Source of the DNA: Luteibacter flocculans
Lineage (GTDB): Bacteria > Pseudomonadota > Gammaproteobacteria > Xanthomonadales > Rhodanobacteraceae
Assembly: GCF_023612255.1 (NCBI RefSeq)
Contig: NZ_CP063231.1
Span: forward strand, 1,346,001-1,410,000
Length of the DNA: 64,000 nt
Direction: 5' to 3'
A model generated the notes under the pieces. That model had not been told where the DNA came from and searched no databases. It saw nothing but the letters and a program-made list of their open reading frames with translations. Shown in pieces: positions 1-64,000 of the stretch (position 1 is its first letter; the number at the start of each line of letters is the position of its first letter). The position numbers and the translations under genes are program-made.

Positions 1-510
1 TTCATCGTGTTCTACCGCACCGGTTTGACTATGCCGCTTCTCGCAGTGGGCGGTACCGGTTATGCCACCGGCCAGGTCTGGTATGACGCTGCGAATGCAC
101 GCTGGGGCTTCATGATCACCTCGGGCGGCGGGGTAGGCACGTCGGTGCCGTTCTACATTTTCGACGTCCCTTACGACTCCGATCCTGGTTTCGGCCTGCA
201 GGTCTTCAATGCGGCTGGTCAGAAGACGTTCGACATCATGCAGAAATACATGCGCGTGAATGACTTCTACTCGGTCAGCGCAGCCGTGTTGGCGACACGA
301 AACTACGACCCTTCGCGCGTCTACGCATGCATCCACATGATCGTAGGCTTTCGAATATCGGCTCAGGCTGGCAACACGCAGCTCGTCGCGAGCAGGGTAT
401 CGGGCGGCTCAGTCACCACGACGGGAATCATTGTGGACGGACCTCAGGGCATTCCCACTATCAATGAAGCGTTGGCCGTGATCCTCGTGGTCGACGTTAC
501 CTACTACTGA
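1..510 (+). CDS. Phage tail-associated protein, 5' partial
   Basis: The reading frame is open from the first base of the window, so the true start lies outside; a GTG at 7 is only an internal candidate. The visible part (about 169 codons) is rich in Gly, Ser, Thr and Tyr with alternating beta-type residues and ends in a short hydrophobic segment, as in tail-fibre or virion surface proteins. It ends 7 bases before a gene with a clear tail-fibre domain, so a tail role is inferred from position and composition. I do not recognise a specific family. Confidence 0.6.
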   Translation, partial: FIVFYRTGLTMPLLAVGGTGYATGQVWYDAANARWGFMITSGGGVGTSVPFYIFDVPYDSDPGFGLQVFNAAGQKTFDIMQKYMRVNDFYSVSAAVLATRNYDPSRVYACIHMIVGFRISAQAGNTQLVASRVSGGSVTTTGIIVDGPQGIPTINEALAVILVVDVTYY

Positions 511-517
511 GGCATCC

Positions 518-1012
518 ATGGCACAGCAAGCTATCAATTTTGACCCTGCGACTGGTGATGACACCAGTGGTGCGCTGCGGAAGCTCGACAACAACGTCAA
601 TGACCACGAGACGCGCATTGTCGCAGTGAAGGCAACAGCCGACGGAGCTGCTGGGACGGCCGCGACTGCTGGGACGGCCGCGAATACGGCGAACACCGCT
701 CTCACGGCGACTGGCTGGTCTGCGGCGGTGGCGCCCCAGATCAACTCGATCGATGGTGTGAACCGCTCGGCGATCTACCGATTCATTGCGACTACACCTG
801 GCGCGCTACCTACGAACCAGGCCTACGGAACGCTGATTACGCTGTCGTACAGCGCATCGGACTACACGCAGCTCGCCACAAGCGTCACGAACAACGAAAT
901 GGCGTTTCGCTTCTATCGAGGTGCGGGCGGCGGCTGGAACGCCTGGAACCGCGTATGGCATTCCGGCAACACGACCGTCGACGCCAACCTATTCATCAAG
1001 AAGGCCAACTAA
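518..1012 (+). CDS. Phage tail fibre protein with pyocin-knob-like C-terminus
   Basis: This 164-residue protein begins with a short segment typical of tail-fibre N-termini (TGDDTSGALRKLDNNVNDHE), followed by an Ala/Thr-rich low-complexity linker (about 45-70). The C-terminal half (about 85-155) has the aromatic pattern of a pyocin-knob domain: AYGTLIT, SASDYTQLAT, MAFRFYRG, WNAWNRVWHSGN. Such domains sit at the receptor-binding end of phage tail fibres or R-type pyocins. It follows another tail gene by 7 bp and is one base from the next, indicating one late operon. The short length suggests a small secondary fibre rather than the main spike. Confidence 0.75.
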   Translation: MAQQAINFDPATGDDTSGALRKLDNNVNDHETRIVAVKATADGAAGTAATAGTAANTANTALTATGWSAAVAPQINSIDGVNRSAIYRFIATTPGALPTNQAYGTLITLSYSASDYTQLATSVTNNEMAFRFYRGAGGGWNAWNRVWHSGNTTVDANLFIKKAN

Positions 1013-1013
1013 G

Positions 1014-1457
1014 ATGCATGTGCAAGGCTCCGTTGCGTTCAATTTCCTGCCAGACGGCACGATCGTAGAAGAGGGCGACCATTCGCCGGCTGTCAGCGAC
1101 GGGATCAACGTTCCGTTCGACGCGCTGTCCATCCATGTGTCCCATGCCGCCACCGGTGACTATCGAATCGATGGTCCGGGACTGAGCTGGCCGGCGGGTT
1201 GGAAGATCACCATCTTCAAAGACGAGAACGACGAAAACACGGTGCGCGTGACTCTCTCTGCGGACGCGGGCACGCTGCGCGTTCAGTGCGTCGACCCGAC
1301 GACCCACGATCCGAAAGACGTGGTCTACATGATGACGGTGCGCGTTGGCATAAACGCCGACATCGAATACGTGCCGCCCGTCCCGCCGCCGATGCCCGAA
1401 GGTGTCGCCCCGCCGATCGGCGAGCCTGCGGGATTTGAGCCCGACGCCACGGCCTGA
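1014..1457 (+). CDS. Phage tail-operon hypothetical protein
   Basis: The ATG at 1014 is one base after the upstream stop; an earlier in-frame codon would overlap the fibre gene, so 1014 is preferred. The 147-residue product has a beta-rich body (about 1-120) and a proline-rich acidic C-terminal tail (PPVPPPMPEG). It has no signal peptide or transmembrane segment. Tight packing behind two tail genes suggests a tail or fibre-assembly accessory protein, but I recognise no family. Confidence 0.6.
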   Translation: MHVQGSVAFNFLPDGTIVEEGDHSPAVSDGINVPFDALSIHVSHAATGDYRIDGPGLSWPAGWKITIFKDENDENTVRVTLSADAGTLRVQCVDPTTHDPKDVVYMMTVRVGINADIEYVPPVPPPMPEGVAPPIGEPAGFEPDATA

Positions 1458-1491
1458 CACCGCCGTCACGCCCTGACGGTATGCTGCGGCC

Positions 1492-2193
1492 ATGTGCGGC
1501 CGCTACGCCACCTTCGGACCTGTCTCCGTCTCTCGCCACGAGCGGGAGGTGCTCGAGCAAATCGAGTTGGACATCATCAGCGAGATCAATCAGCGGGAGC
1601 CGAAGTACAACATTGCCCCGATGCAGCGCGCGCCGGTGGTCGTGTACGGGGATGGCGGCTACCACGTCCGCGACTACCGCTGGGGCCTGGTGCCTCACTG
1701 GTCGAAGGATCTCAAGTTCGGGGCGAAGACGATCAACGCCCGCGCCGACACCGTGGCGAGCAAGCCATCGTTCCGCGAGGCGTTCAAGAAGCGTCGATGC
1801 CTGGTGCCGGCCAGCGGCTACTATGAGTGGAAGGGCCAGTCGCCGAACAAGCAGCCCTATTTCATCCACGACCCTGCCGGCCACCTGCTCATGTTCGCGG
1901 GCCTGTGGGAAGGCTGGCGGGAATCGCCCGAGGCCGAGTGGGTGCATACCTTCACGGTCATCACCGGCGAGCCTGGGAAGGTCTCCGGCGACATCCACGA
2001 CCGGCAGCCGGTGATCCTGCCGCCCGACCTGTGGACCGTGTGGTGCGAGGCGCCGCCGGCAGACGCCGCGGGCGTGCTCGCCGATGTCCCTGAGGCGGAC
2101 TTGGTCTACCACCCCGTCTCGAAGGCCGTGGGCTCGCCGAAGAACAGGGGGGCGGAACTGGTCGAACCTGCGGTTATCGTTGAGCCTTTTTAA
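1492..2193 (+). CDS. SOS response-associated peptidase (SRAP, YedK/HMCES family)
   Basis: The protein (233 aa) starts MCGRY, the family hallmark: Met removal exposes Cys2, which forms a stable thiazolidine crosslink with abasic sites in single-stranded DNA. Other conserved family positions are visible: N82 in INARAD, E112 in SGYYEWK, and H169 in IHDRQPV. Length is normal. It protects or processes AP sites at replication forks. It lies at the distal end of the phage tail operon, 34 bp behind the last tail gene, so it looks like prophage cargo rather than the core copy. The ATG at 1492 is fixed by the need for Cys2. Confidence 0.93.
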   Translation: MCGRYATFGPVSVSRHEREVLEQIELDIISEINQREPKYNIAPMQRAPVVVYGDGGYHVRDYRWGLVPHWSKDLKFGAKTINARADTVASKPSFREAFKKRRCLVPASGYYEWKGQSPNKQPYFIHDPAGHLLMFAGLWEGWRESPEAEWVHTFTVITGEPGKVSGDIHDRQPVILPPDLWTVWCEAPPADAAGVLADVPEADLVYHPVSKAVGSPKNRGAELVEPAVIVEPF

Positions 2194-2295
2194 GTCCCGT
2201 CGTCAGGCGGTCAGCATTGCCGAGGGCGATGATTTTGCGGATGCAGATATCGGCTCGCAAAATAAAATGTCAGATGCGATGAGTCGCTCCGCCGG

Positions 2296-2655
2296 CTACA
2301 GGCCCGCAGCTTCTTTCGCAAGTTCGCTCATTTCCTTTTGGAAGCTGCCCTGAAGTTCGGTAAGCCTCGAAACTATCTCGCCCTGCGAAAAGACCTCCAT
2401 CAAGGCCTTCGCCATTGCCAAGCATTGATTCGTCGGCATGATCAATACGCTGGTAGGGACGATGACCTCCTCACCCTCCGTGTCCTGGCTTTGTACTCCT
2501 AGGGTTAACTTTGAGGTAAATGGTCCCAACTGCATGCCAAGCATCTGATCTACGAAGATCGTGGAACAAGAAGGAAGTGACTGCTTGTCGACACGAATTC
2601 CGACGTTTTCCTTCACCTCAAGCTCCTTAACCTGGATTCTCTTCTTCGATGCCAT
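2296..2655 (-). CDS. Third gene of TA-like operon, DUF3467-like hypothetical
   Basis: The start is placed at 2655 (MASKKRIQVKEL) because it is preceded by a strong ribosome-binding site (AAGGAG, seven bases upstream); a longer in-frame reading would run deep into the upstream regulator gene. The 119-residue product has an N-terminal beta region and a segment (about 60-95: VIVPTSVLIMPTNQCLAMAKAL) that resembles DUF3467-type small proteins; this assignment is tentative. It overlaps the XRE gene by 29 bp in another frame and so is probably translationally coupled to it. It may be a chaperone-like third component of the toxin-antitoxin module; that role is inferred from arrangement only. Confidence 0.6.
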   Translation of the reverse strand: MASKKRIQVKELEVKENVGIRVDKQSLPSCSTIFVDQMLGMQLGPFTSKLTLGVQSQDTEGEEVIVPTSVLIMPTNQCLAMAKALMEVFSQGEIVSRLTELQGSFQKEMSELAKEAAGL

Positions 2656-3130
2656 TGTCGATCTCCTTAATTTCTTCGTCGTAGCTTCGGACATATAGAT
2701 CTTTCTCTGCGAGAAGAAAGCTTTCGCGCGCGAGAGCTGAGTAGGGGACAAGCTTGACGAGCAGGGCGCAACGAAAGGCGTGAGCTACTTCTTTCAGTCG
2801 AGCTAACGAATGAGATCCGTATTCCGGATCTTCCATCCTACTGATCGCCGATTGTCGCGTGGATAAGCGGTCGGCAAGATCGCGTTGGGTCATTCCCCGC
2901 ATCTCACGATTAATCCGGATCTGCCATGAGATGCCTTGGTCAACAGCTGCTTCTGCGTACGACTTTCTGTACTCCTCGTTTCGCCATTTCCGCTTTTGTG
3001 CCAGAAGCTGCGCAGACGTCGATCGACGCGCCTCATCAACTGAAATGCGAGCGACCGGAGTCAGCGACGCCGTTACTTTAACGGTGATCGTGGTGCTCCC
3101 GCCCAATCGCGGCTGCTTCTGCTCAGTCAC
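2627..3130 (-). CDS. XRE-family transcriptional regulator, putative antitoxin
   Basis: A helix-turn-helix of the Cro/cI (XRE) class is visible in the second half: GMTQRDLADRLSTRQSAISRMED, with a following helix LARLKEVAHAF. I place the start at GTG 3130 (VTEQKQPRLGG), which overlaps the upstream stop by 8 bp; an ATG at 3229 would add 33 residues and overlap the upstream gene by 107 bp. The N-terminal 65 residues are basic and polar and of unknown role. Being second behind a RelE/HigB-like gene, it fits a HigA-type antitoxin and autorepressor. Confidence 0.7.
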   Translation of the reverse strand: MTEQKQPRLGGSTTITVKVTASLTPVARISVDEARRSTSAQLLAQKRKWRNEEYRKSYAEAAVDQGISWQIRINREMRGMTQRDLADRLSTRQSAISRMEDPEYGSHSLARLKEVAHAFRCALLVKLVPYSALARESFLLAEKDLYVRSYDEEIKEIDNGIEEENPG

Positions 3131-3596
3131 ATTCCGTCGTAAGGCGCCTGAAGTCGGCGCAAACGACAGATTGATAGTGGCTTGCGAGCTTGATCGCGTT
3201 TTTGGGGTGGTAGACACCGTCATTCTCATGTCCCGGTAGTGTCATTACAAAACGACCCTCGGAAGGATCGGCGTGGCCGAAGACTCGCCATTGCCGACGC
3301 GACTCACCCTCGAATCGTATCACATATATGTGTTTGCCAAGCGGGGACGCGTGCGGCCTAGACCATCTGCTAAGCGGCTGTTGCGTCAGCTGTTCTTTCG
3401 CCCGGTCGAGGCGTGCCTCGGCGTAAGCCGACAAGTCCGACTTAATCCAGGCGTCAATAACGTCCCTTCCGCGCTCGTCCTTGCGGCAAAACCAAGACCA
3501 AGGGGGGCCCTTCGCGTCGCCCACTGCCCCCTCTGTGATCACCGTGCCGGTCAGTACCGTGCCAGCAGCAGCCCCCGGGCGATGTTTCTTCCCCAT
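3123..3596 (-). CDS. RelE/HigB-like (Gp49-type) putative toxin
   Basis: The C-terminal half (about 85-140) has the fold signature of HigB/Gp49-like toxins: HIYVIRFEGESRRQWRVFG, a strand FVMTLPG, then KNAIKLASHY as the terminal helix. HigB-like toxins cleave ribosome-bound mRNA. The N-terminal 45 residues are not typical of the family and include a Gly/Thr-rich stretch. It is the promoter-proximal gene of an overlapping toxin, XRE, third-gene operon, the order seen in higBA modules. At 157 aa it is longer than classic HigB (about 100 aa). The catalytic activity cannot be judged from sequence alone. Confidence 0.6.
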   Translation of the reverse strand: MGKKHRPGAAAGTVLTGTVITEGAVGDAKGPPWSWFCRKDERGRDVIDAWIKSDLSAYAEARLDRAKEQLTQQPLSRWSRPHASPLGKHIYVIRFEGESRRQWRVFGHADPSEGRFVMTLPGHENDGVYHPKNAIKLASHYQSVVCADFRRLTTECD

Positions 3597-3682
3597 GTTG
3601 CATCCTTTCCGTCCTTCCTTAAATGTCGGCGCGTGCCGTGAGACCTTGAGGCTCAGCCGATTCTAAGGTCGATTTTCGGCCG

Positions 3683-3964
3683 CTACAATGCATCGCAGCC
3701 TATGCGATCCAGCCCATCAGCGACGCACAGGATCCCGGCGCCATAGCCGTCGCGCGGCACGGTCCCGATGGGTCCGAGTCGCTCCGCTGTGTACGACGCG
3801 GCAAGCACGACATCGAGATGGCCCGCCACGTCCGCCCTGGCGATGATGAGCTGCGCCCGAAACCGCGCCTCGTCGAAGTCGCCGGCCAGCGCAGCTTGGG
3901 CCATAGCCTCGCAGTCCCGCACGATCTGCGCCACGGTGATGATGGTTTCTTCGTCGGGTTCCAT
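3683..3964 (-). CDS. Small phage hypothetical protein
   Basis: A 93-residue acidic, helix-rich protein (MEPDEETIITVAQIVRDCEAMAQAALAGDFDEARFRAQLIIARADVAGHLDVV is the general pattern, cited in part) with no membrane segment. Codon position bias looks coding. It lies alone, about 90 bp upstream of the putative toxin gene on the same strand. The ribosome-binding site is weak. No family is recognised. Confidence 0.45.
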   Translation of the reverse strand: MEPDEETIITVAQIVRDCEAMAQAALAGDFDEARFRAQLIIARADVAGHLDVVLAASYTAERLGPIGTVPRDGYGAGILCVADGLDRIGCDAL

Positions 3965-4064
3965 GGTCGGAGTCTAGCGGCGGCAAGCAGTTGCCGAGAC
4001 GTTCTTCTGCCGATTCCGCATACGGTCCACATTTCTGAGACCGGCCGCGCGTACCGTCGCGCCC

Positions 4065-4490
4065 ATGGCCCGCAGCGATCACCCACTCGTTTACTGGAAG
4101 CATTACGCGTACGGCTATGAGGCAAGGCTGACGCCATACGGGCGGGCCTTTGCACTGGCTCGGATGGTTACCGGTGTGCCAGGCATTCACTACGAACTGG
4201 TCTGGATCTACGGGCCAAAGTTCTGGCGACCGCAGCGCGTGTTCAACGTGATCACGATCGAGCGCATGGTCGACCGCTGGGTCGCATGCCATCGCGACAG
4301 CCTGATACGGAAGATGCCGCCCGACCCGATGAGGGTCATGGTGGCCAACCCGATCTTCGAGCAGCAGGATGACGCGATCACCTGCAGCGAGTCCACCTGC
4401 CCGGGTTGCGGGCGGTTCCTGGGGCACTGCACGAGGACGATATCGCGGGCCGCGCGTCAGAGGGGGAATGTGGGCTGGGCCTGCGCCTAG
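4065..4490 (+). CDS. Phage hypothetical protein with possible zinc knuckle
   Basis: The 141-residue product has a globular aromatic N-terminal part (YGYEARLTPYGRAFALARM, YELVWIYGPKFW) and a C-terminal CxxCxxC-type cluster (CSESTCPGCGRFLGHC) that could bind zinc. It is the only plus-strand gene at this end of the prophage and ends convergently against two small minus-strand genes, overlapping one by 4 bp. The start at 4065 has only a weak ribosome-binding site. No family is recognised. Confidence 0.45.
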   Translation: MARSDHPLVYWKHYAYGYEARLTPYGRAFALARMVTGVPGIHYELVWIYGPKFWRPQRVFNVITIERMVDRWVACHRDSLIRKMPPDPMRVMVANPIFEQQDDAITCSESTCPGCGRFLGHCTRTISRAARQRGNVGWACA

Positions 4491-4684
4491 TCGCGGCGCT
4501 GGGTGGCCTCGTAGCGCGCTACTGCGCACTTCGGGCATTCGCGTTGCCGCCAGCCGCCGAGGGTGCGCTGCCATGGGTTGTAGCCGCCGTGGTGCGGGCA
4601 GATCACCCACGCATTCTCGCGCTCGCGCCGCGCATCCGCTTCACTGCGGGATCGGTTCCGACCATAGAAGGCCATCAGCGACAA
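4487..4684 (-). CDS. Small zinc-ribbon-like phage protein
   Basis: The 65-residue product carries CPHHGG and CPKC separated by about 21 residues, a pattern compatible with a zinc ribbon. It is very basic. It overlaps the upstream minus-strand gene (stop at 4675) by 10 bp, so the two are likely co-translated. No family is recognised; a nucleic-acid-binding role is only suggested by charge and metal-ligand pattern. Confidence 0.4.
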   Translation of the reverse strand: MSLMAFYGRNRSRSEADARRERENAWVICPHHGGYNPWQRTLGGWRQRECPKCAVARYEATQRRD

Positions 4685-4863
4685 CCCCGGCGCCGAGGCA
4701 GGGGCCGCTGGTTTGGCAGGCAGATCGGGCAGGCCCGGTTATCCGGGTATCGCTCGCGGTGCCGCTCGCAGAACATGAAGCCGCGGCCGGCGAATGTGTG
4801 TCGATGGGTGAGGGCGCGGCGCTCCTCGAGCGTGTCGCGCATGAGCTTTCGGAACGAGGTCAT
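4675..4863 (-). CDS. Small Cys/His-rich phage protein
   Basis: The preferred start is MTSFRKLMRDTL (4863); a start at 4920 would add 19 residues. The roughly 62-residue product contains CERH and CPIC separated by 11 residues, again a potential zinc-binding pair, and a basic tail. It precedes and overlaps a second Cys/His-rich small gene. It is the last gene before the attachment scar at the right end of this prophage. Confidence 0.4.
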   Translation of the reverse strand: MTSFRKLMRDTLEERRALTHRHTFAGRGFMFCERHRERYPDNRACPICLPNQRPLPRRRGCR

Positions 4864-5023
4864 GTGGCGATTTTCTCGCCACTCGTTCTCACCGTTCGCG
4901 ACGGAAATTGCGGTCCGCAATTACTCAAAGTCATTAGCCAAATAGCGCAGAAATGCACGGTCTTTTGATGCCTAATCGGACCGGAAAATCTGGGTAAGCG
5001 TCGGTGCAACGCCATTCCTGACG

Positions 5024-5081
5024 AGACTTAAAATCCCTCATCCGAAAGGGTATGTGGGTTCGAGTCCCACTCCGGGCACCA
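5024..5081 (+). repeat. 3' part of tRNA-Leu(UAA): attachment-site scar
   Basis: The stretch contains the 3' half of a leucine tRNA: the anticodon-loop sequence ACTTAAAATCCC, a short variable arm (CATCCGAAAGGGTATG), a T-arm GTGGGTTCGAGTCCCAC, and acceptor strand TCCGGGCACCA. No D-arm or matching 5' acceptor strand is found upstream, so the gene is truncated and probably not functional. Tyrosine integrases commonly recombine inside the anticodon arm and leave such 3' fragments as att sites. It separates the tail-gene prophage on the left from the integrase-bearing element on the right; the complete tRNA must lie outside this window. Confidence 0.8.
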
Positions 5082-5205
5082 TCTGCAAGTTTCGCGGCAT
5101 CGCAAGCCATCCCTCCTGCAATCCAACTGCCCGAAATGTCCCTAGGAATAGGGCCTTCGGTGTCTCCTTGTGTCCCTAGGCGTCTCATCGCGTCCCTTCT
5201 TGCAT

Positions 5206-5224
5206 GTGAGTAACTTTGTGAGTA
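5206..5224 (+). repeat. Left 19-bp repeat, possible integrase arm site
   Basis: GTGAGTAACTTTGTGAGTA contains two tandem GTGAGTA units. Two inverted units (TACTCAC) follow at about 5236 and 5258, just before the integrase start. A copy differing at one base lies at 18761-18779, near the other end of the element. Repeated short units flanking a tyrosine integrase gene are typical of arm-type binding sites. The role is inferred. Confidence 0.5.
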
Positions 5225-5264
5225 GGCTAATAGCTACTCACCATGGGCGACTCGGTTACTCACC

Positions 5265-6491
5265 ATGCTCACCGATGCGAAACTTAGGGCCCTGAAGCAC
5301 CGAGAGACGCTTTACCGCGTCACTGACTCGGCGGGCCTCGCGGTCGAAGTGCCGGTTAACGGTGCTCCTCGCTGGCGCTTCCGCTACCGCTTCGACGGCA
5401 GGGCGAAGATGCTCAGCTTAGGCACGTATCCCAGCGTATCCCTTGCGCAAGCTCGCCTCCGGCGTGATGCGGCTAGAGCGCAACTGGCGAACGGCATCGA
5501 CCCGAGTGCGAATCGCCAAGAAGAAAAGCGCTCGCGTTCGTTGGCACTCGCGCCTGTTCCCACCTTCCGTTCAGTAGCCGAAATCTGGATGTCACGTCAG
5601 GACGTTTCCGAAGCGACAGCCAATAAATCCCGGTGGATCTTCACTAAGTTCCTTTACCCGGATCTCGGTGCACTCCCTCTGCGCGAAATCACGTCCCGAG
5701 TCGTACTGGACTGCCTCCGAAAGATCGAGGGGGCGGACATGCTGGAAACAGCCCGTCGCGCGAAAATCAGGGTGGGGCAGGTGTTCCGCTTTGCTGTGAT
5801 CGAGGGGCTGACCGACGTCGATCCTACGCAGCCCCTCCGTGGGGCGCTCAAGGCTCCGAAGGTCAAGCACCACGCAGCCATCGTGGACCCGGTAAAGATC
5901 GGTGGTCTACTGCGGGCCATCGACGGGTTCTCCGGGCAGTTCGTGACCCTGTGCGCCCTCCAGTTGGCTCCCCTTGTGTTCGTGCGTCCGGGCGAACTAC
6001 GGGCCGCTCAATGGTCCGAGTTCGATCTTGACGGGCATGTGTGGCGAATTCCTGGGGAGCGCATGAAGATGAAGGCGGCTCATGTCGTGCCGCTGTCGAA
6101 ACAGGCTGTTTCGGTCTTGCGCAAGCTGCATGAGTTTACCGGCCACGGACGTTACGTCTTCCCAAGCCTCCGGTCAGCGCACCGTCCCATGAGCGAGAAC
6201 ACAATCAACGCCGCGCTGCGTCGCCTTGGCTACTCCGGCGAAGAAATGACCGGGCACGGCTTCCGCAGCTTGGCCGCCACGCGCCTGAACGAAATGGGTT
6301 GGAACGCGGACGCCATCGAGCGCCAGCTAGCCCATGCGGAGTCAAACAAGGTCCGTGATGCCTACACGCATGCCGCTCAGTATCTCAAGGAGCGCACGAA
6401 GATGATGCAGGCGTGGTCGGATTATCTGGACAGCCTGAGGGCTGGTGGCAAGGTCGTTGCATTCAAACCGCAGGCGGGGTCTGCGGCGTAA
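5265..6491 (+). CDS. Tyrosine-type site-specific integrase (P4-like, DUF4102)
   Basis: This 408-residue integrase has the DUF4102-type N-terminal arm-binding domain (about 1-85, LSLGTYPSVSLAQAR), a SAM-like core-binding domain (about 100-190) and the catalytic domain. Active-site residues visible are R241 (VRPGELR), K near 268-270, H331 and R334 (HGFR), H357 (LAHAESN) and nucleophile Y367 (AYTHAAQYLKER). It catalyses integration and excision at the tRNA-Leu 3' end, which lies 184 bp upstream. The start at 5265 directly follows the last inverted GTGAGTA unit, which suggests autoregulation by the integrase. It appears intact. Confidence 0.95.
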   Translation: MLTDAKLRALKHRETLYRVTDSAGLAVEVPVNGAPRWRFRYRFDGRAKMLSLGTYPSVSLAQARLRRDAARAQLANGIDPSANRQEEKRSRSLALAPVPTFRSVAEIWMSRQDVSEATANKSRWIFTKFLYPDLGALPLREITSRVVLDCLRKIEGADMLETARRAKIRVGQVFRFAVIEGLTDVDPTQPLRGALKAPKVKHHAAIVDPVKIGGLLRAIDGFSGQFVTLCALQLAPLVFVRPGELRAAQWSEFDLDGHVWRIPGERMKMKAAHVVPLSKQAVSVLRKLHEFTGHGRYVFPSLRSAHRPMSENTINAALRRLGYSGEEMTGHGFRSLAATRLNEMGWNADAIERQLAHAESNKVRDAYTHAAQYLKERTKMMQAWSDYLDSLRAGGKVVAFKPQAGSAA

Positions 6492-6580
6492 AAATTCCGA
6501 CGCGAAGTCGGGAGCGGCGGGACAGGGTGTAGCAGCACCCCGCCCGCCTAACCACAACCACGACGATAGGAGTCGAGACC

Positions 6581-6787
6581 ATGGGTAACGAAATTGTAGC
6601 TGCACGTTCGTCCATTGCGGCGGGCCTTCCTGAGGACTCATTCGTGCCTTTTGCTGAAACGGCTCAGGAGCGCGAATTACTAGACCTGTACCGCCGTCTG
6701 TCCCGAGGCGATAAGGCGGCGATCCTTGCAGCCATGGCACCCCTTGCTGCCACGGCGTCTCTTGCTTCGTCTACCGCGACTCACTGA
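6581..6787 (+). CDS. Small hypothetical protein
   Basis: A 68-residue protein starting at 6581 behind a good ribosome-binding site (AGGAG, about 8 bases upstream). It has a central acidic helix (ETAQERELLDLYRRL) and an Ala-rich C-terminus. It is followed 11 bp later by another small gene beginning with the same MGNE residues, indicating a small operon. No family is recognised. Confidence 0.5.
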   Translation: MGNEIVAARSSIAAGLPEDSFVPFAETAQERELLDLYRRLSRGDKAAILAAMAPLAATASLASSTATH

Positions 6788-6798
6788 GGGCTGCCAAC

Positions 6799-6999
6799 AT
6801 GGGGAACGAGTGTCCAGCGATGAGCGCCGACGTCATTGATTTCCAGGCAGCCCGGCAGCAGCGGGGGCTTCCTGCCGTGCGTTCCAAGCGCACACGCGAG
6901 GAACTGCTCAGGCTCGGTCGTAGTGAGTGGATACAGCAGCAGCTTCTAAAGCAAATCGACGAATGGGGCTGGGACAGAGATGTCCCCATAGTCAGTTGA
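6799..6999 (+). CDS. Small hypothetical protein
   Basis: The 66-residue product contains a helical basic region (FQAARQQRG, SKRTREELLRLGRSEW) and ends with an aromatic acidic tail. An alternative start at 6820 (MSADVIDFQ) is possible. The gene is 11 bp behind its neighbour and is followed by a GGGGCC/GGCCCC hairpin at about 7015-7034 that may end this small operon. No family is recognised. Confidence 0.45.
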   Translation: MGNECPAMSADVIDFQAARQQRGLPAVRSKRTREELLRLGRSEWIQQQLLKQIDEWGWDRDVPIVS

Positions 7000-7055
7000 C
7001 CATCAACCAAACTGGGGCCTCGCGACGGGGCCCCTTGTCGCTTTAGGACACACCC

Positions 7056-7700
7056 ATGCCCTTCAATTACAAACTGCCGATAGAGGAAATGGAGCGGGCC
7101 TGCCAAGGAATTCAGATCCATGTCCCTGGCGCCGGGGCGGTGGACGACCCAAGGCCGCTCGACGAAGATACGGAAGCGCTATGCGACTCAATGTTTCACT
7201 ATCTGTCGTCAGACGAGAATGACCACACCTATGCCGCCTCAGCGTTGACTTGGAAATACGCAAGCGCTGCCTTTGAGGGCTATTTTCCTATCCAAGCGCC
7301 TATCCGAGATTCGCAACTGGCGGCAGGAACGCTCATAGCTCATATCGCTCTCGTCCATGCCTGTCGTCCGTTCCTTTTGAGGACATATGCCTGGACTCAA
7401 CAATGCCTACGAGCTGCGTTTCGAGTGGTGGAGCGACGCGCTGAGGAAGACCTTACCGACCGAAAGCGATTCGCCGCCAAGAAGGGCGTAGACCAGTGGA
7501 GAGAGCCAGTCCGGGCGCTAGTGATTGGAAAGGTTGAGGCCGCGAGCGACGAGTGGAGCGCCAGCAGGCTAGCCCGTGAATTGAGCGGTGAGGTTTTGGA
7601 AGTTGCGAAGGCCCACGGGCGGAGTCTTAGCCCGTACAACGTCGAAGGCACCATTCGCAAGATGATCGGCAAGCATCGCCGGGAGACCGGTCGGGGCTGA
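7056..7700 (+). CDS. Hypothetical protein of integrated element
   Basis: A 214-residue soluble protein with an acidic N-terminal half and a basic helical C-terminal half (about 140-214, ending in KMIGKHRRETGRG). The region around 165-205 (SASRLARELSGEVLEVAKAHGRSLSPYNVEGTIRKMI) could be a helix-turn-helix. No enzyme motif, signal peptide or membrane segment is visible. It sits between the integrase and the AlpA-like regulator, a place where satellites and prophages carry regulatory or replication accessory genes. Confidence 0.5.
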   Translation: MPFNYKLPIEEMERACQGIQIHVPGAGAVDDPRPLDEDTEALCDSMFHYLSSDENDHTYAASALTWKYASAAFEGYFPIQAPIRDSQLAAGTLIAHIALVHACRPFLLRTYAWTQQCLRAAFRVVERRAEEDLTDRKRFAAKKGVDQWREPVRALVIGKVEAASDEWSASRLARELSGEVLEVAKAHGRSLSPYNVEGTIRKMIGKHRRETGRG

Positions 7701-8041
7701 AAATTGGCCTGACCATGCCTAAGCCAACGGCAGCACGCTAAAGCCATGCTGTCGCACTTTACATCGACCCCCTCCGGTTATAGCTTGCCTACAAGCGCTG
7801 ATGCGACGCCATTCGTCACCATGCGAACTGGTGTTTGGCGGTGAGCGAGCACATGCGCCGACCCACTTCTAGACCTTCTCGGGGGCAATAAAAAGCCCCC
7901 ACCGCGCCAACGGTGAGGGCTAGGAGTCTTGCTAACAAAGGCCGTCGCCTTTTGGGCGGGGCACCTTCATGGTAGGTAATGCCCTACCTAGATGCAAGGT
8001 GCCTTGTTCCTGAGGTCCGGCCGTCATTACGAGACGACCGC
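7701..8041. other. Intergenic region upstream of AlpA-like gene
   Basis: This stretch has no convincing gene. It contains a GGGGGC/GCCCCC hairpin with an A-rich loop (7881-7900) and a second GC-rich region just behind it. The hairpin lacks a following T-tract, so it is not a standard terminator. It could be a leader or regulatory region for the downstream operon. Confidence 0.35.
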
Positions 8042-8278
8042 ATGACCCACGTGTCCCATGTGTCGGGCCCGTTTGTGCCCGAAAACTCGATCAAGTTCCT
8101 CCGTCTTCCCGCTGTATGCGAACGCACGGGGCTTTCCCGCAGCCAGGTCTATCGACTGGAAGCCGCCGGCAAGTTCCCGCGACGCGTAAAGCTCGCCCTT
8201 TCCACAAGCGCCTGGGTGGAAGCAGAGATTCAGCTTTGGGCGGCCGACCGCATCGCCGCCTCGCGGGGTGAGGCATGA
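8042..8278 (+). CDS. AlpA-family regulatory protein / excisionase-like
   Basis: The product (78 aa from the preferred ATG 8042) is a small MerR-like helix-turn-helix protein: LRLPAVCERTGLSRSQVYRLEAAGKFPRRVKL followed by SAWVEAEIQLW is the AlpA pattern (cited in part). AlpA-like proteins activate or repress integrase and excision genes in P4-like elements. An in-frame start at 7979 would add 21 residues. It overlaps the next gene by 4 bp (ATGA), so the two are translationally coupled. Confidence 0.85.
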   Translation: MTHVSHVSGPFVPENSIKFLRLPAVCERTGLSRSQVYRLEAAGKFPRRVKLALSTSAWVEAEIQLWAADRIAASRGEA

Positions 8279-8679
8279 ACCGCGCTCCGCGTTGTCCTCG
8301 CTTCGATTCCTGCAACGCTCCGATCTGCCCCCTCGACCCGAAGTGGCCGACTGCCCAGCACATCAAGGGCGAGCGGGTGTGCGCGATGCTCTCGGAGCTG
8401 GTCAAGGTGGGCGGTAAGGCCCGTCTAGAGGGACTTCTGTCCGCGGAGCAATTGGATGCCCTGATAAGGGAATGGCCAAAGGTGGAAGCACGATGGAGTC
8501 CCATCCGTGCACGACTGAAGGACGCGGCCACGTCGGGATCGCGTATCGAGCACGGAAAGCGCTTTGGAAGGGGGTCTGTATCCGGGGAGCAACCACGACC
8601 CCTAGCTCACCCATTGGCGAGGTCACGTAGCCTTGATACAGGCCCAGCTAGAGGGGGCGTTAGCGGGGGTGCAGGGTGA
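8275..8679 (+). CDS. Cys-containing hypothetical protein of mobile elements
   Basis: The N-terminus has a CPRFDSCNAPICPLD motif followed by a helical region (HIKGERVCAMLSELVKVGG), an arrangement often found in small proteins behind AlpA in proteobacterial elements. Four cysteines could bind a metal. The last 35 residues are low complexity. It overlaps both neighbours by 4 bp, forming an AlpA, Cys-protein, winged-helix protein operon. Function is unknown. Confidence 0.55.
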   Translation: MNRAPRCPRFDSCNAPICPLDPKWPTAQHIKGERVCAMLSELVKVGGKARLEGLLSAEQLDALIREWPKVEARWSPIRARLKDAATSGSRIEHGKRFGRGSVSGEQPRPLAHPLARSRSLDTGPARGGVSGGAG

Positions 8680-9173
8680 CAGCGCCGAAGAAGCGATGGA
8701 GAGAGAAGGGGCGCAAGGAATCTGGCAACTTCTCCCTGATTCCTCATGCCGTACAGGACTCTCCGAACTGGAAGGCGTGCAGCGGGACAGCGGTCAAGCT
8801 GCTTTGTGATCTCGCTCGCCAATATAACGGCCGGAACAACGGGGATCTGTGTGCAGCACGTAGTGTCCTAGCCACTCGTGGCTGGCGCTCACCGGACACT
8901 CTAGATCGGGCACTCCACGAACTCCTGCACTACGGGTTCATCACGCTGACCCGCCAGGGTGGCCGCAACTTGGCGAACCTCTACGGATTGACTTGGCATG
9001 CCATAGACGAGTGCGACGGAAAGCTTGATTGCTCGGCTACGAGGGTTGCGTCGGGTGACTGGAAACTCGCGAAACCACCGTTCAAGCGACGTCCGAGAAT
9101 TGAAAGTAGTAGTACGGAATCCGTAGCAACTAACTACGGAATCCGTACTAGTGGGACTTCCAAGGCAGCCTGA
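8676..9173 (+). CDS. Winged-helix replication-initiator-like protein
   Basis: This 165-residue protein starts at GTG 8676 with a 4-bp overlap to the upstream gene. Residues about 20-110 have the helix and wing arrangement of phage or plasmid replication proteins: SGTAVKLLCDLARQY, then LCAARSVLATRGW and DTLDRALHELLHYGFITLTRQGG. The basic C-terminus follows. Two copies of a 13-bp palindrome lie within its 3' end and two more just downstream, as expected for a Rep protein and its iterons. The replication role is inferred from fold, position and iterons; a purely regulatory role is also possible. Confidence 0.6.
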   Translation: MTAPKKRWREKGRKESGNFSLIPHAVQDSPNWKACSGTAVKLLCDLARQYNGRNNGDLCAARSVLATRGWRSPDTLDRALHELLHYGFITLTRQGGRNLANLYGLTWHAIDECDGKLDCSATRVASGDWKLAKPPFKRRPRIESSSTESVATNYGIRTSGTSKAA

Positions 9174-9234
9174 CTAGTACGGAATCCGTAGTTGTAGGAG
9201 CCATTTTGGGTAAATCCTAACTACGGAATCCGTA
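9113..9234. repeat. Four-copy palindromic iteron array, candidate origin or operator
   Basis: The 13-bp palindrome TACGGAATCCGTA occurs exactly four times, at 9113, 9135, 9178 and 9222, with start-to-start distances of 22, 43 and 44 bp, close to multiples of two helical turns. The flanks make the sites alternate in direction (AGTACGG...GTAG versus CTACGG...GTAC), so copies 1 and 2 together form a large inverted repeat. The array begins inside the 3' end of the winged-helix gene and ends 36 bp before the next gene. AT-rich sequence follows (9238-9260). This looks like a Rep-binding origin or a multi-operator. Confidence 0.75.
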
Positions 9235-9270
9235 CACCTTTATAGATATATACCAAGGGCTCTCCTGTTT

Positions 9271-9543
9271 ATGAGCATCTACTATCTCCCCGGATACCAC
9301 CCTACGACCTCCGCGAATCCGCCAACGGATTCGGCCCGGACAATCACAGGACGTGACGTACCGAGCAATGCTCTGAGCAACGCTCTGGCCGTTACTCAGC
9401 GCTCGCCAGGCTGGAACAATCGCAAGCCGGACATTCAGCGGGTCCAGTTGGGCGCTTGTACTCTGCTAGCGGTTCCGTACCGTCGATGGGCGTGGCGACG
9501 GTACGAGCAGCGGGTCGCAGCACAGCGACGAAAGGAAGCCTAA
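9271..9543 (+). CDS. Small basic hypothetical protein
   Basis: A 90-residue protein with a Ser/Thr/Pro-rich first half and a very basic C-terminus (YRRWAWRRYEQRVAAQRRKEA). It starts just after the iteron array and an AT-rich stretch, and its TAA overlaps the next start (TAATG). No family is recognised. Confidence 0.4.
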   Translation: MSIYYLPGYHPTTSANPPTDSARTITGRDVPSNALSNALAVTQRSPGWNNRKPDIQRVQLGACTLLAVPYRRWAWRRYEQRVAAQRRKEA

Positions 9544-10008
9544 TGACGATCGGCAGGCGGGCCGATCATGACGAGGCAATCATCGAGCGGGCGGCGAGGC
9601 GTTTAGCGGGTGCACTCGGGACCGGGCAGAGCTGGTTCGCAAACACCGCCATCGCGAGCGCTCGCGACCTTACTCACGAGGACGGGCTCATGCCGTCCGC
9701 CCTTACGGTCGTCCGCCGTGGGCGAGTGACGGAGCAGGCGGCGAAGTCCATCGGAGGCTCGGGCAAGGTGAAGCGCCAGCATCAGTGGTCAGCATCGAGG
9801 GGCGTAGTTGCCGTCCCCGCATGTCGCCCTGATAGCGAGGCGCTAGCATCTCTTAGCTTCGCGAAGCTGGACGGACCATTGGAGGCGATCTTGCTTCTAT
9901 ACGCGACAGGGGACGTGGAACGGTTCTGGCCGGTTGTGAAACGGTTCGGCTTGGCATGCCTTCGACGTCCCCCCGCTTTCAGTAGCGGAGCGAATTAGAG
10001 TCCGGGGG

Positions 10009-10827
10009 TTACTTTAGCTGCTCGGCGTAGGCGGCGGGAGTCAGCCCGCCCAACGCCTTCTTCGGCCGTTCCTCGTTATATTCCCTGCGCCAGTTTTCGA
10101 TCTCGGTGCGTGCGTGAAGCAGGCTCGGGAACCAGTGTTCATTGAGGCACTCGTCGCGCAAGCGGCCGTTGAACGATTCGATGTAGGCGTTCTGGTTCGG
10201 CTTGCCCGGTTCGATCAGGCGCAGCTGCACGCCACGCTCGTGGGCCCAGGTGACCATCGCCTTGCCACAGAACTCTTTGCCGTTGTCGCTACGAATTACC
10301 TTCGGAAGGCCGCGGGTCAGCGCCAGCCGATCCATCACGCGCGTCACGCCCATGCCGGAGATCGCGCGTTCGACTTCGATAACGACAGCCTCGTGCGTGG
10401 CGTCATCAACGACCGTCAGACACTTGATGACGCGGCCCTCGGCCGTGCGATCAAACACGAAGTCCATCGACCAGACCTCGTTGGGTGCCATGGGTCGGAA
10501 CAAGGGTTGCCGTTCGCCTGCTGGCACCTTTTTGCGCTTGCGGCGACGCACCTGCAGCTTGGCGGCTTGATACAGCCGCTCTACACGCTTGTAGTTCACG
10601 AGCATCCCTTCTTGCCTAAGCTTCAGATAGATCATGCCGACGCCATAGCGCTTGTGCCGCTGCGCCAAGGCCACGATCCGCTGTCGAAGTTCGCCATTGC
10701 GGTCCGCGCGCGGCGCGTAACGCAATGCACTGGCGCTCATACGAAGCACCATCAAAGCACGACGTTCGCTGAGTCCTTGGCTCGTCATCTCCCGCACCAG
10801 CAACCGTCGCGCCGGTGCCGTCACCAC
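10009..10827 (-). CDS. IS3-family transposase OrfB (DDE integrase core)
   Basis: The 272-residue product has an HTH_21-type region (about 35-90, [15 protein letters not shown]) and a retroviral-type integrase core with the DDE triad visible in [17 protein letters not shown] and [13 protein letters not shown]. The C-terminus ([18 protein letters not shown]) is typical of the family. It is normally made as an OrfAB fusion by programmed -1 frameshifting in the overlap with orfA. No disabling lesion is seen. Confidence 0.92.
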
Positions 10828-11090
10828 TTCTTTCGCAGTGCCTCACGAGTGATCTCGTTCTCCAGCATCGACTCCGCCAGGAGCTTCTTCAGCCGGGCGT
10901 TCTCCGCCTCCAGTTCCTTAAGTCGCTTGGCTTCGGACACCGTCATGCCGCCGAACTTGCTACGCCACAGGTAGTACGAGGCTTCGCTGAAACCGTGCTT
11001 GCGGCACAGGTCCTTCACTGCCATGCCGGCTTCGGCCTCACGCAGGAAGCCAATGATCTGCTCTTCGGAAAAGCGCTTTTTCACGTCCAA
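10821..11090 (-). CDS. IS3-family transposase OrfA (HTH and leucine zipper)
   Basis: The 89-residue protein has the HTH_8 domain of IS407-type OrfA ([38 protein letters not shown]), followed by a leucine-zipper-like segment ([18 protein letters not shown]). It binds the IS ends and is part of the OrfAB transposase. It ends inside the start of orfB with a 7-bp overlap. Start at 11090 is 62 bp inside the IS end. Confidence 0.92.
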
Positions 11091-11367
11091 TCTCCGTCAG
11101 TTGGGGGATTGGACTCCAAATCACCGTGCTACTCAAAATCGGGGGGACGTCGCCTTCGCAATGCGTTCGCATCAGAGGCGTTTAACGACGCCATGGCACG
11201 CATCATGTATCGGAAGGCGGCACTGGCCCAGGATGACAGGGCGAAACAGCTGGGGATCAGGGCAAGTTCCTACCGGGTCGCGACTAGGGAGGCGGAGTCG
11301 ATGCTCAGGCGATGGCTTCTTATTGCCGCCAAGCGATACTTGCAAGCATTCCGCTAGCAAACCCAAA

Positions 11368-11835
11368 TCAACTTGCGCTCATTTCGCGCGCAATCTGCCG
11401 GAGCGCTGGACTTGTCCCGGTTCGCGTTACCCCGCATTGAGTCGTTGCATACGCAGACTTTAAGCGATGACGGGTCTTTAGGTATGGAATCTGGCTGTAT
11501 ACGGAGAACGAAGACCGCGACTCCAAGCGATGCGGTAGGCGCATGTTGTCGCTAAATACGCCATCAGCTAGTAGAACCCTTTGATTCGTGCCTTCGAAGA
11601 ATACCCCGACGTCGGAAATTGTGATTGGAAACGCGCTCAGGTTAGTAACCTCGACCGCGAATTTGAGGCGCTCATCGGCACCACCGAATGGGATTGCGTG
11701 CGACGGACGAACTCGCAGTTTAACCCGCGACTTGTCAACCGCATGCCAGGTGTTTATGAGTCCTAGGACTGCGCCAAGAACGGCTAATCCAAAGGTCACC
11801 ATATTGAGCGTAGATGCATCGTTCATCGACACCAC
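11368..11835 (-). CDS. Membrane-anchored hypothetical protein
   Basis: The 155-residue product has one N-terminal transmembrane segment (about 12-32, VTFGLAVLGAVLGLINTW) and then a beta-rich domain (KLRVRPSHAIPFGG, KFAVEVTNLSAFPITISDVG), topologically a small anchored domain. It stands between the disrupted antiterminator gene and the phage structural gene but is on the opposite strand, as expected for a single-gene cargo (moron). Function is unknown. Confidence 0.55.
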   Translation of the reverse strand: MVSMNDASTLNMVTFGLAVLGAVLGLINTWHAVDKSRVKLRVRPSHAIPFGGADERLKFAVEVTNLSAFPITISDVGVFFEGTNQRVLLADGVFSDNMRLPHRLESRSSFSVYSQIPYLKTRHRLKSAYATTQCGVTRTGTSPALRQIAREMSAS

Positions 11836-12036
11836 CTCTCCCTTGTTGGACCGACACTTTAGCTAGCCCGAATGCTGCTACTCAAGCGAGGGACGGAAAG
11901 ACACCATGAAAACGACCATATATATAGGGCCCCTTGCCGCCTCAAGGAGCCTCCCCGACGCCGTGCCGGGCAACGCACGGCTTTATTCTCCTCACAGCAG
12001 CACGCAGGCGGCATCACTAACGACAAGAGGCTACAC

Positions 12037-13017
12037 ATGGGCGGCGGAAGCTCTCAACCCAAGAACACGACGACGACCACCAAGACGGAACTCCCACCGT
12101 TTCTCTAGAACGCATACCAGCAGTTCTTTAACGAAACGAACGCGGTGAACAACAAGCCGTACCAGTCGTATACTGGACAGCTCAACGCCAACCCGACGAT
12201 TGACCAGACGTATGCGCTGGAATTGGCCCGGTCTGGCGCACAAGGCAACCCGCAGCAGTCGGCCGCCCTTTAGCAGCTTCTCGGTGGAAGCCAGAACGTC
12301 AAGGCGCAGACGAGCCCTTACGCTGGCCCGAACCAGTATCTCGATCAGGTCATCAGCAACTCCAATCGCGATATCACGGATGCTTACCAGCGAGGTACTG
12401 GGGTTGGCCTGCCGACGCAGTTTGCCCAAGGTGGCGCATTCGGTGGATCAGCCATGCAGTAGGCTCAGGATGCGAGCAAGTACCAGCTTGCGCAAACCCT
12501 GGCGGACAACACGAGCAACCTGCGATATCAGGACTACAACGCCCAGGCTGACCGCTGGCAACAGGGGTTCCAGAACCAGCTAGCCGCCTCGCAGAACAAC
12601 GCGCAGAACATCCTAGGGGCATCGAGTGCCCTCAATGGAGCCGGAGCGCTACAGGCGCAGTTCAACGGCCAGTACGGGCAGCTTGCACAGATCCAGCAGG
12701 ACTTCGCACAGGGCAACATCGACCAGGCTTACAACGACTGGTATCAGCGCAACTACGGCTACGACCAGCAGCGTCTTGCGAACTACGGAAACGCGCTTAA
12801 CTCGACGGCTGGTCAGTTCCAGGGATCGGCCACATCCGGCCTTAACCCGGCATATAAGCCTCGTACGGTCGGTGGTGGTGTCGCTGCGGGTGTCAGTGGT
12901 GCCGCAGCAGGTGGCGCTATTGGTGCAGCCATCGCGGGTGGCACCTCCGGCTCGGTTGTACCTGGCTGGGGTACCGCTATCGGCGCCGCCGCTGGGCTCG
13001 CTTCCTATTACCTATAA
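12037..13017 (+). pseudogene. Podovirus-type internal virion/ejection protein gene with three in-frame TAG codons
   Basis: A 327-codon frame runs from ATG 12037 (ribosome-binding site AGAGG) to TAA 13017 without any indel but with TAG at 12106, 12271 and 12460. The frame is very rich in Gln, Asn, Ala and Gly, with an Ala/Gly-rich hydrophobic C-terminus (about 275-325), typical of podovirus internal virion or DNA-ejection proteins. About 45 CAG and 4 CAA codons remain. Each TAG sits in a Gln-rich context, and the third follows a CAG. The pattern fits three CAG-to-TAG transitions. Decay is the simplest reading; amber reassignment is the alternative. Confidence 0.7.
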
Positions 13018-13027
13018 GGTGACTGCT

Positions 13028-13297
13028 ATGGAATATGTCGTTGTGCTAGATGCTGCTGCCCCGTCCGCTCGGCTCAATGCTGGGCTCGGCGTTCTCGCGG
13101 GCGTTCTGGTTGAGGGTGGTCCGCCAACGGTACTCGCCGTCACGTGTTCTGAGGTCGATACCTCGCACTCGCACCTGTTGCGAGCAAAGGTAAAGTCCGA
13201 CGAGGCCCCTGTCTTTTGGGTGCCCTACAGCCATCTTGTTGGGATATTGGAAGGGCCGTCGGCGACGCCAGCAAGCATGGGCTTCACCGCACATTGA
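13028..13297 (+). CDS. Small phage hypothetical protein
   Basis: The 89-residue product begins at ATG 13028, 10 bp after the virion gene. It has two hydrophobic stretches (EYVVVLDAAAP, LGVLAGVLVEGG) but no clear signal peptide. It is uninterrupted and ends in TGA, unlike its neighbours on both sides which are damaged. It is probably a phage structural or assembly accessory gene by position. Confidence 0.45.
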   Translation: MEYVVVLDAAAPSARLNAGLGVLAGVLVEGGPPTVLAVTCSEVDTSHSHLLRAKVKSDEAPVFWVPYSHLVGILEGPSATPASMGFTAH

Positions 13298-13823
13298 GTT
13301 GCCGCGTGGTTGGCGGGAGGAAGTAAGTGGGTCGCCTCCCGCCCCGAATGCCTCCGAGACCTCCGCAATGGGGGTCTGTACCGTCACTGGGTCTGGCCCT
13401 AGGGATGAGGTGGCCCCTTGTTGCCCTTCAGCCACAGCCGACCACCGCTGTGGACCGCTCAACGACAATTTGCCTAAGCCCCGTGCCCGGCCATTTTCGG
13501 CAAGAACCCTGGGCAACCGGGCGGCTGGCTAGACCGGTCCATCAGTAGCGGCATTGGCGGGCTCCTGGGCTCCGGCCTACGTGGTATCGAGGGCGGCCTC
13601 CTGGGGTCCAGCCTGGGTCTGGGCGTCAGTGATGCCATCGGAGCCGCCAATTCTCGCGTGACGGCTCGCACGGGGTAGATGGCAGCCGATGCCGGGGTAC
13701 GGCTGAGGCCATCCAGCGTTGGCTCTCCAAGCAGCCCAAGGCCAGCAGCGGGGGCTGCTGGACTACTACCTTTACGGTCTTCCCGCAGCCGCAGCCAACG
13801 GACCCTGATCGGGTAAGGGGGTC
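13298..13823 (+). pseudogene. Decayed phage structural sequence
   Basis: No intact gene with a good start is found in this 526-bp stretch, but fragments read like protein. A Gly/Leu/Ser-rich piece in the frame of 13499-13676 (SISSGIGGLLGSGLRG) resembles virion glycine-rich proteins and lacks a start, and a fragment near 13708-13800 reads AIQRWLSKQP in yet another frame. Frame changes between fragments indicate indels. It probably belongs to the same phage module as the amber-bearing gene. Confidence 0.4.
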
Positions 13824-13832
13824 TGGTATTAT
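13824..13832 (+). promoter_or_regulatory. Candidate extended -10 promoter element
   Basis: TGGTATTAT (TG-n-TATTAT) lies 27 bases upstream of the start of the ImmA/IrrE gene and is followed by a GGGAG ribosome-binding site at about 13844. Extended -10 elements can work without a good -35 box. The prediction is from sequence only. Confidence 0.3.
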
Positions 13833-13858
13833 TTTGCTGGGACGGGAGTTGGCTCTAA

Positions 13859-15055
13859 ATGGAACGTAACTCTATCAATCCGGCGGTACTGGTCTGGGCG
13901 CGGGAATCCGCAGGTCTGGGCTTGGCTGAAGCTGCTCGAAAGATCGGGTTGTCCGCGAGCCGTAACCTAAGCCCTGCTGAGAAACTTGCTCAAATCGAGC
14001 AGGGTGCGCGAGCAGTCAGCACCTCGCTCCTAGAATGCATGAGCAAGGCGTACCACCGCCCACTCATTGCATTTTACGCGGCTACACCGCCGCCAACAGG
14101 AGAGCGTGGGGCGGATTTTCGGACCCTGCCTCCCGACCGACGGTGTGAAGATGCGCCGACAATTGACGCGCTCATTCGCGACATTAAGGCACGTCAGGCC
14201 CTTGTCCGAGAGTTAGTTGAAGACGATGAAGGGGTCGAACCGATCCGCTTCGTCAATTCTCTAACAATGGATACGCCCATCAGCGTAGCTGCGCAGGCCA
14301 TAGCTGGAGCACTAGGGTTCACTAGCCGAGGGTTCAGGCGCGGACCGGTTGAGGCTGGCTTCGCGTACTTAAGGGAGTTGGTAGAGCGCACCGGTGTATT
14401 CGTGCTGCTAATGGGGAATCTTGGTTCCAGTCACACCAACATTAGTGCGGAGGTCTTCCGAGGGTTCGCTGTCGCCGACCGATTTGCCCCGTTCGTAGTT
14501 ATAAATGACCAGGATGCCAAGGTTTCTTGGTCATTTACGCTTCTGCATGAGCTGGTACATATATGGCTCGGGGCGTCAGGAATCAGCGGTGGTTCCGCGG
14601 ACAGTCGAATTGAGCGGTACTGTAACGATGTAGCGAGTGCACTCCTCTTAGACCAAGCAGAGCTTGAGGGCTTTGTCTGGACTGGAGACGATCGAGCGTT
14701 AGAAGCCATAAATCAGATTGCGCAAGAGGCAAGGGTCAGCCGGAGTCTTGTTGCCTACCGTCTGTTTCGCTCGCACGTTGTAACGGAGATAGTATGGCGC
14801 ACGCTCACTGACCGTTTTAGGCAGGAGTGGCTGGCAGAGCGCGAGCGCCTGAAGGCGATTGAGAAAACAGCAAGAAAAGAAAAGCCCGGGGGCCCTAGTT
14901 ACTACGTCGTGAAGCGCCACAAGCTAGGTGATGCGCTGGTCGACCTTGTTCGACGTTCCGTAGCTGAAGGTAACCTGACACCTTCGAGGGCAGGACAAGT
15001 CTTGGGTGTTAGCGCAATGAATGTCCAGCCGCTTATCAGCGGCAAAGCGGCATAG
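13859..15055 (+). CDS. XRE/ImmA-IrrE metallopeptidase-domain protein, antitoxin partner
   Basis: The 398-residue protein combines an XRE-like N-terminus (about 8-75, ESAGLGLAEAARKIGLSAS) with an ImmA/IrrE-type zinc peptidase domain: H230-E231-x-x-H234 in LLHELVHIWLG, with RIERYCNDVASALLL supplying the third-ligand helix. Such proteins are found as the partner of DUF4411 PIN-like toxins in type II systems. The next gene, 8 bp downstream, is exactly that. The C-terminus (about 335-398) is helical with another HTH-like motif (PSRAGQVLGVSAMNVQPLISG). It may bind the operon promoter and neutralise the toxin. Confidence 0.85.
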   Translation: MERNSINPAVLVWARESAGLGLAEAARKIGLSASRNLSPAEKLAQIEQGARAVSTSLLECMSKAYHRPLIAFYAATPPPTGERGADFRTLPPDRRCEDAPTIDALIRDIKARQALVRELVEDDEGVEPIRFVNSLTMDTPISVAAQAIAGALGFTSRGFRRGPVEAGFAYLRELVERTGVFVLLMGNLGSSHTNISAEVFRGFAVADRFAPFVVINDQDAKVSWSFTLLHELVHIWLGASGISGGSADSRIERYCNDVASALLLDQAELEGFVWTGDDRALEAINQIAQEARVSRSLVAYRLFRSHVVTEIVWRTLTDRFRQEWLAERERLKAIEKTARKEKPGGPSYYVVKRHKLGDALVDLVRRSVAEGNLTPSRAGQVLGVSAMNVQPLISGKAA

Positions 15056-15063
15056 GGATTGTG

Positions 15064-15570
15064 ATGCTTTATCTACTTGACGCGAATGTCCTCATTACGG
15101 CGAACAATCAGTACTACGCTCTCGATGCGGTCCCTGAGTTCTGGGACTGGATGCTCCATGTCGCGGGAGCGGGGTACGTGAAGATGCCTCGTGAGACGTT
15201 GGCAGAGTTGAAGGGAGGCAATGCTCAAAAGGATGCCCTCCACGCATGGGCGGCTAGTCAGGACGTTAGGGACGCTTTGGCCCTACGAGAGGACGTAGAT
15301 GCTGATCTGGTGAGGAAGGTTATTGCTGAGGGATACGCTCCAGATCTGAGTGATGACGAGTACGATCTTCTCGGGCAAGATCCCTTTCTGATCGCCCATG
15401 CATTTCGCGCCCCCCAGGACCGTGTAGTAGTCAGCATGGAAGTATCGAAGCCGTCACTCGCTCGGGCTAGGCGGAAGGTGCCCGATGTGTGTAAAACCTT
15501 GAACGTCAGGTGCCGTGACACATTCCAGTTCATTCGTGAGCTGGGTTTTCGGACCAATTGGAAGACGTAG
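15064..15570 (+). CDS. DUF4411 PIN-like toxin
   Basis: A 168-residue PIN-fold protein: the first acidic residue is in YLLDANVLITA, further ones in PRETLAELKGG, and DPFLIAHA carries the third, matching DUF4411 nucleases. PIN toxins cleave RNA. It directly follows the ImmA/IrrE gene (8 bp), a known toxin-antitoxin arrangement. The GTG at 15061 would add one residue; the ATG at 15064 is preferred. No lesion is visible. Confidence 0.85.
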   Translation: MLYLLDANVLITANNQYYALDAVPEFWDWMLHVAGAGYVKMPRETLAELKGGNAQKDALHAWAASQDVRDALALREDVDADLVRKVIAEGYAPDLSDDEYDLLGQDPFLIAHAFRAPQDRVVVSMEVSKPSLARARRKVPDVCKTLNVRCRDTFQFIRELGFRTNWKT

Positions 15571-15700
15571 TGCCGGTTGTTGTTGCGATTCTCTCCTGAG
15601 TCGGTAGAAGTGCCCCGGCGGATTCAATTGATCGCTTGCACACGCCAATGAGGCATGTAGACGATGGTGCGTACTCCCGACGGCTCGAAGTTTTCCGACG

Positions 15701-16291
15701 CTATAAAAAAGCGTGTGGTAGAGGCCGGATCATTATCCCGGCTCTCCCTAGCGGCTGAAAGTCCGCCTTCTCGTAGTATTGGGATAGCCTTGCCCTGTCT
15801 TTGGCAAACGCTTTCGACTTCTCGTACGGCTTCCCATGCCATTGGGACGGGAAGGCGATAAGCGCAGCGAGTGCGCAGCCGATTCCCGCAACATCGCAGG
15901 CGATTGACAGCGCCATCAGGCCGAGGCCATGACCCCGGTATTCGGGTGCAATTTCGATCTTGTCGATGATGAGAACGGGGCGGGGACGAGTTCCGATCAA
16001 GCCTGCCACCTTGGGAACGAAGCCTCTCGAGTTCACCAAGCGACAGAACTCGGCAAGGTCAGCGCTATACGAGTCCATGACTTCAAACGGATCGTTTCCT
16101 ATGTCTTCAGCGGCCAGTAGGTCAACGATGAAATAGCGTAAAGCGCCGACCTCGACCGTGCGATCAGTGTCGCCGATGATGGCCGCCTCGTACTCAGTAA
16201 CGTAGCTTGATGGCTCCTCGGACCGCTGCCCGATATTTCCTTTGACGTTAAGCGAGCAGCTCCAGGAGCGCAGATAATCGGGGTCGTCCAT
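15701..16291 (-). CDS. GNAT-family acetyltransferase-like protein
   Basis: The 196-residue protein has the GNAT acetyl-CoA-binding motif A region in IDKIEIAPEYRGHGLGLMAL (the R-G-H-G-L-G loop), about residues 110-130, and a terminal segment ARLSQYYEKADFQPLG typical of motif B. The substrate cannot be predicted. It is a lone gene on the minus strand within accessory DNA, facing the TA pair convergently. Confidence 0.75.
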   Translation of the reverse strand: MDDPDYLRSWSCSLNVKGNIGQRSEEPSSYVTEYEAAIIGDTDRTVEVGALRYFIVDLLAAEDIGNDPFEVMDSYSADLAEFCRLVNSRGFVPKVAGLIGTRPRPVLIIDKIEIAPEYRGHGLGLMALSIACDVAGIGCALAALIAFPSQWHGKPYEKSKAFAKDRARLSQYYEKADFQPLGRAGIMIRPLPHAFL

Positions 16292-16571
16292 GGCTTCATC
16301 CGTCGAGGTAATCGACCGATTCTAGGCGTGGTGAGGAGGCGCTGGAAGTCCCGTATTGGGCCTCGCCAAGCCAGCGCCCGTCTTTGACCCGAGCATGCCT
16401 AGGGCCGTCTCCAGTGGCGCGTCTATGGGAGAACCGTCGTGAGCCTATGGAGTGGTAGCACCCGACCATCATCCCTTGTAGCGATCCGCCTCTAGGCGGC
16501 CTCATGGCATTTCTAAAGTAGAGGGGTTTAGACCTTTACTCACTCCAGCCATGCTTGGCGCGATAGCTTCA
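16292..16571. other. Gene-free stretch between two minus-strand genes
   Basis: I see no convincing gene in these 280 bases. Short GC-rich inverted segments are present near 16480-16500 (CCGCCTCTAGGCGG), which may form a hairpin. It may contain the promoter for the GNAT-like gene and the end of the upstream transcript's neighbourhood. Confidence 0.25.
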
Positions 16572-17312
16572 CTAGCGGTGCGTGGGACGACCAATGGCTG
16601 ACAGATGGTGCTTGAAGATCTCCTCCGCTTCTCGAATCGGGTGCATCGCGTCTGCTTCTAACCCCGCTACTCGGTTACACCGTAGATAGCCGTCTGCCGA
16701 CGCAATTACAAGATGATCCAAAACCGGCAGCAGGGTTTCCCTGCCCACTTCATGAGTCGTCAGCGTCCACTCTTTCATCATTGCCAAGTTGCCCCGAGCC
16801 ATAGCTTTGATCTTGCGGAAGCTCAAGAGGACCAAGCCGAATGCCGCGGCGTCCTCGTAGTCGAACAGATTGATCTTCTCGATTGTCCAGTCCAAAGCTT
16901 CAACCGGAAATTGAGTGATCTGGTGATAGATGCCAGGAAGCTCAAATCGGTCCTCCTTCAGCATTCTTGACCAGAGTGTGCCGTGCACCATGAGGTCGTA
17001 GAAGTCTCTGGACATTACAGCCGCGTGCAGTTTTGCTTGCCGCAATTCTTCGTCTGCGCGTGCTCTTGCTTCGGCGTTCCGCATATCTCGCTCTGCTTCT
17101 ACTGCTCGTTTGCCTCCCTGCAACGAATAATAGATGGCTGCGAATGTAGCGATCGCAGCCAGGAGCCCCACGCCTACGGCCGACCACTCTGCCAACTTGT
17201 CTGCTCGAAATGGTCCGCAGGCCGCGCGTGGAAGACGAAAGATCGCCCAGGAAACTGCTCCTCCTACCAAGCAACCGATAAATAGGAGTGCAGTAGACCG
17301 AATCGCCCTCAT
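16572..17312 (-). CDS. Two-TM coiled-coil hypothetical membrane protein
   Basis: The 246-residue protein has two N-terminal transmembrane segments (about 6-26 and 45-65), then a charged helical stretch (GKRAVEAERDMRNAEARA), and a cytoplasmic helical domain (about 100-246) with no known motif. This layout is frequent in accessory regions. No catalytic residues are apparent, so no function is proposed. Confidence 0.55.
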   Translation of the reverse strand: MRAIRSTALLFIGCLVGGAVSWAIFRLPRAACGPFRADKLAEWSAVGVGLLAAIATFAAIYYSLQGGKRAVEAERDMRNAEARARADEELRQAKLHAAVMSRDFYDLMVHGTLWSRMLKEDRFELPGIYHQITQFPVEALDWTIEKINLFDYEDAAAFGLVLLSFRKIKAMARGNLAMMKEWTLTTHEVGRETLLPVLDHLVIASADGYLRCNRVAGLEADAMHPIREAEEIFKHHLSAIGRPTHR

Positions 17313-17600
17313 AAATGGATGCTCCTACGATGGCTCAAGCCAGCGGCTTTGATTTATATCAATGAATCAAACTGGGTCTGACCGACCGGCAGTCATGTAG
17401 CGAAGTGCCCGTAGTCGCTCCCTAACAGCTACTCCATGGGGAAAGCAAGGGTGTCCCCGGTAGGGTGGTAGCGGCTAGGGTGGCATGCATGATGGAGGGT
17501 AGCCCGCACGCGATTGAGGCGGTTCCATCACTAAAGTAGTGACGAGTAGCAATGCAACCCATCCCACAGTGAGACGATGTGCGATGGATGTATAGGAAAG
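17313..17600. other. Gene-free stretch
   Basis: No credible ORF, RNA gene or terminator is seen in these 288 bases. Base composition is mixed and less GC-rich than the chromosome to the right, as in the rest of the element. Confidence 0.25.
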
Positions 17601-17981
17601 TTAGGGCGGTTTAGGGGCACCGCGAACAAACGTCTTTGCTTCGGCAAGAACACTGGCACCATGACGCTTCATGATTAGCTCATCAAAGTGACCACTGAGA
17701 AACTCATCCCAGGTGCAGCGAGCTGAGCCAGAACTGTGCGCGAAGCGACCGGTCGCAACCAACACGGTGCCGTCTGGGTAAACCATCAGTTCGTCAAGAT
17801 CACCATTCGGAATGTCACTGGTCCACGTGCGAAGTGGGCTTTGCATAGGGGCCATACGACGTTTCCTAGGGCAGGCTGGCTGTTGATTTACAATGAATCG
17901 GCCTGTAAACAACAACAAAATACCGTTGAGAACAATGGGTATCAATGGCCCATCAACAACAGCAGGTACCCCCGTCATCAT
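17601..17981 (-). CDS. Small hypothetical protein, possibly membrane-anchored
   Basis: Read from ATG 17981 the 126-residue product begins with a hydrophobic segment (GPLIPIVLNGILLLFTG) followed by a soluble domain (DELMVYPDGTVLVATG). A shorter start at 17855 (MAPMQSPLRT) is possible. The long start overlaps the upstream stop (ATGATGA), favouring translational coupling. It resembles the small beta-type domain of its neighbour only in general character; no family is recognised. Confidence 0.45.
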   Translation of the reverse strand: MMTGVPAVVDGPLIPIVLNGILLLFTGRFIVNQQPACPRKRRMAPMQSPLRTWTSDIPNGDLDELMVYPDGTVLVATGRFAHSSGSARCTWDEFLSGHFDELIMKRHGASVLAEAKTFVRGAPKPP

Positions 17982-18253
17982 TTGATGCGCGTCGCCTCTA
18001 CCGTCTCGTTGTCGTCTACGTTGATTAGCTTATCGTCACAGACCACGATTTCAGTCATGGGTAGCCAAAGTGCGCTGTTGATCTTGTCGATAGAAGAAAC
18101 TTCCCAAATAGTCCCGTCGTTGAGGACGATGATTCCCCCGTCGTCTGCAACCGACTGAACCCAATAGCCGCTGTCGCATGCTGATGCGGTTTTCGGTGAG
18201 GTGGCGAGGGCGAGGAAGACGAGAGACGCTAACCATTTAGCGAGTGACTGCAT
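17978..18253 (-). CDS. Small exported hypothetical protein
   Basis: The 91-residue product has a signal peptide (LASLVFLALATSPKTASA then C) and a short mature domain (DDGGIIVLNDGTIWEVSSID, DKLINVDDNETVEATRI) of the kind seen in many small periplasmic proteins of proteobacteria. Two cysteines could form a disulfide. It overlaps the lipoprotein gene upstream by 17 bp and the next gene downstream by 4 bp, giving a three-gene operon of envelope proteins. Confidence 0.6.
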   Translation of the reverse strand: MQSLAKWLASLVFLALATSPKTASACDSGYWVQSVADDGGIIVLNDGTIWEVSSIDKINSALWLPMTEIVVCDDKLINVDDNETVEATRIK

Positions 18254-18698
18254 AAGCCTTCATCCTGTATTTGTTCCGAATGCTCGACTGGATGAAAGCC
18301 ACGTCGAACGCCTGGACGCCTTCCGGCTGGCCCTTGAAGCAGCGGACCATGAGCTTGCTGTTGGGCTTGACCATGGGGAAGACGCCACCCGTGGAAATAG
18401 CCGTGTTCTCTCCATAGGCCGCCGTATTGACCGTGACAGCCCCTGTTGTGGACGTCTCGGCCCCGTTGAGGATGGCGAAGTGGTCGCAGCCCAGGGCTTC
18501 CGATTTGTCTGCCGCCCGGAGGATGGCAAAGTCCGACGCTTGTTCTGGCGTCGTATAGGCGTTGGCCGCGAAATTGACCATGAAGGTATCTGGCGACAGC
18601 TGGGTTTCGCTGAACCCGCCTGACCAGCCCTTGGCCTTGTAGCCGGTAGCACAGCCCGCCAGGCAAACTGCCAGCAGGGCGCAAAGTAGCTTCCCCAT
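18237..18698 (-). CDS. CC0125/CC1285-like lipoprotein
   Basis: The 153-residue protein has a signal peptide ending in the lipobox LAGC (Cys15) and a mature part with GGFSETQLSPDTFMVNFAAN and YTTPEQASDFAILRAAD, matching the CC0125/CC1285 family of small lipoproteins. The role in the envelope is not known. It is first in a three-gene minus-strand operon at the right end of the integrated element. Confidence 0.75.
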   Translation of the reverse strand: MGKLLCALLAVCLAGCATGYKAKGWSGGFSETQLSPDTFMVNFAANAYTTPEQASDFAILRAADKSEALGCDHFAILNGAETSTTGAVTVNTAAYGENTAISTGGVFPMVKPNSKLMVRCFKGQPEGVQAFDVAFIQSSIRNKYRMKAYAVTR

Positions 18699-18726
18699 AT
18701 TCCTTCCCCTGATTGACTCACCCCTG

Positions 18727-18741
18727 GGCCTATTCTAGGCC
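18727..18741. other. Short palindrome upstream of lipoprotein gene
   Basis: GGCCTATTCTAGGCC is a perfect 6-bp-arm inverted repeat with a 3-base centre, 29 bp upstream of the lipoprotein start. It could be an operator or a simple hairpin. Confidence 0.3.
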
Positions 18742-18760
18742 GATCCAGGCAGAAGCGAAG

Positions 18761-18779
18761 GTGAGTAACTTTGGGAGTA
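18761..18779 (+). repeat. Right 19-bp repeat, possible integrase arm site
   Basis: GTGAGTAACTTTGGGAGTA differs at one base from the copy at 5206-5224, in the same orientation. It sits about 50 bp from a degenerate match to the T-arm and acceptor end of the tRNA-Leu scar. Together they suggest the right end of the element that begins at 5,081. Confidence 0.5.
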
Positions 18780-18790
18780 AGTAGGTCAGG

Positions 18791-19009
18791 TTAGCCATGC
18801 AATCGGCCTAAATACTGGGTATTCGGCGCCCACTCCGGCACCAAGCGTCCCAACGGGTTACGCGAGTCGCAACGACCGCAGCACACCTCACCCGTAGAAT
18901 TCACCGTAAAAATCACTGATGTTCGAGCGTGCGGATGATGGGCGCATCGGAGCCGTAGACATCCGGCGCTTGGTCTCCGCGCTTCACCACGCGTGTCCTT
19001 CGTGTCCAT
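18791..19009 (-). CDS. Small Cys-rich hypothetical protein
   Basis: From the preferred ATG at 19009 the 72-residue product has CAHH and CCGRC separated by about 16 residues (with VIFTVNSTGEV between), a potential zinc-binding pair. It resembles in style the two Cys/His small genes at the left prophage end. It overlaps the candidate attachment site, so either this gene or that site may be spurious. Confidence 0.35.
   Translation of the reverse strand: MDTKDTRGEARRPSAGCLRLRCAHHPHARTSVIFTVNSTGEVCCGRCDSRNPLGRLVPEWAPNTQYLGRLHG
18829..18843 (+). repeat. Candidate degenerate right attachment site
   Basis: CCCACTCCGGCACCA matches the 3' end of the tRNA-Leu scar (CCCACTCCGGGCACCA at 5066-5081) with one base deleted, and is preceded by TGGGTATTCGG, similar to the T-arm. 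A true att copy should match better, so either the site has decayed or this is a coincidence. Confidence 0.3.
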
Positions 19010-19174
19010 GATGCCTTCCCGCTTCAAGTGGGGTGGGCCACTGCGCCGTTGTCGGCAAACACGCCGTTTGCAATCGCGACCTTCACATTACCGCGTGTCT
19101 TTCGTCACGGCTGATTGGGAAGGCTTGCGCCTCACCGGTCAGGAAAACCACACGGAGAAGGGTGGAAGATCACT

Positions 19175-19456
19175 ATGCTGCAACTTAATCCGCCGCTGCC
19201 ACTCAACACCCCGAAGGGTGAGGGCTTCGCACACTTTCTGATCGACTATGGTCCCGAGTCGGATCTGTACTGGACGGTCTTCATTACAGAGACGGGCGAG
19301 ATTTGGACGTTCGCGAATCGAGAGGTGCGCGCGTCGAAGAACATTACGCTTGGCCGCACGTCACCGTCGCAACCGCGCCCTCCGGTCCGCCGCGTCGATA
19401 CCGCGGAAAAGAGGGGAGAGCGCGCAGTAGTGCCCTTGGGTTCGAAAGACGCGTAA
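19175..19456 (+). CDS. Phage-type small hypothetical protein
   Basis: The start is set at 19175 (MLQLNPPLPLNTPKG) behind GGTGGAAG. The core (AHFLIDYGPESDLYWTVFITETGEIWTFANREVR then ITLGR; cited in part) is a conserved small domain common in prophages. The C-terminal 30 residues are basic and poorly conserved in character. Its presence suggests that phage-derived DNA continues to about 19,460. Confidence 0.55.
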   Translation: MLQLNPPLPLNTPKGEGFAHFLIDYGPESDLYWTVFITETGEIWTFANREVRASKNITLGRTSPSQPRPPVRRVDTAEKRGERAVVPLGSKDA

Positions 19457-19802
19457 GCGTGCGCTCGATCGAGCCACCATTCGCAATATGAGAGTCGCCT
19501 GCCCTAGGCTACCTGGCGGATGCATATTAATCGTCCCCAGCAGGGCCTTATGGGATCGCTTACCAGCAGGCGTAGCGTGGATTGCACCACTCGTCTGCTA
19601 GTCCGATCCGCTGATGTGGCGGATACATCGTCGTCTATAAGCGCCCTCAGGGCTTACTCGAGTCCCGACTACTTCTTTGACGGTCTGACGACAGGCTCAT
19701 CGAAGTCGTCGTGCCGTGTCACAGAGCAAGCGACTCAATCGTCTAGGCATTAGCGACCGACACGTTGTCGGTCATCGTCTGGACGACCAAAGGGCTCTCG
19801 AC
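19457..19802. other. Gene-free stretch at mobile-DNA/chromosome transition
   Basis: No convincing gene is present in these 346 bases. The only ORFs lack a start signal and coding character. The stretch probably marks the border between element DNA and the chromosomal stress-gene group, and must contain the promoter of the AhpD-like gene. Confidence 0.25.
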
Positions 19803-20258
19803 ATGAATCGCGCTAACTGGTTTACCGCCTCACCCGACGGCGCCAAGGCATTGACCGGCTTGCACCACTTCGTAACGACAGGCACTGCGCTGTCGCCGAA
19901 GCTGATCCATCTGGTGTTCCTGCGTGTCTCGCAGATCAACGGGTGCGCTCACTGTATCGACATCCACACGCGGGATCTCATCAAGACCGGTATGTCAGTG
20001 GACACCGTCGTGCTCGTACCCGTCTGGCACGAGGTCACCTACCTGTTCACGGAACAGGAGCGAGCGGCCCTCGCGTGGGCCGAAGAGGTTACTGAAGTCG
20101 GTGAGACGCACGCTTCCGACGAGGCCTACGCGAAAGCGTCCGCGATATTCAGTGAGAAGGATCTGGTAGACCTCACGCTCACGATTGCCGCCATGAACGC
20201 CATCAATCGGATGGGCATCAGTTTTCGTTTGAAGCCTCGCGCCAGAGCAGATGTCTGA
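19803..20258 (+). CDS. AhpD-like carboxymuconolactone decarboxylase-family protein
   Basis: The 151-residue protein has the CxxC redox motif in NGCAHCIDIH (C48, C51), with the downstream His, of the AhpD/CMD family, plus flanking helices (LIHLVFLRVSQ; ERAALAWAEEVTEV; LVDLTLTIAAMNAINRMGI). These proteins act as alkylhydroperoxidases or peroxidase-like enzymes reduced by thiols. The start at 19803 is chosen because the family begins close to this Met; an upstream ATG at 19716 would add unrelated residues. It probably serves in oxidative stress defence. Confidence 0.88.
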   Translation: MNRANWFTASPDGAKALTGLHHFVTTGTALSPKLIHLVFLRVSQINGCAHCIDIHTRDLIKTGMSVDTVVLVPVWHEVTYLFTEQERAALAWAEEVTEVGETHASDEAYAKASAIFSEKDLVDLTLTIAAMNAINRMGISFRLKPRARADV

Positions 20259-20376
20259 GGGTCCATCGTCTCCTAAGCGGAATCGGCTTTCAGAACCTGC
20301 ACGCGTTTCACGGTAAATCTTGACCCGCGCTCCACGCATTTCGGTCCAGGCTGAACGTCCAACCGAGGAGAGGCTT

Positions 20377-20556
20377 ATGAGCGACGACAAAAGCAAGCGC
20401 GGGCCTGCCGACGCGCAGCGCATCAACGTGCATGAGACTTATGAAGTCCGCTATTGGACCGAAGCACTCGGCGTGTCGGAGGCGAGACTACGTGAGGTGG
20501 TCGCGGAAGTTGGGGTGATGGCAGACGATGTTCGCCGTGCGCTCCGCAAGCACTGA
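20377..20556 (+). CDS. DUF3606-domain small protein
   Basis: The 59-residue product (ATG 20377, ribosome-binding site AGGAGAGG) matches the DUF3606 pattern: RINVHETYEVRYWTEALGVSEARLREVVAEVG (cited in part), a short two-helix domain common in rhizosphere and plant-associated proteobacteria. Function is unknown. It is a lone gene between two other small ones. Confidence 0.8.
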   Translation: MSDDKSKRGPADAQRINVHETYEVRYWTEALGVSEARLREVVAEVGVMADDVRRALRKH

Positions 20557-20722
20557 ACCAAAGGGTCCTGCTGTTCACACGCCGCCGCTCGACGTTGAAT
20601 CGGGTCGGCCAGATGAGACGGTGAGCTCGGCCGGCGTGTCGATCCTGGCGCGCTTGGCCTGGGTCGCCGTGCTTGGCCTGATCGCGGCTGCGCTAGTGGC
20701 AGCGGCGATTGTGTGGCGATAG
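20528..20722 (+). CDS. Small single-TM hypothetical protein
   Basis: The 64-residue product has a C-terminal transmembrane segment (ARLAWVAVLGLIAAALVAAAIVW) and a polar N-terminus, as in tail-anchored small proteins. It overlaps the DUF3606 gene by 29 bp in another frame and may be coupled to it. The ribosome-binding site is weak, so this is uncertain. Confidence 0.35.
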   Translation: MFAVRSASTEPKGPAVHTPPLDVESGRPDETVSSAGVSILARLAWVAVLGLIAAALVAAAIVWR

Positions 20723-20755
20723 CAGCAGTAGAGCCTCGCGTTCGCGAGCGCCGCG

Positions 20756-21001
20756 TTACGTATGCCGCTGGTTTGCTCTACCGTCGGTGGAGTCTTGGTT
20801 ACCGCGCGGTGCGCCCGTTTTTGCGGCGCACGCAGCACGAGTGAGCGCACGGTCGGCGTCAGTGTCGCCGCTGCGAGCTAGCCGGGTGAGGCAGGTCTCG
20901 TAGGTTTCCGGTTGCGGCCGCGTCGCGTAGTACGCCACACCTACCGCAACTGCCAAGGCGAGTGCTATCCAGGGAAGGCTATCGTAGAGAGTCTTGGGCA
21001 T
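20756..21001 (-). CDS. Small membrane-anchored hypothetical protein
   Basis: The 81-residue product has an N-terminal transmembrane segment (LPWIALALAVAVGVAYYA) and a short outer domain with two cysteines (YETCLTRLARSGD, RAACAAK), compatible with a small periplasmic anchored domain. No family is recognised. Confidence 0.45.
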   Translation of the reverse strand: MPKTLYDSLPWIALALAVAVGVAYYATRPQPETYETCLTRLARSGDTDADRALTRAACAAKTGAPRGNQDSTDGRANQRHT

Positions 21002-21133
21002 GATGATGTCGCGGTCGCAGCACGGTCATTATAGTCCGGCGGCCATGTGCAGACGATCTAGCTGAGGACTTCACGCCGTTCCGATGCGACAGCGAAGAGC
21101 CTTGGCGAATCGCGGAGTTTTGGGGAGGACGTT

Positions 21134-21319
21134 ATGGCTACGACTTCATCGAGTTCACATACGAGCACCATAGGCGCGCTGGCAGCTGGGCAGCTTCTCG
21201 CCAAGGCGGCCGGTGGGCGATGGGGCCCGGCGATCCTGATACTCGCCGGCATCGTGTTGCTCCGGAAGGGCGCCGCCGCGAGGGCGGCGCGACGAGTCAG
21301 AGCGGGCTTGCCGCGATAA
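21134..21319 (+). CDS. Tiny membrane protein
   Basis: The 61-residue product starts at 21134 behind a good GGGGAGG ribosome-binding site. It has a Ser/Thr-rich N-terminus, one hydrophobic segment (RWGPAILILAGIVLLRKGA) and a basic C-terminus. It ends convergently one base before the next minus-strand gene. Confidence 0.45.
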   Translation: MATTSSSSHTSTIGALAAGQLLAKAAGGRWGPAILILAGIVLLRKGAAARAARRVRAGLPR

Positions 21320-21320
21320 A

Positions 21321-21467
21321 TCACTTCTTCTGGTGATTGTCCTCGCCGGTATCGTCCAGCGGATCGCCGGACGCATCGGTCGGTGGCTGTTCCGTCGGAC
21401 CGCGGCGATCTTTCGGCGGATCGTTCTGACCTGGATGCTGCGGCGGGCGGTTTTTCTCATTGGCCAT
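21321..21467 (-). CDS. Tiny hydrophilic disordered protein
   Basis: From ATG 21467, preceded by AGGAGA, the 48-residue product is very polar and rich in Pro, Asp, Lys and Gln (MANEKNRPPQHPGQNDPP), with no hydrophobic core. Such small hydrophilic proteins are frequent among general-stress genes. Longer in-frame readings upstream lack coding character. Confidence 0.45.
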   Translation of the reverse strand: MANEKNRPPQHPGQNDPPKDRRGPTEQPPTDASGDPLDDTGEDNHQKK

Positions 21468-21550
21468 GCGATATCTCCTCTCAGTGGAGGATCTACGATG
21501 GCGGTCATCGACTGACGATGACGTCGTCGCGATGTGAGAAGAGCGTAGCC

Positions 21551-21841
21551 TCAGTGAGCCGTGTTCTTTCGACCGACGCCAGCAACAGACGGGGGCGGAA
21601 GGCCAATACGTACAGGCGTTTCCGCCTGAGTTGCCTGATCCGTCAACAGCGGTGTCACGATCGCCATCCATCCTTCAGCAAACGATCGAATGTCGCGAGG
21701 ACGGCGTTCCGGCATATAGCTCGCCATGGCCTTCGAAAGCGCGGCCGCCAGGATGGCGGGTTCGGGATGCGTCGAAATGGCGGCCTCGAGTGCCGATTCG
21801 AGCGCCGCGAGCTTTCCGAGAAGATAGGTGCGGTCATCCAT
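21551..21841 (-). CDS. Small helical hypothetical protein
   Basis: The 96-residue product (ATG 21841, AAGGA upstream) is predicted to be mainly helical (LLGKLAALESALEAAI, PAILAAALSKAMASYM) with a Pro-rich tail. No family is recognised. It is oriented toward the other small genes and away from the response regulator gene. Confidence 0.45.
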   Translation of the reverse strand: MDDRTYLLGKLAALESALEAAISTHPEPAILAAALSKAMASYMPERRPRDIRSFAEGWMAIVTPLLTDQATQAETPVRIGLPPPSVAGVGRKNTAH

Positions 21842-22152
21842 GATGTGTCCTTGCATGGTCCTTGACTGGGGTCGCCTGAACGGCGGCCGTGATTCCTGTG
21901 CGCGGCGGCGATGCATCGCGACGCGCGTTCGAACCGCTAGGACATCGCCTACGCGGGATTGCGGCCGACGATGACATGATCATCCGGCCTTGTCACCTCG
22001 CGCGCCACGGAAATACCGCTACATAACGAGGCGCCGGGCCACGATGATACCCGCACGCTGGTTGTCTCGCCTGCACATCTGGCATTGTATGCATTCGCAG
22101 GCGGCGCCGGTTTACCGTGCGCCTAGAACAGTCGGCCCAGGGAGGGCACTTG
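21842..22152. other. Divergent intergenic region upstream of response regulator gene
   Basis: This 311-bp region separates a minus-strand small gene from the plus-strand response regulator gene and so must carry promoters for both. A short palindrome ATGATCAT at about 21977 is visible. No clear -35/-10 pair or small RNA was identified. Confidence 0.3.
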
Positions 22153-22806
22153 ATGATTAATGTCGTATTGGTCGACGACCATGAACTGGTCAGGACCGGC
22201 TTTCGGATGATCCTGCAACAGCAGGCCGATATCCGGATCAGGGGAGAGGCGAGCTCAGCGGAGGAGGGCCTGCGCCTGATTCGCTCGCATTCACCGGACA
22301 TCGCGCTCGTCGATGTCCACATGCCCGGAATGAGCGGCGTGGAGCTTACCGAGCGCATCATTCGTGCGAAATTGCGCACGAATATCGTCATTCTCACCGT
22401 TGTCGACGACGCGCGGTTTCCGAAGCGTCTGCTTGATGCCGGTGCGCTGGGATACCTCACGAAGGGGTGTTCGGCAGACGAATTGCTCAGTGCGGTGCGT
22501 CAGGTGGCATCGGGACGCCGTTATCTGGCGCCGACGGTGGCGCAGCAGTTGGCGCTCGCCACGCTCGATGGCTCGGATTCCCCGTTCGATACGTTGTCTA
22601 CTCGCGAGATGGAAGTTTCGATGATGTTGGTCCGCGGCATGCCGCTGACTTCGATTGGCGAGCGGCTCAATCTCAGCCCGAAAACCGTCTCGACCTACAA
22701 GCAGCGGCTGATGGAGAAGCTTCACGTCGAGCACGTGGTGGGCCTTGCTCATCTCATGACGGTCCACGGCCTGCTGGACACGCATAACCATCAGGTCGGC
22801 AATTGA
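22153..22806 (+). CDS. UvrY/GacA-type response regulator (NarL/FixJ family)
   Basis: The 217-residue protein has a receiver domain with D8, D9, phospho-acceptor D54 (ALVDVHMPG), T82 and K104, and a C-terminal LuxR-type HTH (about 145-205, TLSTREMEVSMMLVRG, SPKTVSTYKQRLMEKL). It resembles UvrY/GacA more than other NarL-type regulators (VVLVDDHELVRTGF, GYLTKGC). No sensor kinase lies nearby, so it is an orphan here. The start at 22153 follows GGAGGG; the GTG at 22117 is less likely. A strong terminator follows. Confidence 0.88.
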   Translation: MINVVLVDDHELVRTGFRMILQQQADIRIRGEASSAEEGLRLIRSHSPDIALVDVHMPGMSGVELTERIIRAKLRTNIVILTVVDDARFPKRLLDAGALGYLTKGCSADELLSAVRQVASGRRYLAPTVAQQLALATLDGSDSPFDTLSTREMEVSMMLVRGMPLTSIGERLNLSPKTVSTYKQRLMEKLHVEHVVGLAHLMTVHGLLDTHNHQVGN

Positions 22807-22832
22807 CGGATCAATAACGCGAGAAGAAGAAC

Positions 22833-22864
22833 AAAAAAACGCCGGGCTAGCCCGGCGTTTTTTT
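22833..22864. terminator. Bidirectional intrinsic terminator
   Basis: An A-run, the hairpin CGCCGGGC-tag-GCCCGGCG in its inverted-repeat form, and a T-run give a perfect terminator on both strands. It serves the response regulator gene on the plus strand and could terminate rne transcripts on the minus strand. Confidence 0.9.
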
Positions 22865-22942
22865 GTGACTCGTTTGTGTGCCGCGGCCTGCTGACTTGAG
22901 AAGAGCCTGAAACTCTTCTCAAATCGATGCCTCGGTCCGGCC

Positions 22943-25900
22943 TTACTGCTCGCCGTGCGGCTCTTGGCGAGGGCGGGTGAGCAAGTCGCCCTGGGCGGGG
23001 GTAGATGCTGGCTTGGCCGCCTCGACGTGCGAGACCGCCGAGACGTTGGACGCGTCCGGCGACTTCGGCGTGACCGGCGCCGATGCAGGCGTCGACTTGG
23101 GTGCGGACGTGGCAGATGCCGCCGTCTCGTCGGCATCCTCGCCCGTTGCCGTCGAAGTCTCGGCAGACGAGGACGCAGGGGCCGACGCCGGGAGGGCTTC
23201 GGACGCAGTGGTCTGCGCTACGGACGAGCTCACCGGTGAAGTCACCGTCGACGGGGTGACGACAGGCTCGGCCTGCTGACGCGCCGCCTTGGCACTATCG
23301 TCGCTGCTCGGGCTATCGGTGGCTTCCGGCAACAGACCGCGCGCGGGCGTGTCGAGCGAGGACACCACTTCCGTCGTGGCCTCCACAGGCGCCTGTTCAG
23401 CCTCGGCTGCCGCTGGCGCAACCGCCGACGTGGTCGCGGCGATCACGACGGGCTCGTGCTTCGCCTCGACGATCGGTTCGGCGGCGGATGCCTCGGGTGC
23501 CGTTACTTCCGCGTGGGCGACGCCGGTCGGCGTCGCGGCCGGCACGGGTGCCGAGCCACTGACCGGTGCGCTCTTCAACGGCGCATCGGATTCCGTCTGG
23601 CGGCGTTCCGTGGTGCGGCTATCGGCCGAATCCGCGGGCGTGGTTGCTTCCGCTGTCGCCGCATGCGACGTCGTGGAGGTGCTGGTACCGGGAATCGGCG
23701 GGAGCTTGGGCAAGGATGGCAGCGTCAGTGCCGAGGGTACGGCCTCGTCGTCGGCAGGCTCGCCGGGCTGGGTTGCCATGACGCCGACCGGCGCCTCGAC
23801 CGCGAAGGCGTTCTCGGCAGCGGCGGCGGTGTCCAGCATCGGCGGGACGCTCGGGCTGTCGCGGCCGGTGTCGACGGATGCATCGTCGTCACCGTCTTCG
23901 TCGTCCAGATCGTCGGCAGCGTTGCTACCTTCCGCCATGGTGCCAGCTGCGGCACCGTCTTCCTGGCGACGGCGGCGGCGGCCGCCACGACGACCGCGGC
24001 GGCGACGCTGGCCGCCTTCCGTGTCCTTGTCCTTCGCGCCGTCCGTACCCGGGGCGGCGCTCGCGTCCGCAGCGATCATGGCCTCGGCATCGGCCAACGA
24101 TGCCTCGGTGACTGCCAACGTGGCGTCCTCGGGCTTCACGGCGGGGGTGGCAGGCTTCTCGGACGGGGCGCGGGGTGCCGGTGCAACGATTGGCGCGGCG
24201 CCGGCTGCGACGGCGGCCGTATTCGCTACGGCCTTGTCGGCCTTCTCGCCCTGCGGCTGGCGCTCGCCACGTGGCTGCTGCTGGCGACGGTTCTCACCCT
24301 GCGCGGCCTGCTCCTGGCGCGGCTGGCGACCGCCCTGTGCCTGCGGATCCTTCTGCCGACCCTGCTGCTTTTCGTCGTTCTGGCGGCCCTGACCCTGCTC
24401 GCCGCGGCCCTGCTGCTTGTTGCCGCCCTTCGGCTGCTGGCCGCGGGCCTGCTGCTGCGTGCTGTCCTTGCGCTGGCCCTGCGGCGCGCGCTGCTCGCCG
24501 CCCTTGCCGCGGCCTTCGTTGCCACGACGCTCGTCGCGGCGACCATTGCGCTCGTTGCGGTCGTTACGACCACCCTGGCGGTTTTCATCACGGCGGGTCG
24601 GAGCGGCAGGCTGGGCGACCGGTGCGGCAGGCGTGCCGCCGCCAAACAGGCTGCCGAACAGGCGGGAGAAGAATCCACCGCTGGACGGAGCTGCTGCCGG
24701 AGCGGGAGCCGCCGTGCGAGCCGGTGCCGGGGCAACCACGGTTTCGTTGTCGTCGTCGCGCAGCGGCGCGGGCGTGGACGGAACCACGCCGGTCACCAAC
24801 GGCTGCTCGCCGCTGCCCAGGGCCTGGCCCATCTTCGGCAGCACCGTGGCGATGGCCGGGGTGGTGCGCTCATAGCTGGGCTTGCTGTGCTCGCCCATGT
24901 CCGCTTCGCGGATACGGGTGATCTCCAGGTGCGGCGTTTCCAGTTTGTCGTCGGCCACGACCACGACGTGGACGCTGTGGCGAAGCTCGATCTCGACGAT
25001 GCTGGCGCGCTTTTCGTTGAGCATGAAGTTGGCGACCGAAGGCGGCGCCTGCACCAGGACCTGCCCGGTGTTTTCCTTCATCGCGTGCTCTTCGATCAGG
25101 CGCAGGGTCGACAGCGCCAGCGATTCCACGCTGCGGATGTGGCCGTGACCTTCGCAACGCGGGCACACGATCTGCGTGGCCTCACCCAGGCTCGGGCGCA
25201 GGCGTTGACGCGACATTTCGAGCAGGCCGAAGCGGGAGATGCGGCCGATCTGGACGCGCGCACGGTCGGCCTTGAGCGCCTCCTTGAGGCGCTCTTCCAC
25301 TTCGCGCTGGTGGCGCGGGCTGTCCATGTCGATGAAATCGATGACGATCAGGCCGCCGGCGTCGCGGATGCGCAGCTGGCGGGCGATTTCCGTCGCCGCT
25401 TCGAGGTTGGTGTTGAACGCCGTTTCCTCGATGTCGCTGCCCTTGGTGGCCTTCGACGAGTTGATGTCGATGGCGGTCAGCGCTTCGGTCTGGTCGATGA
25501 CGATCGAGCCACCGGACGGCAGGCGGACGTTCCGCTCGAAGATGCTCTCGATCTGCGTTTCGATCTGGTAGCGCGAGAACAGCGGGGTGGGGTCCTGGTA
25601 CAGCTTGAGCTTGCGCAGGTTGTTCGGCATCACCTGCTGCACGAAATCGCGGGCGTCGTTGAACAGCGACTCCTCGTCGATCAGGATTTCGCCGATGTCG
25701 TTGCGCAGGTAATCACGCAGGGCGCGGATGAACAGCTTCGACTCCTGATAGATCAGGAAGGGCGCCTTCTGCGAATTAGCGGCAGAGGAAATCGACTTCC
25801 ACAGCTGCAGCAGGTAATCGAGATCCCACTGGAGTTCCTCGGCGTCGCGGCCCATGCCGGCAGTACGCACGATAAGGCCCATCTCGTCGGGCACCTGAAG

Positions 25901-26365
25901 GTGCTCCATCGCTTCCTTGAGCGCCTGCCGATCCTCGCCCTCGATGCGGCGCGAGACGCCGCCGGCACGGGGGTTGTTCGGCATCAGCACCATGTAGCGG
26001 CCGGCCAGGCTGATGAACGTGGTGAGGGCGGCGCCCTTGTTGCCGCGTTCTTCCTTCTCGACCTGGACGATGATTTCCTGGCCTTCCTTCAACAGCTCAC
26101 GGATGTTGGATTTGCCTTCCGCGTTCGGGTTGAAGTACTCGCGGGCCACTTCCTTCAGGGGGAGGAAGCCGTGGCGTTCGGCGCCGTAGTCGACGAAACA
26201 GGCTTCGAGGGAGGGCTCGACGCGGGTGATGCGGCCCTTGTAGATGTTGGCTTTCTTCTGTTCCCGGGACGGGATTTCGATATCGAGGTCGTACAGGTTC
26301 TGGCCATCGACGATGGCCACACGCAACTCTTCGCGCTGAGTCGCGTTGATCAACATACGCTTCAT
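22943..26365 (-). CDS. rne: Ribonuclease E
   Basis: The 1,140-residue protein starts at 26365 ([21 protein letters not shown]), the canonical RNase E N-terminus; longer starts add unrelated residues. Catalytic half: S1 domain (about 35-120), RNase-H/5'-sensor region, DNase-I-like domain with metal-binding D300 ([10 protein letters not shown]) and D343 (VIDFIDMD), and the Zn-link C401/C404 ([10 protein letters not shown]). The C-terminal 600 residues are disordered, first Arg/Gln/Gly-rich (likely RNA-binding) then Ala/Pro/Thr-rich, the degradosome scaffold. It starts mRNA decay and rRNA/tRNA processing. A roughly 350-bp region separates it from divergent rluC, leaving room for an autoregulatory 5' UTR. 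Confidence 0.97.
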
Positions 26366-26714
26366 TGTGGGTTCCTCGGCCTTGCCGCGCGGCCGCGCGC
26401 CGCGGTGGCGCCAAGTGGCGGCCTGCCGGGGATCGCGCCGCAGCGGTGAGGCTTCAAGCGGCATGGGATCCGGGACCGATACCTGGACCCGGCGTGATTC
26501 GTGAATAAGCGCCTTGCAACCGGTCCGCGTCCCTACGGATTAGCCGGACAACCGCAACCTGAACCGCTACGATGTGGGGTGTCTTCGCCTTTCGCCCCCT
26601 CGGACGAAATGGCGCGACACTCGCCTTACGTGGCGGCACCGGCACCCCGCGAGAGATGAGTCTTCAGCGGAGCCTGGCGCTCGGCGAGTATCCTATCAAA
26701 TTCGAGTTTTATCA
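26366..26714. promoter_or_regulatory. Divergent rne-rluC control region
   Basis: These 349 bases lie between the divergent rne and rluC starts. In enteric bacteria rne is autoregulated through a long structured 5' UTR, and the spacing here allows one, but I cannot identify its structure by eye. GC-rich segments on the rne side (26385-26450) could fold strongly. Confidence 0.35.
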
Positions 26715-27662
26715 ATGCAGACGGCAACTTCCCTCGACAGCGGCCAAGGTGTGCGGCTGGTCGACATCGGTCCCGAGAGGGATGGTCAGCGCGTGGACAA
26801 CGCCCTCATGACCCTCTTGAAGGGGGTGCCGCGCAGCCTGGTCTACCGCCTGCTGAGAACGGGGCAGGTGCGCATCAACGGCAAGCGCGCCAAGCCGGAA
26901 ACCCGGCTGGCGGATGGCGATATCTTGCGCATCCCGCCGGTCCGCGTCGCGGAGCGGGAAGAGGGTGTGGCGCCCTCGGGCATGGTCAAGGCCGTCGCCG
27001 ACGCCGTGATCTTCGAGGACAAGCACTTCCTCGTGATCGACAAACCGGTTGGCATCGCGGCCCACGGCGGCAGCGGCGTCAGCCACGGCGCCATCGAGCT
27101 GCTTCGGGCGGCCCGTCCCAACGAGCACCTCGAGCTGGTCCATCGGCTGGATCGCGACACCAGTGGCGTCCTCGTCCTGGCGCGTTCGCGGCCGGGACTG
27201 ACGGGGCTGCAGGCTCTCATCCGTGAGAACCAGGTCACCAAGCAGTACCTGTGCCTGATGACCGGCACCCCGCGCAAGGCGAAGTTCGACGTGAATGCGC
27301 CGCTGCTCAAGTCGGTGCTTCACGGTGGCGAACGCATCGTCCGAGTGGACGATGCCGGCAAGCCCTCGCTCACCTTCTTTCAGGAACTGGAGCAATACCC
27401 CGGAGCCCGCCTCATGCAGGCCACCCTGGGTACCGGTCGCACCCACCAGATCCGTGTGCATGCGCAATACATCGGGCATCCGCTCGCTGGCGATCCGAAA
27501 TACGGCGACGAGGAAGCCAATAAGCGCCTCCGGGCCAAGGGCTTGAAGCGCATGTTCCTTCACGCGTCGAGGATGAGCTTCGACCTCGGTGGTCGGAATT
27601 ATGATTTTTCGGTGCCGTTGCCCGACGATCTGAAGGTTTTTCTCGACAATCTGCGCGGTTGA
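26715..27662 (+). CDS. rluC: 23S rRNA pseudouridine(955/2504/2580) synthase
   Basis: The 315-residue protein has an S4 domain (about 25-85, GQRVDNALMTLLKGVPRS) followed by the RluA-type catalytic domain with the signature HRLDRDTSG; D146 is the catalytic aspartate. Domain order, length and the position divergent to rne (as in E. coli) identify RluC. It isomerises three uridines in 23S rRNA near the peptidyl transferase centre. The ATG at 26715 is preferred over an in-frame ATG at 26574 because the family starts near there. Confidence 0.94.
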   Translation: MQTATSLDSGQGVRLVDIGPERDGQRVDNALMTLLKGVPRSLVYRLLRTGQVRINGKRAKPETRLADGDILRIPPVRVAEREEGVAPSGMVKAVADAVIFEDKHFLVIDKPVGIAAHGGSGVSHGAIELLRAARPNEHLELVHRLDRDTSGVLVLARSRPGLTGLQALIRENQVTKQYLCLMTGTPRKAKFDVNAPLLKSVLHGGERIVRVDDAGKPSLTFFQELEQYPGARLMQATLGTGRTHQIRVHAQYIGHPLAGDPKYGDEEANKRLRAKGLKRMFLHASRMSFDLGGRNYDFSVPLPDDLKVFLDNLRG

Positions 27663-27666
27663 TCGT

Positions 27667-29121
27667 TCACGTCAGGAACCGGGCGCTGACTTCGAGCGAT
27701 CGCAGTAGTCCTCCGGCCAGGCCAGCTTGCAGCACGACCGCGCTTGCGGCGTGCGCGACGGCGACGGGCAGCAGCGACCGATGGTGGAGATACCACCAGG
27801 CCCAGCCGAGTTCCGCGACGAAGCAAAGTTGCATGAGCAGTCCATTGGGCGTGTGCAGGAGCGCGAAGGCAAAGGCCGTCAGGAGCACGGCCCAGGGCCG
27901 TGATAGCGCCCGCGCCAGCAGGCCGCCCACCACCGCCAGCAGCAGCCATTGCTGGAACGTGGCCCAGGCGACGTACGCGGCCAGGTGTCCGAACGACGGC
28001 CAGCCTGGCTTGTGCCCGGCAAACAAGGCCAGCCCCAGCGCAACGGCCACGGCGGCGAACGGCCAGGCGCTTGCATTTCCGCGAGCGAGCCAGCCCCACG
28101 GCGGCAGTCGCCGGGAAAGCGCAAGAAAGATCGCGTAACCCACGCCACCCGCGAACAAGGCAACCCGTTCCGGTGCGACCCGCGCGCCGAAGTCGAGGCT
28201 GGCGATGAACCACACAGGCCCAGCCACGACGAGGCTGGCGTGCAGCACGTCCCTCAGTCGGGGGCCAAGACCGAAAAGACCCGTGGTCGGAACGGGCTTC
28301 GCCGCATCGGGGCGTCGGTTTCGTAGCGTGGCGAGAGCGACCACGACGAGCAGCAGCAGATAGGCCGCCGAGGGCAGCCAGGCTCGCCACGGCGGTTGCG
28401 TCGGCGAGGGGGACGCATTCCCGAAGGTCACGAGCGGGTCCGCGGCGCGGAGGTTGTCGCGCCAGGCGAGCAGACCTTCGGCGGACAGCCCAGCCGGCAA
28501 GGCGTCCGTGGGCGGTTCGATGGCCCCGGACGGTGGGCGAAGTTCGGCGTGGTCGAGCACCAGCGTGGCGCCAGCGGGAAGGGTGACGTCAATCCGCAGC
28601 ATGGCCGCCCGCATGGGGGAGACGGCGGCGTGGCCGAGGGCATCGGTCCAGGCCAGCTCGCTCAGTCGCTCTGGCGCGGCGAGGCGGTCAGGCGTCAGCA
28701 CGCCGAGGGGCGCCTTGATCAACGGGCCCTCCAGGGTTTCCCTGACACTCACGCCATAGGCGCCCACGGCGCTCGCACGGGCCCCCAGCACGAGCGTGTC
28801 GAGGCGACCGAGATCCGTGGGGCGGGTCAAAGGCAGGCCGATCTGGAACGGCGAGCCGTCCACGGCCCTGACCACCAGGCCGTCGTCACGGGATTCAAGA
28901 ACACCTTGACCGAAAACCCGGCCAGCGACGATGTCGTCGGGTTCGCGAAACCGCCACGACCAAGGCGATCCGCCAGACGCATACGCGGCGCGCTCCGCCG
29001 CGCTGCGGGTCGCGATGCCGTCCCTAACGACCAGGGCCGCCCATCGGGGCAGGGCGAGCAGCATCGCAAGACCCACGAGGGTCGCCGCCAGGAACGTCCA
29101 GCGGGAACCCCGCGACGTCAC
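27667..29121 (-). CDS. CPBP-like membrane protein with degenerate protease motifs
   Basis: The 484-residue protein has an N-terminal TM, a soluble domain (about 35-240) and a multi-TM C-terminal domain with CPBP (Abi/Rce1-like) traits: FALLH (F419, H423) followed by PNG, and a late His457 helix. However, the first motif, normally EExxxR, reads QQWLLL (Q390, Q391), and the last His is not followed by Asn/Asp at +4. It may therefore be a non-proteolytic member. It starts at GTG 29121, overlapping no codon but only 1 base from the phhB stop, so the two are co-translated. It is convergent with rluC (4-bp gap). Confidence 0.65.
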   Translation of the reverse strand: MTSRGSRWTFLAATLVGLAMLLALPRWAALVVRDGIATRSAAERAAYASGGSPWSWRFREPDDIVAGRVFGQGVLESRDDGLVVRAVDGSPFQIGLPLTRPTDLGRLDTLVLGARASAVGAYGVSVRETLEGPLIKAPLGVLTPDRLAAPERLSELAWTDALGHAAVSPMRAAMLRIDVTLPAGATLVLDHAELRPPSGAIEPPTDALPAGLSAEGLLAWRDNLRAADPLVTFGNASPSPTQPPWRAWLPSAAYLLLLVVVALATLRNRRPDAAKPVPTTGLFGLGPRLRDVLHASLVVAGPVWFIASLDFGARVAPERVALFAGGVGYAIFLALSRRLPPWGWLARGNASAWPFAAVAVALGLALFAGHKPGWPSFGHLAAYVAWATFQQWLLLAVVGGLLARALSRPWAVLLTAFAFALLHTPNGLLMQLCFVAELGWAWWYLHHRSLLPVAVAHAASAVVLQAGLAGGLLRSLEVSARFLT

Positions 29122-29122
29122 C

Positions 29123-29464
29123 TCAGCGATCCAGCAAGGCCTCGACGCGTGCGGCGCAGATGAAATCGTTCAGCGAAAGTCCCCCCACGTCGTGAGTCGA
29201 CCACAGCACCTGGCAATGGCCATATCCGGCTTCGAGGTCCGGGTGGTGGTCTTCCTGATTGGCCATGAAGCCCACGGCGTTGATGAAGCCGAGGGTGTGG
29301 TGAAAGTCGGGGAAGCGGAAGTCCTTCACGATGGCCTTGCCGTCGGCGCTCACCGTCCAGCCGGGCAGGTGGGCGAGATGGCCGTCGATGGCGGCGCGAT
29401 CGAGCGCGTGATCCGAGCCCTTGCGCGGTTGGCAGTGCTGGGTGGCGAGCGGGGAGAGGGTCAT
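29123..29464 (-). CDS. phhB: 4a-hydroxytetrahydrobiopterin dehydratase
   Basis: The 113-residue protein has the pterin-4a-carbinolamine dehydratase signature NQEDHHPDLE with conserved histidines, and VLWSTHDVGGLSLND. It dehydrates 4a-hydroxytetrahydrobiopterin after phenylalanine hydroxylation, allowing cofactor recycling. The start at 29464 gives the family's normal length. No phhA is present in the window. The next gene on the same strand begins one base after its stop. Confidence 0.93.
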   Translation of the reverse strand: MTLSPLATQHCQPRKGSDHALDRAAIDGHLAHLPGWTVSADGKAIVKDFRFPDFHHTLGFINAVGFMANQEDHHPDLEAGYGHCQVLWSTHDVGGLSLNDFICAARVEALLDR

Positions 29465-29602
29465 CGTCGGGTGTCCGTCCGGATAAAGCGCGAAGCGTCG
29501 CCCGCCCGCGGTTGAATTGTCAAAAGGCGGCGCCCGCGTCGAAAGCGTACTAAAATGGTGCTGTTTCCGGCATTCCCCGGCCGGACCTGTTTCGGAGCCC
29601 AC

Positions 29603-30196
29603 ATGATCGATATCTCGGAGCGCGCACAGGCGCATTTCCTGCGTCTGCTGTCGCAGCAAGGCGACGACGACCTCGGCATCCGCCTGCGCGTCGTGGACGC
29701 GGGCACGCCTTCCGCTCAGTGCGAACTCGAGTTCTGCTCGCGCGCCGAACTTTCCGGCGACGAATGGACCGTGGAATGCGAGGGCTTCAACCTCTACGTC
29801 GATGGCGAGAGCATGCGCTGGCTCGATCCCGCGAACATCGACTACGAAACCACGCCCACCGGCAGCCAGCTCAATATCCGCGCACCGCGGATCAAGGGCG
29901 AGGCGCCCGGCGAAGGTGCGGGCCTGGTCGAGCGCGTGCAGTTCGTGCTCGCGTCGGAAATTGCACCGCAGATCGCTTCGCACGGCGGTCGCATTTCGTT
30001 GGTGGAAGTCACGTCCGATGGCGTGGTGGTGCTGCGTTTCGGCGGCGGGTGCCACGGGTGCGGCATGGTCGACGTCACCCTGAAGAACGGTGTCGAGAAG
30101 ACCTTGCGCGAGCGCATTCCGGAAGTCACCGAGGTGCGCGATGCCACCGACCACGACACTGGCGACAAGCCGTACTTCGCCCGCGCGGCGGGTTAG
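29603..30196 (+). CDS. nfuA: Fe-S biogenesis protein NfuA
   Basis: The 197-residue protein has an A-type-like N-terminal domain (about 1-95, without the usual cysteines) and a C-terminal Nfu domain with the CxxC cluster site C150/C153 in GGGCHGCGMVD. NfuA carries [4Fe-4S] clusters to target enzymes, especially under oxidative stress or iron limitation. Start at 29603 (MIDISERAQAHF) is the canonical one. It is divergent from phhB. Confidence 0.95.
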   Translation: MIDISERAQAHFLRLLSQQGDDDLGIRLRVVDAGTPSAQCELEFCSRAELSGDEWTVECEGFNLYVDGESMRWLDPANIDYETTPTGSQLNIRAPRIKGEAPGEGAGLVERVQFVLASEIAPQIASHGGRISLVEVTSDGVVVLRFGGGCHGCGMVDVTLKNGVEKTLRERIPEVTEVRDATDHDTGDKPYFARAAG

Positions 30197-30247
30197 TCGC
30201 CTGCGCGGTGGATTAGTCGTTCCTGTGGACCATGCCCCGTTGTAGGA

Positions 30248-30432
30248 GCCGCTACAGCGGCGAGGGCAGGTTGCGTTGCGGTTCGATGATCTCGGCGATG
30301 GGAACCTGATGGTGGGAGCCAGCCTGCTGGCGATGGATCTGCCTCACGGCTACACCGCTTTGTTGGCTTCTCGCCGCTATAGCGGCTCCCACACGCGCTT
30401 CGTTGGCTTTTCGCCGCCATGGCGGCTCCCAT
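30248..30432. repeat. REP-type intergenic hairpin cluster 1
   Basis: The region between nfuA and the cytochrome genes holds several related hairpins: 30248-30261 (GCCGCTACAGCGGC), 30312-30335 (GTGGGAGCCAGC...GCTGGCGA), and two near-identical 31-bp direct copies at 30362-30392 and 30402-30432, each GTTGGCTTNTCGCC plus a palindrome ending GGCTCCCA. The same family occurs at 34.6-34.8 kb. These are REP-like elements; they may act in transcript ends or be RAYT-mobilised. Confidence 0.75.
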
Positions 30433-30436
30433 AGGC

Positions 30437-30787
30437 TCAGTCGCCCTGGATGTGATGCTCCAGGCCCTGCAGCTTCGTCGGCAGCGAACCGAAGTACGCC
30501 GAGATGTCGTCGATGTCCTGATCGGACAGCGTGGCGGCGAAGCCCTTCATGATGGCGTTGTCGCGGCGGCCGTCCTTGTATTCGTGCAGGGCCTGCGCGA
30601 GATAGTCGCTGTACTGGCCGGCCAGACGCGGGTACTGCGGGTCGACGGCGTTGCCGTCCTGCCCGTGGCACGCGACGCAGGTGGCGACCTTGGTCTTGCC
30701 GCGTGCGGGATCGCCGGCAGCGAAGGACGGGGTGGCGGTCAGCGCGAAGAGCGCGCCGATGGCAATCAGGGAAAACCCACGGGTCAT
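30437..30787 (-). CDS. Small periplasmic cytochrome c (c553-like)
   Basis: The 116-residue protein has a signal peptide (FSLIAIGALFALTATPSFAA) and a class I cytochrome c domain with the haem site CVACH and a distal Met in AIMKGF. It is the second of two adjacent c-type cytochrome genes (18 bp apart). Such pairs pass electrons to cytochrome oxidases or peroxidases. No oxidase is encoded nearby. Confidence 0.88.
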   Translation of the reverse strand: MTRGFSLIAIGALFALTATPSFAAGDPARGKTKVATCVACHGQDGNAVDPQYPRLAGQYSDYLAQALHEYKDGRRDNAIMKGFAATLSDQDIDDISAYFGSLPTKLQGLEHHIQGD

Positions 30788-30804
30788 CGTTCGTCCTCGG
30801 CGAC

Positions 30805-31125
30805 TTACTTGGCGAGACTGGAAAGGTAGGCGGCGATATCCGCGATTTCCTGGTCGGACATGCTTTGCGCCTGGGCGCCCATCGTCGGGTGCTTGCGCTC
30901 GCCACTCTTGTAGGCCTTCAGCGCGTTGACGATGTACTGCTCGTTCTGACCCGCGATGTGCGGCACGTGGTAATCGGGGTACGCATTGGCGTAACCCGGC
31001 ACGCCATGGCACCCATTGCAGGTATAGACCAGCGTCCGGCCCCTGGCTTTGTCCCCTTCGGCATGCGCGGCGGATGCGGCGCACAGAGCTACAGCGATCA
31101 GTCCAACCAGATGCAGACGCTTCAT
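30805..31125 (-). CDS. Small periplasmic cytochrome c
   Basis: The 106-residue protein has a signal peptide (LVGLIAVALCAASAAHA) and haem-binding CNGCH, with a distal methionine candidate in HPTMGAQ. It is promoter-proximal to a second, similar cytochrome. The start is at ATG 31125, giving a standard cytochrome length. Role: electron carrier; partners unknown. Confidence 0.88.
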   Translation of the reverse strand: MKRLHLVGLIAVALCAASAAHAEGDKARGRTLVYTCNGCHGVPGYANAYPDYHVPHIAGQNEQYIVNALKAYKSGERKHPTMGAQAQSMSDQEIADIAAYLSSLAK

Positions 31126-31231
31126 TAAGTGTTCCCTGGGTGCCGGGCGGGGCCGGGGTTGAATAGCCGTCGAAGTATAGAGGCGGGTCGCGACAGCGGA
31201 CAACCGCAGTGGATCGGCGCCGGCCCGGGGG

Positions 31232-32467
31232 TCAGAAGAGGCTGCGGATGATGTGGACGCCCGCGATGTACTCGCCGGCAATGGTGCCCATGCTGACCAG
31301 GAAGAAGTTGAGCAGGGTGCGCGCGACGCGGTTCTTCCACCAGCCGGTCCAGTGGGTGATGTCGTCGCGCAGGCGCTCGAAGTCGAGCACGCGCGGGCGA
31401 CGGACCCAGGCTTCGGCCATGGCACTCACGGCGCCGGAAGGAATGCCCGGCCGGAACGGCTTCAAGGGCCCAGCGACGAACGCGCCCGCAATCGACAGTG
31501 GGTGCGCACCGGCGATCAGTGCGCCGAGCGCGGAAAGCCCGCCGGTGAGCAAGATCCAGTTCTTCAGTGCGTCGATGCCGAGGCTGGGGCTGCGGTAGAA
31601 GGCGTAGCCGATAGCCGCGAAGATCGCCAGCACCACGGTGACCGCGAGCACCTTCGGCCACTTCGCGGGAGGTGGCGTCGTTGCGAGTTCGTCGGTGAGG
31701 GCGCGGGCATCGCCGTGCTGCTCGGCCAGCTCCGCGCTCATGCCTTTGAGGTGTCCCGCGCCAATCACGACGAGCACCTTGCGGCTCGGCGCCGCGGGGT
31801 CCATCGCGGCGCCGTGCTCGCGAAGCTTCGCCGCCATGAAGCTGTCGCGCTCGGCGATCAGCGCGTGATAAAGCGGGGCGGAACCGCTGGCGAATTCACT
31901 GAAAGCGCCTTCAAGCAGGTCGGACTGCTTCAGCTTTTCGATGTCTTCCTCGGCGATGTCCTCGCGCTCGAACACGCTACCGAGCATGCCGGCCATGAGG
32001 CCGAAGCGCTGGAAGAAGCCCACGCTGCGCCACGCGCGCTTGAGCGTCGTGCCCACCTCGCGATCCACCAGCCACACGGGAACGTCGCGCGCATCCGCGC
32101 CGTCCATGGCCGCTTTCATTTCTGCGCCGGGCTCGATGCCGTACTGCGCGGCGAGGCGTTTCTGGAACGAGCCCAGCACGAGGCTGGCGGCCACCATGCC
32201 TGCCTTGCCCTGGCGGATGACCTGGAAGAGGTCCATCTGCTTGAACGCTTCGGGATCGCGGATGCCGTGCGCGCGGCTGGGGCACAGCTCCACCGCCACG
32301 GCGTCGAAGTGTTCGCTCGCCAGCAAGGCATTCACGGCCTGGACGCTGGCGCGCGAGACATGCGCGGTGCCGAGGATGACGTACTGGACGCCATCGCGCT
32401 CCATGCGTTGGATCGGTTGGCCTTCCAGGGCCGTCACGTCGGGTGTGGTCATCTCGTCCGGGAGCAT
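31232..32467 (-). CDS. TraB-family membrane protein
   Basis: The 411-residue protein has an N-terminal TraB/PrgY-like domain (ILGTAHVSRASVQAVN, VAVELCPSRAHGI, LVVIGAGHLKGM), followed by three or four C-terminal transmembrane segments (about 265-290, 300-345, 385-405). Members have been linked to proteolytic or peptide-processing functions, but biochemistry is poorly known. Starts at 32467 or 32452 (MTTPDV) are both possible. It is the last gene of a minus-strand run that begins with aguA. Confidence 0.85.
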   Translation of the reverse strand: MLPDEMTTPDVTALEGQPIQRMERDGVQYVILGTAHVSRASVQAVNALLASEHFDAVAVELCPSRAHGIRDPEAFKQMDLFQVIRQGKAGMVAASLVLGSFQKRLAAQYGIEPGAEMKAAMDGADARDVPVWLVDREVGTTLKRAWRSVGFFQRFGLMAGMLGSVFEREDIAEEDIEKLKQSDLLEGAFSEFASGSAPLYHALIAERDSFMAAKLREHGAAMDPAAPSRKVLVVIGAGHLKGMSAELAEQHGDARALTDELATTPPPAKWPKVLAVTVVLAIFAAIGYAFYRSPSLGIDALKNWILLTGGLSALGALIAGAHPLSIAGAFVAGPLKPFRPGIPSGAVSAMAEAWVRRPRVLDFERLRDDITHWTGWWKNRVARTLLNFFLVSMGTIAGEYIAGVHIIRSLF

Positions 32468-32542
32468 GCAGGGTTTCCAGCGCAGGGGAATGAAACAAGG
32501 CGTACGGGCGACAGGGCCTGCACGCCGCGATGCCGCGACGTG

Positions 32543-33433
32543 TCAGTCACGAAAGCGCTTGGTGAGGTCGCCATAGGCGTCAATGCGGCGATCGCGCAGG
32601 AACGGCCAGATGCGGCGGACGTGTTCGCTGCGCTCCATGTCCACCTCGCACAGCAGCAGTTCGCGGCCTTCGGTGCCGGCCTGCGCGAGAAATTCGCCCT
32701 GCGGCCCCGCGACGAAGCTCGAACCCCAGAACTGGATGCCGCCACCGACCTTCGACGGATCGGCCTCGTAGCCCGTGCGATTGCACGCGAGCAGGGGCAG
32801 GCCGTTGGCGACGGCGTGGCCGCGCTGCACGGTGATCCATGCCTCGCGCTGGCGCGCCTTTTCATCGTCGCTATCGCTCGGATCCCAACCGATCGCGGTG
32901 GGGTAGAACAGCAGGTCCGCGCCGGCCAATGCCATCAAGCGCGCAGCTTCCGGGTACCACTGGTCCCAGCACACGAGCACGCCGAGCTTGCCCACGGAGG
33001 TGCTGATGGGCTCGAAGCCGAGGTCGCCCGGTGTGAAGTAGAACTTCTCGTAGAAGCCCGGGTCGTCGGGGATGTGCATCTTCCGGTACTTGCCGGCGAT
33101 GGCGCGCGAGCGATCGAAGACCACGGCGGTGTTGTGGTACAGGCCGGTGGCGCGCTTCTCGAAGATCGATGCGACGACCACCAGTTTCAGTTCCTCGGCG
33201 AGCGCGCCGATGCGATCGGTGCCCGGGCCGGGAATGGTCTCGGCCAACTCGAACACGTCCACGCTTTCGTGCTGGCAGAAATACGGGCCGTTGTGCAGTT
33301 CCTGCAACAGGACGAGTTCGGCACCGGCCTTGGCCGCCTCGCGCAGGCCGGCCTCGATCGCGTCGAGGTTGGCGTCGCGGCTGCCGCGGTCGGTTTCCTG
33401 GAGGAGGGCGACCTTGAGGGTCTTACGGGTCAT
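32543..33433 (-). CDS. aguB: N-carbamoylputrescine amidase
   Basis: The 296-residue protein is a nitrilase-superfamily hydrolase with catalytic E45 (LLQELHNGPYF), K118 (KYRKMHIPDD) and C155 (VLVCWDQWYPE). The HNGPYFCQ and GFYEKFYFTPGD segments are typical of AguB. It hydrolyses N-carbamoylputrescine to putrescine, CO2 and ammonia. It lies 40 bp after aguA on the same strand, so the pair completes the agmatine-to-putrescine route. Start at 33433 is favoured by family length. Confidence 0.95.
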   Translation of the reverse strand: MTRKTLKVALLQETDRGSRDANLDAIEAGLREAAKAGAELVLLQELHNGPYFCQHESVDVFELAETIPGPGTDRIGALAEELKLVVVASIFEKRATGLYHNTAVVFDRSRAIAGKYRKMHIPDDPGFYEKFYFTPGDLGFEPISTSVGKLGVLVCWDQWYPEAARLMALAGADLLFYPTAIGWDPSDSDDEKARQREAWITVQRGHAVANGLPLLACNRTGYEADPSKVGGGIQFWGSSFVAGPQGEFLAQAGTEGRELLLCEVDMERSEHVRRIWPFLRDRRIDAYGDLTKRFRD

Positions 33434-33473
33434 GGACGTTCCTCGCGCGGCACCCGCCGCGCTTGCAAGTGAG

Positions 33474-34511
33474 TCAGGCGGCAACCGCCGCGGGCAACTG
33501 CATGGTGATGCAATGCAGGCTGCCGTTCTGCCAGATCAGTGGACGACACGGTATCTGGACCACCTCGCGGCCCGGATGGGCCAACCCGATGATCCGGGCG
33601 GCTTCCGCGTCCACGCGGTCGCCGTAGGCAGGCACCAGCACGGCGCCATTGACGATCAGGTAATTCGCGTAAGACGCCGCGAGCCGCCTGCCTTCGTCGA
33701 GGATCGGTTGCGCCCAAGGCAGCGGATGCAGCACGTAGCGCGCGCCTTCCGGCGTACGCAGTTCCGCCAGTTCCGAGGCCATCTGGGCCAGTTCCTCGAA
33801 ATGCGGATCGCTGGCGTCGTCGCACGCCTGGTAAACGATGCCGCCGTCCTCGGAAAAGCGCGCCAGCGTATCGATGTGGGCGTCGGTGTCGTCGCCTTCA
33901 AGGTAGCCGTGCTCGAGCCACAGTACGCGGTCGGCATGCAGCGTGCTCGCCAGCGTGTCGGTCATCGTCTCGCGGGAAAGCTCCGGATGACGCTGGTGCA
34001 GGCACTTCCACGTGGTGAGGATCGTGCCGCGGCCGTCGCTCTCGATGCCGCCGCCTTCCAGCGCCCAGTCGATACGCTTGTGCGGCAGGCCGCTCAGCAC
34101 GCCGCGCTGGAGCAGTCCGGTGATGATCGCGTCGTCCCGTTCCGCGCCGAACTTGCCGCCCCAGCCGGTGAAACGGTAGTCGTTGAGCAGCACGCCCGCA
34201 GGACCGGTGAGGGTGATCGGCCCGGAATCGCGCAGCCAGGTGTCGTCGTACGGCAGTTCGATGAAGTGCAGTCGTGACATGTCCGCGCCGGCCTGCTCGA
34301 TCGCCAGTCGGGCGCGCTCGCGCAGCGCGCCATCGGCAACGATGACATGCAGCGGCTCGAAGCGCGTGACAGCCGCCGCCAGGGCCACATAGGTGGTCTC
34401 CACCTCATCGAGGCGGTCGGCCCAGTCGGTATCGGCATGGGGCCAGGCGATCAGCACGCCCGCCTGCGGTTCCCATTCGGCGGGCAGACGGTAAGAGGTC
34501 GGTTCGGTCAT
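33474..34511 (-). CDS. aguA: Agmatine deiminase
   Basis: The 345-residue protein matches the agmatine (peptidylarginine-like) deiminase family: PAEWEPQAGVLIAWPH at the N-terminus, DTWLRDSGPI, NDYRFTGWGGKF, the LEGGGIESDG loop, WLEHGYLEGDDTDAHID, and catalytic Cys334 in GSLHCITMQ. It converts agmatine to N-carbamoylputrescine. It is the first gene of the aguA-aguB operon. No agmatine transporter or regulator is adjacent. Confidence 0.96.
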   Translation of the reverse strand: MTEPTSYRLPAEWEPQAGVLIAWPHADTDWADRLDEVETTYVALAAAVTRFEPLHVIVADGALRERARLAIEQAGADMSRLHFIELPYDDTWLRDSGPITLTGPAGVLLNDYRFTGWGGKFGAERDDAIITGLLQRGVLSGLPHKRIDWALEGGGIESDGRGTILTTWKCLHQRHPELSRETMTDTLASTLHADRVLWLEHGYLEGDDTDAHIDTLARFSEDGGIVYQACDDASDPHFEELAQMASELAELRTPEGARYVLHPLPWAQPILDEGRRLAASYANYLIVNGAVLVPAYGDRVDAEAARIIGLAHPGREVVQIPCRPLIWQNGSLHCITMQLPAAVAA

Positions 34512-34639
34512 GGCGGCGGGGCGACAGAGGGGAAGCCCGCCATTCTAGCCGACTGCGGGGAACCGCTTCAGCGAAGAAAGCCCCACGGAGCGAAAGAACA
34601 ATGTGGGAGCCCAAAGGAGCAAAGGTGCGAGGAGCAAAG

Positions 34640-34760
34640 GTGGGAGCCACCCTGGTGGCGATAAGCCAACGAAGCGGTGTAGCAGCAATGCAAGCCCCCA
34701 TCGCCAGCAGGCTGGCTCCCACCGGCAAGATCCTGTCGCCTCCAGGGCGACTCCCACAGG
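34640..34760. repeat. REP-type intergenic hairpin cluster 2
   Basis: Upstream of aguA lie copies of the same REP-like family as at 30.2-30.4 kb: 34640-34670 (GTGGGAGCCACC...GGTGGCGA then TAAGCCAAC), 34699-34722 (ATCGCCAGCAGGCTGGCTCC) and a divergent copy at about 34736-34760 (GTCGCC...GGGCGACTCCCAC). The first two are in opposite orientations, the usual paired REP layout. They could form hairpins at transcript ends. Confidence 0.7.
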
Positions 34761-34780
34761 GCAGGCAGTAACCCGGATGC

Positions 34781-35122
34781 CTACCTTGGATTCGCGGGGC
34801 TGGTGTTGTTACCGGCAGGAGTGTTCAGCACCGTGTGGATCACGTGGCTGCGTTCGAAATAGACGATGTAGCCCGGGTACATCCAGCGGTTGATCACCGG
34901 CTGGTTGCGGCTGCCGCCGCCGCGGGCATCGAGTTTCGCCGTGGGCTGGCCGAAGCGCCGCTCCACCTCGGCCATGCTCATGCCCTTGCGGGGCAGGTTC
35001 ATGGACTGCTCCTGCTGCACGCGCTGCATGAGCAGCGTGTCTCCGGCAACGGCGGACGAGGCCACGGTGGCCGTCACGAGCGCCAGCGCGATCGCGGTAA
35101 GAACAGGCTTGAAGGTCTTCAT
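34781..35122 (-). CDS. Exported BamE-like small protein
   Basis: The 113-residue protein has a signal peptide (TAIALALVTATVASSAVAG) and a short domain with the SmpA/BamE-like pattern: GMSMAEVERRFGQPTAKL, then WMYPGYIVYFERSHVIHTVL. It lacks a lipobox. Its fold suggests an envelope role but not the true BamE. It is divergent from the ABC-F gene. Confidence 0.65.
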   Translation of the reverse strand: MKTFKPVLTAIALALVTATVASSAVAGDTLLMQRVQQEQSMNLPRKGMSMAEVERRFGQPTAKLDARGGGSRNQPVINRWMYPGYIVYFERSHVIHTVLNTPAGNNTSPANPR

Positions 35123-35299
35123 GATGACTCCGTCGCGCTCCCCATGCGGCGCAGGACGCCGTTGTAACAGATCGCCCCAGGGCACGCCATGGGCGGCGCG
35201 CGACGGATCGCGCACCTGTGGCCTGCGTCGCGTTTCGCGGACGGCAGCGGCCGGGGCGGCTATCATGCGCAGTCGCCTCCCGCTGTTGTCGCCCAACTC

Positions 35300-37189
35300 A
35301 TGATCTCGTTCCGCAATCTCGCCCTCCGTCGGGGCAGCCGCACCTTGCTGTCGCGGATGGACCTCACGATCCAGACCGGCTGGAGCCTGGGCGTCATCGG
35401 CCGTAACGGCTGCGGCAAGTCCACCTTGTTCGCTGCACTCAAGGGCGAACTGGAGCCCGAGGTGGGCGATCTGGACATGCCGTCGCGGATTCGTCTCGCG
35501 TCCGTGGCGCAGGAGACGCCGGCCTTGCCCGATCCCGCCATCGAGTACGTGCTCGGCGGCGACGTCGAGGTAGCGGCCGCGCTCAAGGCGGAAGCCGATG
35601 CCTTCGCCGCCGACGATCACGAAGCCGTCGCCGCCGCGCACATGCGCATCGAGGAAGTGGGCGGGTACGACGCGCGTGCTCGTGCCGGGCGGCTCATGCA
35701 TGGCCTGGGCTTCGCGCCGGAAACGCACGAACGGCCGGTGTCATCGTTCTCGGGCGGTTGGCGCGTGCGCCTCAATCTCGCCCGCGCGCTGATGGCCCCG
35801 TCGGACCTGCTGCTGCTCGACGAGCCCACCAACCATCTGGATCTCGATGCGGTGCTGTGGCTCGAAGAATGGCTGCGCCGCTACCAGGGCACGTTGCTCA
35901 TCATCTCGCACGATCGCGAATTCCTCGACGGCGTGATCTCGCACACGATGCACCTGCACGACGGCACGGCGAAGCTGTACACCGGTAACTACAGCGCGTT
36001 CGAACGGCAACGCGCCGAGCACCTGCGCCAGCAACAGATTGCGCACGAGCGCGAACAGGCGGAACGCGCGCACCTGCAGTCCTTCATCGACCGCTTCAAG
36101 GCCAAGGCCAGCAAGGCCAAGCAGGCGCAGTCGCGCATGAAGCGCCTGGAGAAGATGGCCGGCACCGAAGCCGTCCGCGCCGAGCGTTCTTTCAGCTTTT
36201 CGTTTCCCGAGCCCGATCGCTTGCCGACCTCGATGCTGCAGCTCGATCACATCGACGCCGGTTACGGCGATCATGTGGTGTTGCGCGACGTGGCCTTCGG
36301 CCTCGAATCGGGTGATCGCATCGGTTTGCTCGGCCCCAACGGCGCCGGTAAATCCACGATGGTGAAATCGCTGGTCGGCGAACTCGTGCCGCTGCGTGGC
36401 GAACGCGGCTTCCACAAGGACACGCGCATCGGCTACTTCGCGCAGCACACCGTGGAAAGCCTGCGAGAAGGCGCCAGCCCGTTCGATCATCTGCAGGAGA
36501 AGGCGCCGAACGCGGGCGCGCAGGTACTGCGCGATTACCTCGGTACGTGGAACTTCCCCGCCGACCGTGCCTTCGAGCCGGTGGATGCGTTCTCCGGCGG
36601 CGAACGCGCGCGTCTCGCGCTGGCGCTGATCGCCTGGGACAAACCGAATCTGCTGCTGCTCGACGAACCGACCAACCACCTCGATCTCGACATGCGCGAA
36701 GCGCTGGCGGATGCACTGGCGGCGTTCGATGGCGCGCTGGTGCTCGTCTCGCACGATCGCCACCTGCTGGGCATGGTCTGCGACGAATTCTGGCGCGTGG
36801 CGGACGGCACGGTCGAGCCGTTCGACGGCGACCTCGACGACTACGCCCGCTGGCTGCGCAGCCGCGCTACCACGCGCAAGACGGCTGCGGTCGCTTCGGC
36901 TCCGGCCGCTGCGCCGGTGCAGGCGTCGGCGAAGGAGCGGCGCAAGCTCACGGCAGAGGAGCGCGAAAAGGAAAAACCGCTGCGTGCTCGCGTGAAAAAA
37001 ATCGAGTCGTTGATCGAAGGCATGGATCGCGAACTGGTCGCCATCGAAGCCAAGCTCGCCGATCCCGCCGTCTATGAAGGTTCCACGGCCGACCTCATGG
37101 CGCTCGGGCAGCGTCAGGCGGCATTGCGTGGCGAGAAGGAAACGCTCGAGCTGGAATGGCTCGGCATCCTCGAACAGATCGAGGCGTGA
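35300..37189 (+). CDS. ABC-F family ATPase (YheS-like)
   Basis: The 629-residue cytosolic protein has two ABC domains in tandem: Walker A GRNGCGKST and GPNGAGKST, signatures SSFSGGWRVRL and FSGGERARLAL, and Walker B with DEPTNHLD twice. The interdomain linker (about 235-300) is helical and basic, and a C-terminal coiled coil (about 545-625) follows. The start MISFRNLALRRG and the ETPALPDPAIEYVL segment resemble YheS. ABC-F proteins bind the ribosome. It is first of a plus-strand run with the rpfE-like gene and recJ. Confidence 0.92.
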   Translation: MISFRNLALRRGSRTLLSRMDLTIQTGWSLGVIGRNGCGKSTLFAALKGELEPEVGDLDMPSRIRLASVAQETPALPDPAIEYVLGGDVEVAAALKAEADAFAADDHEAVAAAHMRIEEVGGYDARARAGRLMHGLGFAPETHERPVSSFSGGWRVRLNLARALMAPSDLLLLDEPTNHLDLDAVLWLEEWLRRYQGTLLIISHDREFLDGVISHTMHLHDGTAKLYTGNYSAFERQRAEHLRQQQIAHEREQAERAHLQSFIDRFKAKASKAKQAQSRMKRLEKMAGTEAVRAERSFSFSFPEPDRLPTSMLQLDHIDAGYGDHVVLRDVAFGLESGDRIGLLGPNGAGKSTMVKSLVGELVPLRGERGFHKDTRIGYFAQHTVESLREGASPFDHLQEKAPNAGAQVLRDYLGTWNFPADRAFEPVDAFSGGERARLALALIAWDKPNLLLLDEPTNHLDLDMREALADALAAFDGALVLVSHDRHLLGMVCDEFWRVADGTVEPFDGDLDDYARWLRSRATTRKTAAVASAPAAAPVQASAKERRKLTAEEREKEKPLRARVKKIESLIEGMDRELVAIEAKLADPAVYEGSTADLMALGQRQAALRGEKETLELEWLGILEQIEA

Positions 37190-37200
37190 CGGTGGCGCCC

Positions 37201-38106
37201 ATGCTTCATGTGCTGCTGCCCGGGCGCGAGAAGCTTGCCTCGGTGCCGTCGTTCGCCGCCTGGGTCGCGCGTGGCACTGCCTTGCCCGCCGCTGTGCCCG
37301 GTTACCTCGGTGCGTTGGCCGAACATTTTCGCTGGCCCGAGGGACCCTTGCCGGTCGCTGCGCTGATTCGCCAGTCGGTGGCCGGCGATGCGGAAGGCGC
37401 GCTCTGGCTTTGCGCAGACCCCGCCTGGATACAGGCGGAACTGAATGGTGCGCGCCTCCTGGCCTGCGGCAATCTTGTGCTCGATGGCAACGATGCGAAG
37501 GCACTCGTCGATGCGCTGGCGGAGACGTTCGACGCCGAAGGCATGCAGCTGCACATCGGTGATGCGGCGCACTGGCAAGTTCGCTTGCCGAGCTATGCCG
37601 AAGTGCCCGCATTCCCCGAGCCCGAAGACGCCCTGGGTGCCGACTTCTTTACGCAGTTGCCGCAAGGCGACGCCGGCCGCCGATGGCGTGCCTTGCTCAA
37701 CGAAGCGCAGGTCGTATTGCACAACCATCCGGTCAATCGTCATCGCACGCGGCAGGGTCTACCGCCGGTGAACAGCGTCTGGCTATGGGGTGCGGGCACG
37801 CTGCCCGCGTGGGTGGAGACGGGCCTCAACCGCGTCTACAGCGATGACCTCGTGGCCTGGGCGCTCGCCCATCGTGCCAACGTGGACGTGCAGGCGCGTT
37901 CGCAATTCGCGAGCCTCGATTCGGCCAACGCCGCCTGCGAACTGCTCGATCTTCAGGACATCCAGCCGGATGCTTTCGAACGTACGTGGTGGCCCGCCAT
38001 CGAAGCGCGCCTGCTGGCCGGTGCGGATATCCGCCTGGCCTTCGCCGATGGGCAGCGCGTGAGCCTGCACCGCCGCCACCGTCTTCGCTTCTGGCGCAAG
38101 GCATGA
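37201..38106 (+). CDS. RpfE-like / phosphoglycerate-mutase-like conserved protein
   Basis: The 301-residue protein is a conserved Xanthomonadales type usually found next to recJ and often called RpfE or phosphoglycerate mutase. It has LHVLLPGREKL at the start and PPVNSVWLWGAG about two-thirds in, with NEAQVVLHNHPVNRHR before it; the latter motif is a good marker of the group. No metal-dependent mutase active site is seen. It starts 12 bp after the ABC-F gene and overlaps recJ by 4 bp. Its biochemical function is not known. Confidence 0.7.
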   Translation: MLHVLLPGREKLASVPSFAAWVARGTALPAAVPGYLGALAEHFRWPEGPLPVAALIRQSVAGDAEGALWLCADPAWIQAELNGARLLACGNLVLDGNDAKALVDALAETFDAEGMQLHIGDAAHWQVRLPSYAEVPAFPEPEDALGADFFTQLPQGDAGRRWRALLNEAQVVLHNHPVNRHRTRQGLPPVNSVWLWGAGTLPAWVETGLNRVYSDDLVAWALAHRANVDVQARSQFASLDSANAACELLDLQDIQPDAFERTWWPAIEARLLAGADIRLAFADGQRVSLHRRHRLRFWRKA

Positions 38107-39815
38107 CGGCGAAGGTGTGGCGCCAGCGCATCGTGACAACGGCGCCGAGCGGCTGGCCTGCGCACGTGCATCCGGTCATCCAACGCATCTACGCCGCGCG
38201 TGGCGTCTGCACGCCTGAAGACGCGGAACACCGTCTCGCACGCCTGTTGCCGCCACACCTGCTCGGCGGCATGGAGCGGGCTGTCGCGCTGCTCATGCGC
38301 GCGATCGAAGCGGACCAGCGCATCGTCATCGCAGGCGACTACGACTGCGACGGTGCCACGGGCACGGCGGTGGCGGAGCGCGGTCTGCGTCTGCTCGGCG
38401 CACGCCATGTCAGCCACGTGGTGCCAAACCGTTTCGTGCACGGCTATGGGCTCAGCGAGGCATTAGTGGCGTCGCTGGAGCCCACGCCCGATCTCATCGT
38501 TACCGTCGATAACGGGGTGGCGAGCGTGGCCGGTGTCGCGGCGGCGCGTGCACGTGGCATCGCAGTGCTCGTCACGGACCATCATCTGCCGGGCGACACG
38601 CTGCCGGATGCCGACGCGATCGTGAATCCGAACCTTGCCGACGACGGCTTCCCGAGCAAGGCGCTGGCCGGTGTCGGCGTGATGTTCTATCTGTTGCTCG
38701 GCCTGCGCGCGGCATTGCGCAGCGCGGGGCGTTTTCCACAGGGCGAACCGGATCTCGGCGCGCTGCTGGATCTCGTCGCGCTCGGTACGGTCGCCGATCT
38801 GGTGCCGCTCGATTTCAACAACCGAGTGCTGGTGGAAGCGGGCCTGAAGCGCATGCGCGCAGGCAAGGCCTGCGCGGGCATCACCGCGCTCATCGAGGCG
38901 AGTGGTCGCTCGCTGGCGACCGTCGGTGCCACGGATCTCGCTTTTGCCGTCGGCCCGCGCCTCAACGCAGCGGGGCGTCTCGAAGACATGTCGCTCGGCG
39001 TGGCGTGCCTGCTTACCGACGACCAAGGCATCGCACGGCGTTATGCGGAGCAGTTGTCGGCGATCAACCAGGAACGCCGCGACATGCAGGCGGGCATGGT
39101 GGAGGAAGCCGAGACCATGGTGGCGCGTGCCGCGCATGTGGATGCCGTCGGCGTTGCCTTGTTCGATCCGGGCTGGCATGCGGGTGTCGTTGGCCTCGTC
39201 GCCTCCAAGCTCAAGGAAAAATTGCATCGGCCGGTCGTGGCGTTCGCGCCTGCGGGAGACGACAGCGACGAGCTGCGCGGCTCGGCGCGTTCGATCTCGG
39301 GCTTCCACATCCGCGATGCGTTCGCGGAGATCGACGCGAAGCATCCGGGCCTGATCCTGCGCTTCGGCGGTCATGCCATGGCAGCGGGGCTCAGCCTTCG
39401 TGCCAGTGACATCGAGCGTTTCGCGGCGGCGTTCGACGCGGTGGCGCGGCGACATCTCGATGAGGAACGCCTGCAGGCGCTCGTCCATACCGATGGCGAA
39501 CTCGACTACCGCGACCACACGCTCGATCTCGCGCGACAGTTACGTCATGCGGGACCGTGGGGGCAGGCGTTTCCGCCTCCGCTGTTCGAGGCGCGGGTCG
39601 AGTGCGCCTCATGGAAGCCGATGGGCAGTCGTCATCTGCGCTTGCAACTGCGCCATACGCAAGGCGGTGCGCCGCTGGATGCCGTGATGTTCAACTGCTA
39701 CGACGGTACGCCGCCGCCGACGCGCATGCGCGTGGCGTATGAACTCTCCGTCAACGACTGGCAAGGCCGGGAGAGCCTGCGACTGTTGCTCACGCACATG
39801 GAAGCGAGCGCGTGA
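38103..39815 (+). CDS. recJ: Single-stranded-DNA-specific exonuclease RecJ
   Basis: The 570-residue protein has the DHH phosphoesterase motifs in order: DYDCDGATG, VTVDNGVAS, VTDHHLPGD, and ALGTVADLVPL, then the DHHA1 domain with GGHAMAAGL (about residue 425) and an OB-like C-terminus. RecJ degrades ssDNA 5' to 3' in recombination (RecFOR), base-excision and mismatch repair. It overlaps the preceding gene (ATGA) and the next (GTGA), so three genes are coupled. Confidence 0.96.
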   Translation: MTAKVWRQRIVTTAPSGWPAHVHPVIQRIYAARGVCTPEDAEHRLARLLPPHLLGGMERAVALLMRAIEADQRIVIAGDYDCDGATGTAVAERGLRLLGARHVSHVVPNRFVHGYGLSEALVASLEPTPDLIVTVDNGVASVAGVAAARARGIAVLVTDHHLPGDTLPDADAIVNPNLADDGFPSKALAGVGVMFYLLLGLRAALRSAGRFPQGEPDLGALLDLVALGTVADLVPLDFNNRVLVEAGLKRMRAGKACAGITALIEASGRSLATVGATDLAFAVGPRLNAAGRLEDMSLGVACLLTDDQGIARRYAEQLSAINQERRDMQAGMVEEAETMVARAAHVDAVGVALFDPGWHAGVVGLVASKLKEKLHRPVVAFAPAGDDSDELRGSARSISGFHIRDAFAEIDAKHPGLILRFGGHAMAAGLSLRASDIERFAAAFDAVARRHLDEERLQALVHTDGELDYRDHTLDLARQLRHAGPWGQAFPPPLFEARVECASWKPMGSRHLRLQLRHTQGGAPLDAVMFNCYDGTPPPTRMRVAYELSVNDWQGRESLRLLLTHMEASA

Positions 39816-40798
39816 TCGCTCGTGCCGGCCGCGCGACGTCCCTCGGGGCGATCCTCATCGCGCTGCTTTCCGCGCTGTTCTTCACCCTGACCTACGTGCT
39901 CAATCGCGCCGTCGTGAGTGGCGGCGGTCATTGGCAGTGGGCAGTGATTCTGCGTTACCTCATCACCTTGCCCTTGCTGGCCGCGGTACTGCCATTTCAG
40001 GGCGGTACGGGCGCCTTGCCGCGGGAGTTGCGTGCATATCCGCGCACCTGGCTGCTGTGGAGCAGCGTGGGTTTCGTGCTGTTCGGCGTGCCGCTGACCT
40101 GGGCGGCGAGCAGCGGACCGTCATGGCTGGTCGCCGGCAGCTTCCAGATGACCGTGCTCGCGGGGCCGTTGATGGCGCCCTTCATCTACCGCGACGAGCG
40201 GGCACGCTGGCACGTGGCGCCGCTGGCTATCGGCACGCTGATCGTCATGGGCGTGATGATGTTGCAGTTCGGCCACGCACACGGCGCACTCGATGCGTCG
40301 GCCTGGCTGGCCGTGGGCGCCGTCGTGTTCGCCGCCTTCGCCTATCCGCTCGGCAACCGAAAGATTCTCCTGCATCTGGAGCGCACCGGCACCCAGCTCG
40401 GGGCCGTGCAACGGGTGTTCGGCATGACGCTGGCGAGTTGGCCGCTGTGGTGGATCCTCGCCGCCATCACGTGGTTCACGGTGGGCGCGCCGACCTTGAC
40501 CGAGGTGCTGCTAGCTGGCGGCGTGGCTCTCTCATCCGGCGTGATCGCCACGGTGCTGTTCTTCCATGCGACGGAGCGGGTAGGGCGCCGGCCCACGGCG
40601 CTGGCCGCCGTGGAGGCGATGCAGGCAGCCGAACTGCTATTCGCCACCGTCATTGGCGCCGTGTTCCTGCACGAGGCGGTCCCCGGGCCCCTGGACTCCA
40701 CAGGTGCCGTCGTCATTGTCATGGGCATCGTGCTGTTTGCCCGGGCCAGCGGGCGCGAAGCCGTGGTCGACGATGCGTCCGCCGATCGAGGTGCTTGA
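39812..40798 (+). CDS. EmrE-family multidrug resistance efflux transporter (DMT superfamily)
   Basis: The 328-residue protein has about ten predicted transmembrane helices in a two-repeat DMT arrangement (LGAILIALLSALFFTLTYVLN, MTVLAGPLMAPFIY, AFAYPLGNRKI, VEAMQAAELLFATVIGAVFL). It matches the longer EmrE family rather than EamA. The substrate is not known. The GTG start at 39812 overlaps the recJ stop. It lacks a nearby regulator. Confidence 0.8.
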   Translation: MIARAGRATSLGAILIALLSALFFTLTYVLNRAVVSGGGHWQWAVILRYLITLPLLAAVLPFQGGTGALPRELRAYPRTWLLWSSVGFVLFGVPLTWAASSGPSWLVAGSFQMTVLAGPLMAPFIYRDERARWHVAPLAIGTLIVMGVMMLQFGHAHGALDASAWLAVGAVVFAAFAYPLGNRKILLHLERTGTQLGAVQRVFGMTLASWPLWWILAAITWFTVGAPTLTEVLLAGGVALSSGVIATVLFFHATERVGRRPTALAAVEAMQAAELLFATVIGAVFLHEAVPGPLDSTGAVVIVMGIVLFARASGREAVVDDASADRGA

Positions 40799-40850
40799 CG
40801 CGCCGGGGCGCCGACTGGCGTAGGCTGGCCGAAGTCTCGCTGGAGGTGTC

Positions 40851-41306
40851 ATGAAAACCCTCGTTCTCGCCCTGCTGTTCGGACTGCCCCTCGCCGCATC
40901 CGCGACACCGCCGCCCGGCACGCACCGGGAGCCCGCTCCCGCGCCCGATCCGATGCAGCACTTTTCGTGGCGCGACGACGCGGCCGGCTACACCTTCGTC
41001 GCTCCGCCGCGCTGGGCGGGCAAGGTGCGCGCCATACCGCTGGCATCGGCCGACCTGGCCGCGTCCGGCGCGCTCAGCGGTGTGCGCTTCGTCGCCGGCA
41101 ATCGCACGCTGCTGGTGCTGCTCACCACCGACGAGACGCGGGCCAAGGCGTTGACCGCCACCGGCGCCACCGAGCTGTCGCGACACGATGGACATGTCGT
41201 GGCGTTCAAGGCGGCGTCGCAGACCGGCAGCCTCGCGCTCACCGCTGTCGAGCTGGCTGCAGCGGTGCAATGGGACGGTGGTGCGGCAGGCAGCGTTGCC
41301 AGGTAG
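40851..41306 (+). CDS. Exported hypothetical protein
   Basis: The 151-residue product has a signal peptide (TLVLALLFGLPLAASA) and a mature domain with FSWRDDAAGYTFVAPPRWAGKV (cited in part), reminiscent of small lipoprotein-like beta domains with an Ala-rich body. It follows the exporter gene by 52 bp. No family is recognised. Confidence 0.55.
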   Translation: MKTLVLALLFGLPLAASATPPPGTHREPAPAPDPMQHFSWRDDAAGYTFVAPPRWAGKVRAIPLASADLAASGALSGVRFVAGNRTLLVLLTTDETRAKALTATGATELSRHDGHVVAFKAASQTGSLALTAVELAAAVQWDGGAAGSVAR

Positions 41307-41342
41307 CGGCACCGGGCCGCCACGTGGCGCAACACTCGGGCG

Positions 41343-42209
41343 TTAGCCCTCGCGGACGCGGATGAGCCCTTCCTGCGCCGTGGAGGCCACGAGGACGCCG
41401 TCGCGGGTGTAGATCATGCCGCGCGCCAGGCCGCGCGCGCCCTGCGAGGTGGGGCTGTCGAAGGAGTAGAGCAGCCACTCGTCGATACGGAACGGGCGAT
41501 GGAACCACAGCGCATGGTCGAGGCTCGCCATCTGCATGTTGCGGGTCAGATAGGAAATGCCATGCGGCAGTGTGGCCGTGCCGATCAGGTGGAAGTCGGA
41601 GGCATACGCCAACAGCGCCTGATGCAACGACAGCGTGTCGGCGATCGGTGCGGTGAGGCGGAACCAGATGTGCTGGTACGGCGGTCGCTTTGCCGGGCGC
41701 AGTTCGTCGCGCGGCCACACGTGGCGGAATTCGAACGGGCCGTCGATGCCGAGCCAGCGCTGCGTCTTCTCCGGCAACCGACCGAGCTGTTCGGCTGACA
41801 TCGCGGGCATGGGCTCCACGTCTTCCGGTGCCGGCACCTCGGGCATCGACATCTGGTGTTCGTAGCCCGCTTCGGGTTCCTGGAACGAGATGGAGCCGTT
41901 GAGGATCGGCTGCCCGTGCTGGATCGCGACCACGCGGCGAGACGAGAACGAACCACCGTCGCGCGTGCGCTCCACGCTGTAGACAATCGGTGCGTTGATG
42001 TCGCCGGCACGCAGGAAATACGCATGCAGCGAGTGCGCCTCGCGGCTCGGGTCGACGGTGCGCTGCGCAGCAGAAAGGGCCTGGCCGAGCACCTGGCCGC
42101 CGAAGACGAAACGGGTGCCGATATCGCGACTCTGGCCTCGGAACAGGTTGTCTTCGAGGCGTTCGAGTTCGAGCAGTTCGACGAGTTCGCCGACGTGGTT
42201 GTCCGACAT
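41343..42209 (-). CDS. tesB: Acyl-CoA thioesterase II
   Basis: The 288-residue protein has the double hot-dog fold pattern of TesB: GTRFVFGGQVLGQALSAAQ, HSLHAYFLRAGD, RDGGSFSSRRVVAIQHG, and SLDHALWFHRPFRIDEWLLY toward the C-terminus. It hydrolyses medium- and long-chain acyl-CoAs. The start at 42209 (MSDNHVGELVELLELE) matches the family. It is followed on the complementary direction by the amidase gene upstream on the same strand (about 47 bp gap), so both may be co-transcribed. Confidence 0.94.
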   Translation of the reverse strand: MSDNHVGELVELLELERLEDNLFRGQSRDIGTRFVFGGQVLGQALSAAQRTVDPSREAHSLHAYFLRAGDINAPIVYSVERTRDGGSFSSRRVVAIQHGQPILNGSISFQEPEAGYEHQMSMPEVPAPEDVEPMPAMSAEQLGRLPEKTQRWLGIDGPFEFRHVWPRDELRPAKRPPYQHIWFRLTAPIADTLSLHQALLAYASDFHLIGTATLPHGISYLTRNMQMASLDHALWFHRPFRIDEWLLYSFDSPTSQGARGLARGMIYTRDGVLVASTAQEGLIRVREG

Positions 42210-42256
42210 GGGTGTCCCTGGCATGAGAGGTGCGCGAAGCTGCCAGTATAACGGGG

Positions 42257-42811
42257 CTAGGTGCCGAGCCTGCCGAGCCGAGACGGGTCGTAGGCGCGCG
42301 CCCAAGGGAATTGCGGACCCGGATCGCGCTTTCGCGGCACCTCGTTTTCCGGATCGTCGCTGGCCGGCACGGTGGCGGTGTCCAGGTCTTCGTGCCCGGC
42401 GATGTGGCGCAGCGACGGAAAGCGTTCGACGAGATGATCGAGCAGCGCTCGCAGCGCATCGATCTGTTTCTCGGGATAGGGCTCGGTCATCGTCTGCCGT
42501 GCCGAATGGAACCAGTCCGGGTAGCGGCCCGTATTCACCAGTTCGATGCCGATCGAGCGAGGGTTGTAGCCGCGGGTATGGTGGGCGACGCGCAGCGGGT
42601 CCACGTAGCAGAGGACCGAGCCGTCGCGATCGATGTAGTAATGGCCGCTGTTACCCGCACCGGAGTCGTAGAGCACGCGCTCGCCGTACTCGCGTGCCAT
42701 GGCGAGGTCGGGCAGCTCGGTGCAGTGGATCACCACGAGGTCGATGTTGCCGGGCTGCCGTTCCGGCAGCAGGGTCTCGTACGGCAGGGGGGCATGAAGG
42801 ATGTCGATCAT
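42257..42811 (-). CDS. AmpD-like N-acetylmuramoyl-L-alanine amidase
   Basis: The 184-residue protein belongs to the amidase_2 (zinc) family: VVIHCTELPD has the first Zn His, SGHYYIDRDGSV and RVAHHTRGYNPRSIGIELVN follow, and HIAGHEDLDT carries the last ligands. There is no signal peptide, so it is probably cytosolic and acts on recycled anhydro-muropeptides as AmpD does. It is upstream of tesB on the same strand and divergent from the hydrolase gene. Confidence 0.88.
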   Translation of the reverse strand: MIDILHAPLPYETLLPERQPGNIDLVVIHCTELPDLAMAREYGERVLYDSGAGNSGHYYIDRDGSVLCYVDPLRVAHHTRGYNPRSIGIELVNTGRYPDWFHSARQTMTEPYPEKQIDALRALLDHLVERFPSLRHIAGHEDLDTATVPASDDPENEVPRKRDPGPQFPWARAYDPSRLGRLGT

Positions 42812-42856
42812 GCCGCTTTGATAACATAGCCGGTCATTCCGCGTACGGAGACCGCC

Positions 42857-43375
42857 ATGCGCGGCCACATCATCCTTTCCCATGGGTCCGATTCCGGCCC
42901 CGACGCCACCAAGGTGAGCGCGCTGGCGGCCGTGGCCGAATCGCTTGGCTGGCGCACCTCCCGTCCGGACTATCGCGAGGACGACGCGCACGGCCATGCC
43001 GGCTGCATCGATCCGCGGCTGGTGCGGCTGGCCGCCGAGATCGCCGCATCGCCGGCACCGCCGGTGCTGGTCGGGTCCAGCATGGGCGCGTTCGTGTCCG
43101 GGCTCGCATCGCTCGATGCGCCGGTCGCCGGTCTGTTCCTGTTGGCCTTGCCGGCGCGCATTCCCGGCTATCCCCGTGCCTTCGCCGCACGCCCCGGGGT
43201 GCCGTCGTTCCTCGTCCATGGCTATGCCGACGACGTGTGCCCCCTGGACGAGGCGCTGAACGTCGCTCGCCATCACGCGATGCCGGCCCTGCTGGTCGAG
43301 GACGACCACCGTCTGTCGGCCAGTCTTCCCGACATCGAAGCCGAGTTCCGTCGTTTCCTGGGCCGATTCGCATGA
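42857..43375 (+). CDS. Small alpha/beta hydrolase
   Basis: The 172-residue protein has nucleophile S75 in VGSSMGAFV, an acid in HGYADDVCP (D125/D126) and H151 in EDDHRLS, with an oxyanion start ILSHGSDSGP. It resembles the small YfcO/DUF1749-type or KANL3/dienelactone-hydrolase-like group. The substrate is unknown. It overlaps rlmKL by 4 bp (ATGA) and so is likely co-expressed with it. Confidence 0.78.
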   Translation: MRGHIILSHGSDSGPDATKVSALAAVAESLGWRTSRPDYREDDAHGHAGCIDPRLVRLAAEIAASPAPPVLVGSSMGAFVSGLASLDAPVAGLFLLALPARIPGYPRAFAARPGVPSFLVHGYADDVCPLDEALNVARHHAMPALLVEDDHRLSASLPDIEAEFRRFLGRFA

Positions 43376-45516
43376 CCGCTTTCTTCGCCACCTGTCCCAA
43401 AGGCCTGGAATACCTGCTCAAGGACGAACTGATCGCGATCGGCGCGGAAGACGTACGCGAGGCGCTGGCCGGCGTGTCGTTCGCGGGCACGATCGAAACC
43501 GCCTATCGCGCCTGCCTTTGGTCGCGCATGGCCAGCCGCGTGCTGCTGCCGCTCGCCGAGTTCGACGCCGCCGACCCGGAGGCTCTGTATGCGGGCGTGC
43601 AGGACATCGACTGGGCCGAGCATCTTGCGCCGCACGGCACGCTCGCAGTGGACGCCAACACCGCGCTGAGCAAGCTCACCCACAGCCAGTTCATCGCGCT
43701 CAAGACCAAGGACGCGATCGTGGACCAGTTCCGCGCGGCGAGCGGCGCGCGTCCCGATGTCGATCCCGAGGAGCCGGACGTTCGCGTGAACGTGCGCGTC
43801 CGGCGCGATCGCGCCACGCTGTCGATCGATCTGTCCGGTTCGCCGCTGCACCGCCGTGGCTGGCGCGAGCAGCAGGGCGAGGCGCCGCTCAAGGAAAACC
43901 TCGCGGCGGCCATGCTGGTGCGCGCGCAGTGGCCGCGTATCTACGCGGAGGGTGGGGCGCTGGTGGACCCGATGTGCGGCTCGGGCACGCTGTTGATCGA
44001 AGGCGCGCTCATGGCGGCCGACGTCGCGCCCGGCCTGCGCCGCGATTACTACGGGTTTCTCGGATGGTTGAAGCACGACTACGCGCTGTGGCGCAGCATC
44101 TACGACGAGGCGAAGGCACGGGCCGATGAAGGCTTGCGTGCGCTCCGCCCCGTGTTCTTCGGCAGCGACTCGGACCCGCACATGGTGCAGACGGCCAAGC
44201 GCAACGCGCAGAGCGCGGGCGTAGCCGGTTTCATGCATCTGGACCGCCGCGATGCGGTGCATGCGGAGCCGCCGCCGGAGACGCCGCTCGGCCTCGTCAT
44301 CACCAACCCGCCGTACGGCGAACGTCTGGGCGACCGCGCCGAGTTGCCGCAGCTCTATCGCGATCTGGGCCAGGCGCTGAAGGATCGTTTCGCAGGATGG
44401 CGTGCCGCCGTGTTGGCGGGCGACGAGGAACTCGGGCGGGCGCTTCGCCTCAGCCCCGACAAGCGTTACGCGCTCTACAACGGCGCTCTGGAAACGCCGT
44501 TGCTGACCTTCGCCCTGCGCGCACGGGACGAGGCGCCACGCGAAGCCAAGCCGCTCTCCGCGGGCGCGCAGATGCTGAAGAACCGGCTGGAGAAAAACAT
44601 CCGCCATCTGCGCAAGCGTCTGGTGCGCGAAGGGATCACCTGCTGGCGCGCCTACGACCAGGATCTGCCCGAGTACGCCGCGGCGATCGACGTCTACGAA
44701 GACTGGCTGCACGTGCAGGAATACAAGGCGCCGCAGGACGTACCGGTCGACGTGGCGCGGTCGCGCATGCGGGAGATCGTGCGCGTTGCGGGCGAGGTGC
44801 TGGGCGTGCCGCGCGAGCGCATCGCCGTCAAGACGCGCGAGCGCGGCAAGGGCGGCTCCAAGTACGGCCAGTTCGACCAGAAGGGGGAGTTCGTCGAGGT
44901 GCATGAGGGTGGCCTGACCTTCCTCATCAACCCCACCGATTACCTCGATACCGGTTTGTTCCTCGATCACCGGCTGGTACGCGCGCGCATTCGCGAGCTG
45001 GCCGCCGGCAAGCATTTCCTGAACCTGTTCGCTTACACCGGAACGGCCAGCGTCTATGCCGCCGCGGGTGACGCGCGGGATACGACCACCGTCGATCTGT
45101 CAGGTACCTATCTCGATTGGGCGTCGCGGAACCTGGCCCTGAACGGCTTTACGGGTAACCGCCATCGCCTGGTTCAGGAAGACGCCTTCACCTTCCTGCG
45201 CAGCCGATCGATGCAGTACGGGCTCATCTACGTCGATCCGCCGACTTTCTCGAACTCCAAGAAGGCGGACGACTTCGACGTCCAGCGCGATCACGCGGCG
45301 TTGCTGCTCCTGTGTGCCGAGCGTTTGCTACCGGACGGCGTGATCGTGTTCTCCAACAACTACCGCCGTTTCCAGCTTGATCGCGAGGCGCTGGAACCCC
45401 ACTTTGCCATCGAAGACTGGAGCGCTGCGAGCATCCCGTTCGACTTCGCCAGGCGCCACGATATCCACGGCTGCTGGCTGCTTCGGAAGCCGTTCGTGAA
45501 TCCGTGGAAAACGTGA
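43372..45516 (+). CDS. rlmKL: Bifunctional 23S rRNA methyltransferase RlmKL
   Basis: The 714-residue protein combines a THUMP and N6-adenine-type MTase module (DPMCGSGTLL, motif VITNPPYGERLG at about residue 300) with a second SAM domain (LNLFAYTGTASV and IYVDPPTFSNSKK). This fused arrangement is RlmL (m2G2445) plus RlmK (m7G2069). It has full length. It overlaps the upstream hydrolase gene. Both catalytic motifs are intact. Confidence 0.96.
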   Translation: MTAFFATCPKGLEYLLKDELIAIGAEDVREALAGVSFAGTIETAYRACLWSRMASRVLLPLAEFDAADPEALYAGVQDIDWAEHLAPHGTLAVDANTALSKLTHSQFIALKTKDAIVDQFRAASGARPDVDPEEPDVRVNVRVRRDRATLSIDLSGSPLHRRGWREQQGEAPLKENLAAAMLVRAQWPRIYAEGGALVDPMCGSGTLLIEGALMAADVAPGLRRDYYGFLGWLKHDYALWRSIYDEAKARADEGLRALRPVFFGSDSDPHMVQTAKRNAQSAGVAGFMHLDRRDAVHAEPPPETPLGLVITNPPYGERLGDRAELPQLYRDLGQALKDRFAGWRAAVLAGDEELGRALRLSPDKRYALYNGALETPLLTFALRARDEAPREAKPLSAGAQMLKNRLEKNIRHLRKRLVREGITCWRAYDQDLPEYAAAIDVYEDWLHVQEYKAPQDVPVDVARSRMREIVRVAGEVLGVPRERIAVKTRERGKGGSKYGQFDQKGEFVEVHEGGLTFLINPTDYLDTGLFLDHRLVRARIRELAAGKHFLNLFAYTGTASVYAAAGDARDTTTVDLSGTYLDWASRNLALNGFTGNRHRLVQEDAFTFLRSRSMQYGLIYVDPPTFSNSKKADDFDVQRDHAALLLLCAERLLPDGVIVFSNNYRRFQLDREALEPHFAIEDWSAASIPFDFARRHDIHGCWLLRKPFVNPWKT

Positions 45517-45593
45517 AAGCGGGGTGCAGAAAACTTCAGTTCGGATTCAGTGCCGGAGCGCGAATCTGCGCTCAACACCCGGAGGTAACTGTC

Positions 45594-46010
45594 ATGAAAG
45601 GTAAGTTCGTCAAGTCGTCTCTCGCCCTCGCTGCTGCGGGTCTGATGGCTTTCGCGCCGAGCGCCTTCGCCCACGGACCGGGATACTGGGGCGGCGGCTA
45701 TCGCGGCGGTTACGGGTACCACGGCGGCTACTACGGCGGTTATCGCGGCGGTTACTACCACGGTGGCGGCCACTACGATCATGCAGGCCGTTGGATCGCT
45801 GGCGCGATCGTCGCTGGCGCGGTGGTCGGCCTCGTTGCCAATGCCACAGCGCCCCGCACGGTGGTGTACGACGACCGTCCGGTGTACTACAGCCGTCCGG
45901 CCACGGTGGTCTACGAAGACGCCCCGGTCGTCACGCGCCGCGTCACCACGACGACCACCTACGTGGACGATGGCTACGGCACGCGTTACGTCCGCGACGA
46001 CGGTTATTGA
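45594..46010 (+). CDS. Exported Gly/Tyr/His-rich protein
   Basis: The 138-residue protein has a signal peptide (LALAAAGLMAFAPSAFA) and then GGYRGGY-type repeats with Tyr and His (about 27-65), a hydrophobic Gly/Ala helix (RWIAGAIVAGAVVGLVANA) and a Tyr/Arg/Val-rich tail with a TTTTT run. Such proteins are common in the cell envelope of Xanthomonadales; the hydrophobic helix may anchor it. It has a GGAGG ribosome-binding site and is followed by a good terminator. Function is unknown. Confidence 0.7.
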   Translation: MKGKFVKSSLALAAAGLMAFAPSAFAHGPGYWGGGYRGGYGYHGGYYGGYRGGYYHGGGHYDHAGRWIAGAIVAGAVVGLVANATAPRTVVYDDRPVYYSRPATVVYEDAPVVTRRVTTTTTYVDDGYGTRYVRDDGY

Positions 46011-46031
46011 TCCATCCGTCGGCTCCCTGAC

Positions 46032-46064
46032 AAAAAAGCCCGGCTCACGAGTCGGGCTTTTTTT
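46032..46064. terminator. Intrinsic terminator
   Basis: AAAAAAGCCCG and CGGGCTTTTTT flank a short loop, followed by further Ts. It can stop transcription on the plus strand behind the Gly/Tyr-rich gene and, by symmetry, on the minus strand. Confidence 0.88.
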
Positions 46065-46395
46065 CGTTGCGTACTACCGGGAAGATCGCGGTTTTTTCCG
46101 GTAACGGAGCGCAGCGCTGCGGTCTGAGCCTGTTCGGCTCTCCCGACACGCGACCTCAGTCATCGCGGGAGTCTTCGGTGTCTCCCCTCGAGGCGAGTTC
46201 CGCACAAGAGAGCGGCCGAAGGCCATTAGATGCACCGGCCGCGCCAGCGGCCTTCCTTGTCGAACGCGGAGGACCTGTCTGAAGCAGCGAGGGGGGACAC
46301 CGAAGGCTCTGGCCTCACCGTCCAAATATGTCTGGCGTTTGTTCTTGTGAACCGATCCGGCAGGCGCGTCACGCCTGCCGTGGGTACGACGAAGA
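46065..46395. other. Gene-free stretch
   Basis: No credible gene is present in these 331 bases between the terminator and the convergent DUF6491 gene. ORFs exist but have no start signals or coding character. No small RNA or repeat is recognised. Confidence 0.3.
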
Positions 46396-46830
46396 TCAGT
46401 GCACCATGCCGTTGGGCTCGGCGCCCGATCCGCTGCGCTTGGCCTTCTTCTTGAGGTGGTCGAACGTTTTCTCGTCGATCTTTTCCACCGACTGGATCTG
46501 GCACGGCGGATCGTCTCGGCGAACGATCTGCTCGTTGATGCCGCCGCAAATGCGCATGCCTCCGACAGCCTTGTCGCTTTCCGAGGCGCGGAAGTGGACG
46601 CCGCCGCCCAGGTCCATGCGTGGGCAGGCGACCGTGGTCTTCACGAGGAAGCGGTTGGGTCCGTTGCGCACCGTAAGCGTCCGGTCGTCGATGACGTTCC
46701 ATTCGTTGATCTGGTCCGTACGCAGGCAGTCGGCATACGGGAGTTCCTGGCGCGCCTGGGGGCGTGCGTCCTGCGCCTGCACGGCGCAGGTGACCAGCAG
46801 AGAGGCGGCAAGCAGGTAGCGGACGTTCAT
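46396..46830 (-). CDS. DUF6491 family exported protein
   Basis: The 144-residue protein has a signal peptide (YLLAASLLVTCAVQAQ) and a mature domain with DCLRTDQINEWNVIDDRTLTV and NRFLVKTTVACPRMDLGGG (cited in part), the pattern of DUF6491, a Xanthomonadales periplasmic family. Four cysteines may form disulfides. The ribosome-binding site AGGAGG-like (TAGGAGGATC) is just upstream. Function is unknown. Confidence 0.82.
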   Translation of the reverse strand: MNVRYLLAASLLVTCAVQAQDARPQARQELPYADCLRTDQINEWNVIDDRTLTVRNGPNRFLVKTTVACPRMDLGGGVHFRASESDKAVGGMRICGGINEQIVRRDDPPCQIQSVEKIDEKTFDHLKKKAKRSGSGAEPNGMVH

Positions 46831-47013
46831 GGCGCGATCCTCCTAAAGGGGAGCTCAACGTTAAGCCCGAACGGGCCGGCAGGCGAGAGTGCATGCGGCC
46901 CGGGTGCACTGGCCGTTAAGGTGGCGGCAGGCTCCGCTCACGTCGGTTGAACGCTTTCTCGGGCATCGTTTCGCACTGACGGCGGCATCCGCCAGCCTCT
47001 TCGGAACTCGCGC

Positions 47014-48283
47014 ATGACCGTCCGCCCGCTCGGCATTCCCGACCCATCGCCTGCCGGCGCCGGCCCCATCCAACGTTTCCTGCACGTACGCCACCGTACG
47101 GCCGAGCTGGCTTCGCGCCTGCGCCCGGAAGATGCCCTGGTGCAGTCGATGCCGGATGCGAGCCCCACCAAGTGGCATCTCGCGCACACGACATGGTTCT
47201 TCGAGCGTTTCGTGCTGATGCGCGACGAGGCCTATGTGCCCGCGAACCCGGAATGGCATTACCTGTTCAATTCGTATTACCAGTCGCTTGGCGAGATGCA
47301 TGCCCGTCCGCGGCGCGGCATGCTCACGCGACCGAGTCTGGACGAGGTGCTGACCTACCGGCGCCGGGTCGACGACGCGGTGGCCGAACGTCTCGCACAG
47401 GGCGACGACGACGCCTTGCCGTCACTGGTCGAGCTGGGTATCCAGCACGAGCAGCAACACCAGGAACTCATTCTCACCGACATCAAGCACGCGTTTGCGC
47501 AGAACCCGCTGGAACCGGTCTATGCGGTCGATGCACCGCGCGCATTGTCGGTGGCAGCGCCACCGCTCGCGTACGTGCCGTTCGACGAAGGTGTGGTCGA
47601 GATCGGTCATGTCGGTGGCGAATTCGCATTCGACAACGAGGGGCCTCGTCATCGTACCTATCGACAGGCGGGTTCCCTCGCCAATCGTCCGGTGACGAAT
47701 GCGGAATACATGGCGTTCGTTCGCGATGGCGGTTACCGCGATCCCATGCTGTGGCTTTCCGACGGATGGGCCACCGTGCAGGCCGAACGATGGCAACGGC
47801 CCTTGTATTGGGACGAAGCCCTCGAAACCGAATTCACCTTGCAAGGCCGCCGCGCGATCGATCCGCATGCGCCGGTCTGCCATATCAGCTATTTCGAAGC
47901 CGATGCGTTCGCGCGCTGGGCCGGTGCGCGTCTTCCCACCGAAACGGAATGGGAAAACGATGGCGGTCGACTTGCCCGTGCGCGGGAACCTTCAGGACGC
48001 GGGCATGTTCCAACCGCGTGCCACGTCGTTCGAGACGTTGTTCGGACAGATGTATGGCGACGTTTGGGAATGGACGATGAGTCCCTATGTCAGTTATCCG
48101 GGCTTTCGTCCGTTGGACGGAGCACTTGGCGAATACAACGGCAAATTCATGAACGGACAGTGGGTGCTTCGCGGCGGCTCTTGTGCCACGCCCGACGACC
48201 ACATCCGTGCGACCTACCGCAACTTCTTTCCTCCCCATGCCCGCTGGCAGTTCACGGGGATACGACTGGGAAACGATCGATGA
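47014..48283 (+). pseudogene. egtB: Ergothioneine biosynthesis protein EgtB, frameshifted
   Basis: Read in one frame to about 47955 and then in the +1-shifted frame to TGA 48283, the gene encodes a normal EgtB (about 423 aa): a DinB-like domain with HLAHTTWFFERF and QHEQQHQELILTD, and an FGE-sulfatase domain with [30 protein letters not shown] and GGSCATP. EgtB couples hercynine to cysteine or gamma-Glu-Cys through a C-S bond. The break is one extra A in the run 47954-47957. In the actual frame the product loses the last third and runs into egtD. It could be a sequencing error, a phase-variable tract or a real loss. Confidence 0.85.
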
Positions 48284-49263
48284 GCGCTCAACCGAAAGAC
48301 ATCCGTGTCGACGACCGTCATCCGGATATCGAAGACACCCTCGACACCGTGCGTCGCGGCCTCGCTGCCAAGCCGAAGAAGCTGCCCTCGCGGCTGTTCT
48401 ACGACGAGCGCGGCTCGGCCCTGTTCGAAGCGATCTGCGAGCAGCCGGAGTATTACCTGACGCGTGTCGAGATCGCGCTCATGCAGGAGCATGCCGCGGA
48501 TATGGCACGCACCCTCGGACCGGACGTGCGCTTGGTGGAATACGGCAGCGGCAGCGGCATCAAGACCGGCGTATTGCTGGAACATCTGGAAACGCCCGCA
48601 GCCTATGTGCCCGTCGAGATCTCGCGCACGGCGCTATTGGACAGCGTGGCCGAACTCGCCTCGCGTTTTCCAAACATTCCCATGCAGCCGGTGTGTGCGG
48701 ACTTTACCCAGCCGCTGCGGCTGCCTGTCGCCATGCGTCCGCCGCGTCGCACGGTGATCTATTTCCCGGGTTCGACCATCGGCAACTTCGAGGCGAAGGA
48801 AGCGATCCGGATCCTTCGCCAGATGCGCACGGAAATGAGCGACGGCGGCGGCATTCTCGTGGGCGTGGATTTGAAGAAAGATTCCGCGATCATCGAGGCC
48901 GCTTACAACGATGCAGCGGGCGTCACCCGCGATTTTACGCTGAACATGTTGGTACGGCTCAACCGCGAACTGGGTGCGGACTTCGACCTCGACGCGTTCC
49001 AGCATCGTGCTCGTTACAACGCCATGGCGGGTCGCATCGAGACGGACCTGGTGAGTACCAAGCGGCAGGACGTGCACGTGGGCAGCGATACCTTCGCGTT
49101 CCGCGAAGGCGAAGCCATGCATGTCGAATACAGCTGCAAGTATTCGCTGGACGACTTCGCGCAGATGGCCGCCAAGGCGGGTCTGTCGGTCGCCAAGGTG
49201 TGGATGGACGACGAACGCCGCTTCAGCGTGCAGTATCTGGTGCGCTCGAGCCCGGTGGCCTGA
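48280..49263 (+). CDS. egtD: L-histidine N-alpha-methyltransferase EgtD
   Basis: The 327-residue protein has the EgtD pattern: [34 protein letters not shown] (SAM motif I), [11 protein letters not shown] and VDLKKD; it makes hercynine from histidine with three SAM. The ATG at 48280 overlaps the egtB stop (ATGA), so the two are normally coupled. Because of the egtB lesion, the upstream frame reads through into this frame without a stop. EgtD itself is intact. Confidence 0.95.
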
Positions 49264-49283
49264 GCGCCACCACGGGCGCGCCG

Positions 49284-52200
49284 TCAGCCGGGTCGTGGCG
49301 CGCCCAGAGCTACCAGTAGATCCTGCGCCGTGCGGATCCGTTCCGTGGCACCCGGCAGTTCCATGATCACGCGCAACTTGTCTTGGCCGTCCATCTTGAA
49401 CACACGTGGCTGCTGCTGAATCAGCTTGATCAGCGCCATGGGATCGATGTCCGGCTTGTCGCGGAACGTGATGCGGCCACCGTTGGCACCGAAGTCCACC
49501 TTGCGAATGCCGAGCGGCGTGGCCATGAGCTTCAACTGGGCCACAGCGAACAGGCACTTGGTCTGGTCGGGAAGCAGGCCGAAACGGTCGATCATTTCCA
49601 CCTGCAGTTCGCGCAGCCCATCGTCGTTGCGTGCGCTGGCGATGCGCTTGTACAGCGTCAGTCGCGTGTGGACGTCCGGCAGGTAATCCTCGGGGATCAG
49701 TGCCGGTACGTGCAGTTCGACCTCGGTCTCGTGTTCGGAGGTGAGGTCGAAATCCGGCACCTTGCCTGATTTCAATGCCCGCACCGCGCGGTCCAGCAGC
49801 TCGGTGTAGAGGCCGAAACCGATCTCCTGGATCTGGCCCGACTGCTCCTCGCCCAGCATCTCGCCCGCGCCACGGATTTCCAGGTCATGCGTGGCGAGCG
49901 TGAAGCCGGCACCGAGTTCTTCCAGTGAGGCGAGGGCTTCGAGGCGCTTCTCTGCATCAGCCGTCATCGCCTTGCGGTCAGGCACGATGAGGTAGGCGTA
50001 GGCGCGGTGATGCGAACGACCCACGCGTCCGCGCAGCTGGTGAAGCTGAGCGAGGCCGAAACGGTCTGCGCGATTCACGACGATGGTGTTGGCGGTGGGA
50101 ATGTCGATGCCCGACTCGATGATGGTTGTCGATACGAGCACGTTGAAGCGTTGGCGATGGAAGTCGGCCATCACCTGTTCCAGCTCGCGTTCCGGCATCT
50201 GTCCATGCGCCACGCGGATGCGCGCTTCGGGTACCAACTCGCCCAGCTCGCGCGCGGTGCGCTCGATCGATTCGACTTCGTTGTGCAGGAAATACACCTG
50301 GCCGCCGCGCGCGAGCTCGCGCTGAATGGCCTCGCGGATCAGCGCCGGCTGGTAAGTGGAAATGAGCGTGCGGACGGCGCTGCGATGGGCCGGCGGCGTC
50401 GCGATGATCGAAAGATCGCGCAGTCCGCTCATCGCCATGTTTAGCGTACGCGGGATGGGCGTGGCGGTGAGGGTCAGCAGATCGACCTCGGCACGCAGGC
50501 GCTTCAACTGTTCCTTCTGGCGCACGCCGAAACGTTGTTCCTCGTCGACGATGACGAGGCCCAGGTTCTTGAAGCGAATGTCCGGCTGAAGCAGCTTGTG
50601 CGTGCCGACGATGACGTCGATCTGTCCGTCGGCCAGTCGTTCGAGCGCGGCGTCCACTTCCTTCTTCGACTTGAAGCGCGAAAGCACGTCGACGCGTACC
50701 GGCCAGTCCGCGAAGCGGTCGGCGAAGTTGCGGTAATGCTGTTGCGCGAGCAGGGTGGTGGGCACCAGCACAGCCACCTGCTTGCCCGCCGTGGCGGCGG
50801 CGAAGGCGGCACGCAGCGCCACCTCGGTCTTGCCGAAGCCCACGTCGCCGCAGACCACGCGATCCATCGCGCGCGGCGCGGCGAGATCGACGATGACGGC
50901 ATCGATGGCGGCCTGTTGGTCCGCGGTTTCCTCGAACGGGAACGTCGCGGCGAATTCCTCGATCATCTGCCGATCCACCGGCAGCGATTCACCCTGGCGG
51001 GCTTCACGCTGGGCGTAGATCGCCAGCAGTTCGGCGGCCACGTCGCGCACCTTCTCGGCAGCCTTCTTGCGCGCGCGTTCCCATGCGTCGCCGCCCAGCG
51101 AATGCAGCGGCGCCAGCTCGGGCGCGGTGCCGGTGTAGCGGCTGACCAGTCCGAGCTGCGCCACCGGCACGTAGAGCTTGTCGCCCTTGGCGTATTCGAT
51201 GGTGAGGAATTCGCCCGGCATGTCGCCGACGTCGAGCGACACCAGGCCCTGGTAACGACCCACACCGTGATCGATGTGCACGATCGGCGAGCCGATGGAC
51301 AGCTCGGTGAGGTCCTTGATGATGCTTTCCGGATCGCGTGCCGCGCCGACGCGGCGCTTGCGGTCCGTGCGCACGCGTTCGCCGAACAGTTCGCGTTCGG
51401 TCAGTACCGTGAGCGCGGGCTCGGTCAGCGCAAAACCCTGTTCGAGCGACGCCGCGGTGATCGTGAGCGGTTCGCTGCGTGCCAGGAAATCCTTCCAGTC
51501 GTCGACGTTCACCGGCTTCAAGCCGGCCCCTGCCAGTTGCTCGATCAAGGCTTCGCGGCGGCCTGCGGAATCGGCCGCGATGAGCACGCGTCCGGGATAG
51601 CTGGCAAGGAAGTGACGCAGTGCCGTGCCGGGCTCTTCGCCCTTCCGATTGAGCGGAACATCCGGTGCCGGCTGCGTCCCCAGATCCACCGCGTGCTCGT
51701 GACCCTTCGCCACCACGTCCACGCGCGCCTGGCGGTTCAGCCGCTCGCGCAACTGCTCGGGCGGGAGGTAGATTTCCGCGGGCGGCAGGACGGGCCGCTC
51801 GATGTCGTGCGCGCGTTGCTCGTAGCGTTCGGCGGTCTGCGTCCAGAACTGTTCCGACGATTCCAGCGTGCCCTCGCCGAGTACGAACAGTGCATCGCCT
51901 GCCATGTAGTCGAACAGGGTTTCGGTGGCGGGGAAGAACATCGGCAGGTAGTACTCGATGCCGCCGGGCGTCACGCCTTCCTTCATGTCCTGGTAGAGCG
52001 GGCAGCGGCGAATGTCGATCGGAAAGCGTTCGCGCAGGTTGGTGCGGAAGGTCTTCGCGGCGTCTTCGGTCAGCGGGAATTCGCGCGCCGGCAGCAGGTC
52101 CACGGCGTCCACCTGGTGCTGCGAACGCTGGGTCTCGGTGTCGAAGGTACGGATCGACTCGACTTCGTCGTCGAACAGTTCCACGCGATAGGGCTCGCTG

Positions 52201-52733
52201 GCGCCCATGGCATAGATGTCGATGAGCGCGCCACGGACGGCGAAGTCACCGGGCTCGGTGACCTGCGGCACATTCCGGTAGCCAGCGGCTTCCAGGCGGC
52301 GCTGCTCGCCGAGCAGATCCAGCTTCTGCCCCTTGCGCAGCACGAGCCCTGAGCCGGTGATGTGCGTGCGCGGCGCGATGCGCTGCATCAGCGTCGCCAC
52401 GGGCACCACGAGCACGCCGCGCCGCGTGGTCGGCAGGCGGTAAAGCGTCGCGATGCGTTGCGATACCACTTCCGGGTGCGGGCTGAAGACGTCGTAGGGC
52501 AGGGTTTCCCAGTCCGGGAAATGCAGCACCGGCAAATCGCCCGCAAACACCGCAAGTTCGCTTTCGAGGTTGTCCGCGCTGCGCGTGTCACGGACCACCA
52601 CGACGAGCAGGCCGTCGTGGGCCCGGGCGGCCTCGGCGATTTCCAGGGCCCAGGACGAGCCGTGCGGCACGGTCCAGTAGCGACGGGTCTTGGCGTTGAC
52701 GGGAAGCGGGGGGCGGGGAAGCGCGACAGGCAT
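49284..52733 (-). CDS. mfd: Transcription-repair coupling factor Mfd
   Basis: The 1,149-residue protein has the UvrB-homology N-terminus (LPVLHFPDWETLPYDVFSPH), the CarD-like RNA polymerase interaction domain (GSPIVHIDHGVGRYQGL), and the translocase with Walker A GDVGFGKTEVALRAAF, DEEQRFGV and RVGRSHHRAYAYL, and the TRCF C-terminal domain. It removes stalled RNA polymerase and recruits UvrA. It is convergent with egtD. Start at 52733 is preferred; an in-frame extension to 52820 would overlap the CDF gene. Confidence 0.97.
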   Translation of the reverse strand: MPVALPRPPLPVNAKTRRYWTVPHGSSWALEIAEAARAHDGLLVVVVRDTRSADNLESELAVFAGDLPVLHFPDWETLPYDVFSPHPEVVSQRIATLYRLPTTRRGVLVVPVATLMQRIAPRTHITGSGLVLRKGQKLDLLGEQRRLEAAGYRNVPQVTEPGDFAVRGALIDIYAMGASEPYRVELFDDEVESIRTFDTETQRSQHQVDAVDLLPAREFPLTEDAAKTFRTNLRERFPIDIRRCPLYQDMKEGVTPGGIEYYLPMFFPATETLFDYMAGDALFVLGEGTLESSEQFWTQTAERYEQRAHDIERPVLPPAEIYLPPEQLRERLNRQARVDVVAKGHEHAVDLGTQPAPDVPLNRKGEEPGTALRHFLASYPGRVLIAADSAGRREALIEQLAGAGLKPVNVDDWKDFLARSEPLTITAASLEQGFALTEPALTVLTERELFGERVRTDRKRRVGAARDPESIIKDLTELSIGSPIVHIDHGVGRYQGLVSLDVGDMPGEFLTIEYAKGDKLYVPVAQLGLVSRYTGTAPELAPLHSLGGDAWERARKKAAEKVRDVAAELLAIYAQREARQGESLPVDRQMIEEFAATFPFEETADQQAAIDAVIVDLAAPRAMDRVVCGDVGFGKTEVALRAAFAAATAGKQVAVLVPTTLLAQQHYRNFADRFADWPVRVDVLSRFKSKKEVDAALERLADGQIDVIVGTHKLLQPDIRFKNLGLVIVDEEQRFGVRQKEQLKRLRAEVDLLTLTATPIPRTLNMAMSGLRDLSIIATPPAHRSAVRTLISTYQPALIREAIQRELARGGQVYFLHNEVESIERTARELGELVPEARIRVAHGQMPERELEQVMADFHRQRFNVLVSTTIIESGIDIPTANTIVVNRADRFGLAQLHQLRGRVGRSHHRAYAYLIVPDRKAMTADAEKRLEALASLEELGAGFTLATHDLEIRGAGEMLGEEQSGQIQEIGFGLYTELLDRAVRALKSGKVPDFDLTSEHETEVELHVPALIPEDYLPDVHTRLTLYKRIASARNDDGLRELQVEMIDRFGLLPDQTKCLFAVAQLKLMATPLGIRKVDFGANGGRITFRDKPDIDPMALIKLIQQQPRVFKMDGQDKLRVIMELPGATERIRTAQDLLVALGAPRPG

Positions 52734-52816
52734 GGGTCGAGGGCAGACCTTTGCGGACAAGCCGTCGATTGTACTACCCGGGAGCCGCGAGGCCCCCGGC
52801 GAGGTCCCGGGCGGGG

Positions 52817-53725
52817 TCAATCGGCGTAGTCGGGCTCGAAGAAACTCCAGCGCACGTCACGGAATCGGGCCTTGAAGTCGGCCTCCACGATGTTGATCGC
52901 CTCGACCATGGCGCGCGCCGTGGGCGCGGGCGCCATCCGGGCTTTCACGGCCACCATCACGTCGGTGCCCATCTGCAGGGTCAGCACGTTGTAGACGACC
53001 TCGATTTCCTCGCGACCTTCGAGGAAGGCGACCATGGCAGCGCGCTGCTTCGGCTCCACGCCCTGGCCGATCAGAAGCGCCTTCACCTCGCGGGCTACCG
53101 CCACAGCGACCACGATCAGCAGCACGCCGATGGCGATGGTGCCGAGAGCGTCGAAGATCAGGTTGCCGGTGATCATCGTCAGCACTACGGCGATGAGGGC
53201 CAGGCAGAGACCGACCAGCGCAGCGAGATCCTCGCCGAAGATCACCAGCAGTTCGCTGGCGCGCGTTTCGCGGAACCACTGCCACAGGGTTCGACCGTCG
53301 CGAGCCTTGTTCACCTCCTGCAGGCAGCCATGCATGGAGATGCCTTCGGTCACGATCGAGAAGGCCAGCACGCCGATGGCCAGCCAAGCCCAGCGCAGCG
53401 GTTCCGGGTGGGTGAGCTTGTGGATGCCCTCGTAGACCGAGAACATGCCGCCCACGCTGAAGAGCAGGATGGCGACGAGGAACGACCAGAAATACAGGGC
53501 GCGCCCCCAGCCGAGCGGATAGTCGGCCGAAGGCGGCCGCTTGGCCTGGCGCATGCCGAGCAGGAGCAGGCCCTGGTTGCCGCAGTCCGCGAGCGAGTGC
53601 ACCGCTTCGGCGAGCATGGCGCCCGAGCCCGTGAAGATGGCCGCGACGAGCTTGGCGACGAAGATGGCGAAGTTGGCTCCGAGCGCGAGGAAGATCGCGC
53701 GCTTCGAATCGGCGTGTCCCGACAT
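52817..53725 (-). CDS. Cation diffusion facilitator family transporter
   Basis: The 302-residue protein has six predicted transmembrane segments and a cytoplasmic C-terminal domain. The metal-site helix AEAVHSLADCGNQ (TM2) is typical, and FGEDLAALVG in TM5 fits the SLC30A9-like branch. It probably exports divalent metal ions (Zn, Fe, Co or Mn); the ion cannot be set. It lies upstream of mfd on the same strand (84-bp gap). Confidence 0.88.
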   Translation of the reverse strand: MSGHADSKRAIFLALGANFAIFVAKLVAAIFTGSGAMLAEAVHSLADCGNQGLLLLGMRQAKRPPSADYPLGWGRALYFWSFLVAILLFSVGGMFSVYEGIHKLTHPEPLRWAWLAIGVLAFSIVTEGISMHGCLQEVNKARDGRTLWQWFRETRASELLVIFGEDLAALVGLCLALIAVVLTMITGNLIFDALGTIAIGVLLIVVAVAVAREVKALLIGQGVEPKQRAAMVAFLEGREEIEVVYNVLTLQMGTDVMVAVKARMAPAPTARAMVEAINIVEADFKARFRDVRWSFFEPDYAD

Positions 53726-53780
53726 GGTTTTCCCTGATGGAGGCCCGCGGCGCGAGCGGCCGCGGGGCAATCGCAGGATC

Positions 53781-54287
53781 TTACCGTATGACGCCGACGC
53801 CCACGCCAAAGCTGACGTTCGGATGGCCGCCCGACATCTCCTTGGCCGTCCAGACGTGCGACTGGTTCACGGACACCAGCGGGAACGTGTACTGCGCCTG
53901 CCCGACGTTGCCGGTGCGCGTGCCGTTGAGTCGGCCTGCGATCGTGACGAGGCCGCCAGACGGGTAGTCGAGGCTTTCGACGTAACCCGGCATGGCGGCG
54001 ATGAAGCGGCCGTTGCCGGTGTCGTTGGCCTTGGGCCGCTGCGACCCGTCGAGGGGGTAGGCGAGGACTTCGATTTCGCTGTGGTCGGCGAAGTTGCGCA
54101 CGTTGACGATGCGCCCGCCCCAGATCACGTCAGCGTTGCCGTAGCGCTCAGGCTCGCGCGCCACTTGGGCCGGCGGCACGGCAGCGTTGTTCGGCGTGGG
54201 CTTGTAGATCGGGGCGGGCGCGCAGCCACTGAGGGCGGCGGCAAGGACAACGGCAGGGACGGCGAGACGGACGATGGAAGTACGCAT
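53781..54287 (-). CDS. slp: Slp family outer-membrane lipoprotein
   Basis: The 168-residue protein has a lipobox (LSGCAP) and Slp-type mature features: VIWGGRIVNVRNFADHSEIEVLAYPL (cited in part), PLVSVNQSHVWT. Slp is a starvation- or stationary-phase-induced lipoprotein in enteric bacteria. It is 55 bp upstream of the CDF gene on the same strand. Function is not well known. Confidence 0.88.
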   Translation of the reverse strand: MRTSIVRLAVPAVVLAAALSGCAPAPIYKPTPNNAAVPPAQVAREPERYGNADVIWGGRIVNVRNFADHSEIEVLAYPLDGSQRPKANDTGNGRFIAAMPGYVESLDYPSGGLVTIAGRLNGTRTGNVGQAQYTFPLVSVNQSHVWTAKEMSGGHPNVSFGVGVGVIR

Positions 54288-54316
54288 GGGTCGACTCCTG
54301 GCTGATGCCTGCGACT

Positions 54317-55219
54317 TTAGCGCCTTCGCACTGAACGCGGTGCCTGCGAAACGTGGGCGGGGGTTTCATCCCCGCCTTCCTCGACCAGCCAGGTCAGCCG
54401 GTATTCGGATTCGCCCGGGGTGCCCAGCAGTTTGGGCAGCAGACGCAGCGAATCGCGCAGTACCTCATCGAACTTCCACGGTGCGTTCACGATGGCGATG
54501 CCTGTGCCGTTGAGGCGCAGCGGCGAGTCGTCCGGACGCAGCAGCACTTCGGCAGCGAGCACGCGCTTCGCGCCGCTCTTGCTCAGCCAGCGATGGAACG
54601 GCTGCACATGGCTGCGCAGCTTGACCGGATACCAGATGGCATAGATGCCGCCCGGCCACTTTTCCATGGCAGCCTTCAGCGACTTCTCGATCAGCCGGAA
54701 CTCGGCGTCCTGCGCCTCGAATGGAGGATCGATCAGCACCAGCCCGCGCTTTTCCTTCGGCGGCACCAGGGCTCGCATGGCTTCATAGCCATCGCGCTGG
54801 TGGACGTGTACGCGGCTGTCGTGGTGGAAGAGCTGGCGCAACGCCGCGGCTTCCTCGCCGTGCAGTTCGCACAGCTGCGCGGAGTCGCCCGGCCGCATGA
54901 GGTGCGCGGCGATCCAAGGCGACCCCGGGTAATGGCGCATCGACTCGTCGCCTTCGTTGCAGGCGCGAACGATCTCCAGCCATTTCCACAGCAGCGGCGG
55001 CAGGCCGGTGGCGGTACGAAGCACGCCGAAACCGGCATCGGCCTCGGCGGTCTTGCGCGCCTCGGAGCCTCGCAGGTCATAGCGACCGCGCCCGGCGTGC
55101 GTGTCGATGTAGCAGAACGGCGCCGCTTTCTTCTGCAGCGATTCGATCAGGGCCACGAGCACCATGTGCTTGAGGACATCGGCAAAATTGCCGGCGTGGT
55201 AGGCGTGGCGATAATTCAT
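54317..55219 (-). CDS. rlmJ: 23S rRNA (adenine(2030)-N(6))-methyltransferase RlmJ
   Basis: The 300-residue protein starts MNYRHAYHAGNFADVLKH, the RlmJ signature, with catalytic motif IDPPFE (about residue 164) and a SAM-binding DTHAGRGRYDL loop. It methylates A2030 in 23S rRNA. An in-frame ATG at 55246 is less likely. No lesion is visible. Confidence 0.95.
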   Translation of the reverse strand: MNYRHAYHAGNFADVLKHMVLVALIESLQKKAAPFCYIDTHAGRGRYDLRGSEARKTAEADAGFGVLRTATGLPPLLWKWLEIVRACNEGDESMRHYPGSPWIAAHLMRPGDSAQLCELHGEEAAALRQLFHHDSRVHVHQRDGYEAMRALVPPKEKRGLVLIDPPFEAQDAEFRLIEKSLKAAMEKWPGGIYAIWYPVKLRSHVQPFHRWLSKSGAKRVLAAEVLLRPDDSPLRLNGTGIAIVNAPWKFDEVLRDSLRLLPKLLGTPGESEYRLTWLVEEGGDETPAHVSQAPRSVRRR

Positions 55220-55261
55220 CCGCGCAGTATAGCGGTCGCTGCCCACGCACGCCGGAACGCC

Positions 55262-55897
55262 TCAATAGGCGAAGGTCACCCGCTTCTTCGGCGCATCGCC
55301 CCGTTCGATCCGGTCCAGCACGCCGATCGCGAAGTCCGCGATGGAGATCCGGCTGTGGCCCTCTGCGTCCACCAGCAGGCGGTCATCGCCGAGACGGTAG
55401 GCGCCGGTCCGCTCGCCCGGGGCGAGTTCGGCGGCGGGGCTGATGTAGGTCCAATCGACCTTCGCATCGCTGGCGCGGAATACGTCGAGCGCCGCGATCT
55501 GCGCGTTGGCCGAGGGCTTCCATGCGTCGGGGAAGTGCGGATCGTCGATCACGCGCACGCCAGGGCTCACCTCGAGGCTGCCTGCGCCGCCCACCCAGGC
55601 GAAGCGCGGGACGCCCGCTTCGGTCAGGGCACCGAGCAGCAGCCCTGCCTGTTTCGGCACGTTGGCCGGATCGGCGTGGTCGTTGAGGCTGGCAATGGCC
55701 GCATCGGCGCCGCGTAGCACCTGGGCGTACGACTCGGGGTGGCCCACGTCGCCCGTGACGACGGAGAGGCTGGCGTGGGTAGAGGCGACGCGGGTCGGGT
55801 CGCGGACCACGGCGGTCACCTGATGGCCGCGGGCGAGCGCTTCGTCGAGGATCACCTTGCCGATGTTTCCGGTGGCGCCGAACAACACGATTTTCAT
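55262..55897 (-). CDS. NAD(P)-binding NmrA/SDR-like protein
   Basis: The 211-residue protein is a short atypical SDR with the Rossmann motif LFGATGNIG at the N-terminus and AWVGGAGSLEV mid-protein, similar to YwnB/BLVRB-like NAD(P)H-binding proteins. Such proteins reduce quinones, flavins or act as redox sensors. It is divergent from a LysR gene (126 bp between starts), a typical regulator-target arrangement. Confidence 0.85.
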   Translation of the reverse strand: MKIVLFGATGNIGKVILDEALARGHQVTAVVRDPTRVASTHASLSVVTGDVGHPESYAQVLRGADAAIASLNDHADPANVPKQAGLLLGALTEAGVPRFAWVGGAGSLEVSPGVRVIDDPHFPDAWKPSANAQIAALDVFRASDAKVDWTYISPAAELAPGERTGAYRLGDDRLLVDAEGHSRISIADFAIGVLDRIERGDAPKKRVTFAY

Positions 55898-56023
55898 GAG
55901 CGAGTCCTTTGAGTGGCGGGATGGCTAGTGTGAACAGGTGCCAGCATGCGCCTTCGGTCGTTCACGAGAAACGCCACGTGGCGCAATTCATCGTAAAGTG
56001 CGGCTTTACGATCGGGAGCACTC

Positions 56024-56917
56024 ATGGCCGAAGTCAATCTCAATCGTCTCGCCATTTTCGTCACCCTCGTGCGCGCGGGCTCGTTCACCGCAGCAGCCGA
56101 GCAACTGGGCACGACCAAGGCCATGGTGAGCCAGCATCTGGCTCGGCTGGAAGACGAACTCGGCGTGCAATTGCTTGTGCGCAGCACGCGGAGGATGTCG
56201 TTGACCGATGCGGGCGAGCGTTTCCACGAGGATTGCGTGCGCATCGTCGCCGATGCCGAAGCCGCCATCGCCCAGGTGGGCGAATGCCGGGACAGCCCGA
56301 TGGGCGTGTTGCGGGTCGCCGCGGCCGAAGATCACGGCCCGTCGATTGTCGCGCCCGCCCTGGCCGAATTCGCCCGGCACTACCCGCGGGTGCGCGTGGA
56401 CCTGGTGATCGGCGACCGCCTGGTCGATCTCATCGCGGAGCGCATCGATCTTTCGATCCGCATTGGCTGGTTGCGCGATTCGAGCCTGCGGGCGGCGAAG
56501 CTCGCCGGCTTCCGCCAGTGCCTGGTCGCCGCCCCGGATTACCTCGCGCGGCATGGGGCGCCTCGCGTGCCTGCCGATCTGGCAGAGCACGCCTGGATCG
56601 CCCTTACGGTGCTGTCCTCGCCCACGCGCTGGACCTTCACCGACGAGAGCGGGGCGGATCACTCGGTCCAGACGCGCCCGGTAGCCAGCGCGAATGGCAC
56701 CCTTGCCGCGCATGCGTTCGTATTGGCCGGCCTGGGAGTCTCCGTGCTGCCGGATTACGTGGTGGAAGACGACCTCGCCAATGGCCGGCTCGTGGCCCTG
56801 TTGCCGGGCCACGAACTGCCTGATGGGGGCGTCTATGCGGTCTATCCGGGCAAGCACCCGCCGGTGAAGGTCCGCGCGTTCATCGACCTGCTCAAGCAGC
56901 GGCTGGGCAGGTCCTGA
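56024..56917 (+). CDS. LysR-family transcriptional regulator
   Basis: The 297-residue protein has a winged HTH (about 5-65, NRLAIFVTLVRAGSFTAAAEQLGTTKAMVSQHLARLE, cited in part) and a LysR co-inducer domain. It likely controls the divergent NAD(P)-binding gene and itself through the 126-bp region between them. The start at 56024 has GGGAG just upstream. The inducer is unknown. Confidence 0.92.
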   Translation: MAEVNLNRLAIFVTLVRAGSFTAAAEQLGTTKAMVSQHLARLEDELGVQLLVRSTRRMSLTDAGERFHEDCVRIVADAEAAIAQVGECRDSPMGVLRVAAAEDHGPSIVAPALAEFARHYPRVRVDLVIGDRLVDLIAERIDLSIRIGWLRDSSLRAAKLAGFRQCLVAAPDYLARHGAPRVPADLAEHAWIALTVLSSPTRWTFTDESGADHSVQTRPVASANGTLAAHAFVLAGLGVSVLPDYVVEDDLANGRLVALLPGHELPDGGVYAVYPGKHPPVKVRAFIDLLKQRLGRS

Positions 56918-56927
56918 CGCGGCGCGA

Positions 56928-57458
56928 TCAGCCGACCTGGCTGCCCAGCCGCAGGTTGATGCCGAGCTGCGTGGCAATGAGTCGCATGGCCTCGTCGTCG
57001 TCCGAGCGCGTGATCCAGCCCGCGTAGACGTCATCGTCCTCGGCTTCGCGAGCCCACAAGGTATAGCCGTGTTCGCGAAGCCTGTCGAACGCGCGGGAAA
57101 AGATCTCGACGCCGTCGATATCTTCGTGGAACTCGTCGTCGGCGGGGTCGCCATCCCAATCGAGCACGAGATTCCAGCGCGCCACCAGTTCGTTGATGAC
57201 CTCCACCAGCGCACGCGTGTCGTCCGCGTCCACCTCGAATCCCGAACGCCAGTCGGTCACCTGGGCCACCAGACGGACAGGATCTTCGTCGCCTTCCTCT
57301 TCGGTCAGCTCCTGGTAGGCCTTGAACTGCACCTCCGCACCGTCCTCGTCGCCCGGATTGATCAGCAGGAGCAACTGCCACACCTGGGTTTCGGTGGAGT
57401 CCTCGCCATCCTCGTCCTCATCGTAGTCGCGGTCCTCGTAATCGTCGTCGTAAGCCAT
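56928..57458 (-). CDS. RraB-like ribonuclease E inhibitor family protein
   Basis: The 176-residue protein begins with a highly acidic low-complexity stretch (DDDYEDRDYDEDEDGEDS), a domain with VWQLLLLINPGDED, and a C-terminal part (FSRAFDRLREHGYTLWAREAEDDDVYAGWITR, cited in part) that fits the RraB fold. E. coli RraB binds the RNase E C-terminal scaffold. The acid stretch is at the opposite end from E. coli RraB. Its target, RNase E, is encoded 30 kb away. The assignment is moderate. Confidence 0.65.
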   Translation of the reverse strand: MAYDDDYEDRDYDEDEDGEDSTETQVWQLLLLINPGDEDGAEVQFKAYQELTEEEGDEDPVRLVAQVTDWRSGFEVDADDTRALVEVINELVARWNLVLDWDGDPADDEFHEDIDGVEIFSRAFDRLREHGYTLWAREAEDDDVYAGWITRSDDDEAMRLIATQLGINLRLGSQVG

Positions 57459-57656
57459 GGATCGATATCGCTTCGGGGTAGGGGGCAACAGTATCGCCGA
57501 TCCCGGCGAATGCGGGATTGGACGTCCAAATCGGCGTGCCAAGGCCTGCGCATGCCCAAATTTCTTATTGACGGCCCTCGGCAAACGCGGTGTCCTTCGA
57601 TTTAGCCGTCCAATCGGCGCGGCCCCTCGTGGGCCGGTACCAAAGGGGGAAAGCCT

Positions 57657-58073
57657 ATGAACAGCATCGCGTTCGTCCGGGCGACGGGTGTCGCCCTCAT
57701 CCTGGCGCTGGTTGCCGGCGCCGCCGTGGCCCGTTCCGACGATCCACCGCCGGACACTCTGTGCACCGTGCTGGGCACGGCGCAGCGTTATGTCGGCACG
57801 ACCGTGACGGTACGCGGCACGGCCAGCACGGAGGGCAAGACCACGTTGCTTTCCGACGCGCAGTGCAAGGCCGCCATCGGCCTCACCATGGACGACGCCT
57901 CGAGCCGCAAGCGCGACATTGCGTCCTTCCGTCGCACCGTGGCGGGCAAAGGCGTTCGTGCGGACGCGACCGTTTTCGGCCGCTTCAAGGCCACCGGGGA
58001 CGCGCAGACGCCCTACGCCATCGACGTCTACAGCGTGCGCGACGTGAGCGAGCGGCCGGCCGAGGGCGGCTGA
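57657..58073 (+). CDS. Exported hypothetical protein
   Basis: The 138-residue protein has a signal peptide (ATGVALILALVAGAAVA) and a mature OB-like domain (TVTVRGTASTEGKTTLL; DATVFGRFKATGDAQTPYAI). Two Cys residues could form a disulfide. It has a GGGGGAAAG ribosome-binding site. No family is recognised with confidence. Confidence 0.6.
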   Translation: MNSIAFVRATGVALILALVAGAAVARSDDPPPDTLCTVLGTAQRYVGTTVTVRGTASTEGKTTLLSDAQCKAAIGLTMDDASSRKRDIASFRRTVAGKGVRADATVFGRFKATGDAQTPYAIDVYSVRDVSERPAEGG

Positions 58074-58185
58074 AGGCGCAGCACGGCGGCGGGTGCTGGC
58101 GCCCGCCGTGGCCGATCCGCTAGGCTTCCTCGCTTGATGGCCGCGCCGGCCGGCCGGCCGCCGCACCTCCTTCGACGGAAGCCCG

Positions 58186-59463
58186 ATGCAGCAGTTGGAC
58201 AAGGTAAAGATCGGAGTGATCGGGCTGGGCTATGTGGGATTGCCCCTGGCCGTCGAGTTCGGCAAGCGTTTCCCGACCCTCGGTTTCGATATCGACCTGT
58301 CGCGCGTGCGCGAGCTGCGCGAGGGCGACGACCGCACGCTCGAGGTGGATCGCGAGGCTCTGGGGCAGGCCACGCTCCTGGCCTACAGCAGCGAGCTCGA
58401 CGACCTGCGCGAGTGCAACGTTTTCATCGTGACCGTGCCGACGCCCATCGACAGCGCCAAACGCCCGGATCTCACGCCGCTGACGCGTGCGAGCGAGGCG
58501 CTGGGCAAGGTGCTCAAGCGTGGCGACGTCGTGGTCTATGAGTCCACCGTGTACCCCGGATGCACCGAAGAAGTCTGCGTACCGATCCTGGAAAAGATGT
58601 CCGGCCTGGTGTTCAACCAGGACTTCTTCGCAGGCTATAGCCCCGAACGGATCAACCCGGGCGACAAGACGCACCGGGTCAACAACATTCGCAAGGTCAC
58701 GTCCGGCTCCACGCCCGAGGCCGCGGATTTCGTCGACGCGCTGTACGCCAGCATCATCGATGCCGGCACTTACAAGGTCAGCCGGATCAAAGTGGCCGAG
58801 GCCGCCAAGGTCATCGAGAACACGCAGCGCGACCTCAACATCGCGCTGGTCAACGATCTGGCGATTCTCTTCAACAAGCTCGGCATCGATACGCTCGAAG
58901 TGCTCGAAGCCGCGGGCACCAAGTGGAATTTCCTTCCGTTCCGCCCGGGCCTTGTCGGCGGCCATTGCATCGGCGTCGATCCGTATTACCTGACTCATAA
59001 GGCACAGGAAGTTGGCCACCACCCGGACGTGATTCTGGCCGGCCGCCGCACCAACGACGGCATGGGCCCGTACATTGCCGGCGAGGTGATCCGCCTCATG
59101 GTCTGCAAAGGCCTCAATCCCGTCGGCGCGCGCGTGCTGATGCTGGGCCTGGCGTTCAAGGAAAACTGCCCCGACCTGCGCAACACGCGCGTCGTGGACA
59201 TCATCGCTTCGCTGAAGACCTACAACGCCACGATCGACGTCTACGATCCGTGGGTCGATGCTGCCGAAGCCGAGCATATCTACGGCCTGCGTCCCGTGGC
59301 CCAGCCCGAGGCGGGTGCGTACGACGCCATCGTCGTCGCGGTGGCACATCATCAGTTCCACGAGCTTGGCGCCGTCGGCATTCGCGCATTCGGCAAGCCC
59401 GATGCGGTGATCTACGACGTGAAATACGTGCTGCCGCGCGACGCGGTGGACGGTCGTCTATGA
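58186..59463 (+). CDS. Nucleotide-sugar dehydrogenase (TviB/WbpA-like)
   Basis: The 425-residue protein has a UDP-sugar 6-dehydrogenase architecture: Rossmann GVIGLGYVGLPLA, central YSPERINPGD, catalytic C261 in GLVGGHCIGVDPYYL, and a C-terminal UDP-binding domain (LGLAFKENCPDLRNTR). The details fit TviB/WbpA (UDP-N-acetyl-hexosamine 6-dehydrogenases) rather than Ugd. It makes a uronic acid sugar nucleotide for surface polysaccharide. It precedes an epimerase gene by 10 bp. Confidence 0.88.
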   Translation: MQQLDKVKIGVIGLGYVGLPLAVEFGKRFPTLGFDIDLSRVRELREGDDRTLEVDREALGQATLLAYSSELDDLRECNVFIVTVPTPIDSAKRPDLTPLTRASEALGKVLKRGDVVVYESTVYPGCTEEVCVPILEKMSGLVFNQDFFAGYSPERINPGDKTHRVNNIRKVTSGSTPEAADFVDALYASIIDAGTYKVSRIKVAEAAKVIENTQRDLNIALVNDLAILFNKLGIDTLEVLEAAGTKWNFLPFRPGLVGGHCIGVDPYYLTHKAQEVGHHPDVILAGRRTNDGMGPYIAGEVIRLMVCKGLNPVGARVLMLGLAFKENCPDLRNTRVVDIIASLKTYNATIDVYDPWVDAAEAEHIYGLRPVAQPEAGAYDAIVVAVAHHQFHELGAVGIRAFGKPDAVIYDVKYVLPRDAVDGRL

Positions 59464-59473
59464 GGCATCGGTC

Positions 59474-60484
59474 ATGAAGATCCTGGTCACGGGTACGGCC
59501 GGTTTCATCGGTTCCCACGTTGCCATGCGACTCCTGGCGCGCGGCGACGAGGTGATCGGTCTCGACAACCTCAACGATTATTACGACGTGACGCTCAAGC
59601 AGGCGCGGCTGGAACGTTTCCGCCACGACCCGCGCTACGTCCACGTGCACGCTGACCTGGCAGATCGCGATGCGATAGCGGACGTCTTTGCGCGTCATCG
59701 CCCGCAGCGCGTCGTGCACCTGGCTGCGCAGGCCGGCGTGCGTTACGCGGCGGAGAACCCGCACGTCTACGTATCGAGCAACGTCACAGGTTTCCTGCAC
59801 GTCATCGAAGGATGTCGCACGCATGCGGTCGAACACCTGGTCTTCGCGTCGACCAGCTCGGTCTATGGCGCGAATCGCGCCATGCCGTTCTCCGAACACC
59901 AGTCGGCCGAGCATCCGCTGACGCTGTACGCCGCCACGAAGAAGGCCAACGAACAGATGGCGCATAGCTACGCCCACCTGTATGGCACGCCATCCACCGG
60001 CCTCCGCTTCTTCACCGTATACGGTCCATGGGGCCGGCCGGACATGGCGCTGTTCCTGTTCACCCGGGCGATCCTCCAGGGCGAGCCGATCAAGGTGTTC
60101 AACCACGGTCGGCACCGGCGCAGCTTCACTTACATCGACGATATCGTCGAAGGGGTGATCCGCTGCCTGGACCGTCCGCCGACGATCGATTCGACGTGGG
60201 ACGGCAAGGCACCCGATCCCTCGTCCAGCGGCGTCGCCCCGTTCCGGCTGTTCAACATCGGCAACGAACGGCCGGTCGAACTGCTCGCCTACATCCGTCG
60301 CCTTGAGCAATGTCTCGGTCGCGAGGCAATCATGGACATGCTGCCGCTGCAGCCGGGCGATGTACCCGACACCGAAGCCGACGTGAGCGAACTGCGTCAT
60401 GCCGTTGGCTATGCACCGCAGGTGGGTGTGGAAGAGGGTGTCGAACGCTTCGTGCGCTGGTATCGCGACTACCACGGCGTCTGA
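59474..60484 (+). CDS. NAD-dependent epimerase (UDP-glucuronate 4-epimerase-like)
   Basis: The 336-residue protein is an extended SDR: GTAGFIGSH NAD-binding loop, YxxxK catalytic pair Y152/K156 (LYAATKKANE), and RFFTVYGPWGRPDM. The sequence fits the CapI/UDP-glucuronate 4-epimerase group. Following the dehydrogenase by 10 bp, it likely acts on its uronic-acid product in polysaccharide precursor supply. The exact substrate is inferred. Confidence 0.9.
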   Translation: MKILVTGTAGFIGSHVAMRLLARGDEVIGLDNLNDYYDVTLKQARLERFRHDPRYVHVHADLADRDAIADVFARHRPQRVVHLAAQAGVRYAAENPHVYVSSNVTGFLHVIEGCRTHAVEHLVFASTSSVYGANRAMPFSEHQSAEHPLTLYAATKKANEQMAHSYAHLYGTPSTGLRFFTVYGPWGRPDMALFLFTRAILQGEPIKVFNHGRHRRSFTYIDDIVEGVIRCLDRPPTIDSTWDGKAPDPSSSGVAPFRLFNIGNERPVELLAYIRRLEQCLGREAIMDMLPLQPGDVPDTEADVSELRHAVGYAPQVGVEEGVERFVRWYRDYHGV

Positions 60485-60620
60485 GCCGGCACGATCGTCC
60501 TTGCTGCTGCGCAGCAAGATAGGAAACCTATCGTTTGAACATCCGCGCTTCGCTCGATTGGCGGGCGGGCGATGGCGCAGAATCCCGGGTCATCGTGGCG
60601 CCGACGTCGGCGGGGGATCC

Positions 60621-61469
60621 ATGCGCAGCAAGTTGTTCGTGCCCGGCGGGCGCCCGGAACTGTTCGTCAAGGCGTTGGCCAGCGCGGCCGATGCCGTGTC
60701 GTTCGACCTTGAGGATGCCGTCCCGCCGGAGGCGAAGAGCTCGGCTCGCGATGCCGTGGCGGCGTTCGTCGGTTCGGCTGCCATGCGCGACGCCGCCAAG
60801 CTCTGCATCGTGCGGATCAACGCACCGGACAGCCCGTACTTCGAGGACGATCTGCGCGCCGTTGTGCAGCCCGGACTCAGCCTGCTCAACATCCCGAAGC
60901 TGGAATCCGCAGACGCCGTGCGTGCCGTCGTCGCTGCACTGGAACGCGCGGAAGCATTGCAGCGCATGGCGCAGCCGGTGGGCCTGTTGGTCAACGTGGA
61001 GACCCCGCGCGCGCTGGCGCAGGCCGCGGCCATGGCTTCCGCTCATACGCGCGTGGCCGGCCTGCAACTCGGCCTTGCCGATCTGTTCGAGCCGTATCAC
61101 GTCGATCGCACCGATGGCGCGGCGGTCCACGCGGCCATGTTCGCGGTCAAGATGGCCGCCGCGTCGGCCGACGTGTTCGCGGTGGATGCGGCTTTCGCGG
61201 CCGTCGACGACGCCGATGGCTACCGCGCGGAGGCGATCATGGCACGCCGTCTCGGTTTCATCGGCAAGACCTGCATCCATCCGCGCCAGGTAGCGCTGGC
61301 AAATGCCGTGTTCGCGCCGTCACCCGAAGAACTGGCGGTCGCGCGACGCGTGGTCGCTGCGGCGGCAGATGCTGCGCGCGACGGGCGTGGTGCGTTTCTG
61401 CTCGACGGTCGCATGATCGATCTGCCGTTCGTCAAGCGCGCCCAAGCCTTGCTGGCGTCGCACGAATGA
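60621..61469 (+). CDS. HpcH/HpaI aldolase/citrate-lyase-family protein (CoA ester lyase-like)
   Basis: The 282-residue protein has the citrate lyase beta-like TIM barrel: MRSKLFVPGGRPELF, FDLEDAVPPEAK (metal Glu/Asp), VRINAPDSPYF, VNVETPRAL and GKTCIHPRQV. Members cleave malyl-CoA, citramalyl-CoA or related esters. ATG at 60621 follows GGGGG(A). It overlaps the symporter gene by 4 bp, so a transported substrate may feed it. The substrate is not determined. Confidence 0.85.
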   Translation: MRSKLFVPGGRPELFVKALASAADAVSFDLEDAVPPEAKSSARDAVAAFVGSAAMRDAAKLCIVRINAPDSPYFEDDLRAVVQPGLSLLNIPKLESADAVRAVVAALERAEALQRMAQPVGLLVNVETPRALAQAAAMASAHTRVAGLQLGLADLFEPYHVDRTDGAAVHAAMFAVKMAAASADVFAVDAAFAAVDDADGYRAEAIMARRLGFIGKTCIHPRQVALANAVFAPSPEELAVARRVVAAAADAARDGRGAFLLDGRMIDLPFVKRAQALLASHE

Positions 61470-63859
61470 ACGAAGCGCGCATGCTCGCCACCTTTCGCCG
61501 CGCCTGTTTCGTCGTGCTGTTGCTAACTCTGTCGCTGGTCGGCGTGGCGCATGGTGCCGCACTTACGCCGCTCAAGGCGACGGAGCTTCCGGCCATTCCT
61601 TCCCAAGGCGAGATGCACGGCCTCGCACAACTCGACGGACGCACCGTTGCCCTCATTGGGGATGGCGCATGGGCGCTGGATGCGGGGGCATCGGCATGGG
61701 TGCCGCTGGCGTGGTCCGGAGGGCATCCGCCCGCGGGGTTGGATCGCAGCTTTGGCGACGGTAAGCGCGCTTACGTGATGCTGCGCAATGGTGGGAAAGT
61801 GACCGCCGTCGCGCGTCTGATTGCCAGCACGGCCGGCCTGGAAGCACGTGTGCTTCCCGCTTTGCCACAACCGCTGGACGATGCGCAGGCGACCGTCTCG
61901 GGCAGTGACCTGTTTGTCGTGGGTCGTGACGGTGAGGGCTCGACGCTATGGCGCCTCGATGTCGATGCCCCGGGCGCCACGTGGACATCGCTCGGCGGAT
62001 GGCCGAGCCATGCTGCACCGACGACCGTCGTGGCGCAGGGCATGGGCGTGTTCGTCACCACCGACGACGCCATCTGGCGCTGGACGGCGGAAGAAGGCTG
62101 GAGCCGTCGCTCGGATCTCCCCGCGATGGTGCTCCCCGGCATGGCTCGCGCGGTAGGTCAGGCGAACATCCTCTATCTCGTGGCCGACGGGGCAGGGCCG
62201 GCCCGTGCGATGACCTGGCAGATCGTCACGCGTTCATGGGCGACGCTTCCCGGCGCGACCTTCGCGCAGCCGCAGGCGATGACGCCGTGGGGCGATGGAC
62301 TGCTCTGGGCGAGATCGGCGGACGAACGAACGCAGGTGGGTTCGGCCGAGATCCAGTCAGGCAAGTTGCTGCTGCGCTGGCTCGACTGGCTCGTGATCGT
62401 GGTCTACCTCGCCGGCATGATCGGCATCGGCCTGTACTTCTACCTGCGCGAGAAACGCAACTCGACGTCCAACTTTTTCGTGGGCGGACGCAGCATTCCC
62501 TTCTGGGCGGCAGGCATCAGCCTGTATGCCGCGAACACCAGCTCGATCAGCTTCATCGCCATTCCCGCCAAGGCGTTCGAGAGCAACTGGCAGTACATGA
62601 CGAACAACCTCATCGCGGTATTCGGCCTGATGTTCGTGGCGGTATGGATTGTGCCACTGCTACGCCGGCTCGACCTGATGTCCGTGTTCTCGTACCTCGA
62701 AACCCGTTTCCATCCGACGATCCGCATGCTCGCCAGTGCCTTGTGCATCCTCACCCAGCTCGGCAGCCGCATGAGCGTGATCCTGTTCCTGCCGGCGCTC
62801 GCCATCGCCACCATCACGGGGATCAGCACCACCTGGAGCGTGATCCTCATGGGTGGGTTCACGATCGTCTACACCGCCATGGGCGGCATGAAAGCCGTGA
62901 TCTGGACGGATGTCGTGCAGGTGATCGTCAAGATGGGCGGCGCGATCTTCGCCATCGGTTTCATCATCTGGCATCTGCATGGCGGTATGGGCGAGTTCGT
63001 CCATACCGCGATGGCCGACCACAAGCTGCGCCTGCTCGATTTCAGCTTCGACCTGACCAAGGCCACTGTGTGGGGTTTCATCTTTCTCGTGCTGTTCGAC
63101 GTGGTGCTGACCTTTCCGAAAGATCAGGTCTTGATGCAGCGGACCTTGTCGACGCCTTCCGACAAAGAGGCCGGCCGATCGATCTGGGCGTTCGCGGCAA
63201 TCATGATTCCAGGCGGCTTCGTGTTCTACATGATCGGCACCGCGCTGTTCGTGTACTACAAGGCGCATCCGGAGCGGATGAACCCCTTGCTGCCCATCGA
63301 TGCCACGTTTCCGCTGTTCATCGCCGCGGAGCTGCCCATGGGGGTGACCGGCCTGATCGTGGCGGGCATCTTCGCCGCCGCGATGGCGACGCTCTCGGGC
63401 ATCATGAACAGCGTCGCCACGCTGGTCTCCGTGGACTTCTACGAGCGGCTGGTGAAGAACCCCACGCCGAAGCACAGCGTGGTCTTCGCCGAGATCACCA
63501 CCATCGTCGTCGGGCTGGTGGGCATAGGACTCGCACTGCTGCTGTCACGCTTCGACGTGCATTCCCTGTTCGACGTGTCGATCGAACTGGCGGGACTCCT
63601 CGGCGGTGGCTTCGCAGGGGCCTACACTCTGGGCATGTTCACCCGCCGCGCCAACGCGCCGGGCGTGGCCATCGGCATCGCCGCCAGCACCGTGCTCACG
63701 CTGGTGGCGTGGATGTTCAAGCTGGTGCATCCGTATTTCTACCTCGCGATCTCCATTTTCCTCTGCATCGTGATCGGCTACATAGCCAGCCTGTTCTTCC
63801 CGCCGCCGACCGGCTCGCTGAAAGGCCTGACGATCCATCGCGACAACGCACGGCGATGA
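61466..63859 (+). CDS. Beta-propeller fused to sodium/solute symporter (SSS family)
   Basis: The 797-residue protein has a signal-like first segment (ACFVVLLLTLSLVGVAHG), a roughly 280-residue extracytoplasmic Kelch-like propeller (repeat motifs such as GSDLFVVGRDGEGSTLWRL and AWVPLAW), then about 13-14 transmembrane helices of the SSS family (FFVGGRSIPFWAAGISLYAAN, LCILTQLGSRMS). SSS proteins take up sugars, sialic acids or organic acids with Na+. The propeller may capture or modify the substrate in the periplasm. It overlaps the lyase gene (ATGA) and is followed by a LysR gene. Confidence 0.88.
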   Translation: MNEARMLATFRRACFVVLLLTLSLVGVAHGAALTPLKATELPAIPSQGEMHGLAQLDGRTVALIGDGAWALDAGASAWVPLAWSGGHPPAGLDRSFGDGKRAYVMLRNGGKVTAVARLIASTAGLEARVLPALPQPLDDAQATVSGSDLFVVGRDGEGSTLWRLDVDAPGATWTSLGGWPSHAAPTTVVAQGMGVFVTTDDAIWRWTAEEGWSRRSDLPAMVLPGMARAVGQANILYLVADGAGPARAMTWQIVTRSWATLPGATFAQPQAMTPWGDGLLWARSADERTQVGSAEIQSGKLLLRWLDWLVIVVYLAGMIGIGLYFYLREKRNSTSNFFVGGRSIPFWAAGISLYAANTSSISFIAIPAKAFESNWQYMTNNLIAVFGLMFVAVWIVPLLRRLDLMSVFSYLETRFHPTIRMLASALCILTQLGSRMSVILFLPALAIATITGISTTWSVILMGGFTIVYTAMGGMKAVIWTDVVQVIVKMGGAIFAIGFIIWHLHGGMGEFVHTAMADHKLRLLDFSFDLTKATVWGFIFLVLFDVVLTFPKDQVLMQRTLSTPSDKEAGRSIWAFAAIMIPGGFVFYMIGTALFVYYKAHPERMNPLLPIDATFPLFIAAELPMGVTGLIVAGIFAAAMATLSGIMNSVATLVSVDFYERLVKNPTPKHSVVFAEITTIVVGLVGIGLALLLSRFDVHSLFDVSIELAGLLGGGFAGAYTLGMFTRRANAPGVAIGIAASTVLTLVAWMFKLVHPYFYLAISIFLCIVIGYIASLFFPPPTGSLKGLTIHRDNARR

Positions 63860-63899
63860 CCTACCATGGCCTACCTCTGACGAGCGCCGGCGAGCCAAC

Positions 63900-64000
63900 G
63901 TGGAAACCCAGTTCCTGCATACCTTCATCACCGTGGCCGACCATGGCTCCATGGCGGCCGCGGCGCGCCTGCTGAACATCACGCCCGCGGCCGTGGCCCA
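63900..64000 (+). CDS. LysR-family regulator, 3' partial
   Basis: From GTG 63900 the reading gives VETQFLHTFITVADHGSMAAAARLLNITPAA (in part), the start of a LysR HTH. The gene continues past the end of the window. Position behind the symporter and lyase suggests it regulates them. The GTG start is inferred from the family's usual N-terminus. Confidence 0.85.
   Translation, partial: METQFLHTFITVADHGSMAAAARLLNITPAAVA

Follow-up and report, generated by a model that had tools for sequence, protein, structure and literature searches.

Why should a phage virion gene in the chromosome of Luteibacter flocculans stay whole in every respect except for three stop codons inside its reading frame? We analysed a window of 64,000 nucleotides (positions 1346001-1410000) from the single-contig genome of 4,299,254 bp, in which a frame of 326 codons, terminated by TAA, holds TAG at codons 24, 79 and 142. 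An earlier sequence-only reading had described three in-frame TAGs without TAA, TGA or a frameshift, and we confirmed them at 12106, 12271 and 12460. It had offered either decay or reading of TAG as glutamine by a recoded phage, with decay favoured. The protein is Gln-rich, and an AAGAGG motif stands just 5' of the ATG by eye; the gene has 38 CAG, 5 CAA and 3 TAG codons, so the figure of about 45 CAG codons given in that reading was slightly high. We agree with its caution that TAG in a CAG-rich gene is by itself weak evidence, and our case rests on relatives. The gene lies in a small integrative element, the features of which are given below together with comparisons to a similar element in a Luteibacter relative (genome G021).

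5025-5081 (genome 1351025-1351081), forward strand: left attachment site, 57 bp that repeat the 3' part of tRNA-Leu(TAA) exactly
5265-6491, forward strand: tyrosine integrase, 408 aa, with relatives in other small elements
8275-8679, forward strand: p134, a 134-aa protein with relatives in some small elements and no family match
8676-9173, forward strand: DnaD-like (helicase-loader-type) protein (phrog_186, E 7.4e-5)
9271-9543, forward strand: p90, a 90-aa protein of small elements
9543-9962, forward strand: first part of the p205 gene, cut by the insertion sequence; matches G021 protein residues 1-139 with 59% identity
9963-11152, reverse strand: insertion sequence with an rve-type transposase at 10009-10827
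11154-11357, forward strand: remainder of the p205 gene beyond the insertion sequence; matches G021 protein residues 139-201 with 65% identity
12037-13017, forward strand: gp7-like DNA ejection protein gene, 326 codons, with TAG at 12106, 12271 and 12460, probably Gln in the family
13028-13297, forward strand: 89-aa open frame, distantly related (E 6e-6, 26% identity) to the 97-aa gene after gp7 in G021
13489-13810 (right edge approximate), forward strand: end of a gp16-like gene, a remnant
13859-15055, forward strand: transcription-regulator/IrrE-type (Peptidase_M78) protein, probable cargo, also in G021
15061-15570, forward strand: DUF4411 protein, probable cargo, also in G021

The interrupted gene is called gp7-like here, gp7 being the name of the ejection protein in P22. 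Assignment to the gp7-type family draws on a remote sequence match and on the position among P22-like late genes, with gene order taken from the recoded phage G149. The 'DNA ejection protein' profile phrog_4287 matched the G021 gene at E 1.2e-10 and the window fragment at E 8.9e-4, and the fragment also matched a tail tape-measure profile at E 8.4e-4. The window protein thus shares a family profile with P22 gp7-type ejection proteins, as a remote match. A PDB sequence search with the window-gene alignment found no relative, and neither the window fragment nor the gp16-like protein had a match in protein searches of the phage collection.

The complete tRNA-Leu(TAA) gene that the left repeat copies lies 44 kb upstream, with another prophage in between. 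A paper on L. flocculans EIF3T (PMC9965599) places a siphovirus-like prophage region at 1,306,588-1,352,491; on the evidence of the repeat at 5025-5081 and the integrase behind it, our element appears to start about where that prophage ends, the two standing in tandem at one tRNA, and the part of the paper available to us holds no description of the gp7-bearing element. Positions 1-5024 of the window are the end of that separate prophage at the same tRNA-Leu site, siphovirus-like according to the available part of PMC9965599. Empty-site comparison did not find the right end of the element; host genes are back by an RNase E/G gene at 22943, perhaps from about 19.2 kb.

The window copy is damaged. 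Its p205 gene is split by the insertion sequence, a second copy of which (1190 bp, 100% identical) lies elsewhere in the genome, and by comparison with G021 about 3.3 kb holding gp20 and most of gp16 has gone; gp7 and the 89-aa frame are whole. The 'decayed' sequence at 13298-13823, which the sequence-only reading took as support for decay, is explained by this loss, since its portion from 13489 onwards is the end of the gp16-like gene. Erosion next door is therefore real, as that reading held, but the TAGs are not explained by it. The regulator and DUF4411 pair (13859-15570) lies in a stretch 92% identical to G021.

Relatives of the gene were sought through the TAG-free end of the protein, which recovered homologs in 14 viral contigs, in 8 of 149 genomes (our own included) and in 7 named genome contigs, four of Luteibacter and three of Dyella. 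Twenty genes were examined in full; two genome copies (G020 and G072) were omitted as near copies of G153 and G160, and two more (G200 and G223) were found later. In-frame TAG occurred in 17 of the 20, with 80 TAGs and not a single internal TAA or TGA, and the frames themselves terminate in TAA (12) or TGA (8). By group, TAG was present in 11/14 viral-contig genes (49 TAGs) and in all six small-element genes (31 TAGs). The three TAG-free homologs (G154, G156 and G159) form one group of the gene tree, with support 92/92. Opposite TAG in the gp7-like gene, glutamine had a weight of 40.2 of about 80, followed by asparagine with 7.0; over all well-supported genes, glutamine was again commonest, at 23-38% in eleven phages and 40-55% in six small elements.

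The earlier expectation of CAG at each of the three window positions held in part. Across 19 homologs, codon 142 is mostly glutamine (Gln 13, Asp 4, TAG 2), codon 79 is mixed (Gln 6, Asn 6, Thr 4, Asp 1, Ala 1, TAG 1), and codon 24 is mainly serine or alanine (Ser 8, Ala 7, Thr 1, Lys 1, Gln 1, TAG 1). The window and G021 genes differ with a dN/dS of 0.047 at a dS of 1.14 and have no TAG in common: there are eight TAG differences, 4 opposite CAG and 1 opposite CAA. TAG makes up a similar share of TAG plus CAG in the gp7-like genes of the six small elements (31/260) and of the eleven phages (49/485). The first TAG does not seem to come earlier in the small elements than in the phages, as a selected lock might have it; the codon numbers are alike by eye. 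The gene tree calls for at least 3 moves between phages and small elements, which implies that the gene was captured repeatedly and that some TAG turnover may stem from time spent in phages.

The full-length phages carry a candidate decoder. A scan of 22 records for tRNAs with anticodon CTA gave 12 matches, ten in viral contigs and two in the genome copies G020 and G072; every one shares the strand of the genes and precedes the virion motif by 10.7-11.8 kb. ARAGORN alone found 8. The CUA tRNA is therefore present in 10 of the 14 viral contigs, or in 10 of the 12 that reach the place, G159 and G161 being too short. G154 and G156 reach the place and have no tRNA there; their gp7-like gene is TAG-free, and among the 11082 codons of their 33 late frames are 4 TAGs, close to where frames end, in what we take to be flanks outside the genes. 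The CUA tRNAs have in common GGGG at positions 2-5, a mismatched 1-72 pair with C72, the pairs G2-C71 and G3-C70, and G73; in both tRNA-Gln genes of the host, GGG starts at position 2 with CCC opposite, and G73 and U1-A72 are present. The identity elements of glutamine tRNAs are the basis for charging by GlnRS, and the CUA tRNAs, with an acceptor end of glutamine type, would thus be charged by that enzyme.

At the tRNA locus itself (L050, L043, L048, L161 and their kin) we observed at least four bodies: two kinds of 75 nt, one of 87-90 nt with a long variable arm, and one of 71 nt with a reduced D arm. Such unlike bodies with the same CUA, the same acceptor end and C72 suggest that the suppressor tRNA has been repeatedly replaced at its locus. 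We had also considered that integration into a tRNA gene makes or breaks the suppressor, because some prophages adjoin tRNA-Leu or tRNA-Gly; this idea was dropped, as the CUA tRNA is a separate gene inside the phage. In a broader sweep, the tRNA pattern occurred in 81 stretches of viral contigs (L145-L224), some of them in contigs above 100 kb, and ARAGORN called a CTA tRNA in 60 of 80 loci scanned, so that this type of suppressor tRNA extends beyond the present P22-like family.

Where the TAGs lie along the phage genomes was counted in the ten phages with a mapped tRNA, over plus-strand genes with homologs in at least 5 records. Downstream of the tRNA, from terminase to tail, 147 genes with 49118 codons held 406 TAGs; at least one occurred in 127 of these genes. 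Genes up to 3.2 kb upstream of the tRNA (the endolysin among them in G149) held 33 TAGs in 6461 codons, and the earlier phage genes 2 in 9436. The late frames, which by design were read through TAG, closed with TGA (111) or TAA (79), with homology extending to the end, in 190 of 196 cases; 4 of the others align early and 2 run off. PHROG families in G149 include terminase, portal, scaffold, coat, endolysin, a CI-like repressor and a DnaB-type helicase, by which predicted content we class the recoded relatives as P22-like temperate phages. One further genome, G199 (L289-L290), has a prophage-like region with a suppressor tRNA and early-gene relatives and no match to the terminase-to-tail queries.

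How TAG behaves was also measured by codon comparison. We aligned related genes 70-99.5% identical within each group and counted first-base C/T exchanges. In 214 ORF pairs of recoded-phage late genes, CAG and TAG exchanged in 352/2943 cases, next to 297/1872 for the synonymous CTR/TTR change and 175/10973 for pooled missense changes; CAA/TAA (0/198) and CGA/TGA (0/201) exchanges were absent. In 12 related ORF pairs of small-element late genes the counts were 27/285 for CAG/TAG, 21/75 for synonymous and 8/449 for missense exchange. No CAG/TAG exchange was seen in the small elements' other genes (0/146) or in the late genes of standard-code relatives (0/230), and the recoded phages' other genes gave 11/237, near the missense level, with weakly supported frames included. 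TAG hence exchanges with CAG as a synonym, far above missense, also among the small elements. The exchange is below the synonymous rate in both groups, reaching about three quarters of it in the phages and, in the small elements, about a third; for the latter (27/285 against 21/75) p is about 1e-4, p-values being a guide only because the compared pairs are related by descent. Decay would not yield nonsense exchange above missense exchange and so is not the cause of this pattern, which strongly supports TAG=Gln recoding of the gene family, as far as aligned genes can tell. The comparison favours the recoding alternative of the sequence-only reading: 17/20 homologs carry in-frame TAG, exchanging with CAG, and the phages have the tRNA. 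Its preference for decay does not stand for the gene family.

For the host, TAG is an ordinary stop, as it terminates 2 of the window's 23 long host frames. An amber suppressor tRNA of the host, another point that the earlier reading wished to see checked, did not turn up: the L. flocculans genome has 47 RF00005 matches, 44 above the cut-off, and no CTA anticodon among 45 distinct tRNAs recognised by ARAGORN. Across the 233 family genomes, the suppressor-tRNA pattern matched in 9, of which by eye three were tRNAs (G020, G072 and G199) and six were chance. None of the eight genomes with a gp7-bearing element was among them, seven of these being checked by the pattern, which would miss an unlike suppressor tRNA.

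Small elements with gp7 were found in eight genomes (G000, which is L. flocculans, G021, G004, G012, G003, G086, G200 and G223), with 39 TAGs in all and at least 3 in each copy. In the first six, gp7 stands behind an integrase at a tRNA-Leu gene (at its repeat in L. flocculans), with short genes in common. An integrase and a p205-type gene accompany gp7 in 8/8 genomes and a DnaD-like gene in six; the latter was not found in G012 and G086, so the core is not uniform. At E 1e-10, integrase, p134, DnaD-like, p90 and p205 proteins had no match among the phage contigs, and the 97-aa gene behind gp7 in G021 matched only in G003 and G012. Small-element frames with full-phage relatives do exist (G021 25063-25671 and 41579-41866). 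Of the 233 family genomes, 36 have the DnaD-like gene, and we fetched 17 of the 40 places listed for it: integrase relatives were present in 16 and gp7 in two, namely G200 and G223, whose gp7 genes each contain 4 TAGs. We did not find gp20 or gp16 relatives in these two stretches, which suggests that gp7 alone may suffice. Among the other 15 fetched stretches, 14 have the integrase and the DnaD-like gene and no gp7.

Virion-type content varies among the elements. In G086, the gp7-, gp20- and gp16-like frames have 6, 7 and 11 TAGs and all stay open, the gp20-like frame matching virion-structural and endolysin families; in G003, gp20 homology ends after about 200 aa. As for satellite traits, an own integrase and an attachment site at a tRNA gene are present (in the window, the left site only), and no head or packaging family was detected among the scanned frames of the elements in L. 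flocculans, G021 and G012. A portal relative occurs in 3/233 family genomes, G020 (3 TAGs), G072 (8 TAGs) and G178 (weak), and in none of the eight gp7-element genomes; no strain holding a recoded prophage together with a small element came to light. Several islands of this kind carry other large genes: a Rhodanobacteraceae island with integrase and DnaD-like gene encodes a predicted Cas9-type protein (HNH_4, RuvC_III and Cas9_a; 1058 aa; L277:9452-12628, reverse strand), and two others, in two genomes, have a putative MmeI-type restriction-modification protein of 928 aa as cargo (L274:6659-9445, forward strand; L275:11256-14042, reverse strand), called by Pfam on the L274 copy, the L275 copy having the same start. 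One small element of G021 includes two large serine recombinases (L027:11753-13297, reverse strand; L027:5805-7649, forward strand), with relatives in others.

How, then, are the TAGs of the window gene to be understood? Plain decay, that is, CAG-to-TAG transitions in a dying prophage gene, can point to 38 CAG codons, from which TAG is the likeliest nonsense change, and to an element that has lost gp20 and most of gp16 and has an insertion sequence nearby. Against it stand the 20 homologous genes, with 80 TAGs but never an internal TAA or TGA, nonsense exchange exceeding missense exchange in the small elements and likewise in the viral contigs, and the low dN/dS of the window gene against G021 despite eight TAG differences. 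We regard decay as largely refuted for the gene family and as very unlikely for the window copy. A host that itself reads TAG as an amino acid, or owns a suppressor, has nothing in its favour that we could find; the absence of a CTA anticodon from the host's own tRNAs, the host frames that end in TAG and the lack of CAG/TAG exchange in the small elements' other genes make this the most far-fetched reading. Programmed partial read-through, in which near-cognate host tRNAs would pass a few TAGs and no recoding is involved, would spare the small elements the need for a phage tRNA, but at 3-9 TAGs per gp7 gene, and 24 over three G086 genes, it would leave almost no product; TAG positions are mostly unshared, the phages have a dedicated tRNA, and we hold such read-through to be highly improbable.

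The window could also hold the remnant of an ordinary full phage that has shed its tRNA, head and tail genes, so that TAG=Gln was once real and is now meaningless. This would fit with gp7 being common to full phages, with the loss of gp20 and gp16 here, and with the phage relatives that a few other small-element frames have. The integrase and p205-type gene, however, recur with gp7 in all eight genomes and the DnaD-like gene in six; the integrase, p134, DnaD-like, p90 and p205 proteins lack phage-contig matches; integrase and DnaD-like gene occur without gp7 in nearly all the other fetched stretches; and the gene after gp7 in G021 is matched only in two fellow small elements. With the portal relative absent from the genome and a suppressor tRNA not found in it, the recoded-prophage picture of the sequence-only reading does not carry over to the window itself, and we consider a remnant unlikely.

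The element is instead probably satellite-like, with a virion gene readable only under the code of a recoded helper phage. The gene would come from the late virion part of P22-like temperate Rhodanobacteraceae phages that read TAG as Gln and that would decode it by their own CUA tRNA almost only in late genes. A small integrative element, with its tRNA-Leu integrase, DnaD-like gene, short genes and cargo, would then have carried the gene off; the window element yielded neither a suppressor tRNA nor any gene for head, portal or terminase. The TAGs would persist if the gene is translated only in cells with an active recoded phage and its suppressor tRNA, which is the simplest account, since TAG would otherwise have been purged as in the elements' other genes. 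An ejection protein made at that time would help the element to travel in helper particles, or would interfere with the helper itself. The charging amino acid, the dependence on a helper and the use that the element makes of the protein we infer from these patterns; judged by its genes, the window element looks like a satellite bound to its helper's code. Whether the code also serves as a helper-sensing switch, with a satellite virion gene kept silent until the helper's amber-suppressor tRNA appears and expression thereby timed to the helper's late phase, is a tentative idea that we rate a little below an even chance.

Borges et al. reportedly worked in 2022 on phages with TAG read as Gln. Such phages are already known (PMC11210395, PMC10879173 and PMC9523058, each as far as available), and Cook et al. 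(PMC11210395, available part) give Sup-CTA in 375/715 table-15 phages and cite a role in late lytic genes. Code 15 phages, e.g., crAss-like ones, resemble ours in having in-frame TAG at Gln positions and a Sup-CTA tRNA, whereas the phages here are small, temperate, P22-like and from soil Rhodanobacteraceae, and recoded genes also occur in a small element without the tRNA. The P22-like podovirus ctkAd229 (Podoviridae sp., MW202691) has a TerL 53% identical and the P22-like order of portal, scaffold and coat, but as far as looked at uses the standard code. It had been a candidate for recoding, with two small genes annotated under TerL, and was rejected: there is no in-frame TAG in TerL, in the coat gene or in one tail-region gene. 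TAG closes its portal gene, and in the 38.7 of 40.5 kb covered ARAGORN detects no tRNA. Phage satellites (PICI, P4-like and PLE) share with the window element a tRNA-site integrase, a replication-type gene, cargo and the want of detected head or portal genes; the window element differs in having ejection-protein genes in a recoded phage's code. In the available part of PMC10879173, 'satellite' occurs only in a cited title. We found no account of phage satellites joined with a suppressor tRNA or an alternative code in the openly readable literature, which is weak evidence as most subscription papers and preprints lie outside it.

Recoded phages are known mostly from gut metagenomes. Those described here are prophages of soil Luteibacter and Dyella isolates, with the full recoded prophage in Luteibacter sp. 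Sphag1AF (G020) and Dyella sp. SG609 (G072), which opens the code switch to laboratory test. If the satellite reading is true, a mobile element that keeps genes in another's code would be a new kind of satellite-helper dependence, and TAG-interrupted 'pseudogenes' of bacterial genomes may be live genes.
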